Source of the DNA: Desulfatiglans anilini DSM 4660
Lineage (GTDB): Bacteria > Desulfobacterota > DSM-4660 > Desulfatiglandales > Desulfatiglandaceae
DNA length: 64,000 nucleotides
NCBI RefSeq assembly: GCF_000422285.1
Contig: NZ_AULM01000003.1
Location: 62,001-126,000 of the forward strand
Direction: 5' to 3'
A program made the position numbers and the translations under genes. Under the pieces are notes generated by a model, which saw nothing but the letters and a program-made list of their open reading frames with translations, searched no databases and was not told the DNA's origin. Position 1 is the stretch's first letter. The number at the start of each line of letters is the position of its first letter. Shown one piece after another: positions 1 to 64,000 of this stretch.

Positions 1-665
1 ATGCTGCTGCTCATCTTGTGGGCAACCACGGCGCCAGGCACGAACAGGCACCGCCAGCCCCTCAGTTGAGCCCTGAAGCTCAAATCCACATCCTCGTAAA
101 GCAGGAAGAAATGCTCCGGGAACAACCCGATTTCACGCAGCATATCGGTTCGGTAAAGCGCCGCCCCGGCGCAGGCGCCAAAGATCCACGCCTCCCTGTT
201 GAAATCCGACGCCGGGCGGCCGCGGCCGCGGATGACGCCGGCCCCCGCCTTCGAATATCCGGCGCCGGCGCAGTCTATCACCGTCGGGTTCCAATAGGAG
301 ACCATCTTCGACGCCGCAGACCCGGCCTCCGGGTTCCGCTCGAGGGCCGCCACCAGGTTTTCGAGCCAGTTGGGGGTAGGCACCGCGTCGTTGTTCAAAA
401 GCGCCACATAAGGCGTTTTCGCTTGAGCCATGGCGAGATTATTGGCCTTGCAGAAGCCGGTATTTTCGGAGAGCGCGATAAGCCTCACCCACGGACACCG
501 GGTCTCCAGAAACGGAACCGATCCATCCGTCGACCCGTTGTCCACCACCACCGTCTCGAATTCACGGAACGTCTGCTGTCTCAGTCCATCCAGGCATTCC
601 GGCAAAAGCGTCCTGCCGTTCCAGTTGACAATAATGACCGCCACCCGGCTAGGAGAGCTAACCAT
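1..665 (-). CDS. GT2 family glycosyltransferase (3' end outside window)
   Basis: Partial gene, read from an ATG at 665-663 to the window edge with no stop: 221 residues visible. It opens with the GT2 first strand VAVIIVNWNG, followed by VVDNGSTDGS and the DXD-region ALLNNDAVPTP, and reaches the EDVDLSFRAQLRGW block typical of rhamnosyltransferase-like GT2 enzymes. Such enzymes transfer a nucleotide-activated sugar to a growing glycan at the cytoplasmic face. The ATG overlaps the stop of the upstream GT2 gene by 8 bp, so the two are probably translationally coupled in the same minus-strand operon. The sugar specificity cannot be read from the sequence. Confidence 0.88.
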   Translation of the reverse strand, partial: MVSSPSRVAVIIVNWNGRTLLPECLDGLRQQTFREFETVVVDNGSTDGSVPFLETRCPWVRLIALSENTGFCKANNLAMAQAKTPYVALLNNDAVPTPNWLENLVAALERNPEAGSAASKMVSYWNPTVIDCAGAGYSKAGAGVIRGRGRPASDFNREAWIFGACAGAALYRTDMLREIGLFPEHFFLLYEDVDLSFRAQLRGWRCLFVPGAVVAHKMSSS

Positions 666-1560
666 GAACCGCTCCATGGAGCGAGCGCCTGCATAGGGCC
701 CACAAGGATCGCAGCCGCGGGAATCGCCCCCAATAGGGTTGGTACCCCCTCTCCCGCACAAATTCCTCGAAATATCCAGGCCATCGCCGGGGGCTTGGCG
801 CATCGGCATTCGAAAGCCGACCGCCCCGGACGTTTCCGAAGTACTTCCGCAGGGTCCCGGTGGTCTCCGCCTTTGCGCGATGGGCGAGTTTTCGGAAGGT
901 GTTCCCTCCATGAAGCCTGTAATAATACATTGGCGTGTCGATATAGAGCGGCTCGGTCAAGCAGAGCGCCCGCAGCAGAAAATCCCAGTCATGGCAGTAA
1001 AGATACGGTCTGAAGCCGTGAAGGGTCGCATAGATTTCCTTCGCCGCAAAAATATTCCCGGATGAAATGGCCACGTTCGAATCGAGCAGAGCGAATCCGA
1101 CCGAGGGATACCGGGCCATCTCAGCCTGTTTGCGATAAAAATATGCGGCGGTCTCGTTCGACGCATCCACTTCTGCCCCGTTTTCATCGATGCAGCGAAT
1201 GCCCGAAAAGGCCAGTTTCGCACCCGATTTCTCCAACCGCTCGACGAAATAAGCGACCCTCTCCGGCGCGAACAGATCATCGCTGTTCAGGATATTGATA
1301 TACTTGCCGCCGGCGAGCTTCAGTCCACGGTTGATCGCCGCCGCCGCACCGCGATTGCGTTGCCTGACAACGCGCAAGCCGCGACGGATTCGCCCAGCGG
1401 CCCTCTCGATGGCGGCTAAACTTCCGTCGCTGGAACCGTCATCGACCAAGATGATTTCGAGATTTTCATAGGTTTGGTCTTCTACCGAAAGGAGGGCGGC
1501 TTCTATGAACCGAGCGTGGTTATAGGAGGGAATGACAATCGATACTTTCGGGTAAAACAT
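658..1560 (-). CDS. GT2 family glycosyltransferase
   Basis: A 300-residue single-domain GT2 enzyme. The fold starts at once with KVSIVIPSYNHARFIEAAL, then ILVDDGSSDGS, and the metal-binding DXD-type motif NILNSDDLFAPE. A later block with HDWDFLLRAL and YYYRLHGG is typical of the acceptor half of bacterial polysaccharide GT2 proteins. It should transfer one sugar of the repeat unit in the cytoplasm. The start is an ATG directly before the first beta strand. It lies 26 bp downstream of the WbsX-like gene and overlaps the following GT2 gene, so it is mid-operon. Donor and acceptor are unknown. Confidence 0.9.
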   Translation of the reverse strand: MFYPKVSIVIPSYNHARFIEAALLSVEDQTYENLEIILVDDGSSDGSLAAIERAAGRIRRGLRVVRQRNRGAAAAINRGLKLAGGKYINILNSDDLFAPERVAYFVERLEKSGAKLAFSGIRCIDENGAEVDASNETAAYFYRKQAEMARYPSVGFALLDSNVAISSGNIFAAKEIYATLHGFRPYLYCHDWDFLLRALCLTEPLYIDTPMYYYRLHGGNTFRKLAHRAKAETTGTLRKYFGNVRGGRLSNADAPSPRRWPGYFEEFVRERGYQPYWGRFPRLRSLWALCRRSLHGAVHG

Positions 1561-1586
1561 CGCCGCACATCAGGAGATTCTATAGA

Positions 1587-2891
1587 TCAGGTCCATCGCC
1601 GCAGCACCTGCTTAAAGAGGCTGTGCCATCCATCCGCTCCGCCATTCCCCCGCATCCGCTTCAGCCGCATGATCCATCTCTCACTGAGCGTCGGAGGCGA
1701 GGCGGCAAAAGAAATCATCCGATAATCCACCAGAAAGATCTTTTCCGGCTGGGAAGCCAAAAACCGCGTCACTTCAGAAGCAGACGGGTCATTCATACCA
1801 TCATCCCACTCAATAGGCAAACGAAGACCGCAACACGCGCCTGTCAGCACCGCATTCCGCTTGGCCCGTTCGGTGGCGGCCAGGAATTGGTGTCCATAAC
1901 GCATATCGGGTTCGAGATGGCACCCTTCACCCCACTCGTTCCAGGCATTGATAAAGACCAGTTGCAGGTCCCCATCAAACCTCGAACGGGTTCTGGCGAT
2001 GGCCGACGCCAGCCAGAACTCGTATTTTTCGGGGGAAATATTGACAAAGCAATTGCTGCCGTTCTGACGCCGGGCTGTGTTGTCCCACGCAGGCATCACC
2101 GCCCTGAACAGGCAATAATCCGGGTCCTTCGACCGGATGCTGTTCAGAATCACCTCACGATAGTCATAAATGCTGCCTTCGTAGCGGCGGTTGACGACCC
2201 GCAGCCAAGGATTCATCCTGCGGCTGAAAACGCCGTGGGGCGGAAATTCGAGCGCCGAATCGAATCCATACGGCCTGGGATCGGTGATGCCGAAACTCTG
2301 CGCCGCGCACAGATGAACCCCCGGAAATCCTCGCCGATGGCACTCCTCGCGCCAGATCTCGGCGGTTGCCTTGGGGTCCGGCAACAAGTTGACGCGATAG
2401 ACGACCAGCAACGGCCGGCCGTCTATACAGATGTAGCGCCGGTCCTCGAACGCGGGAAAGAGGCTCTGTATGAAGGCCCTGTCATCGTAAGCCGAATGGG
2501 TTTGCGCAATCAGGATCTCCTGCTCGTCACCGTCCCACCGGCGGGTCCAGTTCTCGTTCGCCCAGCACAGACAAAAGGGCATATCCGGCCGGCCGGTTCT
2601 CAAGACCTCCTCGAACGGCCGCTCCAGAAGACGCCTGCCGTTGAACCAGTAATGATGATAGCAGAACCCGTCGATCCCGTAGGCACGGGCGAGTTCGGCC
2701 TGCACTTCACGGGTCTCCGGAACCCTCAAGTCATAAAACCCCAAATCGGAAGGGATGTGCGGCTGGTAATGCCCGACGAAATTGGGCCTGGCCTTCGCGA
2801 CATTGCGCCAATCCGTAAATCCTTTGCCCCACCAGAGATCGTTTTCCGGCACAGGGTGAAACTGGGGGAGATAAAAGGCGATGACTCTCAT
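1587..2891 (-). CDS. WbsX-like / GH99-like polysaccharide biosynthesis protein
   Basis: A 434-residue protein that begins MRVIAFYLPQFHPVPENDLW and continues with GFTDWRNVAKARPNF and CWANENWTRRWDG. These are hallmarks of the WbsX family (glycoside-hydrolase-99-like, annotated as glycosyltransferase WTXG/WbsX in O-antigen clusters). Further conserved blocks are YRVNLLPD, and NAWNEWGEGCHLEPD near residue 320. It is somewhat longer than the roughly 360-residue core because of a C-terminal extension. The family is repeatedly found in O-antigen and capsule loci, but its exact reaction is unsettled: it could be an endo-acting or transferase-like enzyme. It sits between the GT2 gene and the O-acetylation pair, all on the minus strand. 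Confidence 0.85.
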   Translation of the reverse strand: MRVIAFYLPQFHPVPENDLWWGKGFTDWRNVAKARPNFVGHYQPHIPSDLGFYDLRVPETREVQAELARAYGIDGFCYHHYWFNGRRLLERPFEEVLRTGRPDMPFCLCWANENWTRRWDGDEQEILIAQTHSAYDDRAFIQSLFPAFEDRRYICIDGRPLLVVYRVNLLPDPKATAEIWREECHRRGFPGVHLCAAQSFGITDPRPYGFDSALEFPPHGVFSRRMNPWLRVVNRRYEGSIYDYREVILNSIRSKDPDYCLFRAVMPAWDNTARRQNGSNCFVNISPEKYEFWLASAIARTRSRFDGDLQLVFINAWNEWGEGCHLEPDMRYGHQFLAATERAKRNAVLTGACCGLRLPIEWDDGMNDPSASEVTRFLASQPEKIFLVDYRMISFAASPPTLSERWIMRLKRMRGNGGADGWHSLFKQVLRRWT

Positions 2892-2921
2892 AATCGACCG
2901 GGATGCTCCATAGTCTTCTGT

Positions 2922-4568
2922 TCACATTCGATGGCTGTCGGAGCGGGTGCGCCAATCGAATCCATGCAACGTATAGGTTCCGGGAACCGCGCCGGGATCC
3001 AGACGCACACCCGCGGCGCATGCAGCCCTGGGGATCTCGATGTACATTTCGTTCAGGCCCCTCCGGACCGGCCTCCTGATGCTCTGCTCTTCACAGTGGT
3101 AAGGCCTGCCAGCCGTGTGGTAAAAGACCTGGAAGACCGTATCGGCCGGCGCCGTGAGGATGATGCGCATAATCGAGGAGCGGCCTTCATCCAGACTCGC
3201 AGGCGGCAGCCACAGCTGCGGATCACCGCCCCGGGAGACCACATCGAGGCCTTCCGGCCGGCCGGCGATCAGGACGTCTCCGAAGGTCCTGAGCCCGGGC
3301 AGGACTCCACCCTCGTATTTCAACACGGGCCAATCCGACAGCGAAAACCGCTCGGAGAGAAGGGCCTCCACATCCAGATCCGGCGTTGCCAGTACTTCCA
3401 TGAAGGACCGTTCGACGACTTCTTCAAAAATGACATCCGGCTTTGCCACCGCGATATACTTTTCGACGAGGCTGCGGTCGAAGTGCGTCCAAACGAAATC
3501 GATCTGGGCGAAATGCTCCGCCAAGAAATCCTCCAGGGAAACCAGGAAGGAGTCGCGAAAGGCCACGGCGCGCAGGCGGGACCGTTCGCAGCCCCTCGCA
3601 AAACCTGCCGATTCTCCGGGCACGATCGGTATGGACCGCCGGGCCGCCTCCAAGTCGACGGCCTCCGTTTTCTTCACGGCACAAGGCTTTTGAGGCCTCA
3701 AAAAAGGATAGGCCTCCCCGAATAGACCCCGAAGATCCAGCATCTGCGCCAGATCGCCGCCCGGCACATCAGCCGAGGTTTCGATCAGCCGGCTCCGCTC
3801 GAGCGGCTCCGCCTCGGGAAACCATTGATTAAATACGCGCATGATCTCCGTGTAGGCCCAGTACGCGCCCCTCGGGTTCCAGTGCGTGTCCGACAAAAGG
3901 TACAGCCGCTCATCCCCCTTTTTCGACCGGAGGATCTGCCGCAGGTCGAGCACCTGAAAATCGGACTCCCGGCCCATGTACGCCAGAAACTGGTCAAAGC
4001 GGGTCCGGCCTCTCTGCCGCCCAAGAAAGTCCGGAAGGAATTCCGGGTAGATCGAGTGCTTGCTCGGAGCGACGACAAAGAGATACCGGATGCCTTGATC
4101 AGCAAGCCAGTCGCGGCGGTTTTCAAGGACCAGCCTGGCCTTCGTCAACTCCTCCGGTGTCAGGGAGATGAGCCCTCGATGGTCCTCGATGCTGCGACAG
4201 CCTGTGTAGAAAAGCCACCCGTCCCTGCCGAGGACAACCTGTTCCTCCGGCGACCTCCGCAGCCATCTGACCTGCAGATAATTGAAGGCCTGGATGCACT
4301 CCCGCCGGAATCCAAAATGATCGTTCAGATAGGCCTCGAACCGGGCCGGGAATGACAGCACCGATCGAGTCGTCAACTCGAGGCGGGGGAGCTCCGCCAA
4401 CGTGCGCTTCTCGCTGTCTGAAAGGGCCGCCTTCGGTGTCAGCGCAGTCCGTATCAGAGGCGTCAAAAGGACCGCCAGGAAACAAATTATCCGCAGCGTC
4501 GCGAAAACTCTCCCCCGCCGCCCCCGGCCGCCCGCACCATGATTCACGATCCCTGAATCCAAAAACAC
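2922..4568 (-). CDS. AlgJ/AlgX-like SGNH O-acetyltransferase
   Basis: A 548-residue protein with one N-terminal membrane anchor (about residues 22-42, rich in L, I and V) followed by a periplasmic AlgX/AlgJ-like SGNH domain. Diagnostic blocks are GRDGWLFYTG, the catalytic-region SDTHWNPRGAYWAY (Asp/His near residue 225) and AFRDSFLVSLEDFL (Ser near 338; the family usually reads GDSF, so the preceding Arg is a deviation). Proteins of this type pass acetyl groups supplied by an MBOAT partner onto exported polysaccharide. The MBOAT gene lies immediately upstream. A C-terminal region after residue 400 resembles a beta-sandwich, possibly for glycan binding. The start is a GTG; a second GTG at 4547 is also possible. 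Confidence 0.87.
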   Translation of the reverse strand: MFLDSGIVNHGAGGRGRRGRVFATLRIICFLAVLLTPLIRTALTPKAALSDSEKRTLAELPRLELTTRSVLSFPARFEAYLNDHFGFRRECIQAFNYLQVRWLRRSPEEQVVLGRDGWLFYTGCRSIEDHRGLISLTPEELTKARLVLENRRDWLADQGIRYLFVVAPSKHSIYPEFLPDFLGRQRGRTRFDQFLAYMGRESDFQVLDLRQILRSKKGDERLYLLSDTHWNPRGAYWAYTEIMRVFNQWFPEAEPLERSRLIETSADVPGGDLAQMLDLRGLFGEAYPFLRPQKPCAVKKTEAVDLEAARRSIPIVPGESAGFARGCERSRLRAVAFRDSFLVSLEDFLAEHFAQIDFVWTHFDRSLVEKYIAVAKPDVIFEEVVERSFMEVLATPDLDVEALLSERFSLSDWPVLKYEGGVLPGLRTFGDVLIAGRPEGLDVVSRGGDPQLWLPPASLDEGRSSIMRIILTAPADTVFQVFYHTAGRPYHCEEQSIRRPVRRGLNEMYIEIPRAACAAGVRLDPGAVPGTYTLHGFDWRTRSDSHRM

Positions 4569-4742
4569 CTGTAAGCGTCATGCGCGGCGATGCTACGCCG
4601 CCGGAAAAAGCTGTGAAAGCGCTCGACACCCTTCCGCTTCAATGAAATGGTCGAACGTCCGTTTTCAGCACACATTGCGAATCGAAAAAATCCGCCGTTC
4701 AAAAGAGCGCGGGGACGAAAGCCGGGGAACTCTTCTGCTGCC

Positions 4743-6197
4743 CTAAAACCGAAAATAAATAAAGGGGTTGTAAGACCCAGCCGCGAGATAGAGGATCGAA
4801 CCCGCGAGCAGCAGCACGAAGGCCGCGTTTTCCAAAACCGCGGCAGCGCAACGGGGCATCACCCCGGCCACTCCCCCCGCGTTCTCACCAAGCCTCTGCA
4901 TCCAACCACGGACTGCAGGAAATACAGGCGTGGCAAATACAGCCCCGCAGAGCACCACTCCCCATGCCTGCCGATCCAGGTAGGCCTCCAGGGGATAGCG
5001 GAGTGCATCCCCGGCCGTCAGGCCCATCATCGCCTCGAGATAGCCCAGCGCTCCGGACAGCGTCTCGGCCCTGAAAAACACCCAGCCGCTCATAACGACC
5101 GCCAAAACATACCCATGTCGGATCGGCCGCCAGCAGCGCTCGAGCACGGAGCCGAAACCCAGGCGCTCCAACACCAGGAATGTCCCGTGAAAGAGCCCCC
5201 ACACCACGAAATTCCAGCTCGCGCCGTGCCAGAGGCCCACCAGGAAAAAGACCGTCGCCAGATTCGCATAGGTGCGGAGAGGCCCTTTCCGGCTGCCTCC
5301 AAGAGGAATGTAGAGATAATCACGAAACCAGGTCGAAAGCGAGATGTGCCAACGTCTCCAGAACCCCCTCATGGATCGGGAGACATAGGGGTAGTTGAAG
5401 TTTTCGAGAAAACGGAAGCCGAACATCCGCCCGAGTCCGATCGCCATATCGCTGTATCCGGAAAAATCGAAGTAGATCTGGATCGTGTAACAAACGATCC
5501 CGAGCCACGCCACCGGCGCGGTCAAATCTCCGGTGGAAACAGCGAAGATAGGGTCCGCTATGGCACCCGCATTGTTGGCAATCAACACCTTTTTGCCCAG
5601 ACCGAATACGAAGCGCTCCACTCCAGCGGCGAAATCAGCGAGACGCACGCGCCTTGACACGATCTGCCTGGCCAGATCGTGATAGCGGACGATCGGTCCG
5701 GCAATCAACTGAGGAAACAACGCAATATACAAGCCGATGTTCATGGGATTGCGTTGAGCCGGCGCAGCCCCACGGTAGACATCGATGATGTAGGACATGG
5801 ACTGAAAGGTGAAAAAGGAGATGCCGAGGGGCAGATGGCCGGGATCTATACCAGCCGCCGTCCGCCCGAGGATGGGGGACATGAGGAAGGAGAGGTTCTC
5901 GGCCAGGAACGCGCTGTACTTGAAAAAGACCAAAATCGCCAGATCGGCGGCGATGCCGATCCCCAGAATGAGACGCGCCCAACGACCGCCGCGGAAAGCG
6001 GCGATCAGGACTCCGACGGCGTAGTTGGCGGCGATGGATGCCAGCATGACGGCGACATAGAACACCTCGCCCCACGCATAGAAAACCAGGCTCGCCAACA
6101 GAAGCCAGGCATTCTGCCCTCTTCTTCCCAGCAGGAAATAGATGCCGAGCGTAACCGGCAGGAAGCAGAAGAGGAATATGATGGAACTGAATACCAT
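4743..6197 (-). CDS. MBOAT family O-acetyltransferase (AlgI-like)
   Basis: A 484-residue polytopic membrane protein with the membrane-bound O-acyltransferase signature. It shows FLPVTLGIYFLLGRR at the N-terminus, LGISFFTFQSMSYIIDVYRG, YFDFSGYSDMAIGLGRMFGF, the NFNYPYVSRSMRGFWRRWHI block, and the catalytic-histidine region HGASWNFVVWGLFHG (His near residues 323 and 337). AlgI-type MBOATs move acetyl groups from acetyl-CoA across the inner membrane to a periplasmic SGNH partner, here the gene directly downstream. The length is normal for the family. It ends 174 bp before the AlgJ-like gene and begins 12 bp after the methyltransferase, so all three are probably co-transcribed. Confidence 0.93.
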   Translation of the reverse strand: MVFSSIIFLFCFLPVTLGIYFLLGRRGQNAWLLLASLVFYAWGEVFYVAVMLASIAANYAVGVLIAAFRGGRWARLILGIGIAADLAILVFFKYSAFLAENLSFLMSPILGRTAAGIDPGHLPLGISFFTFQSMSYIIDVYRGAAPAQRNPMNIGLYIALFPQLIAGPIVRYHDLARQIVSRRVRLADFAAGVERFVFGLGKKVLIANNAGAIADPIFAVSTGDLTAPVAWLGIVCYTIQIYFDFSGYSDMAIGLGRMFGFRFLENFNYPYVSRSMRGFWRRWHISLSTWFRDYLYIPLGGSRKGPLRTYANLATVFFLVGLWHGASWNFVVWGLFHGTFLVLERLGFGSVLERCWRPIRHGYVLAVVMSGWVFFRAETLSGALGYLEAMMGLTAGDALRYPLEAYLDRQAWGVVLCGAVFATPVFPAVRGWMQRLGENAGGVAGVMPRCAAAVLENAAFVLLLAGSILYLAAGSYNPFIYFRF

Positions 6198-6209
6198 AAG
6201 GACGGCGCT

Positions 6210-7133
6210 CTACTTCATCGTTTTTCCTGCAAGGCAAAAGACATAATCGCTGGGAAGGACCTTTTCTCCGATCAGAATCCTCTCCAGCAGAATCAGCCCC
6301 TCGATGAGGCCCGCTCCGGCTTCATTGCGGTCGAAATTGAAGGCGATGTCGCTCAACAAGGGATGGAGGATCGTCCCGCCTGTCTCGGCAACCTCGATCA
6401 GGTCGAGATGCTTGGCTGCAAAATGCATGATCTCATCCGATCTGATCGATTCAGAAGGATCATGGGCCTTGATCGCCTCGATATCATATCGTTCGAGATG
6501 ATGCTTGATGCGGCCGTCAGCCGTTTTTTTATAGGGTTCCGGCAAAATGCGCAGAATCTCGTTCACGATGCGCAGCTGCCTGTCCGTAAATTGGAGGCGG
6601 CGCGGACCGATGTATTCCCGCATCATGAAAAGGCCCCCGGAACGCAGACCTTTGTTGATCTGATCAAACAGGTGATCGAGCCGTTCGACATGGTGAACCG
6701 TTCCGACGGCCCAGATGAAATCATAGACGTCCGGTTCGATCTCGATGGCATTCAGGTTCCGGCAAAGATAGTCAATGCCCTCGATCCCCCTCGAGCGCGC
6801 AATCCCCTGCTGCCTTTCAAGCAGACCCTCCGCAATGTCCACCACTTCGATCCGCTCGAAAAGCCCCCGTTCGAACAGGATCATTTCGCAGGCCGGATCC
6901 CCTTCATTGCAGCCTATGGACAGGCCCCGCAACCCCGTATTCCCGGTGCGGGCCTCCAATTCTCGGAGCGTCCAATCAAAATACCCGGTTTCGGCATCTC
7001 CGGTCATCATCTCGTTCTGGTAGCGCTGAACCGCCGGCAGGAGTTCCCAATAAAGCACCCGATCATCCCGCCGGTATTGTTCCTGCGAATGGTCCCAGAG
7101 CTCGGCCACCCTGTCCCGCTCATCGATATCCAT
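6210..7133 (-). CDS. class I SAM-dependent methyltransferase
   Basis: A 307-residue methyltransferase. Motif I is present as LRGLSIGCNEGDPACEM, motif II as EVVDIAEG, and the post-motif YDFIWAVGTVHHVERLDHLF is typical of class I SAM enzymes acting on small molecules or glycans. I place the start at the ATG at 7133, which follows an AAGGA ribosome-binding site 6 bases upstream; a GTG 30 bases earlier is the alternative. It probably methylates a sugar or chain end in this locus. It sits between the GT/methyltransferase fusion and the MBOAT gene with gaps of under 40 bp, so is part of the operon. The substrate is unknown. Confidence 0.85.
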   Translation of the reverse strand: MDIDERDRVAELWDHSQEQYRRDDRVLYWELLPAVQRYQNEMMTGDAETGYFDWTLRELEARTGNTGLRGLSIGCNEGDPACEMILFERGLFERIEVVDIAEGLLERQQGIARSRGIEGIDYLCRNLNAIEIEPDVYDFIWAVGTVHHVERLDHLFDQINKGLRSGGLFMMREYIGPRRLQFTDRQLRIVNEILRILPEPYKKTADGRIKHHLERYDIEAIKAHDPSESIRSDEIMHFAAKHLDLIEVAETGGTILHPLLSDIAFNFDRNEAGAGLIEGLILLERILIGEKVLPSDYVFCLAGKTMK

Positions 7134-7171
7134 GACAGTCCTTCGTCCCGCGCACCCGGGCACATCCCCCG

Positions 7172-9634
7172 TCAGAAACCCATTCCGTTCAGATAGCCGG
7201 TCTCGCCGCCCCAGCCGGTAACCTTAACGATGATCCCTTCGCGCAGGGAGATCCCCTGGCTGTTCAGCACGGGCGGCCGCCCCTCGAACTCCCAGCCCGA
7301 CATGACGAATTCATCCCTTTGGAAGTAATCCCTGACATCTGTCCGGGCATAACCCAGGGCCGCCTCGCCCACCTCACTCCCATCGCAATAGATCATGACC
7401 TGCTTGACAGGCGCACCTGTCTGACGGTCAGCCGCCCAGCCCCGCATATAAAAGGTTTGATCATCGGTAATCGTGATCGTGTCGATACTCCCGACCGGCC
7501 TGAAGGTGGGGACAAGCGTGCTCAGCGTGGGGATATAACGTTTCGAAAGGACATAGATGTCCTGTTGTTCGCACAACTCCTCCGCCATGCAGGTAAGATT
7601 GGTCATACCCAGCCGGGAAGCGAGACGCTCGAACCAGTCCTTCCGCACATAAGTGCTGCCATACTCCTCCTTCGAAAGGCTTCGGCTTTCACTGAAGGGG
7701 ATAAAGGTAAAACCGTCCTCCGCGAGCGGCACTCCTGGCGGAACGGCCTTCTCGCTGTGGGTCGAAAGGATCAGGACACCCTCATCCTCGAGCAGACCGT
7801 ACAGCCGGATCAGCCATTCTTCGAACCGGGCGGCGGGCAGATGGGAAAAGAGCGAACCGACGTAAACAATCTCGAACCTCTCTGGAAACCGAACCTCTGA
7901 AGGCTCTGTCTTCGAAAAAAAACCGTTCACCCCGAAAAAGCGCTCCTGAAATCTGACGGCATTCTGATAGATATCGCTCACCCAGATTTTTTGAGGATCC
8001 ATCACCTGAACCAGAAACCGCGAGACCCGGCCATAGCCGCAAGCGAAATCAAGGAAGCTTCCGACATCCTCAAACCTCCGTTGGGACGCCGTCACAATCT
8101 TCTGAATGGTTTCAAACGACATAAGACCCGATTTGAAATACCACCACAGCGCCTCATCCTCCCCCACATGGCCGAGGCTGTCGAGGTACATCTCATCCTC
8201 GCGGCTGACCCGGTAAACGAAGGCATCCGGATGTCTTGCAATCAGCTTGACAAGCGAGCGAACGACGGCTGGAGGCTCGAGGTCCGGATCACCCGCCGAA
8301 GCCGCGGACGACTTCTGCCTCGCCGCCCCCACCGGGGGCTCCCATCCGATGAAAGCTTTCATCTTCTCCAGAAATGCCCCATCGAACGACACATCCCAAT
8401 CCTGAGGCCACTTCACGCGTGATCCCCGGATGCGCCCGTCCCAATCCTCCACGCCTGCGGCCGCTTCGATAAGCGCATCACGAATGCCCTCAACCGTGGG
8501 GTCGGCCGGGATGAGATTCGTAGAAATGCCTTGCAGCACATCGACCGTTTTGTTCTCAAAGGTATTGGTCACCACCCGAATCCCGGCAGCGGCCATCTCG
8601 AGGGGAACAAGGCTCGGGTGCGGGCTCAGCATCAGGCTCAAGCCGACGTCGAAATGCGGCAGGAGATCACGGTACTCGTTCAGACTCATCTTCGGCAGAA
8701 GATTGAGGCGGGTCCCCGCCTCGTCGATCAGGATACAGTTGGGAGAGGACTGAAGCGATCCGATGCCGAAAAACTCCCACTTTCCCTGAAAGGCACCCTC
8801 GGCGATCGCCCCGGAAAGTGCGAGCATGCCGAGTTCGAAGCAGTTTCTCGCCGCATGGGTCTCAGGCCTTGCATAGAATACCAGACGCCTCACGGGCCGT
8901 TCCCTGAGCATCTCCTCGCTGACATCGAACCGGAGGATCGCGTTCTCGAAGGCGACGGAGTTCTTCTCACCTTCCTCAGGCGATTCCCGGAACAGCCCGA
9001 TCCGATTGCTGCGATGATAATCCATCAGGATCTTCGTCGAAAAAATACCATAGTGGGGGAGGTCATAGCTCATCCGGGACAGGACATGGAGGGAGCCCAG
9101 TTCATAAAAGATCGGTTCGTACTCCTGGCTCAGATAGATGAAGCGATCACCCGCCAGGGCACGCATGGTCAAATGAGCGATATGGGCACTCCAGCAGCTC
9201 GTCGCCACGATGGCATCCTGCGGATGGCATGGAATCGGATCTTTTCTGTCCGGCGCATACACCACTTCGACGCAATCGAAGAAGTCTTCGAGCCCTTCAT
9301 AGTCCCGGATCTTCCTGCACCATTCCATGGGCTCGAAATAGCATTCCTCGGTCACGATGATCCTTACCGGATACCCGGTGAGGGCCAGGCGCTTCGCCAG
9401 ACTGAAGACACTGATATACCCGCCGAAAAAATACTTGAAGTCGATGATGCCGATGAGCACGTTTACACGAGGGACAAAAGAATCGCGTACATCCAGATTC
9501 AGAGGACTGATCTTACGGCGGATGAACCGCACAGCCGGATGCTCTTCGGCTGCACGGTCCTCCATCACATTCAATAGGAGATCCTCTACCTGAACTTGCT
9601 TCTGCTCATCCGCTTTCCCATTTTCCATTCCCAT
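7172..9634 (-). CDS. WsaF-like GT4 glycosyltransferase fused to a methyltransferase
   Basis: An 820-residue multidomain protein. Residues about 50-430 resemble the WsaF-type rhamnosyltransferase fold (VNVLIGIIDFKYFFGGYIS, then IYLSQEYEPIFYELG and GLSLMLSPHPSLVPLEMAAAG). Residues about 450-690 form a class I methyltransferase (FLDFACGYGRVSRFLVQVMD; IVYVGSLFSHLP). The last 110 residues form a probable beta-sandwich with MRGWAADRQTGAPVKQVMIY and a distal RTDV and SGWEF pattern. The protein may add and methylate the same sugar. I use the ATG at 9634 preceded by GGAAGG; another ATG lies 6 bases further in. It is co-directional with the GT2 gene upstream, 67 bp away. The C-terminal domain recurs at the N-terminus of the next protein. 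Confidence 0.83.
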   Translation of the reverse strand: MGMENGKADEQKQVQVEDLLLNVMEDRAAEEHPAVRFIRRKISPLNLDVRDSFVPRVNVLIGIIDFKYFFGGYISVFSLAKRLALTGYPVRIIVTEECYFEPMEWCRKIRDYEGLEDFFDCVEVVYAPDRKDPIPCHPQDAIVATSCWSAHIAHLTMRALAGDRFIYLSQEYEPIFYELGSLHVLSRMSYDLPHYGIFSTKILMDYHRSNRIGLFRESPEEGEKNSVAFENAILRFDVSEEMLRERPVRRLVFYARPETHAARNCFELGMLALSGAIAEGAFQGKWEFFGIGSLQSSPNCILIDEAGTRLNLLPKMSLNEYRDLLPHFDVGLSLMLSPHPSLVPLEMAAAGIRVVTNTFENKTVDVLQGISTNLIPADPTVEGIRDALIEAAAGVEDWDGRIRGSRVKWPQDWDVSFDGAFLEKMKAFIGWEPPVGAARQKSSAASAGDPDLEPPAVVRSLVKLIARHPDAFVYRVSREDEMYLDSLGHVGEDEALWWYFKSGLMSFETIQKIVTASQRRFEDVGSFLDFACGYGRVSRFLVQVMDPQKIWVSDIYQNAVRFQERFFGVNGFFSKTEPSEVRFPERFEIVYVGSLFSHLPAARFEEWLIRLYGLLEDEGVLILSTHSEKAVPPGVPLAEDGFTFIPFSESRSLSKEEYGSTYVRKDWFERLASRLGMTNLTCMAEELCEQQDIYVLSKRYIPTLSTLVPTFRPVGSIDTITITDDQTFYMRGWAADRQTGAPVKQVMIYCDGSEVGEAALGYARTDVRDYFQRDEFVMSGWEFEGRPPVLNSQGISLREGIIVKVTGWGGETGYLNGMGF

Positions 9635-9701
9635 CACCTTCCAAAAAAACCTGAATCGTGCCCATCCGAAACGGAGCAGACATCAAAGCAGTGCGCCCAG
9701 G

Positions 9702-11174
9702 CTAACCGGAAACAGGACCAGTCGGGATGAACCATCTGCGAACCCTGTAGTAGTATTTGAGTAATTTGACGGACAGGACACTCTTCAACAAAATGCCATC
9801 CAAATGCATCGTAATCGGACCGCGCCGCATCAACCGATTTCGGACAACCTGATAAACGAGATACCAACAGGACGATTCCGTCGAGATAAAACCATCGAGA
9901 ATGCGTTTATTTTTATTATCTATATCAACACATCGCTCTTTTATAATAATGCTAAAAATGATTCTTCTTATGAAGTTATTATAATATTGAGATTGATAAT
10001 AGAAAAAAACCCCCTTCAAAGCTGCAGGCAGCGCACACAAGGTCTGCTTGATGGACTTTATCTTATCAATCAGTGAGATACGAACGTACGGTGATTTTTT
10101 ACCCGTTTTCACATAATGACCTATGACGTTTTCACCATGCTGGAAATAATCATAAAGCGGTTCGTCCACATAACGTATGCAGCCACAGCTCAAAGCGACA
10201 CAGGCGATAAAATGGTCGTGATAGATATCGTCGATCTTTTCAGGAAAGGGCAGCAGGCAAGGGATCAGATCCCGCCGGAACATCGATGCCGCCCCCGTCA
10301 CTGTATTGGCCAGAAGCAGCAAATCGAGCCGGGAAAAATTGTTTTTTCTCGTCGTCCAATAGGTGTCCGAAATCAGATTACCCCGGCCGTCGACGATATT
10401 CATATCGGAATATACAAGGGTCGTCGAATCGTCGAATTCATCCAGCAGCCTCTCGATCTTGGATTCGTGCCACCGGTCGTCCTGATCCGCAAGGGCGACA
10501 TAAGCGGCCTCCTGCGGGACCCGCGTCAAAATCCGCTCGAAATTATGGTAATAACCAAGATTCCATTCATTGGAAAAAAGGAGGAACCTCGGATCATCGC
10601 CGATGCAGTCTGCTATCGAGGAAAGACATTCCGGACTGGAGCAATCGTCGTTCACGATACACACCCAGTTCCGGTAGGTCTGTCTTTTAATGGACTCGAT
10701 CTGCCGCCTCAAAAAGCCGACCGGCGGGTTGTAGGTCGCCATACAGATGGCCACCAGGGGCTCGGCGGCATCTGCCCGCACCGCTACAGGCTCCATTGTC
10801 AAGTCCGGCTCGAGGCGAACCTGCCCCCCATCCACCTCGCAGACCGTTCCATCCGCCAGCACTGCGCTCAGCTTCAGCCCAGCGGTTCTCCGGGCGACCT
10901 CCGCCTGCAGGGGTATCATCACCCAAAACCCGCTGTTCAGGCTGTGCCCCCGCATGTCGGCAATGCCGAATTGCGCACGGAAGACATCCAACCTGGCTAG
11001 ACCGAAGTTCCTGACCGGATGCGCCGCGCCGTCGAAGATCACCGTCAGACTGCGGATGTGTTCCTCCGTGTGATAGCACCAGCCCTGGACATAGAGCACA
11101 TTGCCCTTGCCGACATGCAGGGGTTTCGAAAGGTCCGTATAAACATTAAAGAGGAATTCCCGTCCAAGCGGCAT
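9702..11174 (-). CDS. GT2 glycosyltransferase with N-terminal accessory domain
   Basis: A 490-residue protein. Residues 1-130 form an accessory domain (LYVQGWCYHTEEHIRSLTV, IFDGAAHPVRNFG, ARLDVFRAQFG) that looks like the beta-sandwich at the C-terminus of the WsaF-like neighbour. The GT2 catalytic domain follows: VAICMATYNPPVGFLRRQIE, CIVNDDCSSPE and the DXD-region YVALADQDDRWHESKIERL. The C-terminal 100 residues are basic and more AT-rich, with a hydrophobic patch that may associate with the membrane. The start is an ATG at 11174 with AGGG six bases upstream; a TTG two codons earlier is possible. It is a mid-operon gene, 58 bp after the sulfotransferase. Confidence 0.86.
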   Translation of the reverse strand: MPLGREFLFNVYTDLSKPLHVGKGNVLYVQGWCYHTEEHIRSLTVIFDGAAHPVRNFGLARLDVFRAQFGIADMRGHSLNSGFWVMIPLQAEVARRTAGLKLSAVLADGTVCEVDGGQVRLEPDLTMEPVAVRADAAEPLVAICMATYNPPVGFLRRQIESIKRQTYRNWVCIVNDDCSSPECLSSIADCIGDDPRFLLFSNEWNLGYYHNFERILTRVPQEAAYVALADQDDRWHESKIERLLDEFDDSTTLVYSDMNIVDGRGNLISDTYWTTRKNNFSRLDLLLLANTVTGAASMFRRDLIPCLLPFPEKIDDIYHDHFIACVALSCGCIRYVDEPLYDYFQHGENVIGHYVKTGKKSPYVRISLIDKIKSIKQTLCALPAALKGVFFYYQSQYYNNFIRRIIFSIIIKERCVDIDNKNKRILDGFISTESSCWYLVYQVVRNRLMRRGPITMHLDGILLKSVLSVKLLKYYYRVRRWFIPTGPVSG

Positions 11175-11232
11175 ACTCAACCCTGCGCATCACCTCTGTC
11201 CGCCCCGATTAAGACGGTATCTTCCGGGAACC

Positions 11233-13173
11233 TCAGGAAAGGAAAAACCCCTTGATTTTTCCATAGAAGCGAACCGCCTTCCACGACTGGGAGTCGAAAA
11301 TATTCCGCAGTGTTTCGGCGTGCTCAGTCAAAAGGGTTTCGAGTTCGGTTATTTTTCGGCTTTTCTCATCGACATCCGCTTCCATGAGGCGGATCAATCG
11401 ATTCAGATTTTCTATTTGCGTTTCAAAAGACCGTTCTTTTACCCTGGACTCGGCGATTTCCCGTCCCGCAGACACTAACCTGTCGTTATCATCAAAGTGT
11501 TGTGTCTCTTTTTCCTGAATCACATTTTCAAGGTTTCTAATAACCTCTATCTTTACGCGGATTTCCTTTTCGATGTTCCTACAGTACTGATCTTTTATCC
11601 TCAAAACCGTTTCCTGATTTCTTGTTCTTTCGGATAATGCAAAAATCGCTTTATTCTGCTTGACCAGCAACTGGGTTTTCAAGGAAATCGCCTGTTCTGC
11701 TTCTTTTATTTCATTTTCTCTCTCCAGAACGCTGTTTTCGAGTTCTGAAACACGCAGAAAATGATTTTTTGATTCCTCCATGAGACTTTTGATAACTTGT
11801 TCCTTATTTTCTATTTGCTTAATTAAATTATCGATTTCAACCTTCAAGTTTTCTTCGTTCTTATATGAATCGTTCAGGGCGGCGGTCTTATCCCGAATCT
11901 CGGCATCTTTCTTCAAGATCAGATCCCGGGATTCTTTCTCAAACGCGTTAAACCGAGCTTCCTTTTCCTTCAAGACCTCCCGCGATTCGGACAATTGCCT
12001 GTCTCTATCCGCAAAAATATCTTCATATTCCTTTTTGATTCGCGCCAACTGCTGCTCATTTTCACTCAAAATGCGGTTGTGCCTCGAGGCCAGTTCTTCC
12101 AATTCGATCTGCTTTCGCGACAACGCATCATTGGCCGCAATAACCTGCCGCTCCTTATCCTCCAGGAGTTTCCCGTTTAATTTTTTGATGTCATCTGTAA
12201 ACATATCTTTCTGAGAGATTATCTCCTCAAGGGCAGAAACCTTGGAAACGGATCCCGCCAAGGCGCGCTCATTCTCTGCCAGGGCCGTCATCATCTCACC
12301 CAGCCGTCGCTCAGTGCGCAGTAGCGCGTTTTCTTCACCCATCTGCCGCACAAAGTCAACGAGTGCGGACAATCGGCCCGTTTTCACATCATCCTCGCCG
12401 GCATCCCCCGCTGCATAGCCGTCTCTGCAGACGGCCCGCGTCATCAGATAGATGATCTTGACCCTCGCAGGCAGGTCATCCTCTTCGAAAAACTCCTGCA
12501 GTCCAACCTGCTGGTGATGCAAATCCGAACGGATGGTCTTCTCGACCCATTTGGCATCCTCCGGCCACGCGAGACGGCAGAACTCGACTATCCGCCTGGC
12601 AGCGGAGGTTGGGATCTTGAAGAATTCATCGAAATAGACGATGCAACGCGGCGCGCCTTCCGTGCCACGGAGGGCCGCCGTGACATAATGCTCCCACAGC
12701 CATGCACCGCGCTGCACCGGAATATCATCGCGTTGAAGCAGGGATCTCCCCACTTCCAGGGGGTCGCGCATGCAGACGACAAACCGCAGACCTGGAATGA
12801 GACGGCGCCAAAAAGGCACAAGGATCGTCGTCCTGGGATCCTTGAAACCCCACAATGCATTCACCGGGAAGGAGGCGATGAGGGCTCGCGCCTCTTCAGC
12901 CAGAGAAGCCAGAGCCGGATCCGCATACCACCGCCCTTCGAGAGGCGGCGGTGCATGCCAGGAACCACCGAAATGAGCCAGGATCCGTTCGTTGATATTC
13001 ACGAAATCCTCATGCTCGAAAAAGCCCATCCGGTTCGTTTCATGCGGCGGCAACAGCCTGTCTTCGGGGCCGAGGAACAGGCCGCACGCATGCAGCAACC
13101 CTGCGATCATCGAGGTGCCGCTGCGATGCATCCCAATGACGGCAATCACACCATTTTCCAAAGGGTCTTTCAA
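11233..13173 (-). CDS. sulfotransferase fused to a long coiled coil
   Basis: A 646-residue protein, the first gene after the promoter at 13474-13502. Residues 8-260 are a sulfotransferase-family domain: the PAPS 5'-phosphosulfate loop VIGMHRSGTSMIAGLL, then FGFFEHE-like spacing seen as GFFEHEDFVNINERIL, WGFKDPRTTILVPFW and CMRDPLEVGRSLL. From about residue 290 to 630 it is almost uninterrupted Glu/Lys/Leu-rich heptad sequence predicted to form a coiled coil. Typical family members stop near 300 residues, so the coil is an added module. The preferred start is a TTG at 13173 preceded by AGGAGAGGCGGG; GTG codons at 13197 and 13194 are alternatives. It probably sulfates the glycan, with the coil acting as spacer or scaffold. 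Confidence 0.84.
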   Translation of the reverse strand: MKDPLENGVIAVIGMHRSGTSMIAGLLHACGLFLGPEDRLLPPHETNRMGFFEHEDFVNINERILAHFGGSWHAPPPLEGRWYADPALASLAEEARALIASFPVNALWGFKDPRTTILVPFWRRLIPGLRFVVCMRDPLEVGRSLLQRDDIPVQRGAWLWEHYVTAALRGTEGAPRCIVYFDEFFKIPTSAARRIVEFCRLAWPEDAKWVEKTIRSDLHHQQVGLQEFFEEDDLPARVKIIYLMTRAVCRDGYAAGDAGEDDVKTGRLSALVDFVRQMGEENALLRTERRLGEMMTALAENERALAGSVSKVSALEEIISQKDMFTDDIKKLNGKLLEDKERQVIAANDALSRKQIELEELASRHNRILSENEQQLARIKKEYEDIFADRDRQLSESREVLKEKEARFNAFEKESRDLILKKDAEIRDKTAALNDSYKNEENLKVEIDNLIKQIENKEQVIKSLMEESKNHFLRVSELENSVLERENEIKEAEQAISLKTQLLVKQNKAIFALSERTRNQETVLRIKDQYCRNIEKEIRVKIEVIRNLENVIQEKETQHFDDNDRLVSAGREIAESRVKERSFETQIENLNRLIRLMEADVDEKSRKITELETLLTEHAETLRNIFDSQSWKAVRFYGKIKGFFLS

Positions 13174-13561
13174 ATTCCCGCCTCTCCTTGTCACCACCGG
13201 CAGACGATCCGATCTCCATATCAGAAAGGAGAGCAGACCGCTTGACGTCCCGAAGGCAAGCCACCGGCCATGAACTCACGTATCGCCGACGCGGCGAAGC
13301 CGGGCCCACCGGGACCAAGCGACACCCCGCACGCAAAAAACAGGATCTAATTGTTCAGGAGAATAGGATTGTGTTGAATCTTGGGACGAATCAGAAACGG
13401 GACCTCACCGGGTCATTTTCCCCTGCCGAAGCCTGCTCTCGAGATTGGCCTCAAACCCGTTGCCGATAGCGGGAATATAGCGAAATATAAAGCATATGTC
13501 AAGGAAGCACACGGTTCCGGCATGCAAATAAAGACATCGAGGGCCTCTGAAGAATCGGCAT
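13174..13561. other. intergenic region with promoter and long leader
   Basis: A 388-bp gap between the stop of the WecA-like fusion gene and the start of the sulfotransferase gene, both on the minus strand. No protein gene could be supported. It holds the promoter at 13474-13502. From the expected transcription start near 13466 the leader would be about 290 bases, long for a simple 5' UTR. I did not find a convincing ops/JUMPStart element (GGCGGTAG) or a textbook intrinsic terminator in it. Confidence 0.5.
13474..13502 (-). promoter_or_regulatory. sigma70-type promoter for the leftward operon
   Basis: On the minus strand, TTGACA at 13502-13497 is followed by a 17-base spacer and TATATT at 13479-13474: a perfect -35 box and a five-of-six -10 box at the optimal distance. 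It points to the sulfotransferase gene and the genes down to position 1. Its presence implies that these genes need not depend on read-through from lptF/lptG. Confidence 0.7.
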
Positions 13562-15388
13562 TCAATCTATGATCAACTTCATCTGCCGTATATTGACATT
13601 TGATTTCAACCTTTCACAAGTATCGCCGATTGCTTTCCGTTTCTCCGAATCGATGTCTTTAAAAGCAATGATCATTTCTTTAATATTATGTTTCGCTAAA
13701 ATAGACTCAAAATCTTCTATGGTTCCAATTACTTTATACCCTTTGATACGTTTGCCTTTCAAAACTTTATTATCATCGATGAATCCAACGATCGACAGAT
13801 TCATTTCGGAATTGGATTCAATCTCTTTTATAACCATCTGTCCACCGACACCCGCACCATATATTAAAACAGGATCACCGTTCTTTTTGCTTTTCTTTAC
13901 CACTTCATCCAAAATACGGGATGATAGCCGTGAAAGAGAAATCATAATAAATATTATAACCCAATAGATCACAAAAACAGCTCGTGAAACACTTTCGAAT
14001 CGATAGACAAACAATAGGAAAAGCATGGTCGCGACGCATCCGAGCGTAATTGCTTTAATAAGAACGATCAGATCGCTAAGCCCCACAGTCTCCCAGACGG
14101 ATTGATATACACCGAACAGAAAAAAGGATGCTACCTGGGCAGACAGGAGGATCGGAAGCGACTTCAGAAAAATATCGAAATTCGCCCCGACTTGCCCTTC
14201 GAAACGCAACAGATAGGCGCTGTAATAAGCGATGGTAATCATCCCCGCATCCAGCAGCACTGCCAGGATACCCTTACGGTAGGTAAAATTCACCAATATC
14301 GGAGTGAGCCTCGTTGATTCGACGTCCGCCAGGATCGACCGCTCGGGATATACCTTGACCTTCCCAAGGTAGATCCAAAAAAATACGACCAGAAGCAGGT
14401 ACAAACCGATCAGCAGGATCCCCGGCCCCAACCCCACATAGTGGATGGCCAGGGCAAGCCCTCCGGAAACCGCGGCGAATGCGTAAAGCACCAGCACGGC
14501 TTTCCGCTCGCTCAGACCGATAGCCACCATGCGGTGGGAGGAATGATCCTTTCCCCCCTGGGAGATCCTGCGGTGGAACAGCTTCCGCATCAGGCTCACA
14601 AAGGCCGTATCCAGGATCGGCACGAACAGGATCATCACCGGCACGCCGATCACGGACACCAAATGAACAAATCCGTGTTCCGCAGCCCTCGCCGAACCGC
14701 CTGAAACCGTCAAACATGCCAGCAGGAAGCCGATATAGAGGCTCCCGGCATCGCCCATAAAGATCTTGGCGGGATTGAAGTTGTAGATCAGGAAACCGAG
14801 GACGGCGCCGGCGTAACAAAGGCTCAGAAGCAGCGTCTGCTCCCTCAGGACAAAAGGCTGCGCCAGAAAGAGCCAAAGAGCCAGAAACGCCGCCCCCAGA
14901 AAGGCAATGCCGGCGGCCAGGCCATCCATGTTGTCGAGGAGGTTGAATGCATTCGTAATCCCTACCACCCAGAGAATCGTCAGAAAGAGGTTCAGCGTGT
15001 CGAATTGCGTCCAGCCCAGTCGAAATCCGAAGTAAACCAGCGCGGAGGTGATGATCAACTGTCCGGCCAGTTTGTGCTGCGGGGCCATTGCTCGAAGGTC
15101 GTCAGCGAGCCCAAGCCCGAACATGGCCGCCCCGCAAATCACCACCGGCAGAATCGGCGCCCCGAATTCCCGCCACCCAAGCTGGCAGACCATCATCGAC
15201 CATGCGCCATTCAAGGCCACAAAAATCGCACATCCCCCGAGGAGCGCCGTCTTCCGGCGATGCCAGCGATTCTCCCGTGGAATCGCCACGTATCCATGCC
15301 TGACGGCGAACCATCTGACGAGCGGAGTCAGGAAAACGGCCAAACCAAACGCAAGACCGAGCGACAGGGGATACTCGAGCGATATCAT
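13562..15388 (-). CDS. WecA/MraY-like phosphoglycosyltransferase fused to CapD/FlaA1-type N-terminal module
   Basis: A 608-residue fusion. Residues 1-340 are a polytopic WecA/WbpL-type polyprenyl-phosphate sugar-1-phosphate transferase: GLADDLRAMAPQHKLAGQ, NAFNLLDNMDGLAAGIAF, FMGDAGSLYIGFLLA and GGKDHSSHRMVAIGLSERK. It would prime glycan synthesis on undecaprenyl phosphate. The remainder has further membrane segments and a nucleotide-binding-like Rossmann segment, VLIYGAGVGGQMVIKEIE then IVGFIDDNKVLKGKRIKGY. This matches the N-terminal half of CapD/FlaA1 dehydratases, but the catalytic SDR domain is absent. The start is an ATG at 15388 after AGGGAAGG. It lies 39 bp after lptG, so lipid-carrier priming and LPS export are linked. 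Confidence 0.86.
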   Translation of the reverse strand: MISLEYPLSLGLAFGLAVFLTPLVRWFAVRHGYVAIPRENRWHRRKTALLGGCAIFVALNGAWSMMVCQLGWREFGAPILPVVICGAAMFGLGLADDLRAMAPQHKLAGQLIITSALVYFGFRLGWTQFDTLNLFLTILWVVGITNAFNLLDNMDGLAAGIAFLGAAFLALWLFLAQPFVLREQTLLLSLCYAGAVLGFLIYNFNPAKIFMGDAGSLYIGFLLACLTVSGGSARAAEHGFVHLVSVIGVPVMILFVPILDTAFVSLMRKLFHRRISQGGKDHSSHRMVAIGLSERKAVLVLYAFAAVSGGLALAIHYVGLGPGILLIGLYLLLVVFFWIYLGKVKVYPERSILADVESTRLTPILVNFTYRKGILAVLLDAGMITIAYYSAYLLRFEGQVGANFDIFLKSLPILLSAQVASFFLFGVYQSVWETVGLSDLIVLIKAITLGCVATMLFLLFVYRFESVSRAVFVIYWVIIFIMISLSRLSSRILDEVVKKSKKNGDPVLIYGAGVGGQMVIKEIESNSEMNLSIVGFIDDNKVLKGKRIKGYKVIGTIEDFESILAKHNIKEMIIAFKDIDSEKRKAIGDTCERLKSNVNIRQMKLIID

Positions 15389-15427
15389 GCCTTCCCTGAT
15401 AAACGCTATCACTCTATGAAACCTCGA

Positions 15428-16504
15428 TCATGTGCGAACCCTCATAAGCACATAGCACCCACCGAAGCCGAAGCCGATATTGGCCGACCAGACGGCAAGC
15501 CACGGTGGCAGCAGACCGGTCAGACCGAGCGATCGCATGACGCCGAGGGCGACGATGTAGATAAAACAGACCCCTATCCCCACCGAAACGGCAGCGGGCG
15601 CCCCGCCTTTGGGAAGACTGAGTGCAATCGGGATCCCCCACAGGATCATCAGGAAATTGATAAAAGGAAAGGCAACCTTGAGATAAAGATTGACCAGGTA
15701 CTCGTTGGCGTCATAACCATCCGCTTCGATCTGCTCGGCAAATCGTTTGAGCTGACCATAGGTCATTTCCTCCGGCTCTTTCACTGGAACCAGAAACGCT
15801 TCAGGCAACTGTTCTATGGGCATATTGATTGCTTTGAAACGAACCATATCGTAAGATCCGTTTTCATTTCTTGTCAGTTCTATGCCCTTCAGGCCAACCC
15901 ATTCGCCATTTTTCCACATGGCCTTTTCAGCATGAATTTCCTTGGTAATCACAAACGATTCATCAAATATATACAATATGGGTTGATCCATTTCGTTTTT
16001 TTTGCCATCAAATCGATGGATATAACATATCCTGTCTGTCCCACGATGCCACACATGATTTCTGTAAAGTGAACGCTCACTATCAACTCTTTTCACAACA
16101 GTATTCCATATCGCTTCGCTTTTACTGCTTGTAATAGGTATCACCGTTTCGGAGAAAGCCAAAACGCAGCAGGATAGGATCAAGGCGGCTATCAGAAGAG
16201 GAAAACTGCTTTGAAAAACACTTATTCCACTGGCCTTCAAAGCAGTCATTTCATTATTCTTTCTCAAAATAGAAAACAAAATGACTACGGAAATAAGCGT
16301 TGCAGCCGGCGTCATCTGTACAGCGAGAAACGGTAGCTTATACAGGAAATACTTCACAACATCTGAAAATCCTGCATGCACCTCAAGAAAATTATCGATT
16401 TTTCCGATGAAATCAATGATCAAAAAAATACTTGTGAAACCGATCAGGCACAAGCAAAAGATGTAAGCGAACTCTTTAATGATATATCGCTGTAGGATGC
16501 TCAT
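15428..16504 (-). CDS. lptG: LPS export ABC transporter permease LptG
   Basis: A 358-residue permease of the LptF/LptG family with normal length. Three N-terminal membrane helices (IFCLCLIGFTSIFLIIDFIG; ATLISVVILFSILRKNNEM; LLIAALILSCCVLAFSE) are followed by a periplasmic beta-jellyroll domain (about residues 130-250) and three C-terminal helices. The block FSILRKNNEMTALKASGIS is the coupling-helix region that contacts the LptB ATPase. With LptF it extracts LPS from the inner membrane and feeds LptC and LptA. It starts 3 bp after lptF ends, the standard lptF-lptG arrangement. The lptB, lptC and lptA genes are not in the window. Confidence 0.93.
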   Translation of the reverse strand: MSILQRYIIKEFAYIFCLCLIGFTSIFLIIDFIGKIDNFLEVHAGFSDVVKYFLYKLPFLAVQMTPAATLISVVILFSILRKNNEMTALKASGISVFQSSFPLLIAALILSCCVLAFSETVIPITSSKSEAIWNTVVKRVDSERSLYRNHVWHRGTDRICYIHRFDGKKNEMDQPILYIFDESFVITKEIHAEKAMWKNGEWVGLKGIELTRNENGSYDMVRFKAINMPIEQLPEAFLVPVKEPEEMTYGQLKRFAEQIEADGYDANEYLVNLYLKVAFPFINFLMILWGIPIALSLPKGGAPAAVSVGIGVCFIYIVALGVMRSLGLTGLLPPWLAVWSANIGFGFGGCYVLMRVRT

Positions 16505-16507
16505 CGA

Positions 16508-17659
16508 TTATTTCTTTTGAAGATCCCTGAAAAAACGATGCAGATTCAGGTGCAAATGCTTCTCTCTTGACACTCTTCTAAAAAGATAAATAAAGGATGC
16601 GAGAAGAAAGGTATTGGGGATCCAGACGGCAAACATCGGCGGCACGGTCGCGCTTTCCGAAAGGCTCCGGACACCGGCAAGACATAAATAGTAAACCATG
16701 AAAACCACCAGACCCACTCCGATGCCCATAGATCTTCCTCTGCTCTGAAGTTGCGCGCCCAAAGGAAAACCGACCAATCCCATAAGAAACACAGCTATAG
16801 GCACTGTAATTTTTTCCATCAATTCAACGACCATCTCGTTGTGCCTTACACCCTCTTTGGTTTCCTCGATCTGCATTGCCAACTCTTGAACCGAAAGCTC
16901 TTTGGGTGCTTTTTCTCTCATCCTCCACGCCCTTATCATGTCCTGCAATCCGACACTCAGGTCATACGCCTCGAACTTGATCGTCCTTGCAGTGCTCATG
17001 TCTTTTTCGACAACCAGGATGGACCCTTTAGAAAAATGGATCATGACCATCTGCTTCTCGCGAAGATAGCTGATTTTTCCCTCATTGGCCACAATGGTGT
17101 TGATGGACCTCGGATCTCTGCGATCGACGACGAAGACCTCCTCCATCACCCCTGTAGCCCTGGAAAACCGGTTCACGTAAAAGGTGACGTTTGGAAAAGG
17201 CTCTGAAAAGACGTTCGATCTGATCGCCGTAGCCGCCTTCGTCTGAGCCAACTCGAAAAGGGTGTCTTTGAAAGAGCTGTTCCCCCAGGGGACAGCGAAC
17301 ACCGTTATCAACAGGGTGGCAAGCATCCCGGCCGAACAGAGAAAAAGCACGGGCGGCAACATCTGCTTCAGGCCGATCCCAGAAGCCCGCATGGCAATGA
17401 TTTCACTGTCGGAAGACAGCCTCAGAAACGCGACGATCGTGGACATGAGGGCAGCCGCCGGCATCGAGAACGTCAGGATATCCGGCAGCAGGTAGGCGAT
17501 CATCCAGAGGACCAGGCTGAGTTTCACCCCCTGCCCGACGATCAGATCCGTTATGGGGAGAAGTTCGGTCGCAATGATGATGAATACCGCCACGACCAGG
17601 CTGGAAAAAAAGGGCGGCCACATTTCGTTGGCCAGATAGCGGTCGAGTATCTTGTTCAT
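16508..17659 (-). CDS. lptF: LPS export ABC transporter permease LptF
   Basis: A 383-residue LptF/LptG-family permease. It begins MNKILDRYLANEMWPPFFSS, has the coupling region FLRLSSDSEIIAMRASGIGL, a periplasmic domain including FPNVTFYVNRFSRATGVMEE, and a C-terminal membrane bundle with MGLVGFPLGAQLQSRGRSMG. That last motif is strongly conserved in the family. It forms the LptB2FG complex with LptG. The ATG follows AAAGG. It is located 206 bp downstream of the GT2-GT4 fusion gene and could share that transcript. Assignment of F versus G rests on gene order and sequence resemblance. Confidence 0.92.
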   Translation of the reverse strand: MNKILDRYLANEMWPPFFSSLVVAVFIIIATELLPITDLIVGQGVKLSLVLWMIAYLLPDILTFSMPAAALMSTIVAFLRLSSDSEIIAMRASGIGLKQMLPPVLFLCSAGMLATLLITVFAVPWGNSSFKDTLFELAQTKAATAIRSNVFSEPFPNVTFYVNRFSRATGVMEEVFVVDRRDPRSINTIVANEGKISYLREKQMVMIHFSKGSILVVEKDMSTARTIKFEAYDLSVGLQDMIRAWRMREKAPKELSVQELAMQIEETKEGVRHNEMVVELMEKITVPIAVFLMGLVGFPLGAQLQSRGRSMGIGVGLVVFMVYYLCLAGVRSLSESATVPPMFAVWIPNTFLLASFIYLFRRVSREKHLHLNLHRFFRDLQKK

Positions 17660-17865
17660 GCACCTTTGCCGATTTGGAGGATTGACTGTGCATCAACTCG
17701 AGTGCCGCCGCTGCACCCGTTCTCGATCTGCATCCCTTAGGCGGAAAATCCCCGTCATCACCGAACGCCTCGCCCCTCTCGAAAGAGCCCCGGCGCCGAG
17801 GCGGAACGCCTCCTGCGGTTCGAGAACACGGAACCCGAATCCCTTTCAGAAACCAGCCGGCGGCA

Positions 17866-20046
17866 TCAATGGGACGGACGCTCCACCAGGCCCTGATAAA
17901 GCTCTTCCATATCGCGCAAGAGCCTTTCCTCTGAAAACCGGCGTATTACAAAGGATCTGGCCGCGCGGGCGAATGCTTCCCGCGTATGGTCCTCATTGTG
18001 AAGCAAATACGTCAAGCCGTTGCTGAAACCCCTCGAGTCCCCTTTCGCACACAGAACCCCCCGCTCACACAAGGTAAATCCGCGGTTTGGGATGCTCCTG
18101 ACAGGCTTTCCCAGCAAATCGACGACACCGCCGGCATCCGTGGCGATGACAGGGACCGATGCAGCCATGGCTTCGATCATGGAAACCGGGGTGCCCTCAT
18201 TATCCGAGGTCAGCGCCAGAACGTCAAGATCGGCATAGACCTCGGTCAAGTCCCTGAGCCATCCCGTAAAACGGACATAGGGGGTGATTCCCAGTTCTCT
18301 GCAATAGGTTTCGAGACCGATGCGCATCTCGCCATCGCCGATGACAGCGAATCTCAGATGATCCATCCCTTTTTCTTTGATGCAGCGATTGGCCGCCTCC
18401 AGAAACAGGCGGTGATTCTTGATCGGCACCAAGCGTCCAATGATGCCGACAAGGGCTGTGTCCTCTGAAAATCCGAGGCCGCGCTTGAACCGGCCTTTCC
18501 GTTCGCCGCTCCGGAGAAATGGCGTCAGGTCGAAACCGAGGGGGACGCTCTTGATCTTTTCAGCGGACGCTATGCGGAACTTATACGCCAGATCCTTCTT
18601 CTGTGAGGGGCTGATCGCTATGATGACATCCGTTCGCAGAGCGAGCAACCGCTCGATCCAGACATACAAACCGGAAAGCACCCTGCTGAAGTACCCTTCG
18701 AAAACATGGCCGTGGAAGGTATGAACCATCCGGATTTTTCTCCGGCTGAATAGGTTGTAAAAAATCGCTGCGAGTCGCGCCGTGGTCCCTGCCTTGGCGG
18801 TGTGGGTGTCGACGATGTGCGGTTTTCTCAGGTGCAGGACCTTCAGCACGCTGCGGAAAGCAAGAATGTCCATGAGAGGGCTGATTTCGCGCTGCAGTTC
18901 AGGAATGAAAACCACCTTTTCGGGCAAATCCACAAAAAGGTACCCCATGTCCCCTTCTTGACGCGATATCTTCCCGGTGATCAGCGTTGTCGCAAAACGT
19001 GCCCGATCGAGGTCGCGGGTCAACAGGTGGACATGGATCGCCGGGCCGCCGATATTCAGACGCGCGATAAACCGCACGATTCGGATCTTTCCATCCTGCA
19101 GCCCGCCACCCCGTTTCGATCCCCATGCGTTTCCTTTTCTCCTGAGAAGCCGCCCTCCTCTGCTCAACGCCTGAAAAGTGCAGACAAACAGACATCGTAT
19201 GATGATGCCGATAAACACGAGCGGTTTGAAGAATGCCTGCGAAGGGCTCAAGTACTTCGCAAAGAGTTTGTAGCTGCTTTGATGAAAGGCGAGCACCGAA
19301 CCGAAAACATTCCTTTCGCTGCTCCCCCCCACAAAATGGGTGATGGAGGCCGATGGCAGATAAACGACCCTCCACCCGTTCGCCCACATCCGCCTGCACC
19401 AGTCGGTATCCTCCCAGTACATAAAAAAACGCTCATCGAGATACCCGACTGTCTTGAAGGCCGACCGTCTCACGACCATGCAGGCACCGGAGACCCAGTC
19501 CACCTCCATGGGCGTTTGACCGTCGCAATCCATCGTCCGAACATTTTCGCGTGTAATCCGATTGTTGGGAAAAAGCCTTGAAAAAACGGAGCGGCGCCCG
19601 AAAAACGCCGTCAACGGGGTAGGAAAACCGCGTGCCGAGCCCTGAACGGATCCATCATGATCGAGGATCCTCGGGCCCAGGATCCCAATGTCGGGATGCC
19701 TCTCCATATAATGCAGCATCGTTTCAAAAAAACCCGGATGCACAACCGTATCCGGGTTCAAAACCAGGACGTAGGGCGCCGTGCACAAGGCCAACCCTTT
19801 GTTGACCCCCTTCGCAAACCCGATGTTTCTTCTGTTTTTTTCAATGCTGGCTGCCGGAAATTTCTCGGCGATTCGATCGATGTCATCGTCTTCGCTGTTG
19901 TCTTCCACAAATACCTTGCATCTCAGATCTCCACTTACCGTCTGGATAGAATCCAGGCACTGACTCAGGAGATCGGTGCTCTTGTAGTTGACGATCACCA
20001 CATCAACGGCAGCCTTCTCTAAGGTATCAGGGGAAGATAAACTCAT
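17866..20046 (-). CDS. GT2-GT4 fusion glycosyltransferase
   Basis: A 726-residue bifunctional protein. Residues 14-265 are a rhamnosyltransferase-like GT2 domain: VDVVIVNYKSTDLLSQCLDS, YVLVLNPDTVVHPGFFETML (DXD region) and FFMYWEDTDWCRRMWANGW. A hydrophobic stretch at about 275-300 separates it from a GT4 domain at 320-720, with FIARLNIGGPAIHVHLLTRD, HTHTAKAG-like DTHTAKAGTTARLAA, VGIIGRLVPIKNHRLFLEA and the EX7E-type block NEGTPVSMIEAMAASVPVIA. The two enzymes could add consecutive sugars. The gene precedes lptF and follows gmd on the same strand. The linkage formed and the sugars used are unknown. Confidence 0.9.
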   Translation of the reverse strand: MSLSSPDTLEKAAVDVVIVNYKSTDLLSQCLDSIQTVSGDLRCKVFVEDNSEDDDIDRIAEKFPAASIEKNRRNIGFAKGVNKGLALCTAPYVLVLNPDTVVHPGFFETMLHYMERHPDIGILGPRILDHDGSVQGSARGFPTPLTAFFGRRSVFSRLFPNNRITRENVRTMDCDGQTPMEVDWVSGACMVVRRSAFKTVGYLDERFFMYWEDTDWCRRMWANGWRVVYLPSASITHFVGGSSERNVFGSVLAFHQSSYKLFAKYLSPSQAFFKPLVFIGIIIRCLFVCTFQALSRGGRLLRRKGNAWGSKRGGGLQDGKIRIVRFIARLNIGGPAIHVHLLTRDLDRARFATTLITGKISRQEGDMGYLFVDLPEKVVFIPELQREISPLMDILAFRSVLKVLHLRKPHIVDTHTAKAGTTARLAAIFYNLFSRRKIRMVHTFHGHVFEGYFSRVLSGLYVWIERLLALRTDVIIAISPSQKKDLAYKFRIASAEKIKSVPLGFDLTPFLRSGERKGRFKRGLGFSEDTALVGIIGRLVPIKNHRLFLEAANRCIKEKGMDHLRFAVIGDGEMRIGLETYCRELGITPYVRFTGWLRDLTEVYADLDVLALTSDNEGTPVSMIEAMAASVPVIATDAGGVVDLLGKPVRSIPNRGFTLCERGVLCAKGDSRGFSNGLTYLLHNEDHTREAFARAARSFVIRRFSEERLLRDMEELYQGLVERPSH

Positions 20047-20390
20047 GTTTCATCAAGCATCCGCTTCTTCTGGTTCAGTCAACGTTCTCAGCAAAATCTC
20101 TCACATATGAAACCCACAGCATCATCCCGCAGCCGCAAAACCGTTATGGGGGAACCATGCCACGCGGCAAGCCTGCTCCATAAAGCATGAACTCCACGAC
20201 CCCAAGGCCTCCGGGAAAGGCCTGTACTCTCCGGAACGACCAGGCCCCCAATCCACACAGGATGATTTTCAGCCGGTATAGAGGAGATCAGGCGCTTGTG
20301 TGGCGGCGACCTCCGGGTCGCAGCCACACAGGGAAAAACGCAGATTGACGTCGGGATTGGCAAAAAAGACCATTTCCTGATGGAGACGGC
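20047..20390. other. intergenic region after gmd
   Basis: A 344-bp gap between gmd and the GT2-GT4 fusion gene, both on the minus strand. No protein gene is supported. The one clear structure is the long inverted repeat at 20297-20330. No strong promoter was recognised, so transcription of the downstream gene probably depends on the gmd promoter or on a weak element. Confidence 0.45.
20297..20330. repeat. 14-bp inverted repeat (hairpin)
   Basis: TGTGTGGC at 297-304 and GCGACC at 306-311 pair with GGTCGC at 316-321 and GCCACACA at 323-330, with one internal G/A mismatch and a 4-base loop TCCG. The stem is very stable. Neither strand shows a T-run after it, so it is not a standard intrinsic terminator. 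It could be a processing or attenuation site between gmd and the next gene. Confidence 0.6.
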
Positions 20391-21479
20391 TTATTCGAAA
20401 CGATTGTAGGTTCGGAATCCTGCGCTTCCGCACAGTTGATCCCTCTGGGCCTCCTTGAGATCTTCCCGCACCATGACCTTCACAAGTTCGTCAAAGGGCA
20501 TCCTGGGCGCCCACCCCAGTTCTTCGCGCGCCTTGGCTGCATTGCCGAGCAGCGTATCGACTTCGGTAGGCCTGAAATAACGGGCATCGATCCTCACCCG
20601 GACCTTGCCGGTCGCTTTTTCGATGCCGACCTCGTCTATACCGCTTCCTTCCCACACCAGATCCATGCCGACCTCTCGGAAGGCGCACTCGACGAACTCC
20701 CTCACCGAGTGGTTTTCACCCGTCGCGATCACGTAGTCATCCGGCTTTTCCTGCTGCAGGATCAGCCACATGGCCCGGACGTAGTCGCCCGCGTAGCCCC
20801 AATCCCTCCGGGCATCGAGATTGCCCAGGTAAAACTGCTCCTGGAGCCCGAGCTTGATCCGCGCCACCGCACGGGTGATCTTCCGCGTCACGAAGGTTTC
20901 GCCCCGCACAGGAGACTCGTGATTGAAAAGGATGCCGTTGCAGGCGAACATGCCATAGGCCTCCCTGTAGTTCACGGTAATCCAGTACGCGTAAAGCTTC
21001 GCCACGGCATAAGGGCTGCGGGGATAGAAAGGTGTCTTTTCGCTTTGAGGAGTCTCCTGCACCTTGCCATACAGCTCGCTGGTGGACGCCTGATAGAAGC
21101 GCGTTTTCTCACACAGATCGAGGATTCGGATGGCCTCCAGCAGCCTCAGCGTCCCGAGCGCGTCCCCGTTGGCCGTATACTCGGGGGTCTCGAATGAAAC
21201 CTGGACATGGCTCTGGGCCGCAAGGTTGTATATCTCGTCGGGCTGAACCTCCTGGATGATGCGGATGAGGTTCGTCGCATCCGTCAGATCGCCGTGATGC
21301 ATAAAAAAGCGGACCCCCTCTTCATGCAGGTCACGGTAAAGATGGTCTATCCTGCGCGTGTTGAAAGAAGACGAACGTCTTTTCAATCCATGGACCGTAT
21401 ACCCCTTCTGCAGCAGAAACTCCGCCAGGTACATCCCATCCTGTCCGGTAATCCCTGTGATCATCGCTGTTTTCATCAT
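20391..21479 (-). CDS. gmd: GDP-mannose 4,6-dehydratase
   Basis: A 362-residue extended SDR. The NADP-binding motif is [20 protein letters not shown], followed by [19 protein letters not shown], a signature of Gmd. Catalytic residues appear in [20 protein letters not shown] (Ser/Thr and Glu) and [12 protein letters not shown] (Tyr and Lys). [20 protein letters not shown] is the GDP-mannose-binding block. The enzyme converts GDP-mannose to GDP-4-keto-6-deoxymannose, precursor of GDP-fucose, GDP-rhamnose or GDP-perosamine. Two adjacent ATGs follow GCGAGGG. A well-formed promoter lies about 100 bp upstream. No dedicated downstream reductase or epimerase (RMD, Fcl) is evident in the window, so the final sugar is open. 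Confidence 0.95.
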
Positions 21480-21574
21480 CCCTCGCCCACCTGGTCAACA
21501 TGCAATTTCCACCAAAAAACAAGGCTCAACCTCACGGCAAGCCACAAAGCGATCCTTTCGCGACATTCGCCCTA

Positions 21575-21603
21575 TTTATAGGGGGAAAATCTCGGCTTGG
21601 CAA
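21575..21603 (-). promoter_or_regulatory. sigma70-type promoter for gmd
   Basis: On the minus strand, TTGCCA at 21603-21598, a 17-base spacer and TATAAA at 21580-21575. It points to gmd, whose start is about 95 bases further. The -10 box is embedded in the 14-bp palindrome CCCTATTTATAGGG. Confidence 0.6.
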
Positions 21604-21719
21604 CGACTAAGATCCATCTTGCAGGCATTTCGCCGGAGAGAAGCACCGGTCCCGCAATGCGACGGGCCCGCGCAATCCCCTCTCGGAAACAGCTTCCCAT
21701 GCCCCCTCGGCGGAAGCTG

Positions 21720-21748
21720 TTGCGAAAACCTGGGAAACGTGCTAGAAA
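21720..21748 (+). promoter_or_regulatory. candidate promoter for the rightward GT2 gene
   Basis: On the plus strand, TTGCGA at 21720-21725, a 17-base spacer and TAGAAA at 21743-21748. The match is moderate. It would give a leader of about 165 bases before the ATG at 21922. Confidence 0.35.
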
Positions 21749-21921
21749 GCGCTATTTTGAAGCAGTGAAGTCTCAACCGCCCGTGAACCGTGCCCGGGCA
21801 TGTGTCGCGTTTTCCTCTCACCGGTGCCCTTTAAATGCGCCGGCATTCCGTTTTCGAAACCTGCATCCGAAGGCTGAGTCAGCCTGTGGGTGCCTTTGGC
21901 TGGGTGCCCCGAAACCTTCCC

Positions 21922-22857
21922 ATGATGATTTCATTTGTCATCCCCGTTTTCAACGAGGAAAAGAGCCTCCGTGAACTATACACCCGTATCTCTGAACATA
22001 TTTCGGAAACGGGCCATGAGTGGGAAATTGTTTTCATAGACGACGGCAGCAACGACCGCTCTTTTTCGATTATCCAATCCCTTTGCGAAGAGAATCCAAG
22101 GGTCAAAGGGATTAAATTCCGGCGCAATTTCGGCAAATCCACCGCTCTGCACGAAGGCTTCAGGATTGCGGGGGGTGAAGTGGTCTTCACGATGGATGCC
22201 GACCTGCAGGACGATCCGAAAGAGATCCCGCGATTTCTGGTCAAGCTCGACGAAGGCTATGACCTCGTCTCAGGATGGAAGGAACAACGCAAGGACCCGG
22301 TTCTATCCAAAAACCTGCCGTCCAAACTGTTTAATTTCATGATCTCGAAATTTTCGGGTCTTGCCCTCCACGATTACAATTGCGGGTTCAAGGCATACCG
22401 CTCCGTCCTGGTGAAGCGGCTTACACTCTACGGTGATTTGCACCGGTATATCCCGGCCATCGCTCACGCCATGGGCTTCAGAGTGGCCGAAATCCCCGTA
22501 GAACATCACGCACGGCCCTACGGCCGCTCGAAGTACGGCCTCGAGCGTTTTTTTCACGGCCTCTTCGATTTCATCACCATCGTATTTCTGACCCGTTTTC
22601 TGAGCCGCCCCATGCATTTCTTCGGTGCCCTTGGTCTAACACTTTTCATGTCAGGCATGTTTATCTGCCTCTATCTGACGCTCCTTTGGGCAGCCGGAGA
22701 ACCCATAGGCGGAAGGCCTCTTTTGAACCTTGGCGTTCTGTTGCTTATTCTTGGCGTGCAAAGCATCTCCATCGGCTTGATTGGTGAAATGATCACGTTC
22801 GGCCATCAATCGCACTCTTCATCAGACGTAGTAGAACGTATTCTCAATGCTTCCTAG
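21922..22857 (+). CDS. polyprenyl-phosphate glycosyltransferase, GtrB/ArnC-like GT2
   Basis: A 311-residue membrane-linked GT2 enzyme: MMISFVIPVFNEEKSL, IVFIDDGSNDRSFSIIQSL, the DXD motif VVFTMDADLQDDPKEIPRFL, and two C-terminal membrane helices (residues about 235-295). This layout is that of GtrB, ArnC and dolichyl-phosphate mannose synthase-like enzymes, which make polyprenyl-phosphate sugars that GT-C transferases use in the periplasm. An ATG 29 codons upstream (21835) is open, but the family starts at the beta strand, so one of the two adjacent ATGs at 21922 is preferred; neither site has a good ribosome-binding sequence. It is followed by a methyltransferase and a flippase-like gene on the same strand. 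Confidence 0.88.
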   Translation: MMISFVIPVFNEEKSLRELYTRISEHISETGHEWEIVFIDDGSNDRSFSIIQSLCEENPRVKGIKFRRNFGKSTALHEGFRIAGGEVVFTMDADLQDDPKEIPRFLVKLDEGYDLVSGWKEQRKDPVLSKNLPSKLFNFMISKFSGLALHDYNCGFKAYRSVLVKRLTLYGDLHRYIPAIAHAMGFRVAEIPVEHHARPYGRSKYGLERFFHGLFDFITIVFLTRFLSRPMHFFGALGLTLFMSGMFICLYLTLLWAAGEPIGGRPLLNLGVLLLILGVQSISIGLIGEMITFGHQSHSSSDVVERILNAS

Positions 22858-23029
22858 GGCGTATCTGCGATTCTCGCAATACCTCTCTCCTTATATATGC
22901 TTTTACAACAGATTTATATATTGATACCCTGTAGTTCCAAATTGATATCTTTTCCCGGCGGACAAATTCGATCAGAAAGCATACTCAGTATGTAATCAGA
23001 GGTAATCCAATCCATCTCCAATCAGGACA

Positions 23030-23659
23030 ATGAACGTAAAACGAAATAATCTGCAAAAATATACCAATAAAAATCCTATTCAAAAGTTTCTTTTGGACAG
23101 GTTTTTTGATCGAATTACCTTTGAACTATCGCTTATTTCGTTCGATCGCGTTTTGGAATTCGGTTGCGGGGAGGGATATTTCCTTGCTGAAATGCGCAAA
23201 CGATCCGCGTATTTTCAGCCCCAATCCTTTCTGGGCGTGGATATACGCAAAGAAGCCATAACCTACGCCTCCGAACTCAATCCGGGATATAGGTTCCTGC
23301 ACCGCAATATCCTTGTTCATCCCCTAACAAGTTTTCGTCCCGATTTAGTCATTGCTTCTGAGGTCCTGGAACACATTCCGTCACCTGCCTTCTGTCTTAC
23401 GCAGCTGAAACAACTTGAGAGCCGCTATTTCCTTCTCACCGTACCCTGGGAACCATGGTTTCGCCTGCTCAATTTCTTACGCGGCAGAGACGTTTCGAGG
23501 TTGGGCAACCACCCAGAACATGTCAACACATGGACACATAAAGGATTTATCCGTTTCATCAGCAGGCATCTCAAGATTCTTCACGCAACTACAAGCTTTC
23601 CGTTCACGATTGTCATCGCATCGCAAAATTACCCTGTATCCCGTCCTTCGCATACATGA
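23030..23659 (+). CDS. class I SAM-dependent methyltransferase
   Basis: A 209-residue methyltransferase with motif I VLEFGCGEGYFLAEM, acidic motif II FLGVDIRKEAI, and the post-motif DLVIASEVLEHIPSPAF, as in Methyltransf_11/23-type enzymes acting on lipid-linked sugars or quinone-like lipids. The start ATG follows AGGACA. Its stop overlaps the start of the flippase-like gene by 4 bp (ATGA), which indicates coupled translation. Together with the GtrB-like gene before it, this suggests methylation of a lipid-linked sugar or of a chain end. The 172-bp gap upstream is AT-rich with no recognised gene. Confidence 0.85.
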   Translation: MNVKRNNLQKYTNKNPIQKFLLDRFFDRITFELSLISFDRVLEFGCGEGYFLAEMRKRSAYFQPQSFLGVDIRKEAITYASELNPGYRFLHRNILVHPLTSFRPDLVIASEVLEHIPSPAFCLTQLKQLESRYFLLTVPWEPWFRLLNFLRGRDVSRLGNHPEHVNTWTHKGFIRFISRHLKILHATTSFPFTIVIASQNYPVSRPSHT

Positions 23660-24567
23660 ACAAAAAACTCCTCAATCTCTTAGGTTATATCGCCACCGTT
23701 GCCCTCTTATCCTGGATCCTCTATCGCTTTCATGATCAAACAGACTGGTCTCTTGTCCTCAAACTATTCCAGCATCCATTTCTAACGTCCGTCCATTTTC
23801 TGCTCCTTTTGGGAACATTTGCCTTTTTTGTCCTTGGATGGCATTTCCTCCTCACCACGCGACGGCTGCAATGCACCTTTTGGAAAGCCGCAGCCATATG
23901 GCTCATCCCCAACCTGGGCAAATACATCCCCGGCAGAGTGTTTCTCCCGATGGCCCGAACTGAACTCCTCTTTCGAAATGGAGTCACCAGAGGGCATGCG
24001 CTCGCTTATTTCATGCTTGAGCAGTCTTTCACCGTCATGGGGGCCTTGCCCTTTGCCCTCATGCCAGCCGTCTTCTTCCTCAAGCGGGAAAGTCCGGTCG
24101 TCCTTCTCTTATGCGTATCGGCGACTCTCCTCTTCCTCTTTCTGGCGGCCCGTCCCAATTTAATCATTTACTCACTAAACATGGCGCTACGCCTTCTCAA
24201 GCGTCCTCCTCTGGACCCGGACTTTGCTCGAATCCCTACCCTACGCCTCACCCTCCTGTATTCCCTTGGTTGGTTCAGCTACGGCCTCTCAGGCCTCGTC
24301 CTCGCCTCCAGCCTCGAATTGCAATTCGACACCTCGGCCTTTGCACTTCCCTGCGCCCTCATCGCAGCCTGGCTCATAGGCTTCCTTTCCATCTTTACCC
24401 CAGGAGGCTTGGGTATCCGTGAAACCGCCACGGTCGCCCTCCTCGCCCCCTTCTTACCCGGACCCGAGGCCCTCATCCTGGCTTTGGTCCTACGCTTTTC
24501 ATGGACACTCATGGAGGTCTTAGGAGTAGCCTTGGGGATTCTTCTTTACCGCAAAATCCACACATGA
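23656..24567 (+). CDS. flippase-like membrane protein (LPG synthase TM / UPF0104 family)
   Basis: A 303-residue polytopic protein with about eight hydrophobic segments. Conserved blocks are WLIPNLGKYIPGRVFLPMAR, LAYFMLEQSF and LSIFTPGGLGIRETATVALL; the PGG-G-RE motif is diagnostic of the lysylphosphatidylglycerol-synthase-TM / AglD family. Members are proposed to flip or handle polyprenyl-phosphate sugars, and they commonly neighbour GtrB-like GT2 genes, as here. It overlaps the methyltransferase stop by 4 bp. The arrangement of a GT2, a methyltransferase and a flippase-like protein fits a periplasmic sugar-modification unit whose GT-C transferase may be the large membrane protein further downstream. 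Confidence 0.88.
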   Translation: MNKKLLNLLGYIATVALLSWILYRFHDQTDWSLVLKLFQHPFLTSVHFLLLLGTFAFFVLGWHFLLTTRRLQCTFWKAAAIWLIPNLGKYIPGRVFLPMARTELLFRNGVTRGHALAYFMLEQSFTVMGALPFALMPAVFFLKRESPVVLLLCVSATLLFLFLAARPNLIIYSLNMALRLLKRPPLDPDFARIPTLRLTLLYSLGWFSYGLSGLVLASSLELQFDTSAFALPCALIAAWLIGFLSIFTPGGLGIRETATVALLAPFLPGPEALILALVLRFSWTLMEVLGVALGILLYRKIHT

Positions 24568-25417
24568 AACCCTTTCCAGACTCCATAATTTTCCATCCCC
24601 GCGCCCGCCTTCTTTCCTTTTACGTTTTGTTTAGCCTCAAGGGATCTCCCCTTTTACTAACAACATGCTCCGAAGAATTCCTTTCAGTGATCTTGAGACA
24701 AATATAATATTTTATTGGCAACTTCCGCATCTATCATCCAATTCCTACATTTATATATAAAAATATGCCTCTCTTTGCTTACGATTTTCTTAACAGTCCC
24801 CATCAAATCCCTCTTCCTCCTCATCTACCCTTAAAAACCAAACAGTATAAACAGAAACAAATCAAATCTTGATTTAAACATAAAATTAATGCAAACGTAC
24901 CCATCCAAACGCCACCGACACCATAAATGATTTAACTCACCATTCGCTTACTTTCCACAACATACAAACTCGCAGCGAGTCATCCAATAGACTTATTATC
25001 ATAAAACCTAAAAATAAAAAAACTTATCGATTAAATCGCATAAATCAATATCGCAATACCAACCTTTCAAAAACATAAATTAGCAATTAGCTAATAGGTG
25101 TCTCTCTTATAAGACATTCTATTAGAAGTAAGCATCCCCAGCAGAAACTCCCTGCACGCAATTTTATGCAGCGAAAATTGCCGCATTCCTGATACCTCTA
25201 ATCATTTTTCTACTTACACATAGATATTTCGAAAATATTTAAAAAACAAATATAAACTACTTTTCACTTCTCAAACTTTATGTTATATTCTACACATTTT
25301 CAATACCAACACGACAAGGCACATATGCTAAACAGTATGTAGTTATGCATTCAATATATATAATTGCATGAAATATTCCATTTTGTTCAACAAACTAATT
25401 TTCCCGCTGGTGAGACA
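24568..25417. other. AT-rich intergenic stretch without a recognised gene
   Basis: About 850 bp, clearly richer in A and T than the flanking locus. No ORF with a plausible start, ribosome-binding site and protein-like composition was found, and no transposase remnant, terminal inverted repeat or tRNA was recognised. A candidate promoter for the next gene is at 25261-25289. The composition resembles that of the gene that follows, so both were probably acquired together. Confidence 0.5.
25261..25289 (+). promoter_or_regulatory. candidate extended -10 promoter
   Basis: TTTTCA at 25261-25266, a 17-base spacer and TATATT at 25284-25289 with TGT directly before the -10 box (extended -10). It lies about 130 bases before the ATG at 25418. 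The surroundings are very AT-rich, so chance matches are likely. Confidence 0.35.
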
Positions 25418-28132
25418 ATGTATCTACTTAGCCTACATTATGCTATTGCAATATACATTTTATGGTATTTTATGGGAATTGGCCTGTCCATATCACTACA
25501 AAAAAAATTCCCACATATACATCACTTTCCTTTTATTTTCTCACCCGTACTCGGTGCAGCATTAATTATAATAGTTACAGAAAATCTTTCCTACTTTGGG
25601 ATAGGGTGCAAGGTTTCATCTTGGGCATGCCTAGCACTCTCAATCGCAATTTTCATATATGTAATTTTATTCAAGAATTATAAGTTGACTTTCTCTCTGT
25701 CGAAACATAAAGCCGTAATATTCCTACTTGCAACAACCTTCACACTAGTAATATTTCATAACATTCTCTTCCTAGGGGCTGGAGACTTCGTATACCCCCA
25801 TAGCGTTGACAACTTCTACCATGTCTCTAACGCGTCCTATGCTGCTGACTTAACGACATACCAAGAAAATCAAAATGCATTCATTAACGGCTACCATAAC
25901 GCAATAAATGTTTACAAATACTATGGAACACGAATGGGTTTAGAATTTCTTCTTGCCTTTAATTCCACTCTTCTTTTTTCAGATCCTTTTTATGTGTTTC
26001 ATGGAACAGCATTCGCAATTTATTTTATCATATTTTTGATCGCTATGACTATTCCAATCTCAATGGGTTCAACCGCTCCAATAACAACTATCATTAAAGG
26101 AATTCTATTAAGTACTGCAGCATGTTACACGTCGGTATTTCTTGGTGGATACTATCCTAATAGCGCGGGGCTTCTCTTCGCAATACCAATGATTTATTTA
26201 GTTTGCAATTTCCATCATCAGTTTAATTATGTGATACTTTTTGCCAGCAGTTCATTGTTTACATTGATAGTCAGTTGCTATCCCGAATATTTACCACTAA
26301 TTTCTTACATTATCGTCAGTTATATAATAATAATTTTTTTCAAATTGTCACTTTATAAACAATGCTATTTTAAAAATATTATTTTTATACTTACTACAGT
26401 CGTTATAGCTGTAGCAATAGACTTACCTGCATACGGCCGCCTTTTTAAGGTATTTTACAATAGGCTTGGCATACTTAGCGGAAGCATCTCTCATGGTGGC
26501 GATGTGGTCATTGGCAAAAATGTCTTTGCTGATCTTGCCACTTTACTTACTGGATGGAACCTTACTAATCCCATTTTGATTTATTCTCTACTCTTTGTTT
26601 TCATCCTTTTACTATATATTAATGCGAAATTTGCTGCAAGCGATCACGATTACCATTACGGAATATTGATGCTTGTGTCTGTCATCTGCTTCACATTTTT
26701 AAGTATGCAATATTTTCGTTACATAGGATATTCTTATGGAATTAAGAAGACATTACTTCTGTCATGTCCTTTTATATTTATGTTTTTTCCAATTTCTCTA
26801 AATTTTTCACATAAATTCAATTTATTTTTTCAATTTATCAACATCGTCTTGGCTGTTATTTTGATTATCAATAATGGGTTTTTCATACGCAGACAAAACC
26901 AGAAGATTTTTAATACCACAACTATTAATGATATCGCTCTTTCAGGCGACATTGGCGGACTATCTGAAGTTCTGGAGGGAAATGCGACTACCCCTAAGAG
27001 GACCATTGGGGCTTGTATTCCATTTGATATTCCAGCTATGTGGGCTTCATATTGGCTCTCACGCGAGAAAATAAACATTGAACATTTAGTTATGCCTCGC
27101 TATTTTAAGCTCTGGGGTGTGCACTCAGCAGACAATTTACGCGAATACAATATCGTTCCTAGATATGGATGCGATATTATTAATCATTGCACATCCGGAT
27201 CCGTTGTCTGGGGCAACGAAAATTATAAACTTATTAAATCAGCACCTTTTCTCGTGACACTTGGAAATGGTTGGTCTTGGCTACACCTCGAGAGAAAAGA
27301 CACACCATATCGGTGGACTGAAAACGAATTCAGCATAATAGTAGCGTCCACTGTTCATGATAAAATTCAATTAAAATTTGACTGTCTTGTTCCAATTCGT
27401 GGAACTCTAACTGCCACTTTTTGTGGCAAAAAAATTTATGAAAAATCATTTGCTAATGAATCAAAAGAATCGATTAGCATATCCGATTTTAATTTGACTC
27501 CTGGCGTTCATGAAATTGCATTTTCTTACAAATCCCTTTCTGGCAGCAAAAATGGCCGTCCCAAATATAGAAGCGGAATATGTGTTCAAACGGTCAATTA
27601 CTTCGGACGTACTAAGAGATGTGATTTTTCTGAAGCCCTACCGCCAAATTCGCTGCGGGTGATGCCCATTCAATCCAAGAAAATTAATGATATTGTTATA
27701 AATTATAATCAACTTGCTGAGAAATGCTATTTTGATGACAGTATTCTTGTGAAGAATGGCTCTTCATACGTTACTTTAGCTGATGGCTGGTATAAAACTG
27801 AAATATTAGATACTAACGATGTTGTACGTTGGATGAAGCCTAAGGGAAATTTAATTGTTGAAGCTTTTCAAGATGTCGATTTAGTTTTCGAAATTTCTAT
27901 TCTATATGGAGTGAAGGGCAAACTTAATCTTTTTATTGGAGAACAATTTGTCGAGCAGAAAGACCTTGATGGTACGAATCAGAAAATCGTGTTTAATCCT
28001 ATACCATTTAAAGAAGGGCGTCACAAAATCAGTTTTATAATTCATGATAAAGGCGTAATGCCATATGTTACCGATAATAGATCTCTGAGTATTCTCGTTA
28101 CAGAGATTGCAGTTAGTGAGATATTGCCTTAG
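25418..28132 (+). CDS. large GT-C-like membrane protein with duplicated beta domain
   Basis: A 904-residue protein I cannot assign to a named family. The first 500 residues hold about a dozen membrane helices; the first loop contains GAGDFVYPHSVDNFYH, and acidic residues after helix one are typical of GT-C glycosyltransferases. The rest is soluble and contains two related beta-sandwich units, each opening with a pattern like VTLGNGWSWLHLE or VTLADGWYKTEI and then an R-W pair (YRWTENEF; VRWMKPKG). The start could be a TTG at 25364, but the ATG at 25418 with GGTGAG upstream is more likely. Codon use is strongly AT-rich compared with the rest of the window, indicating foreign origin. Likely role: periplasmic glycosyl transfer from a polyprenyl-phosphate sugar. 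Confidence 0.7.
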   Translation: MYLLSLHYAIAIYILWYFMGIGLSISLQKKFPHIHHFPFIFSPVLGAALIIIVTENLSYFGIGCKVSSWACLALSIAIFIYVILFKNYKLTFSLSKHKAVIFLLATTFTLVIFHNILFLGAGDFVYPHSVDNFYHVSNASYAADLTTYQENQNAFINGYHNAINVYKYYGTRMGLEFLLAFNSTLLFSDPFYVFHGTAFAIYFIIFLIAMTIPISMGSTAPITTIIKGILLSTAACYTSVFLGGYYPNSAGLLFAIPMIYLVCNFHHQFNYVILFASSSLFTLIVSCYPEYLPLISYIIVSYIIIIFFKLSLYKQCYFKNIIFILTTVVIAVAIDLPAYGRLFKVFYNRLGILSGSISHGGDVVIGKNVFADLATLLTGWNLTNPILIYSLLFVFILLLYINAKFAASDHDYHYGILMLVSVICFTFLSMQYFRYIGYSYGIKKTLLLSCPFIFMFFPISLNFSHKFNLFFQFINIVLAVILIINNGFFIRRQNQKIFNTTTINDIALSGDIGGLSEVLEGNATTPKRTIGACIPFDIPAMWASYWLSREKINIEHLVMPRYFKLWGVHSADNLREYNIVPRYGCDIINHCTSGSVVWGNENYKLIKSAPFLVTLGNGWSWLHLERKDTPYRWTENEFSIIVASTVHDKIQLKFDCLVPIRGTLTATFCGKKIYEKSFANESKESISISDFNLTPGVHEIAFSYKSLSGSKNGRPKYRSGICVQTVNYFGRTKRCDFSEALPPNSLRVMPIQSKKINDIVINYNQLAEKCYFDDSILVKNGSSYVTLADGWYKTEILDTNDVVRWMKPKGNLIVEAFQDVDLVFEISILYGVKGKLNLFIGEQFVEQKDLDGTNQKIVFNPIPFKEGRHKISFIIHDKGVMPYVTDNRSLSILVTEIAVSEILP

Positions 28133-28276
28133 AAATGATTATTTTTTAAAGACTTATACCACTACAGATCAATAGCATTGAGCCTATTGTATGTATTGGC
28201 TTGGAGGTTCAGTCGAACATTGCGATGAATGAGGAAAACGGTTTTTTAATCGCATATGAATCTCGGCGGTTTGAGC

Positions 28277-28981
28277 CTATTGCCAGAGATTGTACTTCAG
28301 GATGCAGTAGACCGTGCGCACCCCGTCGCGCCAATTGATCTTCTTGCCTTCCCGGTAGCTGCGCCCGGAGTAGGATATTCCCACCTCGTAAATCCGCAAC
28401 CCCTCGCGCTTCCATTTTCTGGACAGTTTGGCCGTAATCTCCGGTTCGAAGCCGAAGCGGTCCTCCTCGATGCGGATGCCCTGAATCACTTCCCTGCGAA
28501 AAACCTTGTAGCAGGTCTCCATGTCGGTCAGAGCCATACCCGTAAACATGTTCGAAAGGAGGGTCAGGAGACCATTGCCCAGGCGATGCCAGAAATGGAC
28601 CACCCTGTGGGGGCCGTCCGAGAGAAAGCGGGAGCCATAGACCACATCGGCGCGTTGATCCAGAATGGGTTGAAGCAGTCTCGGGTATTCCTGCGGGTCG
28701 TACTCCAGATCGGCATCTTGAATGATGATCACATCTCCGGTCGCGGCGGCGATGCCGGTCCGGATAGCCGCTCCTTTGCCTGAATTTCGGTCATGATAGA
28801 TGACCTTGTCGACCCGCGCTGCAATGCCGCGCTGGAGCTTTTCGCGCGTCCCGTCGGTCGAAAAATCATCCACGACGATCACTTCTTTGTCGTGAACGGG
28901 TGAATGATCGACAGCGCTGAGGATCTCTTCAATGGTGGAGGACTCGTTGTAGCAGGGAACGATAATGGACACCTTCATCAT
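28277..28981 (-). CDS. DPM1-like GT2 glycosyltransferase
   Basis: A 234-residue soluble GT2 of the dolichyl-phosphate-mannose-synthase type: MMKVSIIVPCYNESSTIEEI, VIVVDDFSTDGT, the GKGAAIRTGIAAATGD motif, IIIQDADLEYDPQEYPRLL and SRFLSDGPHR. The final third (ETCYKVFRREVI; FGFEPEITAKL; GRSYREGKKI) is characteristic of this subgroup. It lacks the C-terminal membrane helices of GtrB. It should make a polyprenyl-phosphate sugar. The first of two adjacent ATGs (28981) follows AAGGGG. It is convergent with the AT-rich gene and is separated from the next upstream gene by an intrinsic terminator, so it is probably its own transcription unit. Confidence 0.9.
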   Translation of the reverse strand: MMKVSIIVPCYNESSTIEEILSAVDHSPVHDKEVIVVDDFSTDGTREKLQRGIAARVDKVIYHDRNSGKGAAIRTGIAAATGDVIIIQDADLEYDPQEYPRLLQPILDQRADVVYGSRFLSDGPHRVVHFWHRLGNGLLTLLSNMFTGMALTDMETCYKVFRREVIQGIRIEEDRFGFEPEITAKLSRKWKREGLRIYEVGISYSGRSYREGKKINWRDGVRTVYCILKYNLWQ

Positions 28982-29111
28982 GCCGCCCCTTTTCGTCGGA
29001 GTGCCGCCTTCATTTGCCCCCAAGGCGGCAAAAGGATGCATACGGCCGCCGCGAAAAGCGTCCGCCTCTGACTTTTATACGGATAGAATAGGCCCGGGAT
29101 ACTTAAAAATA

Positions 29112-29141
29112 GGCCATCCGGAAAGGAGGTTCCGGATGGCC
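29112..29141 (-). terminator. intrinsic terminator
   Basis: GGCCATCCGGAA at 29112-29123 pairs perfectly with TTCCGGATGGCC at 29130-29141 around the loop AGGAGG. On the minus strand it is followed by TATTTTT. It lies 15 bases after the stop of the lipoprotein gene, so it ends the long leftward operon. Confidence 0.88.
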
Positions 29142-29155
29142 GACTTTGCCGTTGG

Positions 29156-29677
29156 TTATTCGATCATCATCGGGATATCCAGACCTTCAGCACCCTTGGC
29201 GGAAAACCAGGCCACCGCCTCCTGCAGCATCGAGACGTGAAGCACATGCACACCTCTCGCATCGGGGGCCTTGATCTCGAGCGCGAGTTCCGCCGATTCG
29301 CCAGGCCTCAGATCCTCCGTCAAGAGAGCGTACCCTTCCTCGGGGAGCTGCTTCCCTTGGGCTGACACCCAATAAGCGCCCAGACGGATGCGGTTTCCGA
29401 CATCCTCCGGCGAGACGCCCTTTGCGGGCCAAACCTGCTCTGAAGCATTTTTTACGCGGACGATCAGGGGGACAACCGCCCCCGCGGCCGCCTTTTTGGG
29501 GGCCTCCCCGACCACGGCAAGCTCCTGCGCGAAGGTTGTCATGACATGGGGAAGCACCGCTGCCGGAGCAGTTTGCCGGGTTTTCGATGCGGGCTCCTCT
29601 TTCCCATCGCTGCAGCCCGTCATGGAAGCACCGATCGACAGCAAGAAAACGACAAAAATGACACTGGCACGGGACAT
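29156..29677 (-). CDS. lipoprotein with beta-sandwich domain
   Basis: A 173-residue exported lipoprotein. The N-terminus SRASVIFVVFLLSIGAS is a signal peptide ending in the lipobox MTGC, with the acylated Cys near residue 22. Residues 55-173 form an Ig-like beta-sandwich with VPLIVRVKNASEQVWPAKG, IRLGAYWV, LRPGESAELALEIKAP and QEAVAWFSAKGA. This pattern also occurs as an appended domain in polysaccharide-locus enzymes, so it may bind glycan. The ATG at 29677 is preceded by AGGAG; an ORF extension upstream would disrupt the signal peptide. It is the last gene of the operon and is followed by an intrinsic terminator. Precise function unknown. Confidence 0.8.
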   Translation of the reverse strand: MSRASVIFVVFLLSIGASMTGCSDGKEEPASKTRQTAPAAVLPHVMTTFAQELAVVGEAPKKAAAGAVVPLIVRVKNASEQVWPAKGVSPEDVGNRIRLGAYWVSAQGKQLPEEGYALLTEDLRPGESAELALEIKAPDARGVHVLHVSMLQEAVAWFSAKGAEGLDIPMMIE

Positions 29678-29755
29678 GGTTACTCCTAGCGAACAACGTG
29701 GTACAATCCGTTGAAAACATTTTTCGCCGATTCGAATGAACCTTTTCTTGGTCAT

Positions 29756-30724
29756 CTATTCTTCTTCCGAGGCCTCTCGTTCAAGATCCGCCTCAACCAT
29801 CATGCGGATCAACTCCTCAAAGGACACCTCTCTTTCCCAGGCCAACTCCCTGCGGGCCTTCGATGGGTCAGCCAAGAGGGGCCGCGTTTCGAGCGGCCGG
29901 TAAATGCTCTGATCCGAGCGCACATGTCTGCGCCAATCCAGTCCGACCGCCTCAAAGGCGATTTCGAGCACATCGGTGATGCTCTTGAGCGTGCCGGATC
30001 CGATGACATAGTCCGCCGGGCTCTCGGCCTGAAGCATCAACCACATGGCCCTGACCGTGTCTCCGGCGTAGCTCCAGTCCCTTCGGGCATGAATATTGCC
30101 CAGTACGAGATCTTTGCACCTTCCGCGTGAAATGCAGGCTGCGGCCTGGGTGATCTTGCGGGTCACAAACCGGGGGTCTCTGCGCGGCGACTCGTGGTTG
30201 TAAAGGATGCCCGTGCAGGCGAACAACCCGAAGTGTTCGCGGTAGTTGCGTACGAGGTGCGCGGCGAACACCTTCGCAGAGGCATAGGGGTTGTCGGGGC
30301 GGAACGGCGTCTTCTCGTTCTGAGGGGAGCCGAAAGGATCATGGCCGAACATTTCACTGCTTCCAGCCTGGAAAAACCGGGCCGTGGGCAGATTGGTCCG
30401 GATCAGCTCCAGGATCTGCCCTGGAGCGGCGCCATTCACACGGCCGACAAGGCCGGGCTGTTCCCAGGAAAGCGGAATGAAGCTGATCCCGGCCAGGTTG
30501 TAGATCTCCGCCGGCCGCACCTCCTCCAGGACGCGCGCCATGAAGACTTCGTCGGAGATGTCCCCCTGCATCAACACCACGTCATCGCGCAGCGATTCGA
30601 GGGCCGTCTGCGTCAAATCCTGAGGCAGAAGCACCCCCCAAATATCGTACTCCTTCTCTCTCAGGAGGCGGGTCAGATAATACCCGTCCTGTCCACCTAT
30701 CCCCAGGATGAGTGCTCGTTTCAA
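29756..30724 (-). CDS. Gmd-like NAD(P)-dependent sugar-nucleotide dehydratase
   Basis: A 322-residue extended SDR related to GDP-mannose 4,6-dehydratase. It begins LKRALILGIGGQDGYYLTRL (dinucleotide-binding motif), then YNLAGISFIPLSWEQP, SSEMFGHDPFGSPQNEKTPF with the catalytic Glu, NPYASAKVF (Tyr and Lys) and NHESPRRDPRFVTRKITQA. Retention of the Glu argues for dehydratase rather than reductase activity, but several Gmd substrate residues differ from the canonical copy at 20391-21479. The likely start is TTG at 30724, 1 base after the stop of the glycosyltransferase gene; no ATG occurs at a better place. It may make a second 4-keto-6-deoxy sugar or act on a different nucleotide. Confidence 0.84.
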   Translation of the reverse strand: MKRALILGIGGQDGYYLTRLLREKEYDIWGVLLPQDLTQTALESLRDDVVLMQGDISDEVFMARVLEEVRPAEIYNLAGISFIPLSWEQPGLVGRVNGAAPGQILELIRTNLPTARFFQAGSSEMFGHDPFGSPQNEKTPFRPDNPYASAKVFAAHLVRNYREHFGLFACTGILYNHESPRRDPRFVTRKITQAAACISRGRCKDLVLGNIHARRDWSYAGDTVRAMWLMLQAESPADYVIGSGTLKSITDVLEIAFEAVGLDWRRHVRSDQSIYRPLETRPLLADPSKARRELAWEREVSFEELIRMMVEADLEREASEEE

Positions 30725-30725
30725 T

Positions 30726-33700
30726 TCAAATCCGCCTCGTCCCGCCAGACGCTTCCACCAGACGAGGCATAGCGGCAAGCGCATCGAGCCACCCATCCAA
30801 ACGGGGCAGCACGGCCTCCCAGGCGTAGCGTTTCTCCACCCATTGCCTCGCGTTTCGTGCCATGGCGAGGGCGATCTCGTGGTTACGAATCAACTTCACG
30901 ATGGCCTCAGCCAAGTCCTCGTCACTCTCCCTGATCAGCAGATGGACCCCGTTCTCCACCTCCAGCGCCTCGGCGGCGATGGGGGAGCAGACGAGGGGCA
31001 TCCCCGCGCTCATGGCCTCGAGCACCTTGTACTTCGTGCCGGACCCTGAAAGAAGAGGAACGCATCCGACCGCCGCGGCCGTCAAATAAGGGCGCACATC
31101 CTCCACCCTGCCCGTGACCAGAACCCGCCTCCCGTCGCCGGCTTCCATCAGATCCGGGCCGGGTGACTGCCCCACGACCCAAAGGCGGGCTTCCGGAAGT
31201 TCCTTCCAAACAAGGGGCATGATCCGCCTGATCAACCGCCAGGCGGCCTCTCGATTGGGCGGATAGGTGAAACTGCCGGTGTAGACGATCTCAGGGTGTT
31301 CCAGCAAAGCCGTTCGTTCATGATACCGGAAATAGGAAGGGTCCACCCCGTTGTCCACCACAAGGACCCGCTCTTCGGGGAATTCATACTCTTCGATGAA
31401 GATCTTTTTGTCAAGGTCGCTCACCGCAATGATGCCGTCATACAGGCCCAGGTTCTCCTGCTCGAAGCGCTTCGCGCGCTGCGCCTCCCAAGCGGCGGCC
31501 AAGCGCCTGATCCCCCGCTGGGATTCTGCCAGCCGGCGCATTCGGACGCCCTCTACATCATAGGAACCCATAATAAGTCTGGTCTTCAAAGGCTTCACAT
31601 CGAGGGCCATCGCCACAGGGTTGCTCTGAGGGCTCACGAAAAGGAAATCAGGCTGGTTTTCGGAGAGGGCGGCCTGCAGCACAGGGGCGATCTGCGTATG
31701 GACCCGCGGAAAGCGCTCATGGACATCGTAGTGGTAGCGCATAGCACAGACGGGAATCTGCCTGCCCCGGAGAAAGCTGGCTGTGGAGCCCCAAAGGGTG
31801 CGCTGATCTTCAACCGCATGGCTCCCGACGAACAACCGCTCCACAAAAGGCTCCAAAGCAGGCGTACGCCCGTCATCGCCTCCTTCGTAGAGAGCGAAAA
31901 ACGCGACCGTGCTGAAGCCCAACAGGTGCCTCAGAATGTGGAAGTCCCTTATTTCACCGCCGGAGTGACCCGGGTAGCGCGGAAACTGAAATGAGCAGAA
32001 AAAGGATCGGTATCGCATGGCGCCCCGTTCAGGCAGGGGCCAGGCGTCGTCGCTGCGCCCTGGCAGCGAAAGCTCCATTGCGCCGGGGCAGGGCGGCGCA
32101 ACACTGCACCCCGAACCCGCGCCGCTGCCAGTGCCCGTTGCCCCCGACCCATTCAGCGCCTGCGGCTTCGGCCTCAGGAAACGCCATTTCTCAGGGTTCC
32201 CGATGTGCATACTGATCGAGAGCCCCGCCCAAAACTTCACCCAGGAGTATCTGAAACCCTGGGGCAACCCAGCGTACTTGCGCTGCATGAAATGAGCCAG
32301 GAAGTCCTGAAGGGTGGCACGGTACTCAGGCGTTCCGATGGACGGCCACCATGGGCGGCTGAACCGGTACAGCTCGATCTCGAAATTCCCCCAGTCACTG
32401 GTCTTCGCCTTTGAATGGATGCGATAGAAGGCCAGGACCTTTTCGATCTTCCGGATCTTCGCAACCTGCATAAAACGCCAAAAAAGCTCGAAGTCGAAAA
32501 TGAAATGATAGCTCTCGTCCAGCGATCCGCAACGCTCCAACAGATGCCGTCGAAAGAACACCGTCGGCTGAGGGACGGCGTGAACATACTTCCAGTAGGC
32601 GGGAACCAGTTCACGCGGCTGCATCCGGCCGTAGTACACCCCCGTCTTCTGGTGCCCGTGATCGGCAAGAAAGATCTGATCGTGTTCGTCGATATAGAGC
32701 GCATTCGCGTAGATCAGGTCTAGTTCCGGATCCTCCGCGAAGGCCTTTCCAACCTCCCACAAGGCCCCGGCAGACAGGCAATCGTCTGAATTCAGCCAGC
32801 CGACAATCTCTCCGGTGACGTGGGCGAACCCCTTGTTGATAGCCTGGGCAGGCCCGGCGTCCGGCTCCGATACCCAGTGGGAAAGGCGGTCTTCATAGGA
32901 CCGGATGATCTCCTGGCTCCCATCGGTTGAATCGCCGTCGATGACGATCATTTCCAGCTGGGGATACCCTTGCCCGCAGAGGCTGTCGAGGGTACGACCC
33001 AGGAATTCCGCCTGATTGTAGGAAGGTGTCACGACGCTGATGGCAGGCAGACGGTCTTCGGACAATCCGACGGGAGAAGATGGGACGCCGGCCCCTGGGA
33101 AAGGAAGGTAGCAGATGTCCCCTGGGTCTCCCTTTTCAGGAAAGCCGTCCCGGTTGCCGTAACAGGCTGCAAAATGGTCGCCGATGGCCCCCATCATCTC
33201 GAAGCATCGGGGGCGAAGGCGCTCGAGGCAGGCATCGTTCCCTGCATCGAGCAGGGTCTCGAGGAAATAGAACAGGGCGCCCGGCGTCACGTCCTTTCGG
33301 CTGTGCACCCGGGCGAGATCGAGGATCTCGATCGCACGCCGCATCTTTCCGCTGGCCGTCTTGGTCTCGCCGTATTCCCGGCTGACCGAGAGGAATTCGT
33401 TGATCGCAACAGCCGGGCGATCGCGGGCGATCCTGACGATGATATCCCAATCCATACAATACTGGAGGCTCTCGTCGAGCCCACCGGCCTCCTCCCAGGC
33501 CCTGCGCAGGAAGAAAGTAGACGGCTGCAGGATGTAATCGAGGCCCTCGATGAGCGCCTGCCGATTCAGGGCCACGTGGCGGGGACAGAAAGGGGTGTAA
33601 CGGTCTTCGCTCTGGCTGTAGCGCAAGCCGTTCCCGACATACAAACCGTAGCCCGGATGTTTCAGGTATACGCGCGCTACCGTCCACAACGCATCCATCC

Positions 33701-33986
33701 AGTAGCAGTCATCCGAATTCAACCAGGCGATCAGCTCCCCGCTGCAGTATCGGGCACCGATGTTTATCGCCTCTGTTTGGCCGTTATCCGGCTCGCTTCG
33801 CCAAAAGGTCAATCGGGGCGCGAAGCGCTGAATGATTTCCACGCTGTCATCGGAAGACCCCCCGTCCATGACCACGACCTCCAATGCGGGATAGCCCTGG
33901 TTGAAAATGCTTTCCAGGGTTTGCCCGAGAAACCGCCCTTGATTGAACGAGGGGACCACGATGCTGATTTTAGGCAGGTTGAACAT
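30726..33986 (-). CDS. triple glycosyltransferase GT2-GT2-GT4
   Basis: A 1086-residue protein with three catalytic domains. GT2-a (residues 1-230): PKISIVVPSFNQGRFLGQTL, VVMDGGSSDDS, AWLNSDDCYW. GT2-b (about 315-560): PAISVVTPSYNQAEFLGRTL, VIDGDSTDGS, GWLNSDDCLSAGAL. The two are clearly paralogous. A linker rich in Gly, Ser and Thr (near residue 650) leads to a GT4 domain (about 680-1070): CSFQFPRYPGHSGGEIRDFH, VVDNGVDPSYF, YTGSFTYPPN and LLSGSGTKYKVLEAMSAGMP. The ATG at 33986 follows AAGGA and begins at the first beta strand; an ATG at 34067 would add 27 basic residues. One chain could add three sugars in succession. Confidence 0.9.
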   Translation of the reverse strand: MFNLPKISIVVPSFNQGRFLGQTLESIFNQGYPALEVVVMDGGSSDDSVEIIQRFAPRLTFWRSEPDNGQTEAINIGARYCSGELIAWLNSDDCYWMDALWTVARVYLKHPGYGLYVGNGLRYSQSEDRYTPFCPRHVALNRQALIEGLDYILQPSTFFLRRAWEEAGGLDESLQYCMDWDIIVRIARDRPAVAINEFLSVSREYGETKTASGKMRRAIEILDLARVHSRKDVTPGALFYFLETLLDAGNDACLERLRPRCFEMMGAIGDHFAACYGNRDGFPEKGDPGDICYLPFPGAGVPSSPVGLSEDRLPAISVVTPSYNQAEFLGRTLDSLCGQGYPQLEMIVIDGDSTDGSQEIIRSYEDRLSHWVSEPDAGPAQAINKGFAHVTGEIVGWLNSDDCLSAGALWEVGKAFAEDPELDLIYANALYIDEHDQIFLADHGHQKTGVYYGRMQPRELVPAYWKYVHAVPQPTVFFRRHLLERCGSLDESYHFIFDFELFWRFMQVAKIRKIEKVLAFYRIHSKAKTSDWGNFEIELYRFSRPWWPSIGTPEYRATLQDFLAHFMQRKYAGLPQGFRYSWVKFWAGLSISMHIGNPEKWRFLRPKPQALNGSGATGTGSGAGSGCSVAPPCPGAMELSLPGRSDDAWPLPERGAMRYRSFFCSFQFPRYPGHSGGEIRDFHILRHLLGFSTVAFFALYEGGDDGRTPALEPFVERLFVGSHAVEDQRTLWGSTASFLRGRQIPVCAMRYHYDVHERFPRVHTQIAPVLQAALSENQPDFLFVSPQSNPVAMALDVKPLKTRLIMGSYDVEGVRMRRLAESQRGIRRLAAAWEAQRAKRFEQENLGLYDGIIAVSDLDKKIFIEEYEFPEERVLVVDNGVDPSYFRYHERTALLEHPEIVYTGSFTYPPNREAAWRLIRRIMPLVWKELPEARLWVVGQSPGPDLMEAGDGRRVLVTGRVEDVRPYLTAAAVGCVPLLSGSGTKYKVLEAMSAGMPLVCSPIAAEALEVENGVHLLIRESDEDLAEAIVKLIRNHEIALAMARNARQWVEKRYAWEAVLPRLDGWLDALAAMPRLVEASGGTRRI

Positions 33987-34258
33987 TTTCGTCCTTAACC
34001 GTCGGCACAATTTTCTCCACAAGCCCAACCAGGTTCGTGCATGAGCCCCGGCTCGACTCGTGCTCATCCGGAAATGATGATCTGTTCACACCCCTCGGGT
34101 GCTCAGTCCCATCCATGCGGGGCGGGCCCCGGTTTTTCCAGTGTCAAGGCGCTCAAGCGTTTGCGCGAAGGCGGCCTTGTAGGTCGCCGCACAAGCAAAC
34201 GGGCAAATTGACGCCGAGACCGGCAACAAAGACCCTTTCCGGATGGAAATCAACGCGA

Positions 34259-36802
34259 TCACGGCAATAACCTGAGTGCACGCAGGATCCTGACAAGGCG
34301 GCGGCCCAACACCTTCTTCTGCGCCTCCAGCTTCGCACTCATCAGCTCCCGTTCCCGTTCAGCCAGTCGAATCCTGGCCTCCATTTCAACGACGCGGTTT
34401 TCGCACTTCGCGAGGCTTTCCTGCAACCTCTGTTTGTCAGTCTCTTCCCTCAATGACGATTTTTCGCTCAAGCTGATCCTTTCCTCTTCCCGGCTCAGCG
34501 CTTCCCGGCACTGCTGCAGATCCTTCTCCAATCCTTTCAACTTCTTACCGAGAGAGGCAATCAGCCGGTCCTTGGCTGTGATCCGCGCAGCACTGTCAGG
34601 ATCCTTTTTCGCCAGCTCTTTCGTCAAACGATCGATTTGCTCGATGCACCCTCTCCGGTCCTTCTCCAAATGCGTAATCTCGGCCTGGAAAATCTCTTCC
34701 GCCTTCGTCTTTCCATCGAGCGCGGCCTCCACTTTCTCCAGCCTATCGTAGAGCGCACTGATCTGCCGCAGTTGAGCGGCGCATTTCTCTTCCAGATCCT
34801 TCACCCTTTTCCCTGTCAGGGTAAGCTGTCTGCCGCGTTCGATTCGATCCGCGTCCAGCCGTCTCACCTCGGCCAGAAGCTGCTCTTCCGTTTCATTCTT
34901 CTCCCTCAGCGCCTGATTCAGCTGGACCGTGTACCCGTCCAGACGGTGGATCTGTTCGAGCCGCTTCGCGTTATCTTCCTCGAGACCCGCCAGTTTCTCC
35001 AGCAATCTTTCAATCTGCCCGCCCCGTTCGAGCCGGTCCGCATCGAGCCGCCTCACCTCGGCCACGAGCCGCCCTTCCGTCTCATTTTTATCCTTCAGGG
35101 CCTGATTCAACTGGACCGTCTGTTCGTCCAGGCGGCGGATCTGCTGAAGACGCTCCCCGCTCTCCTTTTCGACCTCTGCCAGCTTTTGCCGCAGACTCTC
35201 GATCTGTCCGCCCCGAGCTATCCGATCCTTTTGGAGGCGATCCATCTCGGAGAAGAGATTATTCATCTCGGTCTGCTTTCGGGCCAAGTCTTCGGTTAGT
35301 GAAAAGATCTGATGCAAACGCGCTTCGGACTCGGCCTTCAGAGCGTCGTTCTCCTCCTCGAGAAATCGCGTCATACGCTCTGAGCTTTCCAGCCTCAAAG
35401 GGACGCGCAGCCTCTCGACATCCCCGCCGAAGTCCACGTTCCAAACCGCATCCCCCTGCAGCGGACCGCCCCCAGTTGCGCCAGGCGCCGCCGGCGCGCC
35501 TTTTGTCTCACGCTTCCGCCTGGTGCGATCCCTCAGAACAGACTCGTAGAGCTTCAGGTATCTTCCTGCCTGGTGACGCAGGGAGAAATGGTCAACGATG
35601 CCGCGTCTGGCATTTCGGCCCAGGCAGGCCCTCTTCTCCTCGTCCGACAGCGTCTCGATCACAGCGATCGCCATCCCGTTGATATCCCCCGGAGCGACCA
35701 GGAAGCCGTTTTCCCCGCTCCGAATGACATCCGGCATGCCGCCGACGGCAAACGCGACCACCGGTGTGCCGCAGCTCATGGCCTCGAGCATCGTGTTCGG
35801 CAGATTGTCTTCGAGGGAGGACTGCACAAAGACATCGGCGGCTACATAAGCGTTGCGGACCGCCTCCTGCGAAGACAAATACCCGAGCGACATCACTCTC
35901 AAACCGGCCTGTTCCCACTCGGCGGGGGGATACCCGAAGCACAGGAGGCAGATACGGTCCTCCTCGATCCACGCCTCGAAAGACGGATCCCTGCGGCAAT
36001 TCGACAGCACGCGCACCAGTTCGGCAAACCCCTTCCGCTTTTCGGTGCCGTATTCGGCCCCGAAAAGGATCGTGCGGGTATCCGGGTCCAACCCGAGCCG
36101 CTCCTTGGCCTTCGGCCGATAGGAAGGCTTGAAAACGTTCGTTTCGAGGCCGTTAGGGATGACCTCGATCCGGCGCCCTCTGAACAAAAGGCTCCGCCGC
36201 GCGCACTCGGCCATCCAGCGGCTGGGGGTCGCAATCGTCAGATCAGCCCCCTCGAACAATCCCTGCTTGTCCTTCAGCACGGCGGCGGGCAATCCCAGGG
36301 GGTCATCCTGCAGTTGGGGACAATCTCGGCAACCCTCTTCGTAACCCCTGCAGCCGGCGCTGTAATGGCAGCCGCCGCTGAAGGCCTCCTGATCGTGAAG
36401 GGTCCACACGACCGGTTTCCCGGAACGGAAAAGCCGGCACAAGGTGACAGGCGACAAAAAATCGGTGACCCAATGCAGATTCACGATATCCGCCCCCTGG
36501 ATCTCCGGGAGCGCGCCGATATCGACCCCTGGGAAGGGGAAGGAGAAGAGCGTATTGCTGACGGACGTTCTGGATCTTCGGATATAGTGCTCCTGCACGG
36601 CCTCGATCAGCCGGAAATCCTTTTCAAGGCGCGGGGGTCTTTCTCCGGGGTCGGCGCAATGAATAGTCCCTTCCCGGGAATGCTTCCAGCGGACCAGCAT
36701 GCGGCTTTCCACACGGATCCCCAGCAACCCCAGATGCAGCCGATAGGCCGCTCTCGCCGCCCCCCCCATCTGATCGTATGTATTGATATGGGAAACCTTC
36801 AC
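34259..36802 (-). CDS. GT4 glycosyltransferase with C-terminal coiled coil of 63-residue repeats
   Basis: An 847-residue protein. Residues 1-410 are a GT4 enzyme: VSHINTYDQMGGAARAAYRL, VVWTLHDQEAFSGGCHYSAG with nearby CRDCPQ, LFGAEYGTEKRKGF and the nucleotide-binding DNLPNTMLEAMSCGTPVVAF. From about residue 480 to 830 it is continuous heptad sequence. Within it, residues 522-584, 585-647 and 648-710 are three tandem copies of a 63-residue (nine-heptad) module with the pattern RL-ADR--RG-QI---L. Related copies occur in the GT4-like protein at 41394-43778. The start is taken as GTG at 36802, with AGGA upstream. The coil is a probable oligomerisation or spacer element. The gene lies between the GT2 gene and the triple glycosyltransferase. 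Confidence 0.86.
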   Translation of the reverse strand: MKVSHINTYDQMGGAARAAYRLHLGLLGIRVESRMLVRWKHSREGTIHCADPGERPPRLEKDFRLIEAVQEHYIRRSRTSVSNTLFSFPFPGVDIGALPEIQGADIVNLHWVTDFLSPVTLCRLFRSGKPVVWTLHDQEAFSGGCHYSAGCRGYEEGCRDCPQLQDDPLGLPAAVLKDKQGLFEGADLTIATPSRWMAECARRSLLFRGRRIEVIPNGLETNVFKPSYRPKAKERLGLDPDTRTILFGAEYGTEKRKGFAELVRVLSNCRRDPSFEAWIEEDRICLLCFGYPPAEWEQAGLRVMSLGYLSSQEAVRNAYVAADVFVQSSLEDNLPNTMLEAMSCGTPVVAFAVGGMPDVIRSGENGFLVAPGDINGMAIAVIETLSDEEKRACLGRNARRGIVDHFSLRHQAGRYLKLYESVLRDRTRRKRETKGAPAAPGATGGGPLQGDAVWNVDFGGDVERLRVPLRLESSERMTRFLEEENDALKAESEARLHQIFSLTEDLARKQTEMNNLFSEMDRLQKDRIARGGQIESLRQKLAEVEKESGERLQQIRRLDEQTVQLNQALKDKNETEGRLVAEVRRLDADRLERGGQIERLLEKLAGLEEDNAKRLEQIHRLDGYTVQLNQALREKNETEEQLLAEVRRLDADRIERGRQLTLTGKRVKDLEEKCAAQLRQISALYDRLEKVEAALDGKTKAEEIFQAEITHLEKDRRGCIEQIDRLTKELAKKDPDSAARITAKDRLIASLGKKLKGLEKDLQQCREALSREEERISLSEKSSLREETDKQRLQESLAKCENRVVEMEARIRLAERERELMSAKLEAQKKVLGRRLVRILRALRLLP
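34673..35239 (-). repeat. three tandem 189-bp coding repeats
   Basis: Units at 35239-35051, 35050-34862 and 34861-34673 each encode one 63-residue coiled-coil module. The first two are clearly alike at DNA level; the third is more diverged. The unit length equals nine heptads, which preserves coil register. Confidence 0.8.
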
Positions 36803-37000
36803 CGCATTCCTACGCCTCTGTCTGAATCTCCCCCTGCAAAACCGCCCCGCGCCGTCAATCGCCCGCCCCGCAGGCATCAACGCGATGCGCACCCTGTCTC
36901 TCTATGTGCGACTCATCTTTCAGAGGGAACAAACCTGTTACCCGCATCCGCAGAAAGAATTTCTCGAAGGAAAGCGCCCTTCCGTCATCCTCAGACGGCC

Positions 37001-38182
37001 TCATATCCCTGAAAGGTAAGGCCTGGTAAACCGCTGCAGATCCGTCTTCAACACCCCTCGTGCCGCCTGGGCCGCATACGTGTCCCCATACCATTTTCCA
37101 AGGACGCCGGCCGCCAGCTTTTGCAGGGCATCCCAAGCCTCCGCTTCCCTCAGCGGCGGCAGCGATTCCCGCATGGACCGCCAGTGATAGTCCACCTCAG
37201 CCAACGCTTTACCCAAAATCTCCCCTCTTGAAAAGCCGCTCCCGCCCCTCAGCCTCCGCAACCCCCGGAGCAGAAACCTCCGGCAGGTGTTCCGAAAGGA
37301 AAACCGGGCATAGAGATAGGGAAACAGGCCGCCGCTTTCGAGGTGTTTCCCCTGCGACCGGAAATCCCCGCCCATCAACCCCTTCACCCGGGATTCGACG
37401 CCATGGGACACATCGATCAAATCGCTCACCGACAACCCTGAGAAATCGTTGCGCAACTTTCCCAGAATCCTCCCGCAGAACACGCTGTCCACCACATGCC
37501 GTCTGAAGACATAGTCCGCCGGCCGGTCGTGCGAATGCCTCACCACAACATCGGGGTCATAACAGATCCGCTCGCCTGCAAAGAGGATTTCCTTCGCCCA
37601 GGCCATATCCTCGGCATAGGGAACCTCCGGGAACGGGTGGAGCAGAAGGAGTTTTTTCCGGTAGAGCGCGCAGACGTTGTCAAGCCTGGTCACCCGGTAG
37701 GCCTCGTCGAAGGTCATCTCCGCGTAGGCGTCGGGGGAGGCGAGAGACTGAAGCCGCCGATCCGGCCCGAGAAAGCGGTTCAATCCCTCCGTGGTCCAGC
37801 GGGCATAGGGCCCCGCCGAGGCGTGGGCGATCTGCCGCCCATACACTGCCGCAGCCCCTGTTTCCCGCAAGACGCTGCGCAGATGATTGAGCCACAGGTT
37901 CCCCACCGGGATGGCATCCTGGACCATAAAGACAACGTCTTCATAGATCGTGTGCTTCAGAGCCAAGTTGCGCGTCCTCGCATGGTGAAAGGACCGGTTC
38001 GGTATACGGATGACCCGCGCCCCAGCCCGCTCCGCAGCTGCCGGCGTTCCATCCGTGGATCCCGAGTCGACCACCAGGAGATCTACAGGCCCCTCGAAGT
38101 CCTGAGCCCTTATTCCCAGCAGGCTTTCCTCGAAGATCCGCCCCCCGTTCAGGATGGGTATCACGATGCTGATGCCCTGCAT
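37001..38182 (-). CDS. GT2 family glycosyltransferase (rhamnosyltransferase-like)
   Basis: A 393-residue GT2 enzyme with MQGISIVIPILNGGRIFEES, LLVVDSGSTDGTPAAAE, a variant DXD region VVFMVQDAIPVGNLWLNHL and VCALYRKKLLLLHPFPEVPY followed by AEDMAWAKEIL. This layout, with QDA at the metal site and the AEDxxWA block, is typical of rhamnan-type rhamnosyltransferases. The C-terminal 150 residues are basic and probably form a membrane-associated or partner-binding tail. The ATG at 38182 lies just inside the first beta strand; an ORF extension upstream overlaps the sulfotransferase gene and is not expected to be translated. It ends 198 bp before the coiled-coil GT4 gene. Confidence 0.88.
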   Translation of the reverse strand: MQGISIVIPILNGGRIFEESLLGIRAQDFEGPVDLLVVDSGSTDGTPAAAERAGARVIRIPNRSFHHARTRNLALKHTIYEDVVFMVQDAIPVGNLWLNHLRSVLRETGAAAVYGRQIAHASAGPYARWTTEGLNRFLGPDRRLQSLASPDAYAEMTFDEAYRVTRLDNVCALYRKKLLLLHPFPEVPYAEDMAWAKEILFAGERICYDPDVVVRHSHDRPADYVFRRHVVDSVFCGRILGKLRNDFSGLSVSDLIDVSHGVESRVKGLMGGDFRSQGKHLESGGLFPYLYARFSFRNTCRRFLLRGLRRLRGGSGFSRGEILGKALAEVDYHWRSMRESLPPLREAEAWDALQKLAAGVLGKWYGDTYAAQAARGVLKTDLQRFTRPYLSGI

Positions 38183-38198
38183 GTCCAATGGCCCTGGA

Positions 38199-39134
38199 TC
38201 AAGTCTCTTCCCGGAAGCGGACCGGATCCGCCTGCTCTCCATCCTCATGAAACGCCCGCTCGACCCCGCGCCGGAGATGCACCCGGATCCCGGGGGTAAT
38301 AAACGCATCCCTCACGGCGGTGAAATCCGCCCTCAGATCGTCGAGCCGATCCAGGTCTGAATCCGTCAGCCCTCCCTCCCCGGCCGCCTTCTGAAGCAAG
38401 CGATAGCACTCGACCAGCCGGCTCCCGGGATAATCCTGCCCGGCATCGCCCTCGTCCACGCTGTGGTGTCGCATGCCGGGATCGATGAACGCCTCGATCC
38501 GCTCGCTCACCTCCTCGTAAGAGCAAGGCCAGTCGATCCGCAGGGCGCTCGTGAGATCTTCGATGGCTGCAGGCGTATCCCTCAGCAGGCTGTCGAACAG
38601 CATAAAATGCCTTTGGGCATGCCGGCTGTAAAACTCGGCGTACAGCATATGCTGCAGGCAAAGCAGCTGCGCCTGCCGCTCTCCGACGCCCTCCCGCCTG
38701 CACAAGGATCGCACCGCTTCGAACGGGTTCCTCAAAGGGAGGGCAACCACCAGCCGATCCGCCCTCTCTTCGAGGGGCCTGCGCCAGAAGGGGTAAAGGA
38801 CGCACATCCGTGGATCCTTGATGCCAAAGACGCCCTCCCCGGTGAACTCTTCATCGAGAATACGCTCCGCCTCCCTCTTGATCCCGTTCAACGCGGCGTC
38901 CTCCCACCATCCGTCCTGCAGCAGGAAGGCGTCGGCCCAGGTGGCACCGAAGGCATGGAAGATCTTTTCGTTCAGGGCACAGATCCGGTAGTTCTCGAAA
39001 TAGCCTTTGGGATTGCCCTCTGTCGGGGCCATCATGATCTTCCCCAGTTCAAGGCCGAGATGATGAAGGATACCCATCAGCGCCGATGTCCCGCTCCGAT
39101 GCATACCCAGCACCACAATGCACGCTCCAGCCAT
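38199..39134 (-). CDS. sulfotransferase family protein
   Basis: A 311-residue single-domain sulfotransferase with the PAPS-binding loop IVVLGMHRSGTSALMGILHH, then GYFENYRICALNEKIF, FGIKDPRMCVLYPFW and LPLRNPFEAVRSLCRREG. It is closely related to the N-terminal domain of the coiled-coil sulfotransferase at 11233-13173 but lacks any coil. The ATG at 39134 follows GGAAACGGGG; an upstream in-frame ATG at 39239 would place 35 unmatched residues before the fold. It lies directly downstream of the Wzt gene. Sulfation of the glycan before or during export is a reasonable inference. PAPS-forming genes are not in the window. Confidence 0.88.
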   Translation of the reverse strand: MAGACIVVLGMHRSGTSALMGILHHLGLELGKIMMAPTEGNPKGYFENYRICALNEKIFHAFGATWADAFLLQDGWWEDAALNGIKREAERILDEEFTGEGVFGIKDPRMCVLYPFWRRPLEERADRLVVALPLRNPFEAVRSLCRREGVGERQAQLLCLQHMLYAEFYSRHAQRHFMLFDSLLRDTPAAIEDLTSALRIDWPCSYEEVSERIEAFIDPGMRHHSVDEGDAGQDYPGSRLVECYRLLQKAAGEGGLTDSDLDRLDDLRADFTAVRDAFITPGIRVHLRRGVERAFHEDGEQADPVRFREET

Positions 39135-39189
39135 GTGCCCCGTTTCCTTTCCCGATACGACCGATCCAGATGCAAGCGGCTCCGGCCGG

Positions 39190-40548
39190 TCATCCCTTTG
39201 CCGTCTCAAAACACAGATCCGGCTCGATGCAGAAGTCAACGATCCCCGTGGTCAACATCCCCTCCTCCTGCTGCACCCTGATCATCTCGACGTCGACTAT
39301 CCGATGCAGAAAGACCTCGTCTCCTCCCAACACAGCCGTGACACCGGCATTCATGAAATAGACGCCCGGGTGAAGAAGACACCGGAACCGCATCTTCACA
39401 AGCACCACTTTGCCGGCCTCCACACAGGGGCAGGCGTCGAAAAGCGTCGAAGAAGCGGCACCCCCCAGTTCGAGGCCGCTCACGGTCTTGATCATCGAAC
39501 CGAACCGCACATTGAATGCATCCGCATGAAAGGTCACCCGGTAGGTATAGACATATTCCTGTCTGGGCGCCAGTACATTGACGCGTTCGCCGTCCAGGGT
39601 GGTGATGTGCACATCGGCGATCTCCGCGCCCCTGGATTCATAGTAAAGGGTGCTTTTCGGAATCAGATTCGGGTCGTAAAAGGCCTTCATCCCGTCCGAA
39701 TCACCTGCCGCTGCTCCGCCGGTTCGTTCCGGAGGAACGGCCTTCGAGAAGACGCCTTCGGCTCCGATCCTGATTTCGTTTCTCACCGCTTCCACCCTGT
39801 CGGGCGGCGCAAAGATGAGTTTGTGATACTTCGAAACCACGTGCTTGGGCGTCCCCTCGAGAATGAGTTCGCCCTGGTCGAGCAAAAGCGCCCGGTTGCA
39901 TATTTCCACCACGGTCTGGGCCGAGTGGGACACGAAAACAATCGTCTTCCCGGCCTTCCTGAACTCCTGCAAGCGCGCGTGGCACTTCCTCTGAAAGATC
40001 TCGTCCCCCACCGACAGGGCTTCGTCGACGATCAAGATCTGAGGGTCCACGTTGATCGCGACGGAGAAGGCCAGGCGGATGAACATACCGCTCGAATAGG
40101 TTCGCACAGGCTGGTCGAGGAAGTCACCGATATCGGCGAACGCGGCGATGTCATCCAATCGCCGCGTCATCTCGTCACTGCGCAGCCCCAGGATAGCGCC
40201 ATTCAGATAGACGTTCTGCCGCCCCGTGAAATCCGGGTTGAAACCGGCGCCAAGTTCGAGCAGCGCCGACACCCGGCCCGATACGGACACAACCCCGCTC
40301 GATGGCTCGAGGATCCCGCAGATGAGTTGGAGCAGCGTCGATTTACCGCTGCCGTTGCGGCCGACGATCCCGACGGTTTCACCGGCGTAGACGGTGAAAG
40401 AGACATCGCGCAGGGCGTCGAACGGTCGATGATACCGTTTGCGTCGAGGGTGAAAGACCTCCTTTACACGGTCGAGGGGGCTGTTGTAAAGCCTGTAGGT
40501 CTTGGTCAACCCCCTGACGTCGATCACCGGTTGCTTATCCTTGTTCAT
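39190..40548 (-). CDS. wzt: Wzt-like ABC transporter ATP-binding protein with C-terminal glycan-binding domain
   Basis: A 452-residue ATPase of the polysaccharide/O-antigen export (ABCA/TagH) type. Walker A is GRNGSGKST at residues 63-71, the signature is TYSSGMFIRLAFSVAINVDP, Walker B is ILIVDEALSVGDEIFQRKC, and the H-loop is VFVSHS. After residue 235 comes a long extra domain, DVHITTLDGERVNVL to the end, that matches the Wzt C-terminal beta-sandwich. In characterised systems this domain recognises a terminal modification on the finished chain. The ATG at 40548 gives a 22-bp gap after the permease gene; another in-frame ATG at 40587 overlaps it. It pairs with the permease just upstream. Confidence 0.92.
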   Translation of the reverse strand: MNKDKQPVIDVRGLTKTYRLYNSPLDRVKEVFHPRRKRYHRPFDALRDVSFTVYAGETVGIVGRNGSGKSTLLQLICGILEPSSGVVSVSGRVSALLELGAGFNPDFTGRQNVYLNGAILGLRSDEMTRRLDDIAAFADIGDFLDQPVRTYSSGMFIRLAFSVAINVDPQILIVDEALSVGDEIFQRKCHARLQEFRKAGKTIVFVSHSAQTVVEICNRALLLDQGELILEGTPKHVVSKYHKLIFAPPDRVEAVRNEIRIGAEGVFSKAVPPERTGGAAAGDSDGMKAFYDPNLIPKSTLYYESRGAEIADVHITTLDGERVNVLAPRQEYVYTYRVTFHADAFNVRFGSMIKTVSGLELGGAASSTLFDACPCVEAGKVVLVKMRFRCLLHPGVYFMNAGVTAVLGGDEVFLHRIVDVEMIRVQQEEGMLTTGIVDFCIEPDLCFETAKG

Positions 40549-40570
40549 CGGTCGCAGCCCCGCATTGCTT

Positions 40571-41374
40571 CTAAAGGACATCGGCAAAATGGGGTTTCAG
40601 CCGTTTGAACACCAGCGCTCCGAAGACGAAGAGCGATCCGGCAACAGCCCAAAAATAAAGCGTTTCATAAGGCCGCTCCCAAAAAGGGACAAAATAGATA
40701 AAGGAGTCACGATAGCCCTGAACGATATAGAACATCGGATTCAGTTCAAGATATATATGGATCTCGGGGGGCATCATTTCCAAATTCCAGAAGATCGGTG
40801 TCGCCCAGAAACCCACCTGGATGAAAACATTGACCACATGGGATATGTCTCGGATAAAGACATTCAGAGAGGCGCCGATCCACCCGATGCCAAGCGCCAG
40901 CGTCGTCATGGCGAAAAGGTAGTACAGAAACTGCAGGTAATAAAGATTGACAGGCATCCGATGAAACAGAATCAGGAGGATCAGCACACTGAGGAAAATG
41001 GAATGGGTAATCAGGGATGCCACCACCTTGACGATGGGGAGGATCTGCGAGTGCAGGAGGGTCTTCTTGATCAGGTTGGCATTGGATACAACGACCCCGA
41101 CCGAGCCATTCACCATGTCGGCAAACACGAACCACGCGGCCATGCCGCATGTCAGCCATACGACGAACGGGACATTTTCAGCCGGCTGGACCCTGAAACC
41201 CAAACTGAAAATCACCCAAAAAACCACGACGAGGATCACAGGATTGACGAAGGTCCAGATAAAACCCAGCAAGGATCCCATATACTGCCGCGCGATCTCA
41301 CGCTTCGCCATCGACCAGATCATGTTCCGCTGAAGGACTAACAGCCGGATGAAATAGTAAAAACTCTTAAACAT
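40571..41374 (-). CDS. wzm: Wzm-like ABC-2 polysaccharide export permease
   Basis: A 267-residue ABC-2 type permease with six membrane helices. It has the family features FYYFIRLLVLQRNMIWSMAK, REIARQYMGSLLGFIWTFVN (the coupling region before helix 1) and LFYIVQGYRDSFIYF-like sequence near residue 210. Length and hydrophobicity match Wzm, KpsM and TagG. With the ATPase downstream it would export the finished lipid-linked polysaccharide across the inner membrane. The ATG follows CAGGGATAC. It is 19 bp after the coiled-coil GT4-like gene. The presence of this pair shows that at least one polymer of this locus uses the ABC-transporter-dependent route. Confidence 0.93.
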   Translation of the reverse strand: MFKSFYYFIRLLVLQRNMIWSMAKREIARQYMGSLLGFIWTFVNPVILVVVFWVIFSLGFRVQPAENVPFVVWLTCGMAAWFVFADMVNGSVGVVVSNANLIKKTLLHSQILPIVKVVASLITHSIFLSVLILLILFHRMPVNLYYLQFLYYLFAMTTLALGIGWIGASLNVFIRDISHVVNVFIQVGFWATPIFWNLEMMPPEIHIYLELNPMFYIVQGYRDSFIYFVPFWERPYETLYFWAVAGSLFVFGALVFKRLKPHFADVL

Positions 41375-41393
41375 GTATCCCTGTAACCAGAGG

Positions 41394-43778
41394 TTATCGA
41401 CAAAAGGCCTTTTTACGGCCGGGCACCGAATCAGTGCCTCCCTCTAAATGATCTCCGTCGGCAGGATGCCCCATTTCTTCAAGAATACTGCCCTCCGTTG
41501 CACACCTCCCGTTCAACTCCCGTTCGAGTTCCTTCACACGGGCATTCAACACGGTGATCTGCTCCAACCGGGCCTCGCTCTCCTCTGCCACCGACGTCAG
41601 GCGATCCCGAAGAAGAGCGATCTGATCCCCCCGTGCTATCCGGTCCGCCTCCAGACGCCCGACCTCATCGAGAAGACTGCCCTCCGTTTCGCACTTCCCG
41701 TTCAACTCCCGTTCGAGTTCCTTCACACGGGCATTCAACACGGTGATCTGCTCCAACCGGGCCTCGCTCTCCTCTGCCACCGACGTCAGGCGATCCCGAA
41801 GAAGCGCGATCTGATCCCCCCGTGCTATCCGGTCCGCCTCCAGACGGGACAATTGCAGCGCCAGAGAATCGAGCTCGGCCTGCTTGCTACGGAAGGTTTC
41901 CTCCAAACCCCATATCTGCTCTTTCGAGAAGCCCATCTGGGTCGGTCTGAGATAGGACTCGATGCCGTGTCCCTCGATAGGCAGCCGCTCCGACTCCCGA
42001 TCAATCTTACACGCCTGCTGATCGTGATCCGAAGGGTGGAACAGATTCCACCGAATCTGGTTAAGCTCCAAACCCAGCCTCTCGATCTCTGAATCTTTGC
42101 ATCTGATTTCCTCCCTCAGAGATCTGTTCTGATTCGAAAGGATCGAGCGCTGCTGATCGACTGCGGCAAACCGTTGCGCCAACTCCTCGACAAGTTCGAT
42201 CCTTATGGACCGATCGGATGAAAGATGCGACACCTTTTCTTCGAGAAGCATTAATTTTTTACGCAGATCCGCTTTCTCAGATTCCGCAGTCGACGCTGCC
42301 TTCAGAAGTCCGGGGCATGTCTTTCTGAGGGACCAAGAAAGCAGGTCGTCATAGATTCGAGCCGTAAACGGGCCCATCTGCCCGGACGCTGTCTCAGCCT
42401 CGCAGCGGGGGCTGTGCCACAAGGTCTCCAAAACTCCGGAGTCTCTTGGCCCCATAACCGCCGAGCCTGTCCTCGTTGCGCGATTCTCCATCAAACTGCC
42501 GTAAAGCGCCAAATACTGCCCGACCATCCGCTCAGAGCCGCATTTCACCTCCACCGCCGCGCGGGCCGCATTCCCGGCCTCCCGGATCTTGACGCGGTCC
42601 GCCGCCAACCTTGAAAGCGCATTGGCCATTTGCGAAAAATCCCCCGGTTCGACCAGCCAGCCTTCCTCGCCGGACTCCAAGAGATCCCGCGTATCCGATC
42701 GATCCAGGGTCATGACAGGTACGGCGCAACACATGGCCTCCAAAAGGCCGGCAGGCAAACCCGAAGTCAGGACCGGCGCGAAATAGAGGTCGACGGACTC
42801 ATACAACGCGTTCCAGGCATCCGTCGATTCGGGATATGGCACACGGATGAACGGCAGCCCCGTTTCGCCTTCGGATCGGTTCCCAATCCCCGGCGCAATG
42901 AATTGGAGGGTCCCGTCCTGCACCAGCTTTCGAATCTCCGTAGCATCCAGAAGCGAGCGGAACGCATCCCAGGCCCCCCTCGCATCGCGGCCCTCGGCCC
43001 GCATGCACGGACCAGCTATGAACACCTTCAGAATACCTTTCCAGGCCCTGCCATTTCCTCTCGCTTCTCTTTGCGTCGGCACCTTGAATGCAGACGCATC
43101 GATCCCTTTTCGTATCAACCGGATCTGCCTGCCGCGAAAGACCTTGCTTTTTTCTGCACACTCAAGGATCCAGACATCCGCTGCGACGGCAGTGAAAGAG
43201 CTCGCTCGATACAATGCTGTTTTGTCCTCGAGCAAAACCGACGGCAGGCCATAGGGATCGTCAATCAGCTGCGGACAGCCGACGCAGCCATCACAATATT
43301 TCTCGCAGCGGCCCGCGTAATGGCAGCCCCCGGTCATCGGCTCCTGCCCATACAGGGTCCATACGACCGGCCTGCCCGAAGCAAACACCCGCTGAAGCCC
43401 CACGGGAGACAGGAACCCCGCGACATCATGAACGTGGATCAGGTCTGCGCCTCGGATCCACTCGGAGGAGGAGACATCCCATCCGGGATAGGGGAACCTG
43501 AAAGGGTCTGAACGGAAAGTGGTCCGATTCTGGTCTATGTAGGCCCTCTGGACAATCGAACCGAAGCTGGCAGCATTCCCTTCCGGTGATTTCACCCTGA
43601 TGACGGTTTCATCATCCTCATTTTTATTGAGAACAATGCAGCGAGACATATGCCCGGAACGCAGCAAAGACCGGTGAAGTTCCAGAAGCTGCCGGTTGTC
43701 GTTCGAAACCGGATCATGTGTGGATATGTGCGCTATAAACATCACTTTTTGCTTTCGCCCGTGGCCATGGATCAGCAT
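41394..43778 (-). CDS. degenerate GT4-like protein with tandem coiled-coil modules
   Basis: A 794-residue paralogue of the GT4 proteins at 34259-36802 and 46638-50057. It keeps the fold and the Cys cluster (TGGCHYAGRCEKYCDGCVGC) but the conserved HD of LHDQ reads YG (TLYGQE), and the first acidic residue of the EX7E-type motif is Ser (SGLPAGLLEAMCCAVPVM). Both changes suggest weak or lost transferase activity. Residues about 500-790 are coiled coil. They include residues 645-707 and 708-770, two tandem 63-residue modules like those in the other GT4 protein. The start is uncertain between ATG codons at 43778 and 43742. It lies immediately upstream of wzm, so it may act as a scaffold for export. 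Confidence 0.8.
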   Translation of the reverse strand: MLIHGHGRKQKVMFIAHISTHDPVSNDNRQLLELHRSLLRSGHMSRCIVLNKNEDDETVIRVKSPEGNAASFGSIVQRAYIDQNRTTFRSDPFRFPYPGWDVSSSEWIRGADLIHVHDVAGFLSPVGLQRVFASGRPVVWTLYGQEPMTGGCHYAGRCEKYCDGCVGCPQLIDDPYGLPSVLLEDKTALYRASSFTAVAADVWILECAEKSKVFRGRQIRLIRKGIDASAFKVPTQREARGNGRAWKGILKVFIAGPCMRAEGRDARGAWDAFRSLLDATEIRKLVQDGTLQFIAPGIGNRSEGETGLPFIRVPYPESTDAWNALYESVDLYFAPVLTSGLPAGLLEAMCCAVPVMTLDRSDTRDLLESGEEGWLVEPGDFSQMANALSRLAADRVKIREAGNAARAAVEVKCGSERMVGQYLALYGSLMENRATRTGSAVMGPRDSGVLETLWHSPRCEAETASGQMGPFTARIYDDLLSWSLRKTCPGLLKAASTAESEKADLRKKLMLLEEKVSHLSSDRSIRIELVEELAQRFAAVDQQRSILSNQNRSLREEIRCKDSEIERLGLELNQIRWNLFHPSDHDQQACKIDRESERLPIEGHGIESYLRPTQMGFSKEQIWGLEETFRSKQAELDSLALQLSRLEADRIARGDQIALLRDRLTSVAEESEARLEQITVLNARVKELERELNGKCETEGSLLDEVGRLEADRIARGDQIALLRDRLTSVAEESEARLEQITVLNARVKELERELNGRCATEGSILEEMGHPADGDHLEGGTDSVPGRKKAFCR
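41469..41846 (-). repeat. two tandem 189-bp coding repeats, nearly identical
   Basis: Units at 41846-41658 and 41657-41469. Over the 147-base core (41511-41657 against 41700-41846) they differ at a single position, A at 41616 against C at 41805. Each encodes one 63-residue coiled-coil module. The near identity points to a very recent duplication or to ongoing gene conversion. Confidence 0.93.
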
Positions 43779-43953
43779 GGGCAAGATTTCCCAGCCCACC
43801 GCAGGCAACTTTGCCTAATCTTCGACCAACATCGAAATGGGACAGACGAGTAAAAGAGGGCTTCCCCTGCCGGAATGCAGGGTCTCCTTCACGGTCCCGC
43901 CTGCCCCCTCCTACCCCTGCATAAATCCCTGCATCCCGAGATTTAGCAGCCTG

Positions 43954-46638
43954 TCACGGCATGGAGCATATTTCCGCAAGAGGGACCGCTTCGCACGCGA
44001 TCATCAGCAGCCAGAGATCAGGGGTCTCGATGGCTGCATCTTCCAAAGTCAGCTTCAACGTCAAGCGATTCACCCCCTCATGGAGCGATGCCCTCAAGAG
44101 CACCAGGCAATCACGTTCATGCCCGGTATACGGAACCACGAAGGGTGTAACTTCACAATCCTCATGAACAAGAACCCCGTGCACATTCTGATGAAAGCTG
44201 CGGCAGCGGAAACCAAGCAGATATTCTTCGGCCTTCGGACAATCGATGCTCAGGCATGCCTCCGGGTTGATGATCCAGCGGATTCCAGCAGGTAGGCTCA
44301 AGTGCGGATAAGCCACCTCTTTGGCCCTGAATCCGGACAGGAACGTCATCCCGGTCGCGAGCTTGGTACAGTTCGGCGTAACGATTATAGATTGGTCTGT
44401 TTCTCTACAATCATATGCCTCGTTTCGCAAACCCCATTTTCGGGTCGCAAAGTTGAACCGGATGACTTTGCCTGCATAGCCAAAGACCTCCATCGCATCC
44501 AGCGAACGTACCACCCGCTGGTGGCGTTCCCATTCCGCATCGCGCACCTCCCTGTCGACGATCCTTTCAACCTCCTCATAGTAGTCGTCCAAGAATTCGG
44601 AGAGCTGCCCTCGCCGCCTTCGGTGCGAGGCAAAGTGGAAATCAGCCACCACGTATTCGGCATATTCGGCAAACCGCCTCCATAAATCGAAATCTCCAGC
44701 AAGCCGCAGATCAGGCCTCAAACCGCCGACCCTCTGCCATAGGGCCGCCCGCCAGAAAGTCCCTTCCTGCATGACGAACCCCAGACGCCGGCCGTCAAAG
44801 ATACCTGCTCTCAAGGACCTTCTCGGATAAGGGGTAAGCTCGAAAACGCCAGTCATTGCGCCTTCCTGATCGATGAGCGCCGCACGGCCCCCTACCCAAT
44901 CCACACTCTTGAACGTTCCCAACAGGTGTCCCGCCGCTGCAAACGCTCCCTGCAGCAGCCGGTCATCCGCATTGAGCCAGGTCATGTAATCCGTTTCCTC
45001 GAGACCGATATGCTCAAAGCCGCGATTCACGGCATCGTACATGCCTTTGTCTGCGCCGGTTGCAAAACTGAATTCAATGCCCTTGCAAAAAAGCGGCAGG
45101 GATCCACCACTGAGGCGTTTCTCCCATTGCTCGATTTTCTCCAGGGTTCCGTCGCTCGAGCCTCCGTCCTGGATATGGTATCGTATCCGAAAAGGACCAG
45201 CCTGCGTCAGAATGCCGGCGATGGCTTCATCGATAAACGCCTCCGCGTTCAGACAGGGCGTTACGATGCAGAACCGGGGAACTCTGTCCACGGAAATCTC
45301 GGGTGTCAGATCCTTGCCGTGTTCAGAGAGGGCCGGAGGACTTCTGATTCCACGCTCGGACTCGGCCTTTTCGACCCGATCAGGAAGAGAGACCTGGTTC
45401 AGGATATACTCGTTCCAACGCAGCCCCTGTCCCAGCAGGCTGAAGCGATCCTTTGCCAGCTTGCGGCCTGCCTCGCCATACTCACGGCATGTGTCGGGAC
45501 ACGACATAAAAAAACGCAACGCATCCACCAGAGATGCAACGCCGACCTCTTCCACCAAGCGCGCGTTCAGCCCGTGCCGCGCGATTTCGGGGACGCCGCC
45601 GACGGCAAATGCCGCGACAGGCACTCCGCAGGCCGCGGCCTCCATGATCGTCTGACCAAATGCCTCTTCCGTGGAGGTCGCCATGAAAAGATCCGCAGCA
45701 CCGTAGAGAAGCGGCATTTTGCAATGCTCGTCCACAAACCCCACCGTGTGGGCACGCTCGAACCGCGTGGAGTTGTCGCCGAAGAGCAGGAAACAGGCCT
45801 CATTTTGAAGGATCGCCAACACTTCATCGAAAAAGCGGCCCCCTTTGCGGTGATCCTGCACGTTTACGGCGCCGCCCAGAATGACGAAGGCGTCCAAGGG
45901 GATGCCGAGCAATCGCCGGCACAGATCGCGGGGCATGGGTTTGAAGACATCCGTGTCGAGGCCGAGATAAACCACCTCTGCGTTGATGGAATCCCCCAGG
46001 GCAGACCGGGCGAAGCCCAGGGTCCACAGGCTGTTGGTCGCAAGCGGGATCCCTGAAGTCCCGCTGAAGATCGTCCGGCGGAGCCTCCACGCCTCGGCAA
46101 TATCTCCGGCATGCAGGGGCGGGTAACTATCACAGGTCAAACAGCTTTCATCGCAGCCGGTCAGATACAGACGGCACTCGCCGGGATAGGCGCACCGGCC
46201 GGTGAAAAGATAGCAGTCATGGGCGTAGGCGACCGTCAAGACGTCGAGATCCCTCAACCCCAGGAAGATCTCCAGAGGCCATCCAGCGGCATGCAGATTA
46301 CCGACGATCACCACGTCAGGCGCCTCGGCTGCGATCTCAACGGTCAGTGCCTCGACGATCGCCCCTGCGCTCCGGCCGCACTCCAGATGCAGGTGCTTTC
46401 TGGAATGCAGCCCTTGCCAGGCCTCGGAGGCACCCGCCAGGATCATCTCCAAAGGCTCTTTTTCGCCGGCATCCCAGCACAGCGCCTTGACCTCGTGCCC
46501 CATCATCAGAAACGACTTGATTTGGCGCAACTCCGCCAACCCGGCCCCATAGCGGAAACCGATGTCATTCAGGAAAAGAACCTTCAGGGCCGCTCCGCTC
46601 TCGAGCTTCCCCCGAATACGCTCCCGGGCATTCGTCAT
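43954..46638 (-). CDS. GT4-GT2 fusion glycosyltransferase
   Basis: An 894-residue protein. Residues 15-420 are a GT4 domain: VLFLNDIGFRYGAGLAELRQ, AYAHDCYLFTGRCAYPGEC, LGLDTDVFKP and EEAFGQTIMEAAACGVPVAA with intact EX7E. Residues about 455-700 are a GT2 domain: RFCIVTPCLNAEAFIDEAIA, IQDGGSSDGT, MTWLNADDRLLQGAFAAAG and LAGDFDLWRRFAEYAE. The last 150 residues resemble a beta-sandwich with ITVTPN-like and LRASLHEGVNRLTLKLTLED segments. The ATG overlaps the stop of the upstream gene by one base (TGATG), so translation is coupled. It would add two sugars. The protein lacks the coiled coil seen in its neighbours. Confidence 0.9.
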   Translation of the reverse strand: MTNARERIRGKLESGAALKVLFLNDIGFRYGAGLAELRQIKSFLMMGHEVKALCWDAGEKEPLEMILAGASEAWQGLHSRKHLHLECGRSAGAIVEALTVEIAAEAPDVVIVGNLHAAGWPLEIFLGLRDLDVLTVAYAHDCYLFTGRCAYPGECRLYLTGCDESCLTCDSYPPLHAGDIAEAWRLRRTIFSGTSGIPLATNSLWTLGFARSALGDSINAEVVYLGLDTDVFKPMPRDLCRRLLGIPLDAFVILGGAVNVQDHRKGGRFFDEVLAILQNEACFLLFGDNSTRFERAHTVGFVDEHCKMPLLYGAADLFMATSTEEAFGQTIMEAAACGVPVAAFAVGGVPEIARHGLNARLVEEVGVASLVDALRFFMSCPDTCREYGEAGRKLAKDRFSLLGQGLRWNEYILNQVSLPDRVEKAESERGIRSPPALSEHGKDLTPEISVDRVPRFCIVTPCLNAEAFIDEAIAGILTQAGPFRIRYHIQDGGSSDGTLEKIEQWEKRLSGGSLPLFCKGIEFSFATGADKGMYDAVNRGFEHIGLEETDYMTWLNADDRLLQGAFAAAGHLLGTFKSVDWVGGRAALIDQEGAMTGVFELTPYPRRSLRAGIFDGRRLGFVMQEGTFWRAALWQRVGGLRPDLRLAGDFDLWRRFAEYAEYVVADFHFASHRRRRGQLSEFLDDYYEEVERIVDREVRDAEWERHQRVVRSLDAMEVFGYAGKVIRFNFATRKWGLRNEAYDCRETDQSIIVTPNCTKLATGMTFLSGFRAKEVAYPHLSLPAGIRWIINPEACLSIDCPKAEEYLLGFRCRSFHQNVHGVLVHEDCEVTPFVVPYTGHERDCLVLLRASLHEGVNRLTLKLTLEDAAIETPDLWLLMIACEAVPLAEICSMP

Positions 46639-49600
46639 CAACCCCGTTCCCCGCGATGCTTCCGGCTCACTTGCTGCAGCTCCGCCAAAAAGGGTAGATC
46701 CCCATGGGTCTTCTGCTCCCCGTGCACCCTGAAAAGCGCCAGAACATCGGGGACATGTACGATTCCGGCCCCTGCAAGGGCCATCCTCACCCAGAGGTCA
46801 TAATCCATGCTGTAATACAGGGACCCGTCGATCTCTCCGCCGCTCCTGCGCCAGATCTCTTGAGTCCAGAAGACTTCGGGCTGAAAGAAAAAACCCCCCT
46901 TTTGCCAGGAGCCGTCAATGTCCAGGAGCCGATCCAACGGCAAAGGAACCACCTCCCCTACAGGCATCGCATTATGATGCCTATGGAAAGGCTTCTTTTC
47001 GAAGCCGTGCACCAGTTCGCATCCGCCGGCCACCATATCCGGCCCGTACTGGTCGAAGGCCATCGCCACACGAACCAGGGTCCAGGGCAGATAGCGATCA
47101 TCGCTGTTCAGCCAGGCAAGAATCTCGCCTGTCGCCTGTCTGAACCCCTTGTTCAAGGCGTCGGACTGCCCTTTGTCTTTTTCACTGACGCAAAAGGCGA
47201 ACCTGTGCCGATAGCGCTCCAAAATGGAGGAGGTGCCGTCCGTCGAACCTCCATCTATCAGGATATATTCCAGATTCGGATACCCCTGCATCAAGACAGA
47301 GCGGATGGTCTCCTCCAGAAAGATCCCCTGATTGAGCGTCACCGTCACAACGGAAATCTTTGGCCAAGGATTCCCCGAAGGCATCTTTTGAGGCAGTTCG
47401 AACACCGGGGTCCGCCGCGGCCACTCCTCCGACGAATAGACCAATTTATCATTGGCGGCCGGATCCAGCCAGGCAGCGGGGGGGCCTTCGAGAATCCTCA
47501 CACCATGGAACGTACGCGCTTTCATGGGTTCTGCCAAAACGGGATCTTCGCCCGCCGGCGCGCCGCCCGTCTGAACGATGAGACTGTCCCGCCCCAATCG
47601 TCCTTTTATAAGGCGCACGTCTCGACGGGCCGCCTCATTGTCCCACACAAGGCCGTCATAGCGTGCCAAGGCGTCAGCCGCCTCCAGACCGAGCCACTCT
47701 GCCAGAGGCTCCTCCTGGACCTCGAATCGAAAAGCCTTTTCCCTTTCCTTCACCCAACTCGGAACCCCCAGGACCATCACCTCCGCCCCGGCCCCGGCCA
47801 TGATGCAGGCCGCCTGGAGATTCCGCCGGGTGGCATTGACGACCAATACCCTTTTCAGACGAACGGCCAATTCGAAAAGAAACGCCATGGCACGGTCGTC
47901 GAAATCCCCCCCGAGCGTCCTCGCGAAGCTGAGCGCCTCGATGACAGGTGCGTCTATAGAAGCCGCCGCAACGCCGCTCTCGGCAGGTTCGGCAAAGTCG
48001 AATGTCTTCAGCAAGCGCAGACTGGCGAGATAGAGTTCATCGAGCAAGCGAAAATAGTGGTTGAACGTGTCCTCCCCCTCGCATAGATCCATCCGGAAAT
48101 TCTCATCCATCAGAAATTCATGCAGTTCGGCAAAGGGTTTGTGCGATGCAAGAAACCTTCTTACCGGGAGGCTCGTCCCGGATTTTAAATCTGGGGATTT
48201 TCTAACTATATCATCCATCTCTTTGATCATCGAATGATTCGACCTTATGTGATCAGCCCATCGACGCTTGTTCTCATCGGCTTCAGTCTCAAACGAAGAA
48301 ATTTTCATTCTAAGGGATTCATTTTCATCCTGCAGGCATCCCGTTCTAGAATAGATTACATCCAGTTCATCACGCAATTCGACAGCGGTTTGCTCATAGT
48401 GGACAAGCGCGTCGAGATGCCCGTCGCGCTGCGCCAGAACAGCATCAAGGGATTTCCTCAGATCCTCGATTGCCCCTTCGAGCGCTCCGATTAGATTTGC
48501 TGTCTCGTCGCTGTCCTTTTCGATATCACTCCTCAGCCGCTTCAGTTCTCCAATCCTTGCCGGAGGGAATTTGCCGGCCTCGACAAACCGGTCAGCTTCA
48601 GCCGCCATGCCAGGAGCGTTCTTTTCTCCGGAAAGCAGGGTTTCCTTCAACAATTCCATCAGAATGCCGGCATAAACCGAAGCGAATCGGGGGCCTGTCT
48701 CACGCAGAAAGACCGGCTCTCCCGGCCCCGTGGCGAAGGACTTCCTCCCCTGCGCGTCCTGCCTGCCGCGGCCATTTTTGACGGAGAGTTCCTCGAAGAG
48801 AGCGAGGTAGGCGGCCGCCTGATGCCCCAGAGCGAATCGCTCGAGCGCAACCCGGCGGCAACGTTCTCCCATGGCCAACCGCTTTGCCGAGTCCCCGGCA
48901 AGATCCAGGATCGCCCGCGTCAAGGCCTCCAGATCCCCCGCAGCCGCCAGCCTCCCGGTCTTACCATCCTCGATCATTTCGGGGACGCCGCCCACCTCGA
49001 ACGCCGCCACCGGGGTGCCGCAGGCCATGGCCTCCATAACCGTATTCGGGAGGTTGTCTTCGAGACTCGACAAGACGAACACGTCCGCCGCGCCATAGGC
49101 ATCCCGAATCCATTCCAAGTCGGAGAGGCGGCCCAGTCCGCTCACCGGCAAACCGATCCGCCCTTGAACTTCCTCGGAGCCGCTCCCGAATGCCAACACC
49201 CGGGTCTTTCCCTTTCGCGCGCGATCCGCAAACGTAAGATCCTCCAGGCACGCATTGAGGCAGGTGCAGAGCGAAGCGATATTCTTCCGCTTTTCCATTA
49301 AGTTGTCTGCGGAAAAAAGAACGACGAAGGCATCCGGTTCGATGCCGAGCCGTTTTCTCACCTCCTCACGGTTGCCGGGTTTGAACTCTTCCGTGTCGAT
49401 CCCGTTTGGAATGACCTCGATGCGGAGCCCCTTGAACAGGGCGCTCGCGGACGCGCACCCGGCCATCCAGAGGCTGGGTGTGACAATCACCGGTTGGGCT
49501 CCCCTCCACAGCTCCGCCTTGTCCTTCAATACCATAGCCGGCAGGTCGAAAGGACCCGGCTCGATCTGGGGGCACCCCGAGCACTCCAGGCGATACCCCT

Positions 49601-50057
49601 CACAGCCGGCGGAGTAGTGGCATCCGCCGCTGAACGGATGCTGATCGTGCAAAGTCCAGACCACGGGTTTTCCCAGCGAAAAGAGCCTTTGCAGACTGAC
49701 AGGCGACAAAAATCGGGCAACCCAGTGCAGGTTGATCACCTCCGCACCTCTCAACTCGGGCAGCCCCGAAATGTCCCACCCTGGATAGGGGAGCGAGAAA
49801 TAGGTATTGCTGATGCCAGTGCGCCTCTTGTCAAGGTAGCTTTCCAGGGTGCCTTCCACCCAAAAGGGCTCTCGAAGGTCGGCAGGAGATTCCATCCCTT
49901 CGAAAAGCGGAATGACCGATGCATCGTCATGAAAATCGCTTTGGCGCACGATCATGAGACTCTCGGCCCCTGCGGCGGCCAGCCCCTTGTGCAGCCTGCG
50001 AGCGGCTATAGCAGCGCCGCCCAGCCTGTCATAGGTGTTGATCAGGACGGTTCGCAA
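46638..50057 (-). CDS. GT4-coiled coil-GT2 fusion glycosyltransferase
   Basis: A 1139-residue protein, first gene of the long leftward operon. Residues 1-410 are a GT4 enzyme: VLINTYDRLGGAAIAARRLH, VVWTLHDQHPFSGGCHYSAG and DNLPNTVMEAMACGTPVAAF. A coiled coil spans about 480-640. A middle region (about 650-860) of unknown type includes RVLVVNATRRNLQAACIMAG, faintly like a Rossmann fold. Residues 880-1120 are a GT2 domain: KISVVTVTLNQGIFLEETIR, LIDGGSTDGT, AWLNSDDRYLPWTLVRVA and YSMDYDLWVRMALAG. The start is uncertain: TTG at 50057 aligns with the paralogue at 34259 and has AAGG nearby, whereas GTG at 50117 would add 20 residues. It probably adds at least two sugars. Confidence 0.88.
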   Translation of the reverse strand: MRTVLINTYDRLGGAAIAARRLHKGLAAAGAESLMIVRQSDFHDDASVIPLFEGMESPADLREPFWVEGTLESYLDKRRTGISNTYFSLPYPGWDISGLPELRGAEVINLHWVARFLSPVSLQRLFSLGKPVVWTLHDQHPFSGGCHYSAGCEGYRLECSGCPQIEPGPFDLPAMVLKDKAELWRGAQPVIVTPSLWMAGCASASALFKGLRIEVIPNGIDTEEFKPGNREEVRKRLGIEPDAFVVLFSADNLMEKRKNIASLCTCLNACLEDLTFADRARKGKTRVLAFGSGSEEVQGRIGLPVSGLGRLSDLEWIRDAYGAADVFVLSSLEDNLPNTVMEAMACGTPVAAFEVGGVPEMIEDGKTGRLAAAGDLEALTRAILDLAGDSAKRLAMGERCRRVALERFALGHQAAAYLALFEELSVKNGRGRQDAQGRKSFATGPGEPVFLRETGPRFASVYAGILMELLKETLLSGEKNAPGMAAEADRFVEAGKFPPARIGELKRLRSDIEKDSDETANLIGALEGAIEDLRKSLDAVLAQRDGHLDALVHYEQTAVELRDELDVIYSRTGCLQDENESLRMKISSFETEADENKRRWADHIRSNHSMIKEMDDIVRKSPDLKSGTSLPVRRFLASHKPFAELHEFLMDENFRMDLCEGEDTFNHYFRLLDELYLASLRLLKTFDFAEPAESGVAAASIDAPVIEALSFARTLGGDFDDRAMAFLFELAVRLKRVLVVNATRRNLQAACIMAGAGAEVMVLGVPSWVKEREKAFRFEVQEEPLAEWLGLEAADALARYDGLVWDNEAARRDVRLIKGRLGRDSLIVQTGGAPAGEDPVLAEPMKARTFHGVRILEGPPAAWLDPAANDKLVYSSEEWPRRTPVFELPQKMPSGNPWPKISVVTVTLNQGIFLEETIRSVLMQGYPNLEYILIDGGSTDGTSSILERYRHRFAFCVSEKDKGQSDALNKGFRQATGEILAWLNSDDRYLPWTLVRVAMAFDQYGPDMVAGGCELVHGFEKKPFHRHHNAMPVGEVVPLPLDRLLDIDGSWQKGGFFFQPEVFWTQEIWRRSGGEIDGSLYYSMDYDLWVRMALAGAGIVHVPDVLALFRVHGEQKTHGDLPFLAELQQVSRKHRGERG

Positions 50058-50273
50058 TACCCTTAAACCTTTCCTATTCTCACGAAAAAAGCTCTTTTTT
50101 CCAATGGCTTTACCCACGGGAAAACGGAATTCTTCGACCCTATAGGTACAGATCTACCAGGCGCAGCCTGCAAAGAAGGCAGAGCCCGGCACGAAGGGTT
50201 GGGGCGCAGACCTCTGTATAAGGCCCTCAAAAACTGCACTCCCTTTTCTCATGCACTTGTTTCTGGAACCCTA

Positions 50274-51932
50274 CTATAGACCCCCGGCCAAAGGCAATGG
50301 TACCCTTTTCATGAGCATCCAGCCGAAGACCCCCCCCTTCCCCTGACTCACCGCGGTAAAATGGTTCTCGATATATTCCCATAACAAAGGATGCGTGTCC
50401 CTGAAGGAGAGCCCGTCGGCGCGCAGAACCACCTCCTCTCCCATGAACACCCATCCAACCTTCTTCTCCTCGAGCGCAGCGATCTTTTCCAGCTGTCTTT
50501 CTTCCGAATCAGGAAAGAGAAAGTAGAGTTCCCAGAGCGGAGACGTCTTTTCGAGAATCGGGTAGAACCCCGGCCAGTACGGCACCACAAGGATTCGATC
50601 CTCCCGGTCGAGATGACGGGCGACCGCATCCTTGACCCCGTCGATCGTGAGCGCCTCCGCACCGTACACCACCAGTGCATCCCCCCCGATCTCCGTTTTC
50701 ACCAACGCTCCGGGCGGAGCGGAGAACCTCTTGTAAGCGGGGTTCGCAAGGCCCGCGGAAAAGCAGGAGGCGCAGACCAACCCGGCTCCGGCCGCGAAGG
50801 CCGCAACCCCATGCCAGGCCCTCCCTCCTCGAGCCAGCCACCGGACGGCAAACACCGCCAGCAGCAAGAATGCCGGGATTCCCTGCGCCAGATGGGGAAG
50901 ATCCGCGCGCCCGAAGACATGGTGCAGGTAGGGCAGACCCACCACGGCACAGGCAACCGCTAAATCAGGGAGCGTCCGCGGGCGCTTCCTGATCGCGCCG
51001 ACCGCGGCGCCGATCAGGACCGCTGCATAAGAAAGAGGCAGCAGCACGAAGAAAAGGCCCGTGCAAAGCTCGTGCAAGAACCGGATTCCGTCCATTCCCG
51101 GGCCGCCGGCCCTCCACGGCCAGGGCACCTCCAGATAAAGATTGGCTCCGCCAGAGGCAATGAACTCAAACCGTCTCAGGCAGCCTTCCAGAAAACCGTC
51201 CACGCCGACAAGCATGCCGGCGAGGGGCAGCAAACCCGTCAGGACCCCCGCCGTGAAGGCGCCGAACCGATGAAGCACCGCACGGAATTCAGCCCCGATC
51301 CCTGCCAGAAACATCACCGTCAGGTAGCTCAGCCCAATGTAGGCGCCGTGGTTCTGACCAAAAAAGGCCGCTAGGCCGGCAAAGCACCCGCCCCAGAAAA
51401 AGCGGGCACCGGAGGGCCGCTCCAGCAGAAGGCACGCACCGTAAACAGCCATGAGCACGATGCTTTGTTCAAAGGTCTTGTACCAGGGGATCATCCAGAT
51501 CATGATCAGGCAGGCGGCGCCCGCCTGGGCCAGACGGCTCGAAAGCATCGGCTTCAAGACCAGCATCCCGCACGACAAGCCCAGCCACTGAAAAACGCCT
51601 GCGGCCCAGCGGAGCCCCATCGGGCCGTCGCCGAAAAGGCCGGTGAGTGCGGCGCAGAAATAGTACCGGCCCGGATCGTAGGAGAGAAAATCCTTTATGG
51701 GAACCTCCCCCGCGCCCGTCCGCCAAACCCCGTACCATAAAGAGCCCTCATCGAGCAGATTGAAAAACAGGTCGTGCTGCGCCCAAACGAAACACGCCAC
51801 GATGACCGCGGAGATTCCGCACAGGACCAGGCCCTCGCGGACCGTCCGCGTAGCATCCTTTACAGGGGAACGCCCCAAATCAAACCCCACCGGCTGCACA
51901 CGGCCTCCTGCCTGATCCCCAGGCAAACGCAT
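50274..51932 (-). CDS. GT-C-like polytopic membrane protein
   Basis: A 552-residue membrane protein with about ten helices and a soluble C-terminal region. The first luminal loop after helix one carries LLDEGSLWYGVWRTGAGEVP and a further acidic SYDPGRYYF, a layout common in GT-C glycosyltransferases. A conserved-looking AFFGQNHGAYIGLSYL follows. The C-terminal 110 residues contain VVYGAEALTIDGVKDAVARH and read like the extracytoplasmic domain of such transferases. It is most likely a polyprenyl-phosphate-dependent glycosyltransferase, though a Wzy-type polymerase cannot be ruled out. It is divergent from the plus-strand operon at 52225 and lies 216 bp upstream of the GT4-coil-GT2 gene on the same strand. 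Confidence 0.72.
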   Translation of the reverse strand: MRLPGDQAGGRVQPVGFDLGRSPVKDATRTVREGLVLCGISAVIVACFVWAQHDLFFNLLDEGSLWYGVWRTGAGEVPIKDFLSYDPGRYYFCAALTGLFGDGPMGLRWAAGVFQWLGLSCGMLVLKPMLSSRLAQAGAACLIMIWMIPWYKTFEQSIVLMAVYGACLLLERPSGARFFWGGCFAGLAAFFGQNHGAYIGLSYLTVMFLAGIGAEFRAVLHRFGAFTAGVLTGLLPLAGMLVGVDGFLEGCLRRFEFIASGGANLYLEVPWPWRAGGPGMDGIRFLHELCTGLFFVLLPLSYAAVLIGAAVGAIRKRPRTLPDLAVACAVVGLPYLHHVFGRADLPHLAQGIPAFLLLAVFAVRWLARGGRAWHGVAAFAAGAGLVCASCFSAGLANPAYKRFSAPPGALVKTEIGGDALVVYGAEALTIDGVKDAVARHLDREDRILVVPYWPGFYPILEKTSPLWELYFLFPDSEERQLEKIAALEEKKVGWVFMGEEVVLRADGLSFRDTHPLLWEYIENHFTAVSQGKGGVFGWMLMKRVPLPLAGGL

Positions 51933-52015
51933 TCATCCATACCCTGAAAACCCCCTGCCCGGCTCCTACGTATCGGACCTCTCAAATCCCCCAATCCAGC
52001 GACCATTTTTAAACC

Positions 52016-52045
52016 TTGCCCCGCAGTCTCCGGTGTTGTTATAGT
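52016..52045 (+). promoter_or_regulatory. candidate promoter for the SDR/radical-SAM operon
   Basis: TTGCCC at 52016-52021, an 18-base spacer and TATAGT at 52040-52045 on the plus strand. Transcription would start near 52052 and give a leader of about 170 bases before the SDR gene. Reasonable but not perfect match. Confidence 0.45.
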
Positions 52046-52224
52046 TTTTGGCGTGTTCGAGCAATCCCCTATCCATGCTCAACCGGGGATCCTTGTCGGG
52101 CACCCGCAGGCCTGAAACGATTTTTTTCGGCGCCGCACACACCAGGGACAAAGCGAGGCCTATCCCTGCCCTTACAAACCCTTTTCGGACGGGAGCGCCA
52201 TCCCGGCCGTTATTGGACCGAACA

Positions 52225-53256
52225 TTGAGACTCAGGATACTTGTGACCGGCGGGGCTGGTTTCATCGGCACCAATTTTGTTTACTACCTGATGAAACGGT
52301 ACCCTCAATACCGCATCCTCGTTCTCGACGCCCTGACCTACGCTGGCAACCTGGAGAATTTCTCGAGCGAAATCAAGGAAAATCCGAACTTCAGATTCAT
52401 CCGGGGCGATGTCTGCGACGCGGCGCTCGTCCTCGATCTGGTCAGGGAGGTCGACTGCGTCGTGCATTTCGCGGCCGAAACGCACGTCGCACGCTCCATC
52501 TTCGACGACCGAAAGTTCTTCAAGACCGACGTCCTGGGCACCCAGTCGGTCGCCAACGCGGTCCTGCGCAACAAGGATCATATCCGGCGCTTCATCCATG
52601 TGTCCACATCGGAGGTTTACGGCACCGCCCTGTATCAGCCCATGGATGAAGACCATCCCCTGAACCCGATGACGCCTTACGCCGCCGCGAAGGCCGGCGC
52701 CGATCGCTTGGTTTACAGCTACTGGCGGACCTACGATCTCCCGATCGTCATCGTCAGGCCTTTCAATCAGTACGGCCCCTATCAGCATCTCGAAAAGGTC
52801 ATTCCCCGGTTCATCAGCAGCGCGCTGCTGGGCGAACCCCTCACCATCCACGGAGACGGGACGGCCAAGAGGGACTGGCTTTTCGTCCAAGAGACCTGCG
52901 AACGGCTGGATCTCGTGCTCCATGCCGATGACGCGGATGTCATAGGGGAGGTCTTCAACCTCGGTTCCGGGTTCGACCTGGACATCCTGGGCATCGCCCG
53001 GATGATCCTGAAGCTCCTCGGGCTTTCGGAAAACCTGATCACCTTCACGCCCGACCGACCCGGGCAGGTCCAGCACCACATCTCCAGCACCGCCAAGGCC
53101 GAAGCCGTCTTGAAGGTTCGCCCCTGCGCCCGTTTCCAGGAGGGACTCGAGAAGACCATCGAGTGGTACGCCGCCAACCGCAGGTGGTGGGAAAGAATGC
53201 TGAGCATGCGGCGCGTCGAAATCGTCGACAAGGACGGGACCGTTCAATTTTATTGA
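52225..53256 (+). CDS. dTDP-glucose 4,6-dehydratase-like SDR / NAD-dependent epimerase
   Basis: A 343-residue extended SDR. The NAD-binding motif is RILVTGGAGFIGTNFVYYLM, then LDALTYAGNLENF, VVHFAAETHVARSI, the catalytic STSEVYG and PYAAAKAGADRLVYS (Tyr and Lys), and RPFNQYGPYQHLEKVIPRFI. The TYAGN and HVDRSI-like blocks are those of RfbB, but several residues depart from it (HVARSI for HVDRSI), so it may act on another nucleotide sugar. The likely start is TTG at 52225; an upstream ATG at 52048 would add 59 residues unlike the family. It heads an operon with the radical SAM, GT-C and DegT genes, and would supply a 4-keto sugar to the aminotransferase. Confidence 0.86.
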   Translation: MRLRILVTGGAGFIGTNFVYYLMKRYPQYRILVLDALTYAGNLENFSSEIKENPNFRFIRGDVCDAALVLDLVREVDCVVHFAAETHVARSIFDDRKFFKTDVLGTQSVANAVLRNKDHIRRFIHVSTSEVYGTALYQPMDEDHPLNPMTPYAAAKAGADRLVYSYWRTYDLPIVIVRPFNQYGPYQHLEKVIPRFISSALLGEPLTIHGDGTAKRDWLFVQETCERLDLVLHADDADVIGEVFNLGSGFDLDILGIARMILKLLGLSENLITFTPDRPGQVQHHISSTAKAEAVLKVRPCARFQEGLEKTIEWYAANRRWWERMLSMRRVEIVDKDGTVQFY

Positions 53257-53292
53257 CACGAGGCATCCTTCCGTGATGAATGACCCTCCGTT

Positions 53293-54690
53293 ATGAAGAT
53301 CCTATTCGTCATACCCATTTCAGACGAGCGATTCAACAGCACGCCCGACATCGGCCAGGGGTACCTCGCCGCCCTGGCCCGGCAATCGGGGCACAGCGTC
53401 GCCTATCTGGATTGTCTGGTGGAGCCATGCTCCTATCTGGATTTCAGGCGCCGCCTCGAGGCATTCCGCCCCGACATCGTCGGCATCAAGGTCTTCAGCT
53501 GCGATGTCCCGAGTGCCGCAGAGATGCTGCGCATCGTCCAGGAGACCCTGCCCGGGGCGGTGACCGTGATCGGCGGTCCACACCCCTCCTGCGAGTCCCC
53601 GGAAAACCTTTTCGAGCAGTTCCCCGGCCTCGATTATGCCTTCGCCGGAGAGGCGGAGCCCGGGTTCCAGGCCTTTCTGAGCCAGCTGGAGCAAACAGGG
53701 CGGGCCGGACCCGGCATTCCGGGGCTCCTCTATCGCGCAGATGATCGGATCACGGCCAACCACAGGGCCTTTGCGGACGATCTCGATGCGCTGCCCATGC
53801 CCGCCTGGGAGATCCTGAGGCCGGACCGTTACCGTTGCGGCTACTCCTTCATGACCACGAAGCTCCCGGCGGCCCCCATGGCCGTCACGCGCGGATGCCC
53901 TTTCCACTGCACCTTCTGCGGCTCCCACCTCATCACCGGAAGGCGCGTGCGCCGAAGGAACGTCGATCACGTCATCGATGAAATCCGCTATCTTCAGAAG
54001 CGCTTCCATGTCCGCACCATCGACATCGTCGACGAGAATTTCGCGCTCGATGCCTCTTTTGTCGGCCGGTTCTGCGAATCATTGCTCAGCCACGGCATCC
54101 GTATCGACTGGGACTGCCCCTATGGCATCCGCATAGAAAGGCTCAGCCCGGACCTTGTCCGCCTCATGGAGCGCTCCGGCTGCTTCGGCTTTTCCATCGG
54201 CATCGAAAGCGGCTCCCAGCGGATCCTCGACTCCGTCAAAAAACAGCTGAGCCTCGAAACGGTTCGTGAAAAGGTCCACATGATCAAAGCCGTGAGCGGC
54301 ATCACGCTCCAGGGATATTTCATGCTGGGCTTTCCCAGCGAGACCCGGGCCGACATCGAGGCGACCATCCGCCTGGCCTGCAGCCTTCCGCTCGATTTCG
54401 TCGTCTTCTCGCCTCTGCGGGTGACCGAAGGGACGGAGATCTACCAGGAGATCACGGAACGATTCAAGGCGCCGCCGGATCTCTACTACCAGGGATTCGG
54501 GCGCCGTCATTGCCTGAAAGGCTATGCCGACCCGTCCGAAAGGGAGATGGCCGGACTTTATCGAAAGGCCTATCTGAAGTTTTACGGCCGCACGCGCGTC
54601 GCCCTGAACGTTCTGAGACGCGTCAGGACACCGGCCCAGCTGAAAACGATCTTCAACGGGATCCTGCGATCCATCGCCGTGAAGCGATGA
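53293..54690 (+). CDS. B12-binding radical SAM protein
   Basis: A 465-residue class B radical SAM protein. The N-terminal 130 residues form a cobalamin-binding domain (KILFVIPISDERFNSTPD; VIGGPHPSCESPE). The radical SAM domain follows, with the cluster motif TRGCPFHCTFCGSHL, then IDIVDENFALDASFVGRFCE and GIESGSQRILDSVKKQL. Family members methylate unreactive carbons or rearrange lipids and sugars; the substrate is not apparent here. The start ATG fits the fold. It is 36 bp after the SDR gene, and its stop overlaps the start of the GT-C gene (ATGA), so it is firmly part of the operon. A B12-dependent C-methylation of a sugar is possible but unproven. Confidence 0.9.
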   Translation: MKILFVIPISDERFNSTPDIGQGYLAALARQSGHSVAYLDCLVEPCSYLDFRRRLEAFRPDIVGIKVFSCDVPSAAEMLRIVQETLPGAVTVIGGPHPSCESPENLFEQFPGLDYAFAGEAEPGFQAFLSQLEQTGRAGPGIPGLLYRADDRITANHRAFADDLDALPMPAWEILRPDRYRCGYSFMTTKLPAAPMAVTRGCPFHCTFCGSHLITGRRVRRRNVDHVIDEIRYLQKRFHVRTIDIVDENFALDASFVGRFCESLLSHGIRIDWDCPYGIRIERLSPDLVRLMERSGCFGFSIGIESGSQRILDSVKKQLSLETVREKVHMIKAVSGITLQGYFMLGFPSETRADIEATIRLACSLPLDFVVFSPLRVTEGTEIYQEITERFKAPPDLYYQGFGRRHCLKGYADPSEREMAGLYRKAYLKFYGRTRVALNVLRRVRTPAQLKTIFNGILRSIAVKR

Positions 54691-56438
54691 CGACCTCCAA
54701 AACATCGGAAACCCATGGCCGACGGGAGGACACCCCTGTCGAAAAGCGCGGAAATCCCCGGGCAAACGACCTCGGATTTCTCGCCCTCCTGGCCTTCCTC
54801 TGCCTTGCCCTCAGCTGGGCGCCCTACCTCTACGGCTATGCCACGGCACCGCGCGATGCCTGCTTCACGGGGCTTGTCGGCAGAGATGTTCCGGGCGCCT
54901 ATATGTATCTCATGTGGGAACGGCAAGCCCTGGACGGGGCGCACCTCTTCGAAAACCGTCTGACGCCCGAACAGCACGCGCCTTTTTACTTCAATCCCGA
55001 GTGGTGGCTCCTCGGCAAGGCGCTCAGGCTGTCGTCGCTCTCCCTGACCGCCGGCTTTCACGTGGAAAGGACCGTGACGGTCATCCTCCTCGTTTTCGGC
55101 CTGTACTATCTCGCCGCGCGCTTTTTCACAGACCCCCGGGAGCGCCGCTGGGCGCTCATCGTCATGCTTTTCGCCACCGGGCTCGGCTGGGTCCCCTATG
55201 CACTCGACCACTCGGGCCTTTCCGTCCCGGACTTGAGGCTCTGGGACATACAGGGGATCAACCTCTTCGGATACCTGATCAACAAACCCCATTTCGTGCG
55301 CGCGATCCTGGGGACCTGCATCGCCATGGCCTTTCTCCTCCGGGGGGAACAAACCGGGCGGCGCCGCTTTTTTCTGTTCTCAGGCCTCACGGCCTCGCTC
55401 ACCGCGGCCGTCCGACCCTACGACCTTCCGCTGCTCCTGATGGTCTACGCCTTCTTTCCCGCGCTTCTCTCCCTTCAGGAAAGAACCGTTTCCCCGCGCC
55501 GGGCGGGGCATTATCTGACCGCCCTGGCCGGAACCCTTCCGGCCGTCGCCTACTACCTCTATCTCCGATACGGAACGATCATGGACCGGGTCTGGAAAGG
55601 GGTCGAACTCGAACCGCTGTCGCCGCTCGAACTGGTGCTCTGGCTGGGGATCCCCTTTCTGACAGGATGTTTCTGCTTCGGAGGGTTCAGGCATCTGCAC
55701 CGGAACACGCGGGAGGTGATCCTCCTCTCCCTCTGGGGGGCCGCCCTGCTCGTCCTGATCTACGCCTACCCTCTCATCCCCTGGGGGATGGAAAGCGCAG
55801 GGACTTTCTATGTCCTCTCCGCCCTCGCCTGCTGCGTCTGCGTGTTTCGACACGCAACACCGGCGCTGCAGGCGCGTTTGGCCCGTTGGAGGAAAGGCGG
55901 GTTCACCGCGCGCGGGCTCATGATCGGGGTCCTGCTCCTGTCCCTGCCCAGCAATATCATCCTGTATGCCAATCTCTTCGAAGACCTGTCGCGGCACGCG
56001 CGGCCCTATTACCTGCCGCGCGCGCTGATGGAAGGCTTCGATTGGCTCGACCGTCATTCCCAACCGTCGGACATCGTCCTGGCGGCGGCAGAAAACGGCG
56101 GCTGCCTGCCGGTTTACGGAGGGGTCAAGGCATTCACCGGCCACTACCATTTCACGATCGATTTTTCCGGAAAAAACGCCCTCGTCAAACGGTTCTTCGA
56201 TGAGCGCGAGCACGACGAATTCCGCCGGGATCTCCTCGAACGCCACGCCGTCCGTTATGTCCTCTACAGTGACACGGAAAAACACCTGGGCGGTTTCGAC
56301 CCGGGCAGGGCCGATTATCTTCAGGCCGTTTACCGCAACGAGCAGCTCACCCTGTACGAGGTCTCCGAAGACATCCGCGTTCGGGGCGGTGAAGCAGGCG
56401 TGCGGCCCGGCAACCACCCCCTGGAGGATTGTTCATGA
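54687..56438 (+). CDS. GT-C-like polytopic membrane glycosyltransferase
   Basis: A 583-residue membrane protein with about eleven helices. After helix one comes a luminal segment with PRDACFTGLVGRDVPGAYMY and later HAPFYFNPEWWLLGKAL, which resembles the acidic first loop of GT-C enzymes. The final 150 residues are extracytoplasmic and include DIVLAAAENGGCLPVYGGVK. It is likely a polyprenyl-phosphate-sugar-dependent transferase or a membrane protein of the same superfamily. The ATG at 54687 overlaps the radical SAM stop by 4 bp, and its own stop overlaps the next ATG by 4 bp, showing tight coupling across the operon. No specific family name can be assigned. Confidence 0.78.
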   Translation: MTTSKTSETHGRREDTPVEKRGNPRANDLGFLALLAFLCLALSWAPYLYGYATAPRDACFTGLVGRDVPGAYMYLMWERQALDGAHLFENRLTPEQHAPFYFNPEWWLLGKALRLSSLSLTAGFHVERTVTVILLVFGLYYLAARFFTDPRERRWALIVMLFATGLGWVPYALDHSGLSVPDLRLWDIQGINLFGYLINKPHFVRAILGTCIAMAFLLRGEQTGRRRFFLFSGLTASLTAAVRPYDLPLLLMVYAFFPALLSLQERTVSPRRAGHYLTALAGTLPAVAYYLYLRYGTIMDRVWKGVELEPLSPLELVLWLGIPFLTGCFCFGGFRHLHRNTREVILLSLWGAALLVLIYAYPLIPWGMESAGTFYVLSALACCVCVFRHATPALQARLARWRKGGFTARGLMIGVLLLSLPSNIILYANLFEDLSRHARPYYLPRALMEGFDWLDRHSQPSDIVLAAAENGGCLPVYGGVKAFTGHYHFTIDFSGKNALVKRFFDEREHDEFRRDLLERHAVRYVLYSDTEKHLGGFDPGRADYLQAVYRNEQLTLYEVSEDIRVRGGEAGVRPGNHPLEDCS

Positions 56439-57565
56439 AGGTGGAATTCTACCGGCACTCCCTCGGGGAAGAAGAAGAACGATCCCTGATCAACGCGCTG
56501 CGGGGCGTTTTTCTCACCTCGGGGCCCGTCACCCGCGACTTCGAAAAGGCCTTCGGGGAATACCTCGATTGCCGGCACGTCGTCGGCACCTACAGCTGCA
56601 CGACGGCGCTGTTCCTGTGCCTCAAGGCGCTCGGCATCGGCGCCGGGGACGAGGTCATCACGACGCCCATGACCTTCATCGCCACGGCCAACGCCATCCT
56701 GGAGGCCGGTGCACACCCGGTTTTCGTGGACGTCGAGCGCTCGACCGGCAACCTGGACGTTCAGCAGCTCTCCGGGGCGGTCACCGAGCGGACGAAGGCC
56801 ATTGTCCCGGTGCACCTCTACGGGCACATGTGCGACATGCGCCGGCTTTCGGACGTGGCACGCGCCCGGGGTCTTCATCTCATCGAAGATGCGGCCCACT
56901 GCGTCGAAGGGTCGCGGGACGGCGTCCGGCCCGGGCAGTTGAGCGATGCGGCCTGTTTCAGCTTCTATGCGACCAAGAACATGACCGCGGGGGAGGGAGG
57001 GGCCGTCGCAACCAACCAGCCCGAGCTGGCCGAAAGGCTTTTCATCCTGCGGTCCCACGGCATGGACAAGGCTGCGGCCGATCGGTACTCAGGCGCCTAC
57101 CGGCACTGGGACATGCCCCTTCTGGGATACAAAGGCAACATGTTCGACCTCCAGGCGGCGCTGCTCCTGCCGCAGATCGGCAAACTCGCGCAGAAGCTGC
57201 AGGAAAGGGACCGCATCCGGCGGCGCTACGACGAGGCCTTTTCGCACCACCCCCTGCTCGGCCTGCCGCAAACCCTCGAGGGCGCCACACACGCGCGGCA
57301 CCTGTACACGGTTTGGGCGCCGGCCGGAAAAAGGGACGCCTTCCTGGCAGGGCTCAACCGGGAAGGCATCGGTGTGGCGGTGAACTACCGCCCCGTCCAT
57401 CTCATGCAATATTACCGCGGGCAGCTCGGCTTCAGACCCGGCATGTACCCGGTCGCGGAGGAAATCGGGGAGCGCACGGTCTCTCTTCCGTTCTATCCCG
57501 GCTTGAAGGACGAAGAGGTCGAAGCGGTGATCGCGGCGGTCGAAAAAACACTTTCGGCCCTTTGA
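56435..57565 (+). CDS. DegT/DnrJ/EryC1/StrS family sugar aminotransferase
   Basis: A 376-residue PLP-dependent aminotransferase with the normal length of the family. It shows TYSCTTALFLCLKALGIGAG (substrate phosphate loop), TTPMTFIATANAILEAGAHP, FVDVERSTGNLD, IEDAAHCVEGSRDG and the PLP-lysine block CFSFYATKNMTAGEGGAV, with the Schiff-base Lys at residue 181. It would convert a 4-keto or 3-keto nucleotide sugar to an amino sugar, and the SDR four genes upstream could provide the keto sugar. The ATG at 56435 follows GGAGG and overlaps the stop before it by 4 bp; a TTG two codons earlier is less likely. It is the last gene of the operon. Confidence 0.93.
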   Translation: MKVEFYRHSLGEEEERSLINALRGVFLTSGPVTRDFEKAFGEYLDCRHVVGTYSCTTALFLCLKALGIGAGDEVITTPMTFIATANAILEAGAHPVFVDVERSTGNLDVQQLSGAVTERTKAIVPVHLYGHMCDMRRLSDVARARGLHLIEDAAHCVEGSRDGVRPGQLSDAACFSFYATKNMTAGEGGAVATNQPELAERLFILRSHGMDKAAADRYSGAYRHWDMPLLGYKGNMFDLQAALLLPQIGKLAQKLQERDRIRRRYDEAFSHHPLLGLPQTLEGATHARHLYTVWAPAGKRDAFLAGLNREGIGVAVNYRPVHLMQYYRGQLGFRPGMYPVAEEIGERTVSLPFYPGLKDEEVEAVIAAVEKTLSAL

Positions 57566-57665
57566 CGGCGCACCCCTGCCCCCCCTCGGCCATCCGCGCA
57601 ACAAAATGGTCTCGATCCGGTGCCGGGCCTTGCACGGGAAAAGCCCCCGCCTGCAGTCCGCGAAG

Positions 57666-57691
57666 GCTGCCGCGCCGGATCCGGCGGCAGC
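57666..57691. repeat. GC-rich inverted repeat between convergent genes
   Basis: The core GCCGGATCCGGC is a 12-base perfect palindrome flanked by GCTGCCGC and GGCAGC, giving a strong hairpin. It lies in the 219-bp gap between the aminotransferase (plus) and the GtrB-like gene (minus). No T-run follows it on either strand, so a terminator role is only possible. Confidence 0.5.
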
Positions 57692-57784
57692 ACGGAAATT
57701 TCTTCGGTCTTCTGCACCCGCGGCGCCTTCACGTCCACCGCGGCTGCCGCCCGGGACAGCCCCCTTGCCGCTTCTCCGCTCGAG

Positions 57785-58720
57785 TCAATCGAAGATGCGC
57801 TCCACCCGGTAAATCGGCTTTGATTCGACCTTCTGGTAGACGCGTACGACAAAGTCTCCGAGCACACCCAGCACCAGGAACTCGATGCCGGCAATCAGAA
57901 GCAGGAGTGCGACGAGTCCTGCACCGACGGGGCTGACCCCTTCAGACCCGAAGGCCAGAGAGGCCACCAGGCAGACAAACCCCAAAACCAGGCTCACGAA
58001 GGTCAGGAGGCAGCCGGCGATCGCCACCCGCTGGAAGACACGCCGTGAGAAATTGGTCAGAAAATCGAAGAAGAGATCGATCAGGTCCAGCATCGTGTAG
58101 CGCGAGGCTCCCCTCACGCGGGGATAATGGGCGACCGGCATCTCGGCGATCCTCGGAGCTAGACGGGTGGCCAGCGGCTTCAAGTAGCGTTGCATGTCGC
58201 CGTATTCGCGCATTTGAACAGCGATTTCCGACCGCAGGGCATTCAGCGGACAGCCGTAGTCCTTCAGCTTCTTTTTGGTGACGATATTGAGCAGGCGGGT
58301 AAACAGATAGGAGGGCAGTTGACGGAGCCAGACGGAATCCGTTCTAAAGCCCCGGATGCCGCTCACGAAGTCATATCCTTCTTCGATCTTCTCGACGAGT
58401 TTCAGGATGTCCGCCGGCTCGTTCTGCAGGTCCGCATCGAAGGTCACCAGAATCCGTCCGGACGCGGCCGCGAACCCGGCGATCGTCGCCGGGTGCTGGC
58501 CGAAATTGCGGGCGAGCTTGACGATCTTGATGGGTATGCCGCCGGTGGACGATGCCTTGAAGGTCTTCAAGATCTCCAGGCTCCGGTCCCGGCTCCCGTC
58601 ATCCACAAACACCATCTCGCACTGGTACCGCGTCCCGCTGAGGACGGCCGTCATCCGATCCAGAAGGTGGGGTAGGCTTTCCTCTTCATTCAACACCGGG
58701 ATCACCACTGAAATATCCAT
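57785..58720 (-). CDS. polyprenyl-phosphate glycosyltransferase, GtrB/ArnC-like GT2
   Basis: A 311-residue membrane GT2: MDISVVIPVLNEEESLPHLL, MVFVDDGSRDRSLEILK, LARNFGQHPATIAGF, the DXD motif VTFDADLQNEPADILKLVE and SRRVFQRVAIAG before two C-terminal membrane helices (about residues 225-285). The layout is that of GtrB and ArnC, which form undecaprenyl-phosphate sugars on the cytoplasmic face. It is a paralogue of the protein at 21922-22857. The ATG at 58720 follows GGGAG. It could supply the GT-C enzymes encoded at 54687 or 50274. It is convergent with the aminotransferase and divergent from the methyltransferase at 59262. Confidence 0.9.
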   Translation of the reverse strand: MDISVVIPVLNEEESLPHLLDRMTAVLSGTRYQCEMVFVDDGSRDRSLEILKTFKASSTGGIPIKIVKLARNFGQHPATIAGFAAASGRILVTFDADLQNEPADILKLVEKIEEGYDFVSGIRGFRTDSVWLRQLPSYLFTRLLNIVTKKKLKDYGCPLNALRSEIAVQMREYGDMQRYLKPLATRLAPRIAEMPVAHYPRVRGASRYTMLDLIDLFFDFLTNFSRRVFQRVAIAGCLLTFVSLVLGFVCLVASLAFGSEGVSPVGAGLVALLLLIAGIEFLVLGVLGDFVVRVYQKVESKPIYRVERIFD

Positions 58721-59261
58721 AAGGCTGTTCTCCCTTGATATCGAGCCTGGGCGGCCGGCCGCGGCATGCCCTCTGTCACCCCACCCGGGCGGTCTGCCTG
58801 GCTGCTTCATCGCCGGGGACTTTCGGCTCATGCGCCCTCACGGCCTGAAGCCCCGGGACCAGGACCGCCGAACCGCCCTCGATCGTTCCAGACACGCCGC
58901 TACGCCTGCTTGTAGCAAAATGCCCCTCCACCCGCCAGGGAAAAATGCCCGATGGAGGGCAAACCGGGCATAACGGCGCATGCGCAAGGCGGGGGCGTTG
59001 AACCTGCCGCGCAGGAGATCCTTTTCTTTTCGCTGAGCTCCGCTGACAGGATCCCCACCCGATACCATTTGTATTCGTGGATCTTCAATGCTATGGTTCA
59101 GTCGAACCGCTCCTGGCCGGGTCGGCATGGCCTCTGCGCGGAAAACTCCCTGTGCCCCGCAGGCCTGTCCGGAAAACAGGAACGACCCTCTCGCAGACCT
59201 CCAGTTCGACGCGCCGGTTGCCGGCAAGGATCGAAGGAATCCCGGATCACCATCGAGGATC
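58721..59261. other. divergent intergenic region, no gene recognised
   Basis: A 541-bp gap between the GtrB-like gene (minus) and the methyltransferase (plus). No protein-coding gene or convincing promoter was found. ATGCCCG at 58945-58951 and CGGGCAT at 58965-58971 form an inverted repeat, followed on the minus strand by TTTT, but no minus-strand gene upstream would need it. Function unknown. Confidence 0.4.
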
Positions 59262-60122
59262 ATGGAAAAGACCCGCCGCCCCGTTCAACCGAAAAAGCCG
59301 TTTCTCCACCGGAAGGCTCTCACAGCCTCCGAGCGGGGCAAAGGATCTTCCTTCCTCTCCCTGCCGGATTGGGACCGCGTGGCCGCGGCGATCGGCGAGA
59401 GCCTCGGTAAACCCGACTTCGATTATTTCCGGAACGACAAGCTCGATTGTTACGATACCTTTTATTTCGCCGACAGGGTCCCTGCCCCCATGGTCCTCGA
59501 TGTGGGCTGCGGCCCCGGGCACTTCATGCTCTTCGCCGCCCGGAACGGAGCCAAGGTGACAGGCCTGGACGCCTCGGCCGGCATGCTCCGGCTCACCCGT
59601 CAGCGCCTCGAGTCAGCCGGTTTCGACGGGCTCCTGCTTCAGACGGATCTCGATACGAGACTCCCTTTCCAAGAAGCGACCTTCGACCTGGTGGTCTGCG
59701 AGTCGGTGCTGAACCACATCAGGCGCCCGGCGGACGTTCTCGAAGAGATCTTCCGCGTCTTGAAAAAGGACGGCACGTTCGTGCTGGACGTCTCCAACGC
59801 CTGGGGCCTTCCCTGGCGCACGGCCATCCGGCTGGCGCAGTGGACGGGCAGCTACCCCGAAGGCCGCATCCATTGGTTGACCCCGCGCCGCGCCGAGCGG
59901 CTGGTCGAGAACGCCGGTTTCAGGGTCCACGAAACCCGCGGCCTGCACCTGATCCCCCCGCCGCGCTTCACCTCGATCGGTTTCCGCTCGAGGCCGCTCC
60001 TGCCGCCCGCCGCAGGACTACGCCTGGAGCGCCTTTTCTACCGCCTGAACCAGACGCTCGAGCGGACGGCCCCCTTCAAACACGTCTGCTTCAAATACCT
60101 GATCAAATCACGGAAACCCTGA
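59262..60122 (+). CDS. class I SAM-dependent methyltransferase
   Basis: A 286-residue methyltransferase. Motif I is MVLDVGCGPGHFMLFAARNG, followed by VTGLDASAGMLRLTRQRLE, FDLVVCESVLNHIRRPADVL and VLKKDGTFVLDVSNAWGLP. This is the Methyltransf_11/UbiE-like arrangement. The N-terminal 60 residues before the fold are basic and may vary in this family. The ATG at 59262 follows GAGG and is the last start before the domain; the frame is open to 59088 but that part looks non-coding. The gene precedes the asparagine synthetase and WbqC genes. It probably methylates a sugar or lipid intermediate; substrate unknown. Confidence 0.84.
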   Translation: MEKTRRPVQPKKPFLHRKALTASERGKGSSFLSLPDWDRVAAAIGESLGKPDFDYFRNDKLDCYDTFYFADRVPAPMVLDVGCGPGHFMLFAARNGAKVTGLDASAGMLRLTRQRLESAGFDGLLLQTDLDTRLPFQEATFDLVVCESVLNHIRRPADVLEEIFRVLKKDGTFVLDVSNAWGLPWRTAIRLAQWTGSYPEGRIHWLTPRRAERLVENAGFRVHETRGLHLIPPPRFTSIGFRSRPLLPPAAGLRLERLFYRLNQTLERTAPFKHVCFKYLIKSRKP

Positions 60123-60271
60123 GCGCCTAACGGTCTTCCGTATCGTGGATAGAAGCCCCGGGGTACCCCTGTCGCTCGACCGACCCTTGAGCGCAGGAAA
60201 CCGCTTGCGGTTTTCGACTCCGGACATTAGACTTTTCGGATCATTTAAGAACGGGAGGAAAAACAGCATCT

Positions 60272-62041
60272 GTGGATCAAATCTGCGGCCTGATCGACCG
60301 AACCGGCCGGGGACCGGACGGCCGGGTCCTCGAGGCGCTGAAACGCCCCATCGCGGAGAACCGCCCCTCACAGGATTTTTTCGGCGGCCGCTGGGGGATA
60401 TCCCTTGTCGAACGTCGGCCCAACCGCGCGCAGCCGCTTGATCCAGGGGAATGCTTTTCGGAGCAGGGCCCACTCGCCTGTGTTTTTTTCGGCGACCTCC
60501 ACAATTCCCGGAATCTCTGCAGTGCCGTGGGCGCTGCACACACGGCCCCTTCCCCGGCCCAAGCGGTCCTCGAGGCCTATCGCCGATTCGGCCCGAGCGC
60601 CTGCGCGCTCTTGGAAGGGGCCTTTGTCCTGCTTCTCGAAGACCGCACCCAGGGCCTTTGCATGTTGGCACGCGACAAACTGGGGGCTTTCCCGCTCTAC
60701 GTCCATTCCTCGGACAACCGGCTCCTGTTTGCGTCCGGCCTCGGACCACTGGTCGATTCGGGCCTCATCGCGTTAGCGCCTGACACCCGGTCCCTGGCCG
60801 ACTACCTCACCTTCCAGTTCCCGCTGGAGCACCGGACCTTCTTCTCCGGGATCCGGGCCTTGCCCCCTGGAACCCTCTGCATAATTGAAAACGGCGTGCT
60901 GCGCCTCGAGGAGGCCTGGAACTTCGAATGGCAGCCCTTGGACGAACCCGCCGAGCGGTATCGAGACCGCCTGCGCCAGGCCCTCCAAGACGCGGTGACC
61001 GCCGCCGACACCCTGCCGCATCCGGTCTCCCACCTGAGCGGCGGGCTCGACAGCAGCCTCCTCGCGCTTCTTCTCTCGAAGCGCCACCCCGCGCTCGAGA
61101 CCTTTTCAGGCGTCTACCCGTACGGTCCGGCCTACGACGAAAGCCTTTTCGCCTCCAAGGTCGCCGAGCACTGCAGCCTCCGGCACACGGAGGTGCACCC
61201 CGGCCCGGAAGACGTCATCCGGCTCCTGCCGGACATGGTCGCACAACTCCATGAACCGGTGAGCGACGTCGCTTTTTCCCGCTACGCCGTCGCAAAGGCC
61301 ATCCGGGACCATGCACCGGAGGCCTGCACCGCCTTCTGCGGCCAGGGCGCCGACGAACTGTTCGGCGGCTACACCTTCTATCAGGACTTCATGGATCAGC
61401 GCTTCCCGGGCGGCCTTCCGGAGCAGGCCTATCAGCGCCGGCGCCTCTTTTCCCCCGAGCAGATCCGCGGCATCCTGCAGCCCGAAGCCTACGGAGGGCT
61501 TTTCGGGGCCTACGACCCTTTAGCCGTCTACGGGCTGTCCTTCGGCCGCACCGGCCCGATCCTCGACCGAGCCGCCATGGCCGACATCAGGGGCTTCCTC
61601 CCCTACTGGCTCCAGATCGAGAGCCGGATCGACGCCGCCGTCGATCTTCAGCCCCGATTCCCTTTCCTGCACCATGACGTGCGGGACCTCGCGGCACGCA
61701 TCCCCGCCCACCAGAAGATCCGCGACGGCGCCGGCAAATGGATCCTGCGCCAGGCCTTCCACGAAGACCTCCCGAAGGACGTCCTGGACCATGTCAAGAT
61801 CGGTTTTCGAACACCCTCGGGGATCTGGTTCAAAGACGCGCTCTTCGACTTCGCCTCCGAAGCCCTTTTGGCGGCACATTCCGGCCTTTCCAGCTTCCCC
61901 GATCTTTTCGCGCCCGCCGCCGTCAAAGACATGCTGGAGGCCAACCGCCAGGGGCGGGCAAACCTCGGGTGGCAGATCTGGACCATGCTGCTCTTCACGC
62001 TCTGGCTGGATCGGTATTTCGGGGGCAAGCCGTGCGCGTAG
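60272..62041 (+). CDS. asparagine synthetase-like amidotransferase with unusual N-terminus
   Basis: A 589-residue protein with the two domains of glutamine-hydrolysing asparagine synthetase. The C-terminal synthetase domain is well conserved: the PP-loop SGGLDS at residues 256-261, then GQGADELFGGY and FGRTGP-like segments to FRTPSGIWFKDALFD. The N-terminal glutaminase domain is degenerate. The Cys of ICGL is residue 5, not 2, and the usual NGEIYN reads FGDLHN, so the oxyanion Asn is lost. The enzyme may therefore use ammonia, need processing, or have another role such as sugar-carboxylate amidation. The start is GTG after AGGAGG-like GGGAGG. It overlaps the WbqC gene by 10 bp. Such genes occur in O-antigen loci with uronamide sugars. 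Confidence 0.86.
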   Translation: MDQICGLIDRTGRGPDGRVLEALKRPIAENRPSQDFFGGRWGISLVERRPNRAQPLDPGECFSEQGPLACVFFGDLHNSRNLCSAVGAAHTAPSPAQAVLEAYRRFGPSACALLEGAFVLLLEDRTQGLCMLARDKLGAFPLYVHSSDNRLLFASGLGPLVDSGLIALAPDTRSLADYLTFQFPLEHRTFFSGIRALPPGTLCIIENGVLRLEEAWNFEWQPLDEPAERYRDRLRQALQDAVTAADTLPHPVSHLSGGLDSSLLALLLSKRHPALETFSGVYPYGPAYDESLFASKVAEHCSLRHTEVHPGPEDVIRLLPDMVAQLHEPVSDVAFSRYAVAKAIRDHAPEACTAFCGQGADELFGGYTFYQDFMDQRFPGGLPEQAYQRRRLFSPEQIRGILQPEAYGGLFGAYDPLAVYGLSFGRTGPILDRAAMADIRGFLPYWLQIESRIDAAVDLQPRFPFLHHDVRDLAARIPAHQKIRDGAGKWILRQAFHEDLPKDVLDHVKIGFRTPSGIWFKDALFDFASEALLAAHSGLSSFPDLFAPAAVKDMLEANRQGRANLGWQIWTMLLFTLWLDRYFGGKPCA

Positions 62042-62757
62042 CCATCCTCCAACCCGGGTATCTGCCGTGGATGGGCTACTTCGACCAAATGAACCAGGTC
62101 GATGTCTTCGTGCACGCCACGGATCTCCAGTACACTCGTCAGGACTGGCGCAGCCGGAACCGCATCAAGACCCGCACCGGCTGGCAGTGGCTCACGGTCC
62201 CCGTGCACTCCAAAGGAAATTTCTTCGCCCCCATCCACAGCATCCGGGTCAACAATTCCACCCCCTGGGCCCGCAAGCACTTGAACCTCATCCGTGAACA
62301 TTACCGGACCGCTCCCTTTTTCGACCTGTACTTTCCCCTCTTCGAGGAAGCGCTCAATCGTGAATGGGAGTACCTTCTCGATCTCGACCTTTATTTTATC
62401 CATCTCTTTAAAGACATCCTCCACATTACCACGCGCTGCATCGACATCCGCGACCTGCAGCTCCCTCAACCGCTCGACCGCGTCCAGCGAATCATCCAAA
62501 CCTGCCTTTATCTTCATGCAACGCTTTACCTTTCAGGAGACGCGGCCAGAAATTATCTCGATGAATCCTTTTTCGCCCCCCACGGAATCGTCCTGCAATT
62601 TCACGACATGTCCCACCCCGTCTACCCTCAACTCCACGGACCCTTCATCTCCTACCTCTCCCTGATAGACCTTCTCTTCAACTGCGGCCCGGCGAGCGCC
62701 TCCTATCTCTCCTCGGCCGCCGGCCAATCACCCGTACTCACCAAACAATCCCTATAA
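62032..62757 (+). CDS. WbqC family protein
   Basis: A 241-residue WbqC-family protein: VAILQPGYLPWMGYFDQMNQ, VDVFVHATDLQYTRQDWRSR and NRIKTRTGWQWLTVPV, the conserved N-terminal half of the family, followed by LFKDILHITT and a long helical C-terminus. WbqC proteins occur in O-antigen and capsule clusters; the exact reaction is not established, though links to amino-sugar or amide chemistry have been suggested. The GTG start at 62032 overlaps the stop of the asparagine synthetase gene and follows GGGGG; an upstream ATG in the same frame lies inside that gene. Neighbourhood with the synthetase suggests that the two act on the same substrate. Confidence 0.9.
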   Translation: MRVAILQPGYLPWMGYFDQMNQVDVFVHATDLQYTRQDWRSRNRIKTRTGWQWLTVPVHSKGNFFAPIHSIRVNNSTPWARKHLNLIREHYRTAPFFDLYFPLFEEALNREWEYLLDLDLYFIHLFKDILHITTRCIDIRDLQLPQPLDRVQRIIQTCLYLHATLYLSGDAARNYLDESFFAPHGIVLQFHDMSHPVYPQLHGPFISYLSLIDLLFNCGPASASYLSSAAGQSPVLTKQSL

Positions 62758-62855
62758 GACGGCCATTTCGCCGCCTAGGCCACGCGCCTCTACGCATCGC
62801 GTCCCAACTCTACGTCACACCGACCTTTCTCCTGCTCAGACCAGCTAAAAACCTC

Positions 62856-62885
62856 TTGACAAAAAACCTTCTCCTGAATTATGCT
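62856..62885 (+). promoter_or_regulatory. candidate promoter P1 for the exported-protein gene
   Basis: TTGACA at 62856-62861, an 18-base spacer and TATGCT at 62880-62885. The -35 box is perfect and the -10 box matches at four of six bases. Confidence 0.5.
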
Positions 62886-62945
62886 TTCACGAGTCTTTTT
62901 ACGTTCTATAGATAGTGGTTTTTGACGCGCCGGGCGCAAAAATGC

Positions 62946-62973
62946 TTGACATCTATGCGCTCCGTGCGATAAT
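62946..62973 (+). promoter_or_regulatory. candidate promoter P2 for the exported-protein gene
   Basis: TTGACA at 62946-62951, a 16-base spacer and GATAAT at 62968-62973. The -35 is perfect and the -10 has five of six matches. It would start transcription about 130 bases before the ATG at 63113. Confidence 0.62.
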
Positions 62974-63029
62974 TCCCCAAAATGCCCATCAGCTGTAGTT
63001 ATTTCAAACCTAGACGCAGAAGGGAGGTG

Positions 63030-63116
63030 ATGAAGCCAACGGTTCTGAAAGGAAGACCCGCTTGTCCGCTTATTGTTTTTCGTTCGTTGAAATCTTCTAA
63101 GGAGGTAAAGAGATGA
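63030..63116 (+). CDS. possible 28-codon leader peptide
   Basis: An ATG at 63030 with AGGGAGG ending two bases before it opens a 28-residue frame (MKPTVLKGRP and so on) whose TGA at 63114-63116 overlaps the ATG of the exported-protein gene at 63113 (ATGA). The spacing of the ribosome-binding site is short, and no homology can be judged, so translation is uncertain. If translated, it would couple to the next gene, as leader peptides do. Confidence 0.3.
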   Translation: MKPTVLKGRPACPLIVFRSLKSSKEVKR

Positions 63117-64000
63117 AAAAGGTTATTTTCAGTTTCCTCGTGTTGCTGTTAGGCATCGGCCTCGCGGCTGGGAACGTCACCGCGACATCGTACGATCCCA
63201 GCAACCAGGGTGGCTGGACCCTCAATGATGGTCCGCAGACCATGATTCCCCCGGTGACGCCCATGCTTTGGAACCACGGCAACTTGGGTGACGCCCTCTA
63301 CGGCGAGATCTACCGCGCCGTCAGCAGCGATGAAGCACCGGCTTACAACTTCGTGACGTATTTCAGCGTCCAGAACACTTCCGACTACTGGGTGGCCGCC
63401 CACATCAGGCTCCGCGCGGGACGTTACAGCATAGAAGTCTACGACTTCCCCATCCTGCTGTCCCCCCGGGATGTCTTCTGGATGCAGTTCGAAGCTGTGG
63501 AGACCCCGTCAGGTGCTTTTGGGATCAAACTCTTCAGCAATGACGCAAACACGCTTGGCCACAGCGGCCTGCCTTCTCCTTGGAGTGCGGACCTCAAGAC
63601 CATCCTGATCGACCAGTTCACCTATCTGATCGACTCGATGGGCTGGGACGAAGATGACATTCTGATGGAGACCACGCAGGGTCACATCGAAGTGTTCGGC
63701 CTTTTCGCGTTCAAGTGGCCCAGCAGCAATCTTCCCCCGGGTCAGAGTTTCAAGACTATCATGCCCAAATTCTACGCTAAAACTGCAGGCCTTGCCGCCC
63801 AAAACTGCACCGATTTTTACAACGAGAAGGGCGTACAGGTCGAGCCCACGGTATCCATTTTGGAGGATTACGGGTTTATCACCGCAGTCGACGTCGGCAA
63901 CTACCTGACGGGGCAGGTCCACGTCGGTGATTTCGCCACGGGCCACTACATGGGATACACCATGCGTGCCATCCAGAACTTCCGCGCCGCCTGCGGTACG
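63113..64000 (+). CDS. exported protein of unknown function (3' end outside window)
   Basis: A partial gene, 296 codons with no stop before the edge. The N-terminus MKKVIFSFLVLLLGIGLAAG followed by NVTA is a Sec signal peptide, probably cleaved after Ala near residue 24. The mature part has mixed beta-rich composition (NTSDYWVAAHIRLRAGRY; GFITAVDVGNYLTGQVHVGD) with no motif I recognise. A strong AGGAGG site and two upstream promoter candidates suggest high expression. The sequence could belong to a surface-layer, matrix or secreted repeat protein. It is separated from the polysaccharide genes by 355 bp and may be a different functional unit. Confidence 0.82.
   Translation, partial: MKKVIFSFLVLLLGIGLAAGNVTATSYDPSNQGGWTLNDGPQTMIPPVTPMLWNHGNLGDALYGEIYRAVSSDEAPAYNFVTYFSVQNTSDYWVAAHIRLRAGRYSIEVYDFPILLSPRDVFWMQFEAVETPSGAFGIKLFSNDANTLGHSGLPSPWSADLKTILIDQFTYLIDSMGWDEDDILMETTQGHIEVFGLFAFKWPSSNLPPGQSFKTIMPKFYAKTAGLAAQNCTDFYNEKGVQVEPTVSILEDYGFITAVDVGNYLTGQVHVGDFATGHYMGYTMRAIQNFRAACGT

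What the first reader, a model, noticed from the sequence alone, without database searches (positions are those of the whole stretch)
11233..13173. Sulfotransferase fused to about 340 residues of coiled coil
The PAPS-binding sulfotransferase domain (GMHRSGTS) is followed by almost continuous heptad sequence. If fully helical it would span roughly 50 nm (340 residues at 0.15 nm each). WbdD joins a chain-terminating modification enzyme to a coiled-coil ruler; this protein has the same logic with sulfate as the cap. It may be a sulfate-capping ruler, a class I do not know to be described.
Basis: partly seen in the sequence, partly recalled or inferred. Interest (0 to 1): 0.68.

Follow-up and report, generated by a model that had tools for sequence, protein, structure and literature searches.

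The report
Sulfotransferase on long coiled-coil arm
A bacterial enzyme that attaches sulfate to sugars is built on a roughly 50 nm coiled-coil arm, the same body plan as the 'rulers' that measure and cap surface sugar chains. Relatives elsewhere sit exactly where the known capping enzymes sit, so sulfate may be an overlooked chain cap, although this particular gene is not the best-placed capping candidate in its own genome.

Summary
Observation confirmed. ORF 11233-13197 (-), 654 aa, is a PAPS sulfotransferase fold (residues ~17-228) followed by a ~360-residue, proline-free coiled-coil arm.

The sulfate-capping-ruler idea is partly supported.

At class level it gains support. Across many phyla, sulfotransferase-coil proteins sit immediately downstream of wzm-wzt, some fused to glycosyltransferases; Pelagicoccus copies the wzm-wzt-wbdD-wbdA order. 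In 59 Wzt_C loci not chosen for sulfotransferases, the gene after wzt was a methyltransferase in at least 13 and a sulfotransferase in 5. Both head types can end their coil in one signature, SxSW[RK]-x-x-x-P-L, which is ~25-fold enriched in that slot.

For the window protein the evidence is mixed. For: the coil, a partial tail signature, operon genes WbsX and WsaF (fused or adjacent to slot sulfotransferases elsewhere), a PAPS supply, no Wzy/Wzz nearby. Against: it lies 26 kb from the only Wzt_C gene; that slot holds a coil-less sulfotransferase; a coiled GT4 (34259-36892) is a rival ruler; a Wzx-like flippase follows in its operon; its domain branches outside the slot-rich part of the tree.

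New variant of a known kind: terminator/ruler architecture with a sulfate head. Capping and ruling remain untested.

The parts
11233..13197 (-). Sulfotransferase-coiled-coil protein, 654 aa, GTG start
   Evidence: ORF; Pfam PF13469 E=1.4e-9; 89% identical gap-free counterpart in congeneric genome G001
12514..13149 (-). Sulfotransferase domain (residues ~17-228) with PAPS-loop GMHRSGTS (13111-13134) and KDPR (12832-12843)
   Evidence: Pfam, invariant motif columns, AlphaFold + Foldseek to PAPS sulfotransferases
11290..12378 (-). Coiled-coil arm (residues ~274-636), proline-free, 231 residues at P>0.5
   Evidence: COILS-type scoring with shuffles; helices in model
11236..11292 (-). C-terminal tail SQSWKAVRFYGKIKGFFLS, partial form of the coil-end signature SxSW[RK]xxxPL
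   Evidence: Signature at the coil end in 23/103 ST proteins versus 2/1324 other ORFs; window copy lacks the TxPLR half; helical moment not exceptional
13562..15412 (-). Upstream WecA-type initiating sugar-phosphate transferase (+Rossmann domain); the only initiator found in the block
   Evidence: Pfam PF00953, NCBIfam
9702..11180 (-). GT2 glycosyltransferase, 53 bp downstream of ST-coil
   Evidence: Pfam PF00535
7172..9637 (-). WsaF-type glycosyltransferase fused to a methyltransferase, same operon
   Evidence: Pfam PF22772/PF21374 + MTase; WsaF is adjacent or fused to ST genes in other loci
1587..2891 (-). WbsX protein, same operon
   Evidence: Pfam PF14307; WbsX fused or adjacent to ST in the wzt slot in 7 of 8 other loci
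38199..39134 (-). Second, coil-less sulfotransferase in the slot directly downstream of wzt (rival cap enzyme)
   Evidence: ~33% identity to ST-coil; groups with slot sulfotransferases
39190..40587 (-). Wzt with Wzt_C (cap-reading type) domain; the only one in the genome
   Evidence: Pfam PF14524 E=1.7e-26; genome search
40571..41374 (-). Wzm permease
   Evidence: Pfam PF01061
34259..36892 (-). GT4 with ~350-residue C-terminal coil: rival ruler; contains a 189-bp (63 aa, 9 heptads) tandem repeat

Best explanation
The protein is a cytoplasmic PAPS-dependent glycan sulfotransferase with the body plan of a chain terminator: catalytic head, long oligomeric coiled-coil arm, and a C-terminal end that meets the membrane or the polymerase complex. 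The most likely mechanism is that the tail holds the protein at the membrane-bound synthesis complex and the arm keeps the head up to ~50 nm away. Only a lipid-linked chain long enough to reach the head receives sulfate on its outer end, which stops growth and marks the chain. Shown: fold, motifs, coil, partial tail signature, and ABC-type export genes and a PAPS route in the genome. Inferred: oligomer state, membrane/complex docking, terminal position of the sulfate, arrest of growth, ruler action, and that Wzm/Wzt exports the product.
For: Fold and motifs. Coil above composition shuffles, no proline. Head-coil(-GT) sulfotransferases occur in many phyla directly after wzm-wzt, e.g. L049 Pelagicoccus wzm-wzt(Wzt_C)-[4 bp overlap]-ST-coil-GT4-GT2/GT4 and L018 Wzt_C then ST-coil-GT2-GT4. 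In 59 Wzt_C loci chosen without regard to sulfotransferases, the gene after wzt was a methyltransferase in at least 13 and a sulfotransferase in 5 (one with an overlapping start), and the sixth sulfotransferase seen lies 1.3 kb downstream of wzt. A coil-end signature SxSW[RK]xxxPL is shared by methyltransferase-headed and sulfotransferase-headed slot proteins and is enriched in slot genes (8/49 versus 4/523 other ORFs, p=6e-7). WbsX, a gene of the window operon, is fused or adjacent to slot sulfotransferases elsewhere (7 of 8, p=2.6e-4; 5 of 6 after removing near-copies, p=0.003). Genome: only Wzt_C is in this block; Wzy_C and Wzz hits are only on contigs 19/29; APS kinase present.
Against: The gene is 26 kb from wzm-wzt, and the slot there holds a coil-less sulfotransferase. 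The ST domain is on a long isolated branch outside the slot-rich clade, while the coil-less paralogue is inside it. Its nearest relative, ST-coil L027, has no ABC transporter within 14 kb. The operon ends with a Wzx/MOP-like flippase, 55% identical between the two species. Coil presence is not significantly linked to the wzt slot (22/29 versus 45/80, p=0.08). The tail signature is only half present and not unusually amphipathic. GT4coilA is an alternative ruler.
Confidence: 0.43

Rival explanations
1. It is a non-terminating, decorating sulfotransferase. It sulfates a repeat-unit, side-chain or oligosaccharide intermediate made by its own operon (GT2, WsaF-MTase, MTase, WbsX, MBOAT/AlgX acetylation, Wzx-like flippase), and the coil only scaffolds it to its glycosyltransferases. 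The ABC-exported chain is capped by the coil-less sulfotransferase next to wzt, with the coiled GT4 (34259-36892) as ruler.
For: Slot position and tree place of the coil-less sulfotransferase. GT4coilA is conserved at 93% in G001, with a ~350-residue coil carrying an in-register 63-residue repeat. Wzx-like gene in the ST-coil operon. Ten of 12 loci with more than one sulfotransferase pair a coiled with a coil-less one, suggesting divided labour.
Against: No Wzy or Wzz near the operon. WbsX-linked sulfotransferases elsewhere are almost all in the wzt slot. The head-coil-SxSW layout matches slot terminators.
Confidence: 0.38
2. Both sulfotransferases act on the same ABC-exported chain: one sulfates internal residues, the other the end; ST-coil acts as an assembly hub, with length control by the coiled GT4.
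For: Recurrent pairing of coiled and coil-less sulfotransferases; both conserved and syntenic in G001.
Against: No direct evidence of a shared substrate; separate transcription units.
Confidence: 0.12
3. It sulfates something other than a polysaccharide, such as a protein tyrosine or a small molecule.
For: Closest solved folds are tyrosylprotein sulfotransferases.
Against: Embedded in a 60-kb glycan-assembly block, and relatives are repeatedly fused to glycosyltransferases.
Confidence: 0.05

Closest known systems
WbdD (E. coli O8/O9a, K. pneumoniae O3/O5) terminator and coiled-coil ruler
   Same: Group-transfer head at the N-terminus, long coil, C-terminal docking region; relatives occupy the wzm-wzt-X-polymerase gene order.
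   Different: Head is a PAPS sulfotransferase, not a methyltransferase/kinase; coil ~50 nm if fully helical versus ~20 nm (PMC5082667); the window gene is not next to wzt; no activity or ruler data.
WbbB (K. pneumoniae O12) and ORF6-O7 (PMC11231755): terminator-coil-glycosyltransferase single proteins
   Same: Relatives L018, L163, L066, L036 have sulfotransferase-coil-GT in one chain beside wzt.
   Different: The window protein has no glycosyltransferase module; cap enzyme type differs (Kdo transferase or methyltransferase/kinase versus sulfotransferase).
PF13469 Sulfotransfer_3 family (e.g. Mycobacterium Stf9, Stf0)
   Same: Fold, PAPS-loop, KDPR and 3'-phosphate-binding residues.
   Different: Long C-terminal coil and polysaccharide-cluster setting.
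Aeromonas salmonicida wbsalmo cluster (PMC4483657)
   Same: Wzt followed by a sulfotransferase-domain protein (216 aa), then WbbB.
   Different: No coil on the sulfotransferase reported; the authors found no sulfate in the O-antigen structure and left it unexplained.

Membership tests
PAPS-dependent sulfotransferase (PF13469) | Family profile match above the curated cut-off | tested here: met
   39 bits versus cut-off 27
PAPS-dependent sulfotransferase (PF13469) | PAPS-loop and 3'-phosphate-binding motifs; sulfotransferase fold | tested here: met
   Invariant columns; the best Foldseek hits (E<=1e-3) are PAPS-sulfotransferase-fold enzymes
PAPS-dependent sulfotransferase (PF13469) | Sulfotransferase activity | not testable with these tools
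   Needs an assay; PAPS route (APS kinase) present in genome
WbdD-type chain terminator/ruler of ABC-dependent glycans | Catalytic group-transfer head plus extended C-terminal coiled coil | tested here: met
WbdD-type chain terminator/ruler of ABC-dependent glycans | Genome has Wzm/Wzt with a cap-reading C-terminal domain | tested here: met
WbdD-type chain terminator/ruler of ABC-dependent glycans | Gene in the wzt-adjacent terminator slot | tested here: not met
   26 kb away; slot holds another sulfotransferase. Met by relatives L018, L049, L066, L163 and others
WbdD-type chain terminator/ruler of ABC-dependent glycans | Coil-end SxSW[RK]xxxPL signature found in slot proteins (defined here, not from the literature) | tested here: inconclusive
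   Half present: SQSWKAVRFY
WbdD-type chain terminator/ruler of ABC-dependent glycans | C-terminal amphipathic membrane helix | tested here: inconclusive
   Basic/aromatic tail, helical moment no higher than shuffles (p=0.53)
WbdD-type chain terminator/ruler of ABC-dependent glycans | Modifies the non-reducing end, stops growth; coil length sets chain length | not testable with these tools
   Requires biochemistry

The most novel reading that the evidence does not exclude
Sulfotransferase-headed coiled-coil terminators are a widespread, undescribed branch of the polymerase-terminator systems. One coil-plus-SxSWRxTxPLR arm is shared with methyltransferase-headed terminators, the heads are swapped, and sulfate is the cap read by the Wzt C-terminal domain. 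The window protein is an unlinked member of that branch.
Probability: 0.42. Interest if true: 0.75.

Novelty: new variant of a known kind. Interest (0 to 1): 0.52.

Why it matters
Known caps on ABC-exported glycans are methyl, methyl-phosphate/phosphate, or a special sugar such as Kdo (PMC9445017). Sulfate would add a charged cap chemistry, predict a sulfate-reading class of Wzt C-terminal domains, and explain orphan sulfotransferase genes beside wzt such as the one in Aeromonas salmonicida (PMC4483657). The shared coil-end signature with methyltransferase-headed proteins gives a sequence handle for finding terminators of any chemistry.

Tried and rejected
Searched solved structures by sequence: no hit; fold search was needed. 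Tested whether coil presence tracks the wzt slot within sulfotransferases: only a trend, p=0.08. Tested tail amphipathicity: not above shuffles. Tried the window block as an ordinary Wzx/Wzy locus: Wzx-like gene present, but Wzy_C and Wzz only on other contigs. Considered the coiled GT4 at 41394-43808 as the conserved ruler: rejected, because it and the next two GT genes have no match above 60% identity in the G001 block. Literature searches combining sulfotransferase with Wzm/Wzt, coiled coil or chain termination found no description of sulfate-capping rulers; the library lacks most subscription papers, including the 2020 JBC review of these systems, so absence there is weak evidence. A first classification of Wzt loci with a home-made Wzt_C model missed most loci and was replaced by known match positions.

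Full report
OBSERVATION. The ORF is 13197->11233 on the minus strand (654 aa). Residues 18-213 match Sulfotransfer_3 (E=1.4e-9). The PAPS-loop GMHRSGTS, KDPR, R144/S152 and R156 are invariant in 32 relatives. The AlphaFold model places the N-terminal domain among PAPS sulfotransferases (tyrosylprotein sulfotransferases, Stf9, Stf0). The arm, residues ~274-636, has no proline from 285 on; 231 residues score as coiled coil against 97+/-41 in composition shuffles. The monomer model shows helices with two low-confidence breaks (514-545, 562-586). At 0.15 nm per residue the arm is about 50 nm if unbroken. The congeneric genome G001 keeps the same length with no gap at 89% identity.

SETTING. The gene lies in a ~60-kb glycan-assembly block. 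Its own run of genes (all minus strand) is ST-coil, GT2, WsaF-methyltransferase, methyltransferase, MBOAT, AlgX-like, WbsX, GT2, then just outside the window a 10-helix protein whose G001 counterpart, 55% identical, is a Wzx/MOP-type flippase by Pfam. Upstream, 365 bp away, are a WecA-type initiator, LptF and LptG. 26 kb away lie Wzm and a Wzt with the cap-reading Wzt_C domain, the only one in the genome. Directly after wzt comes a second, coil-less sulfotransferase (38199-39134), then a GT2 and a GT4 with a ~350-residue coil. Wzy_C and Wzz occur only on other contigs. APS kinase is present.

THE CLASS. A scan of 85,000 genomes with an alignment of these sulfotransferase domains gave 80 loci in many phyla. 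Of 103 sulfotransferase proteins in the fetched loci, 49 have at least 50 coil residues after the domain and 19 have at least 150. Many sit directly after wzm-wzt. Some end after the coil, like WbdD (Pelagicoccus L049, where wzm, wzt with Wzt_C, the sulfotransferase-coil gene and GTs follow in the wzm-wzt-wbdD-wbdA order). Others continue into glycosyltransferases, like WbbB (L018, L066, L038, L036).

LESS BIASED SAMPLE. I then took 60 Wzt_C loci from the window's phylum without regard to sulfotransferases, using the best-scoring matches; 59 were usable. The next gene after wzt was a methyltransferase in at least 13 and a sulfotransferase in 5 (one with an overlapping start). The sixth sulfotransferase seen lay 1.3 kb downstream of wzt. 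So sulfotransferases occupy the same slot as the WbdD-like methyltransferases.

A SHARED COIL END. Slot proteins with methyltransferase heads (L111, L113, L115, L119, L121, L123, L127) and with sulfotransferase heads (L163, L018, L036, L061, L079...) finish their coil in S-x-S-W-[RK]-x-x-x-P-L or a close variant. In the Wzt_C sample it occurs in 8 of 49 slot genes versus 4 of 523 other ORFs (p=6e-7; one of the four, L119, is itself a slot gene with an overlapping start). This suggests one arm-plus-tail module with exchangeable heads. The window protein carries the first half (SQSWK) but not the second.

LINKS OF THE WINDOW OPERON. WbsX, a gene of the window operon, is fused or adjacent to sulfotransferases in the wzt slot in 7 of 8 other cases (p=2.6e-4; 5 of 6 after removing near-copies, p=0.003). 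WsaF genes are likewise often next to or fused with sulfotransferases, about half of them in the slot. This ties the window operon to ABC-type assembly despite its distance from wzt.

AGAINST. The slot in this genome holds the coil-less sulfotransferase, which groups with slot sulfotransferases in the tree, while the ST-coil domain sits on an isolated long branch near L027, whose locus has no transporter in 14 kb. The coiled GT4 downstream of wzt is a rival ruler: it has an in-register 63-residue repeat and is conserved in G001. Within sulfotransferases, coil presence and slot are only weakly linked (p=0.08). The tail is not unusually amphipathic. Pairs of one coiled and one coil-less sulfotransferase recur (10 of 12 loci with more than one), so two jobs are likely, and which one caps is open.

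VERDICT. For this gene I give it 0.43, against 0.38 for a decorating enzyme with a scaffolding coil. Caveats: the coil predictor and several profiles were my own; the sulfotransferase loci were selected on that domain; counts include related genomes; the literature library is incomplete.

Noticed in passing
window 41482-41846 and 34826-35215: Both GT4-coil genes contain a tandem 189-bp repeat (63 residues = exactly 9 heptads), 97% matching in 41394-43808 and 75% in 34259-36892: in-register duplication that would change coil length without breaking the heptad.
   Followed up: partly
window 41394-50117: Three GT genes (GT4-coil, GT4-GT2, GT4-coil-GT2) between wzm and the 552-aa membrane protein have no match above 60% identity in the otherwise syntenic G001 block, where wzm nearly abuts the 552-aa gene; possible insertion or strain-specific segment.
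   Followed up: partly
window 38199-39134: Coil-less sulfotransferase 55 bp after wzt; the same arrangement occurs in L116, L158 and L167 and is reported for Aeromonas salmonicida (PMC4483657).
   Followed up: yes
L111-L170 (Wzt_C loci), e.g. L111:8563-10227, L115:9070-10320, L127:8577-9662: Slot genes after wzt carry diverse methyltransferase heads (Methyltransf_11, FkbM, Methyltransf_24) on a coil ending in SxSWRxTxPLR, which looks like a general terminator signature.
   Followed up: partly
L025:17301-18641 versus L017:5788-7131: The Wzx/MOP-like gene at the end of the ST-coil operon is only 55% identical between two species whose neighbouring genes are 90-98% identical, and the genes after it differ: a variable, serotype-like end.
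   Followed up: partly
window 25364-28132: 922-aa, 12-helix protein without Pfam or NCBIfam match and without a close counterpart in the fetched G001 region, beside a GT2 with two helices and a small methyltransferase; possibly a GT-C enzyme of a periplasmic side-chain system.
   Followed up: no
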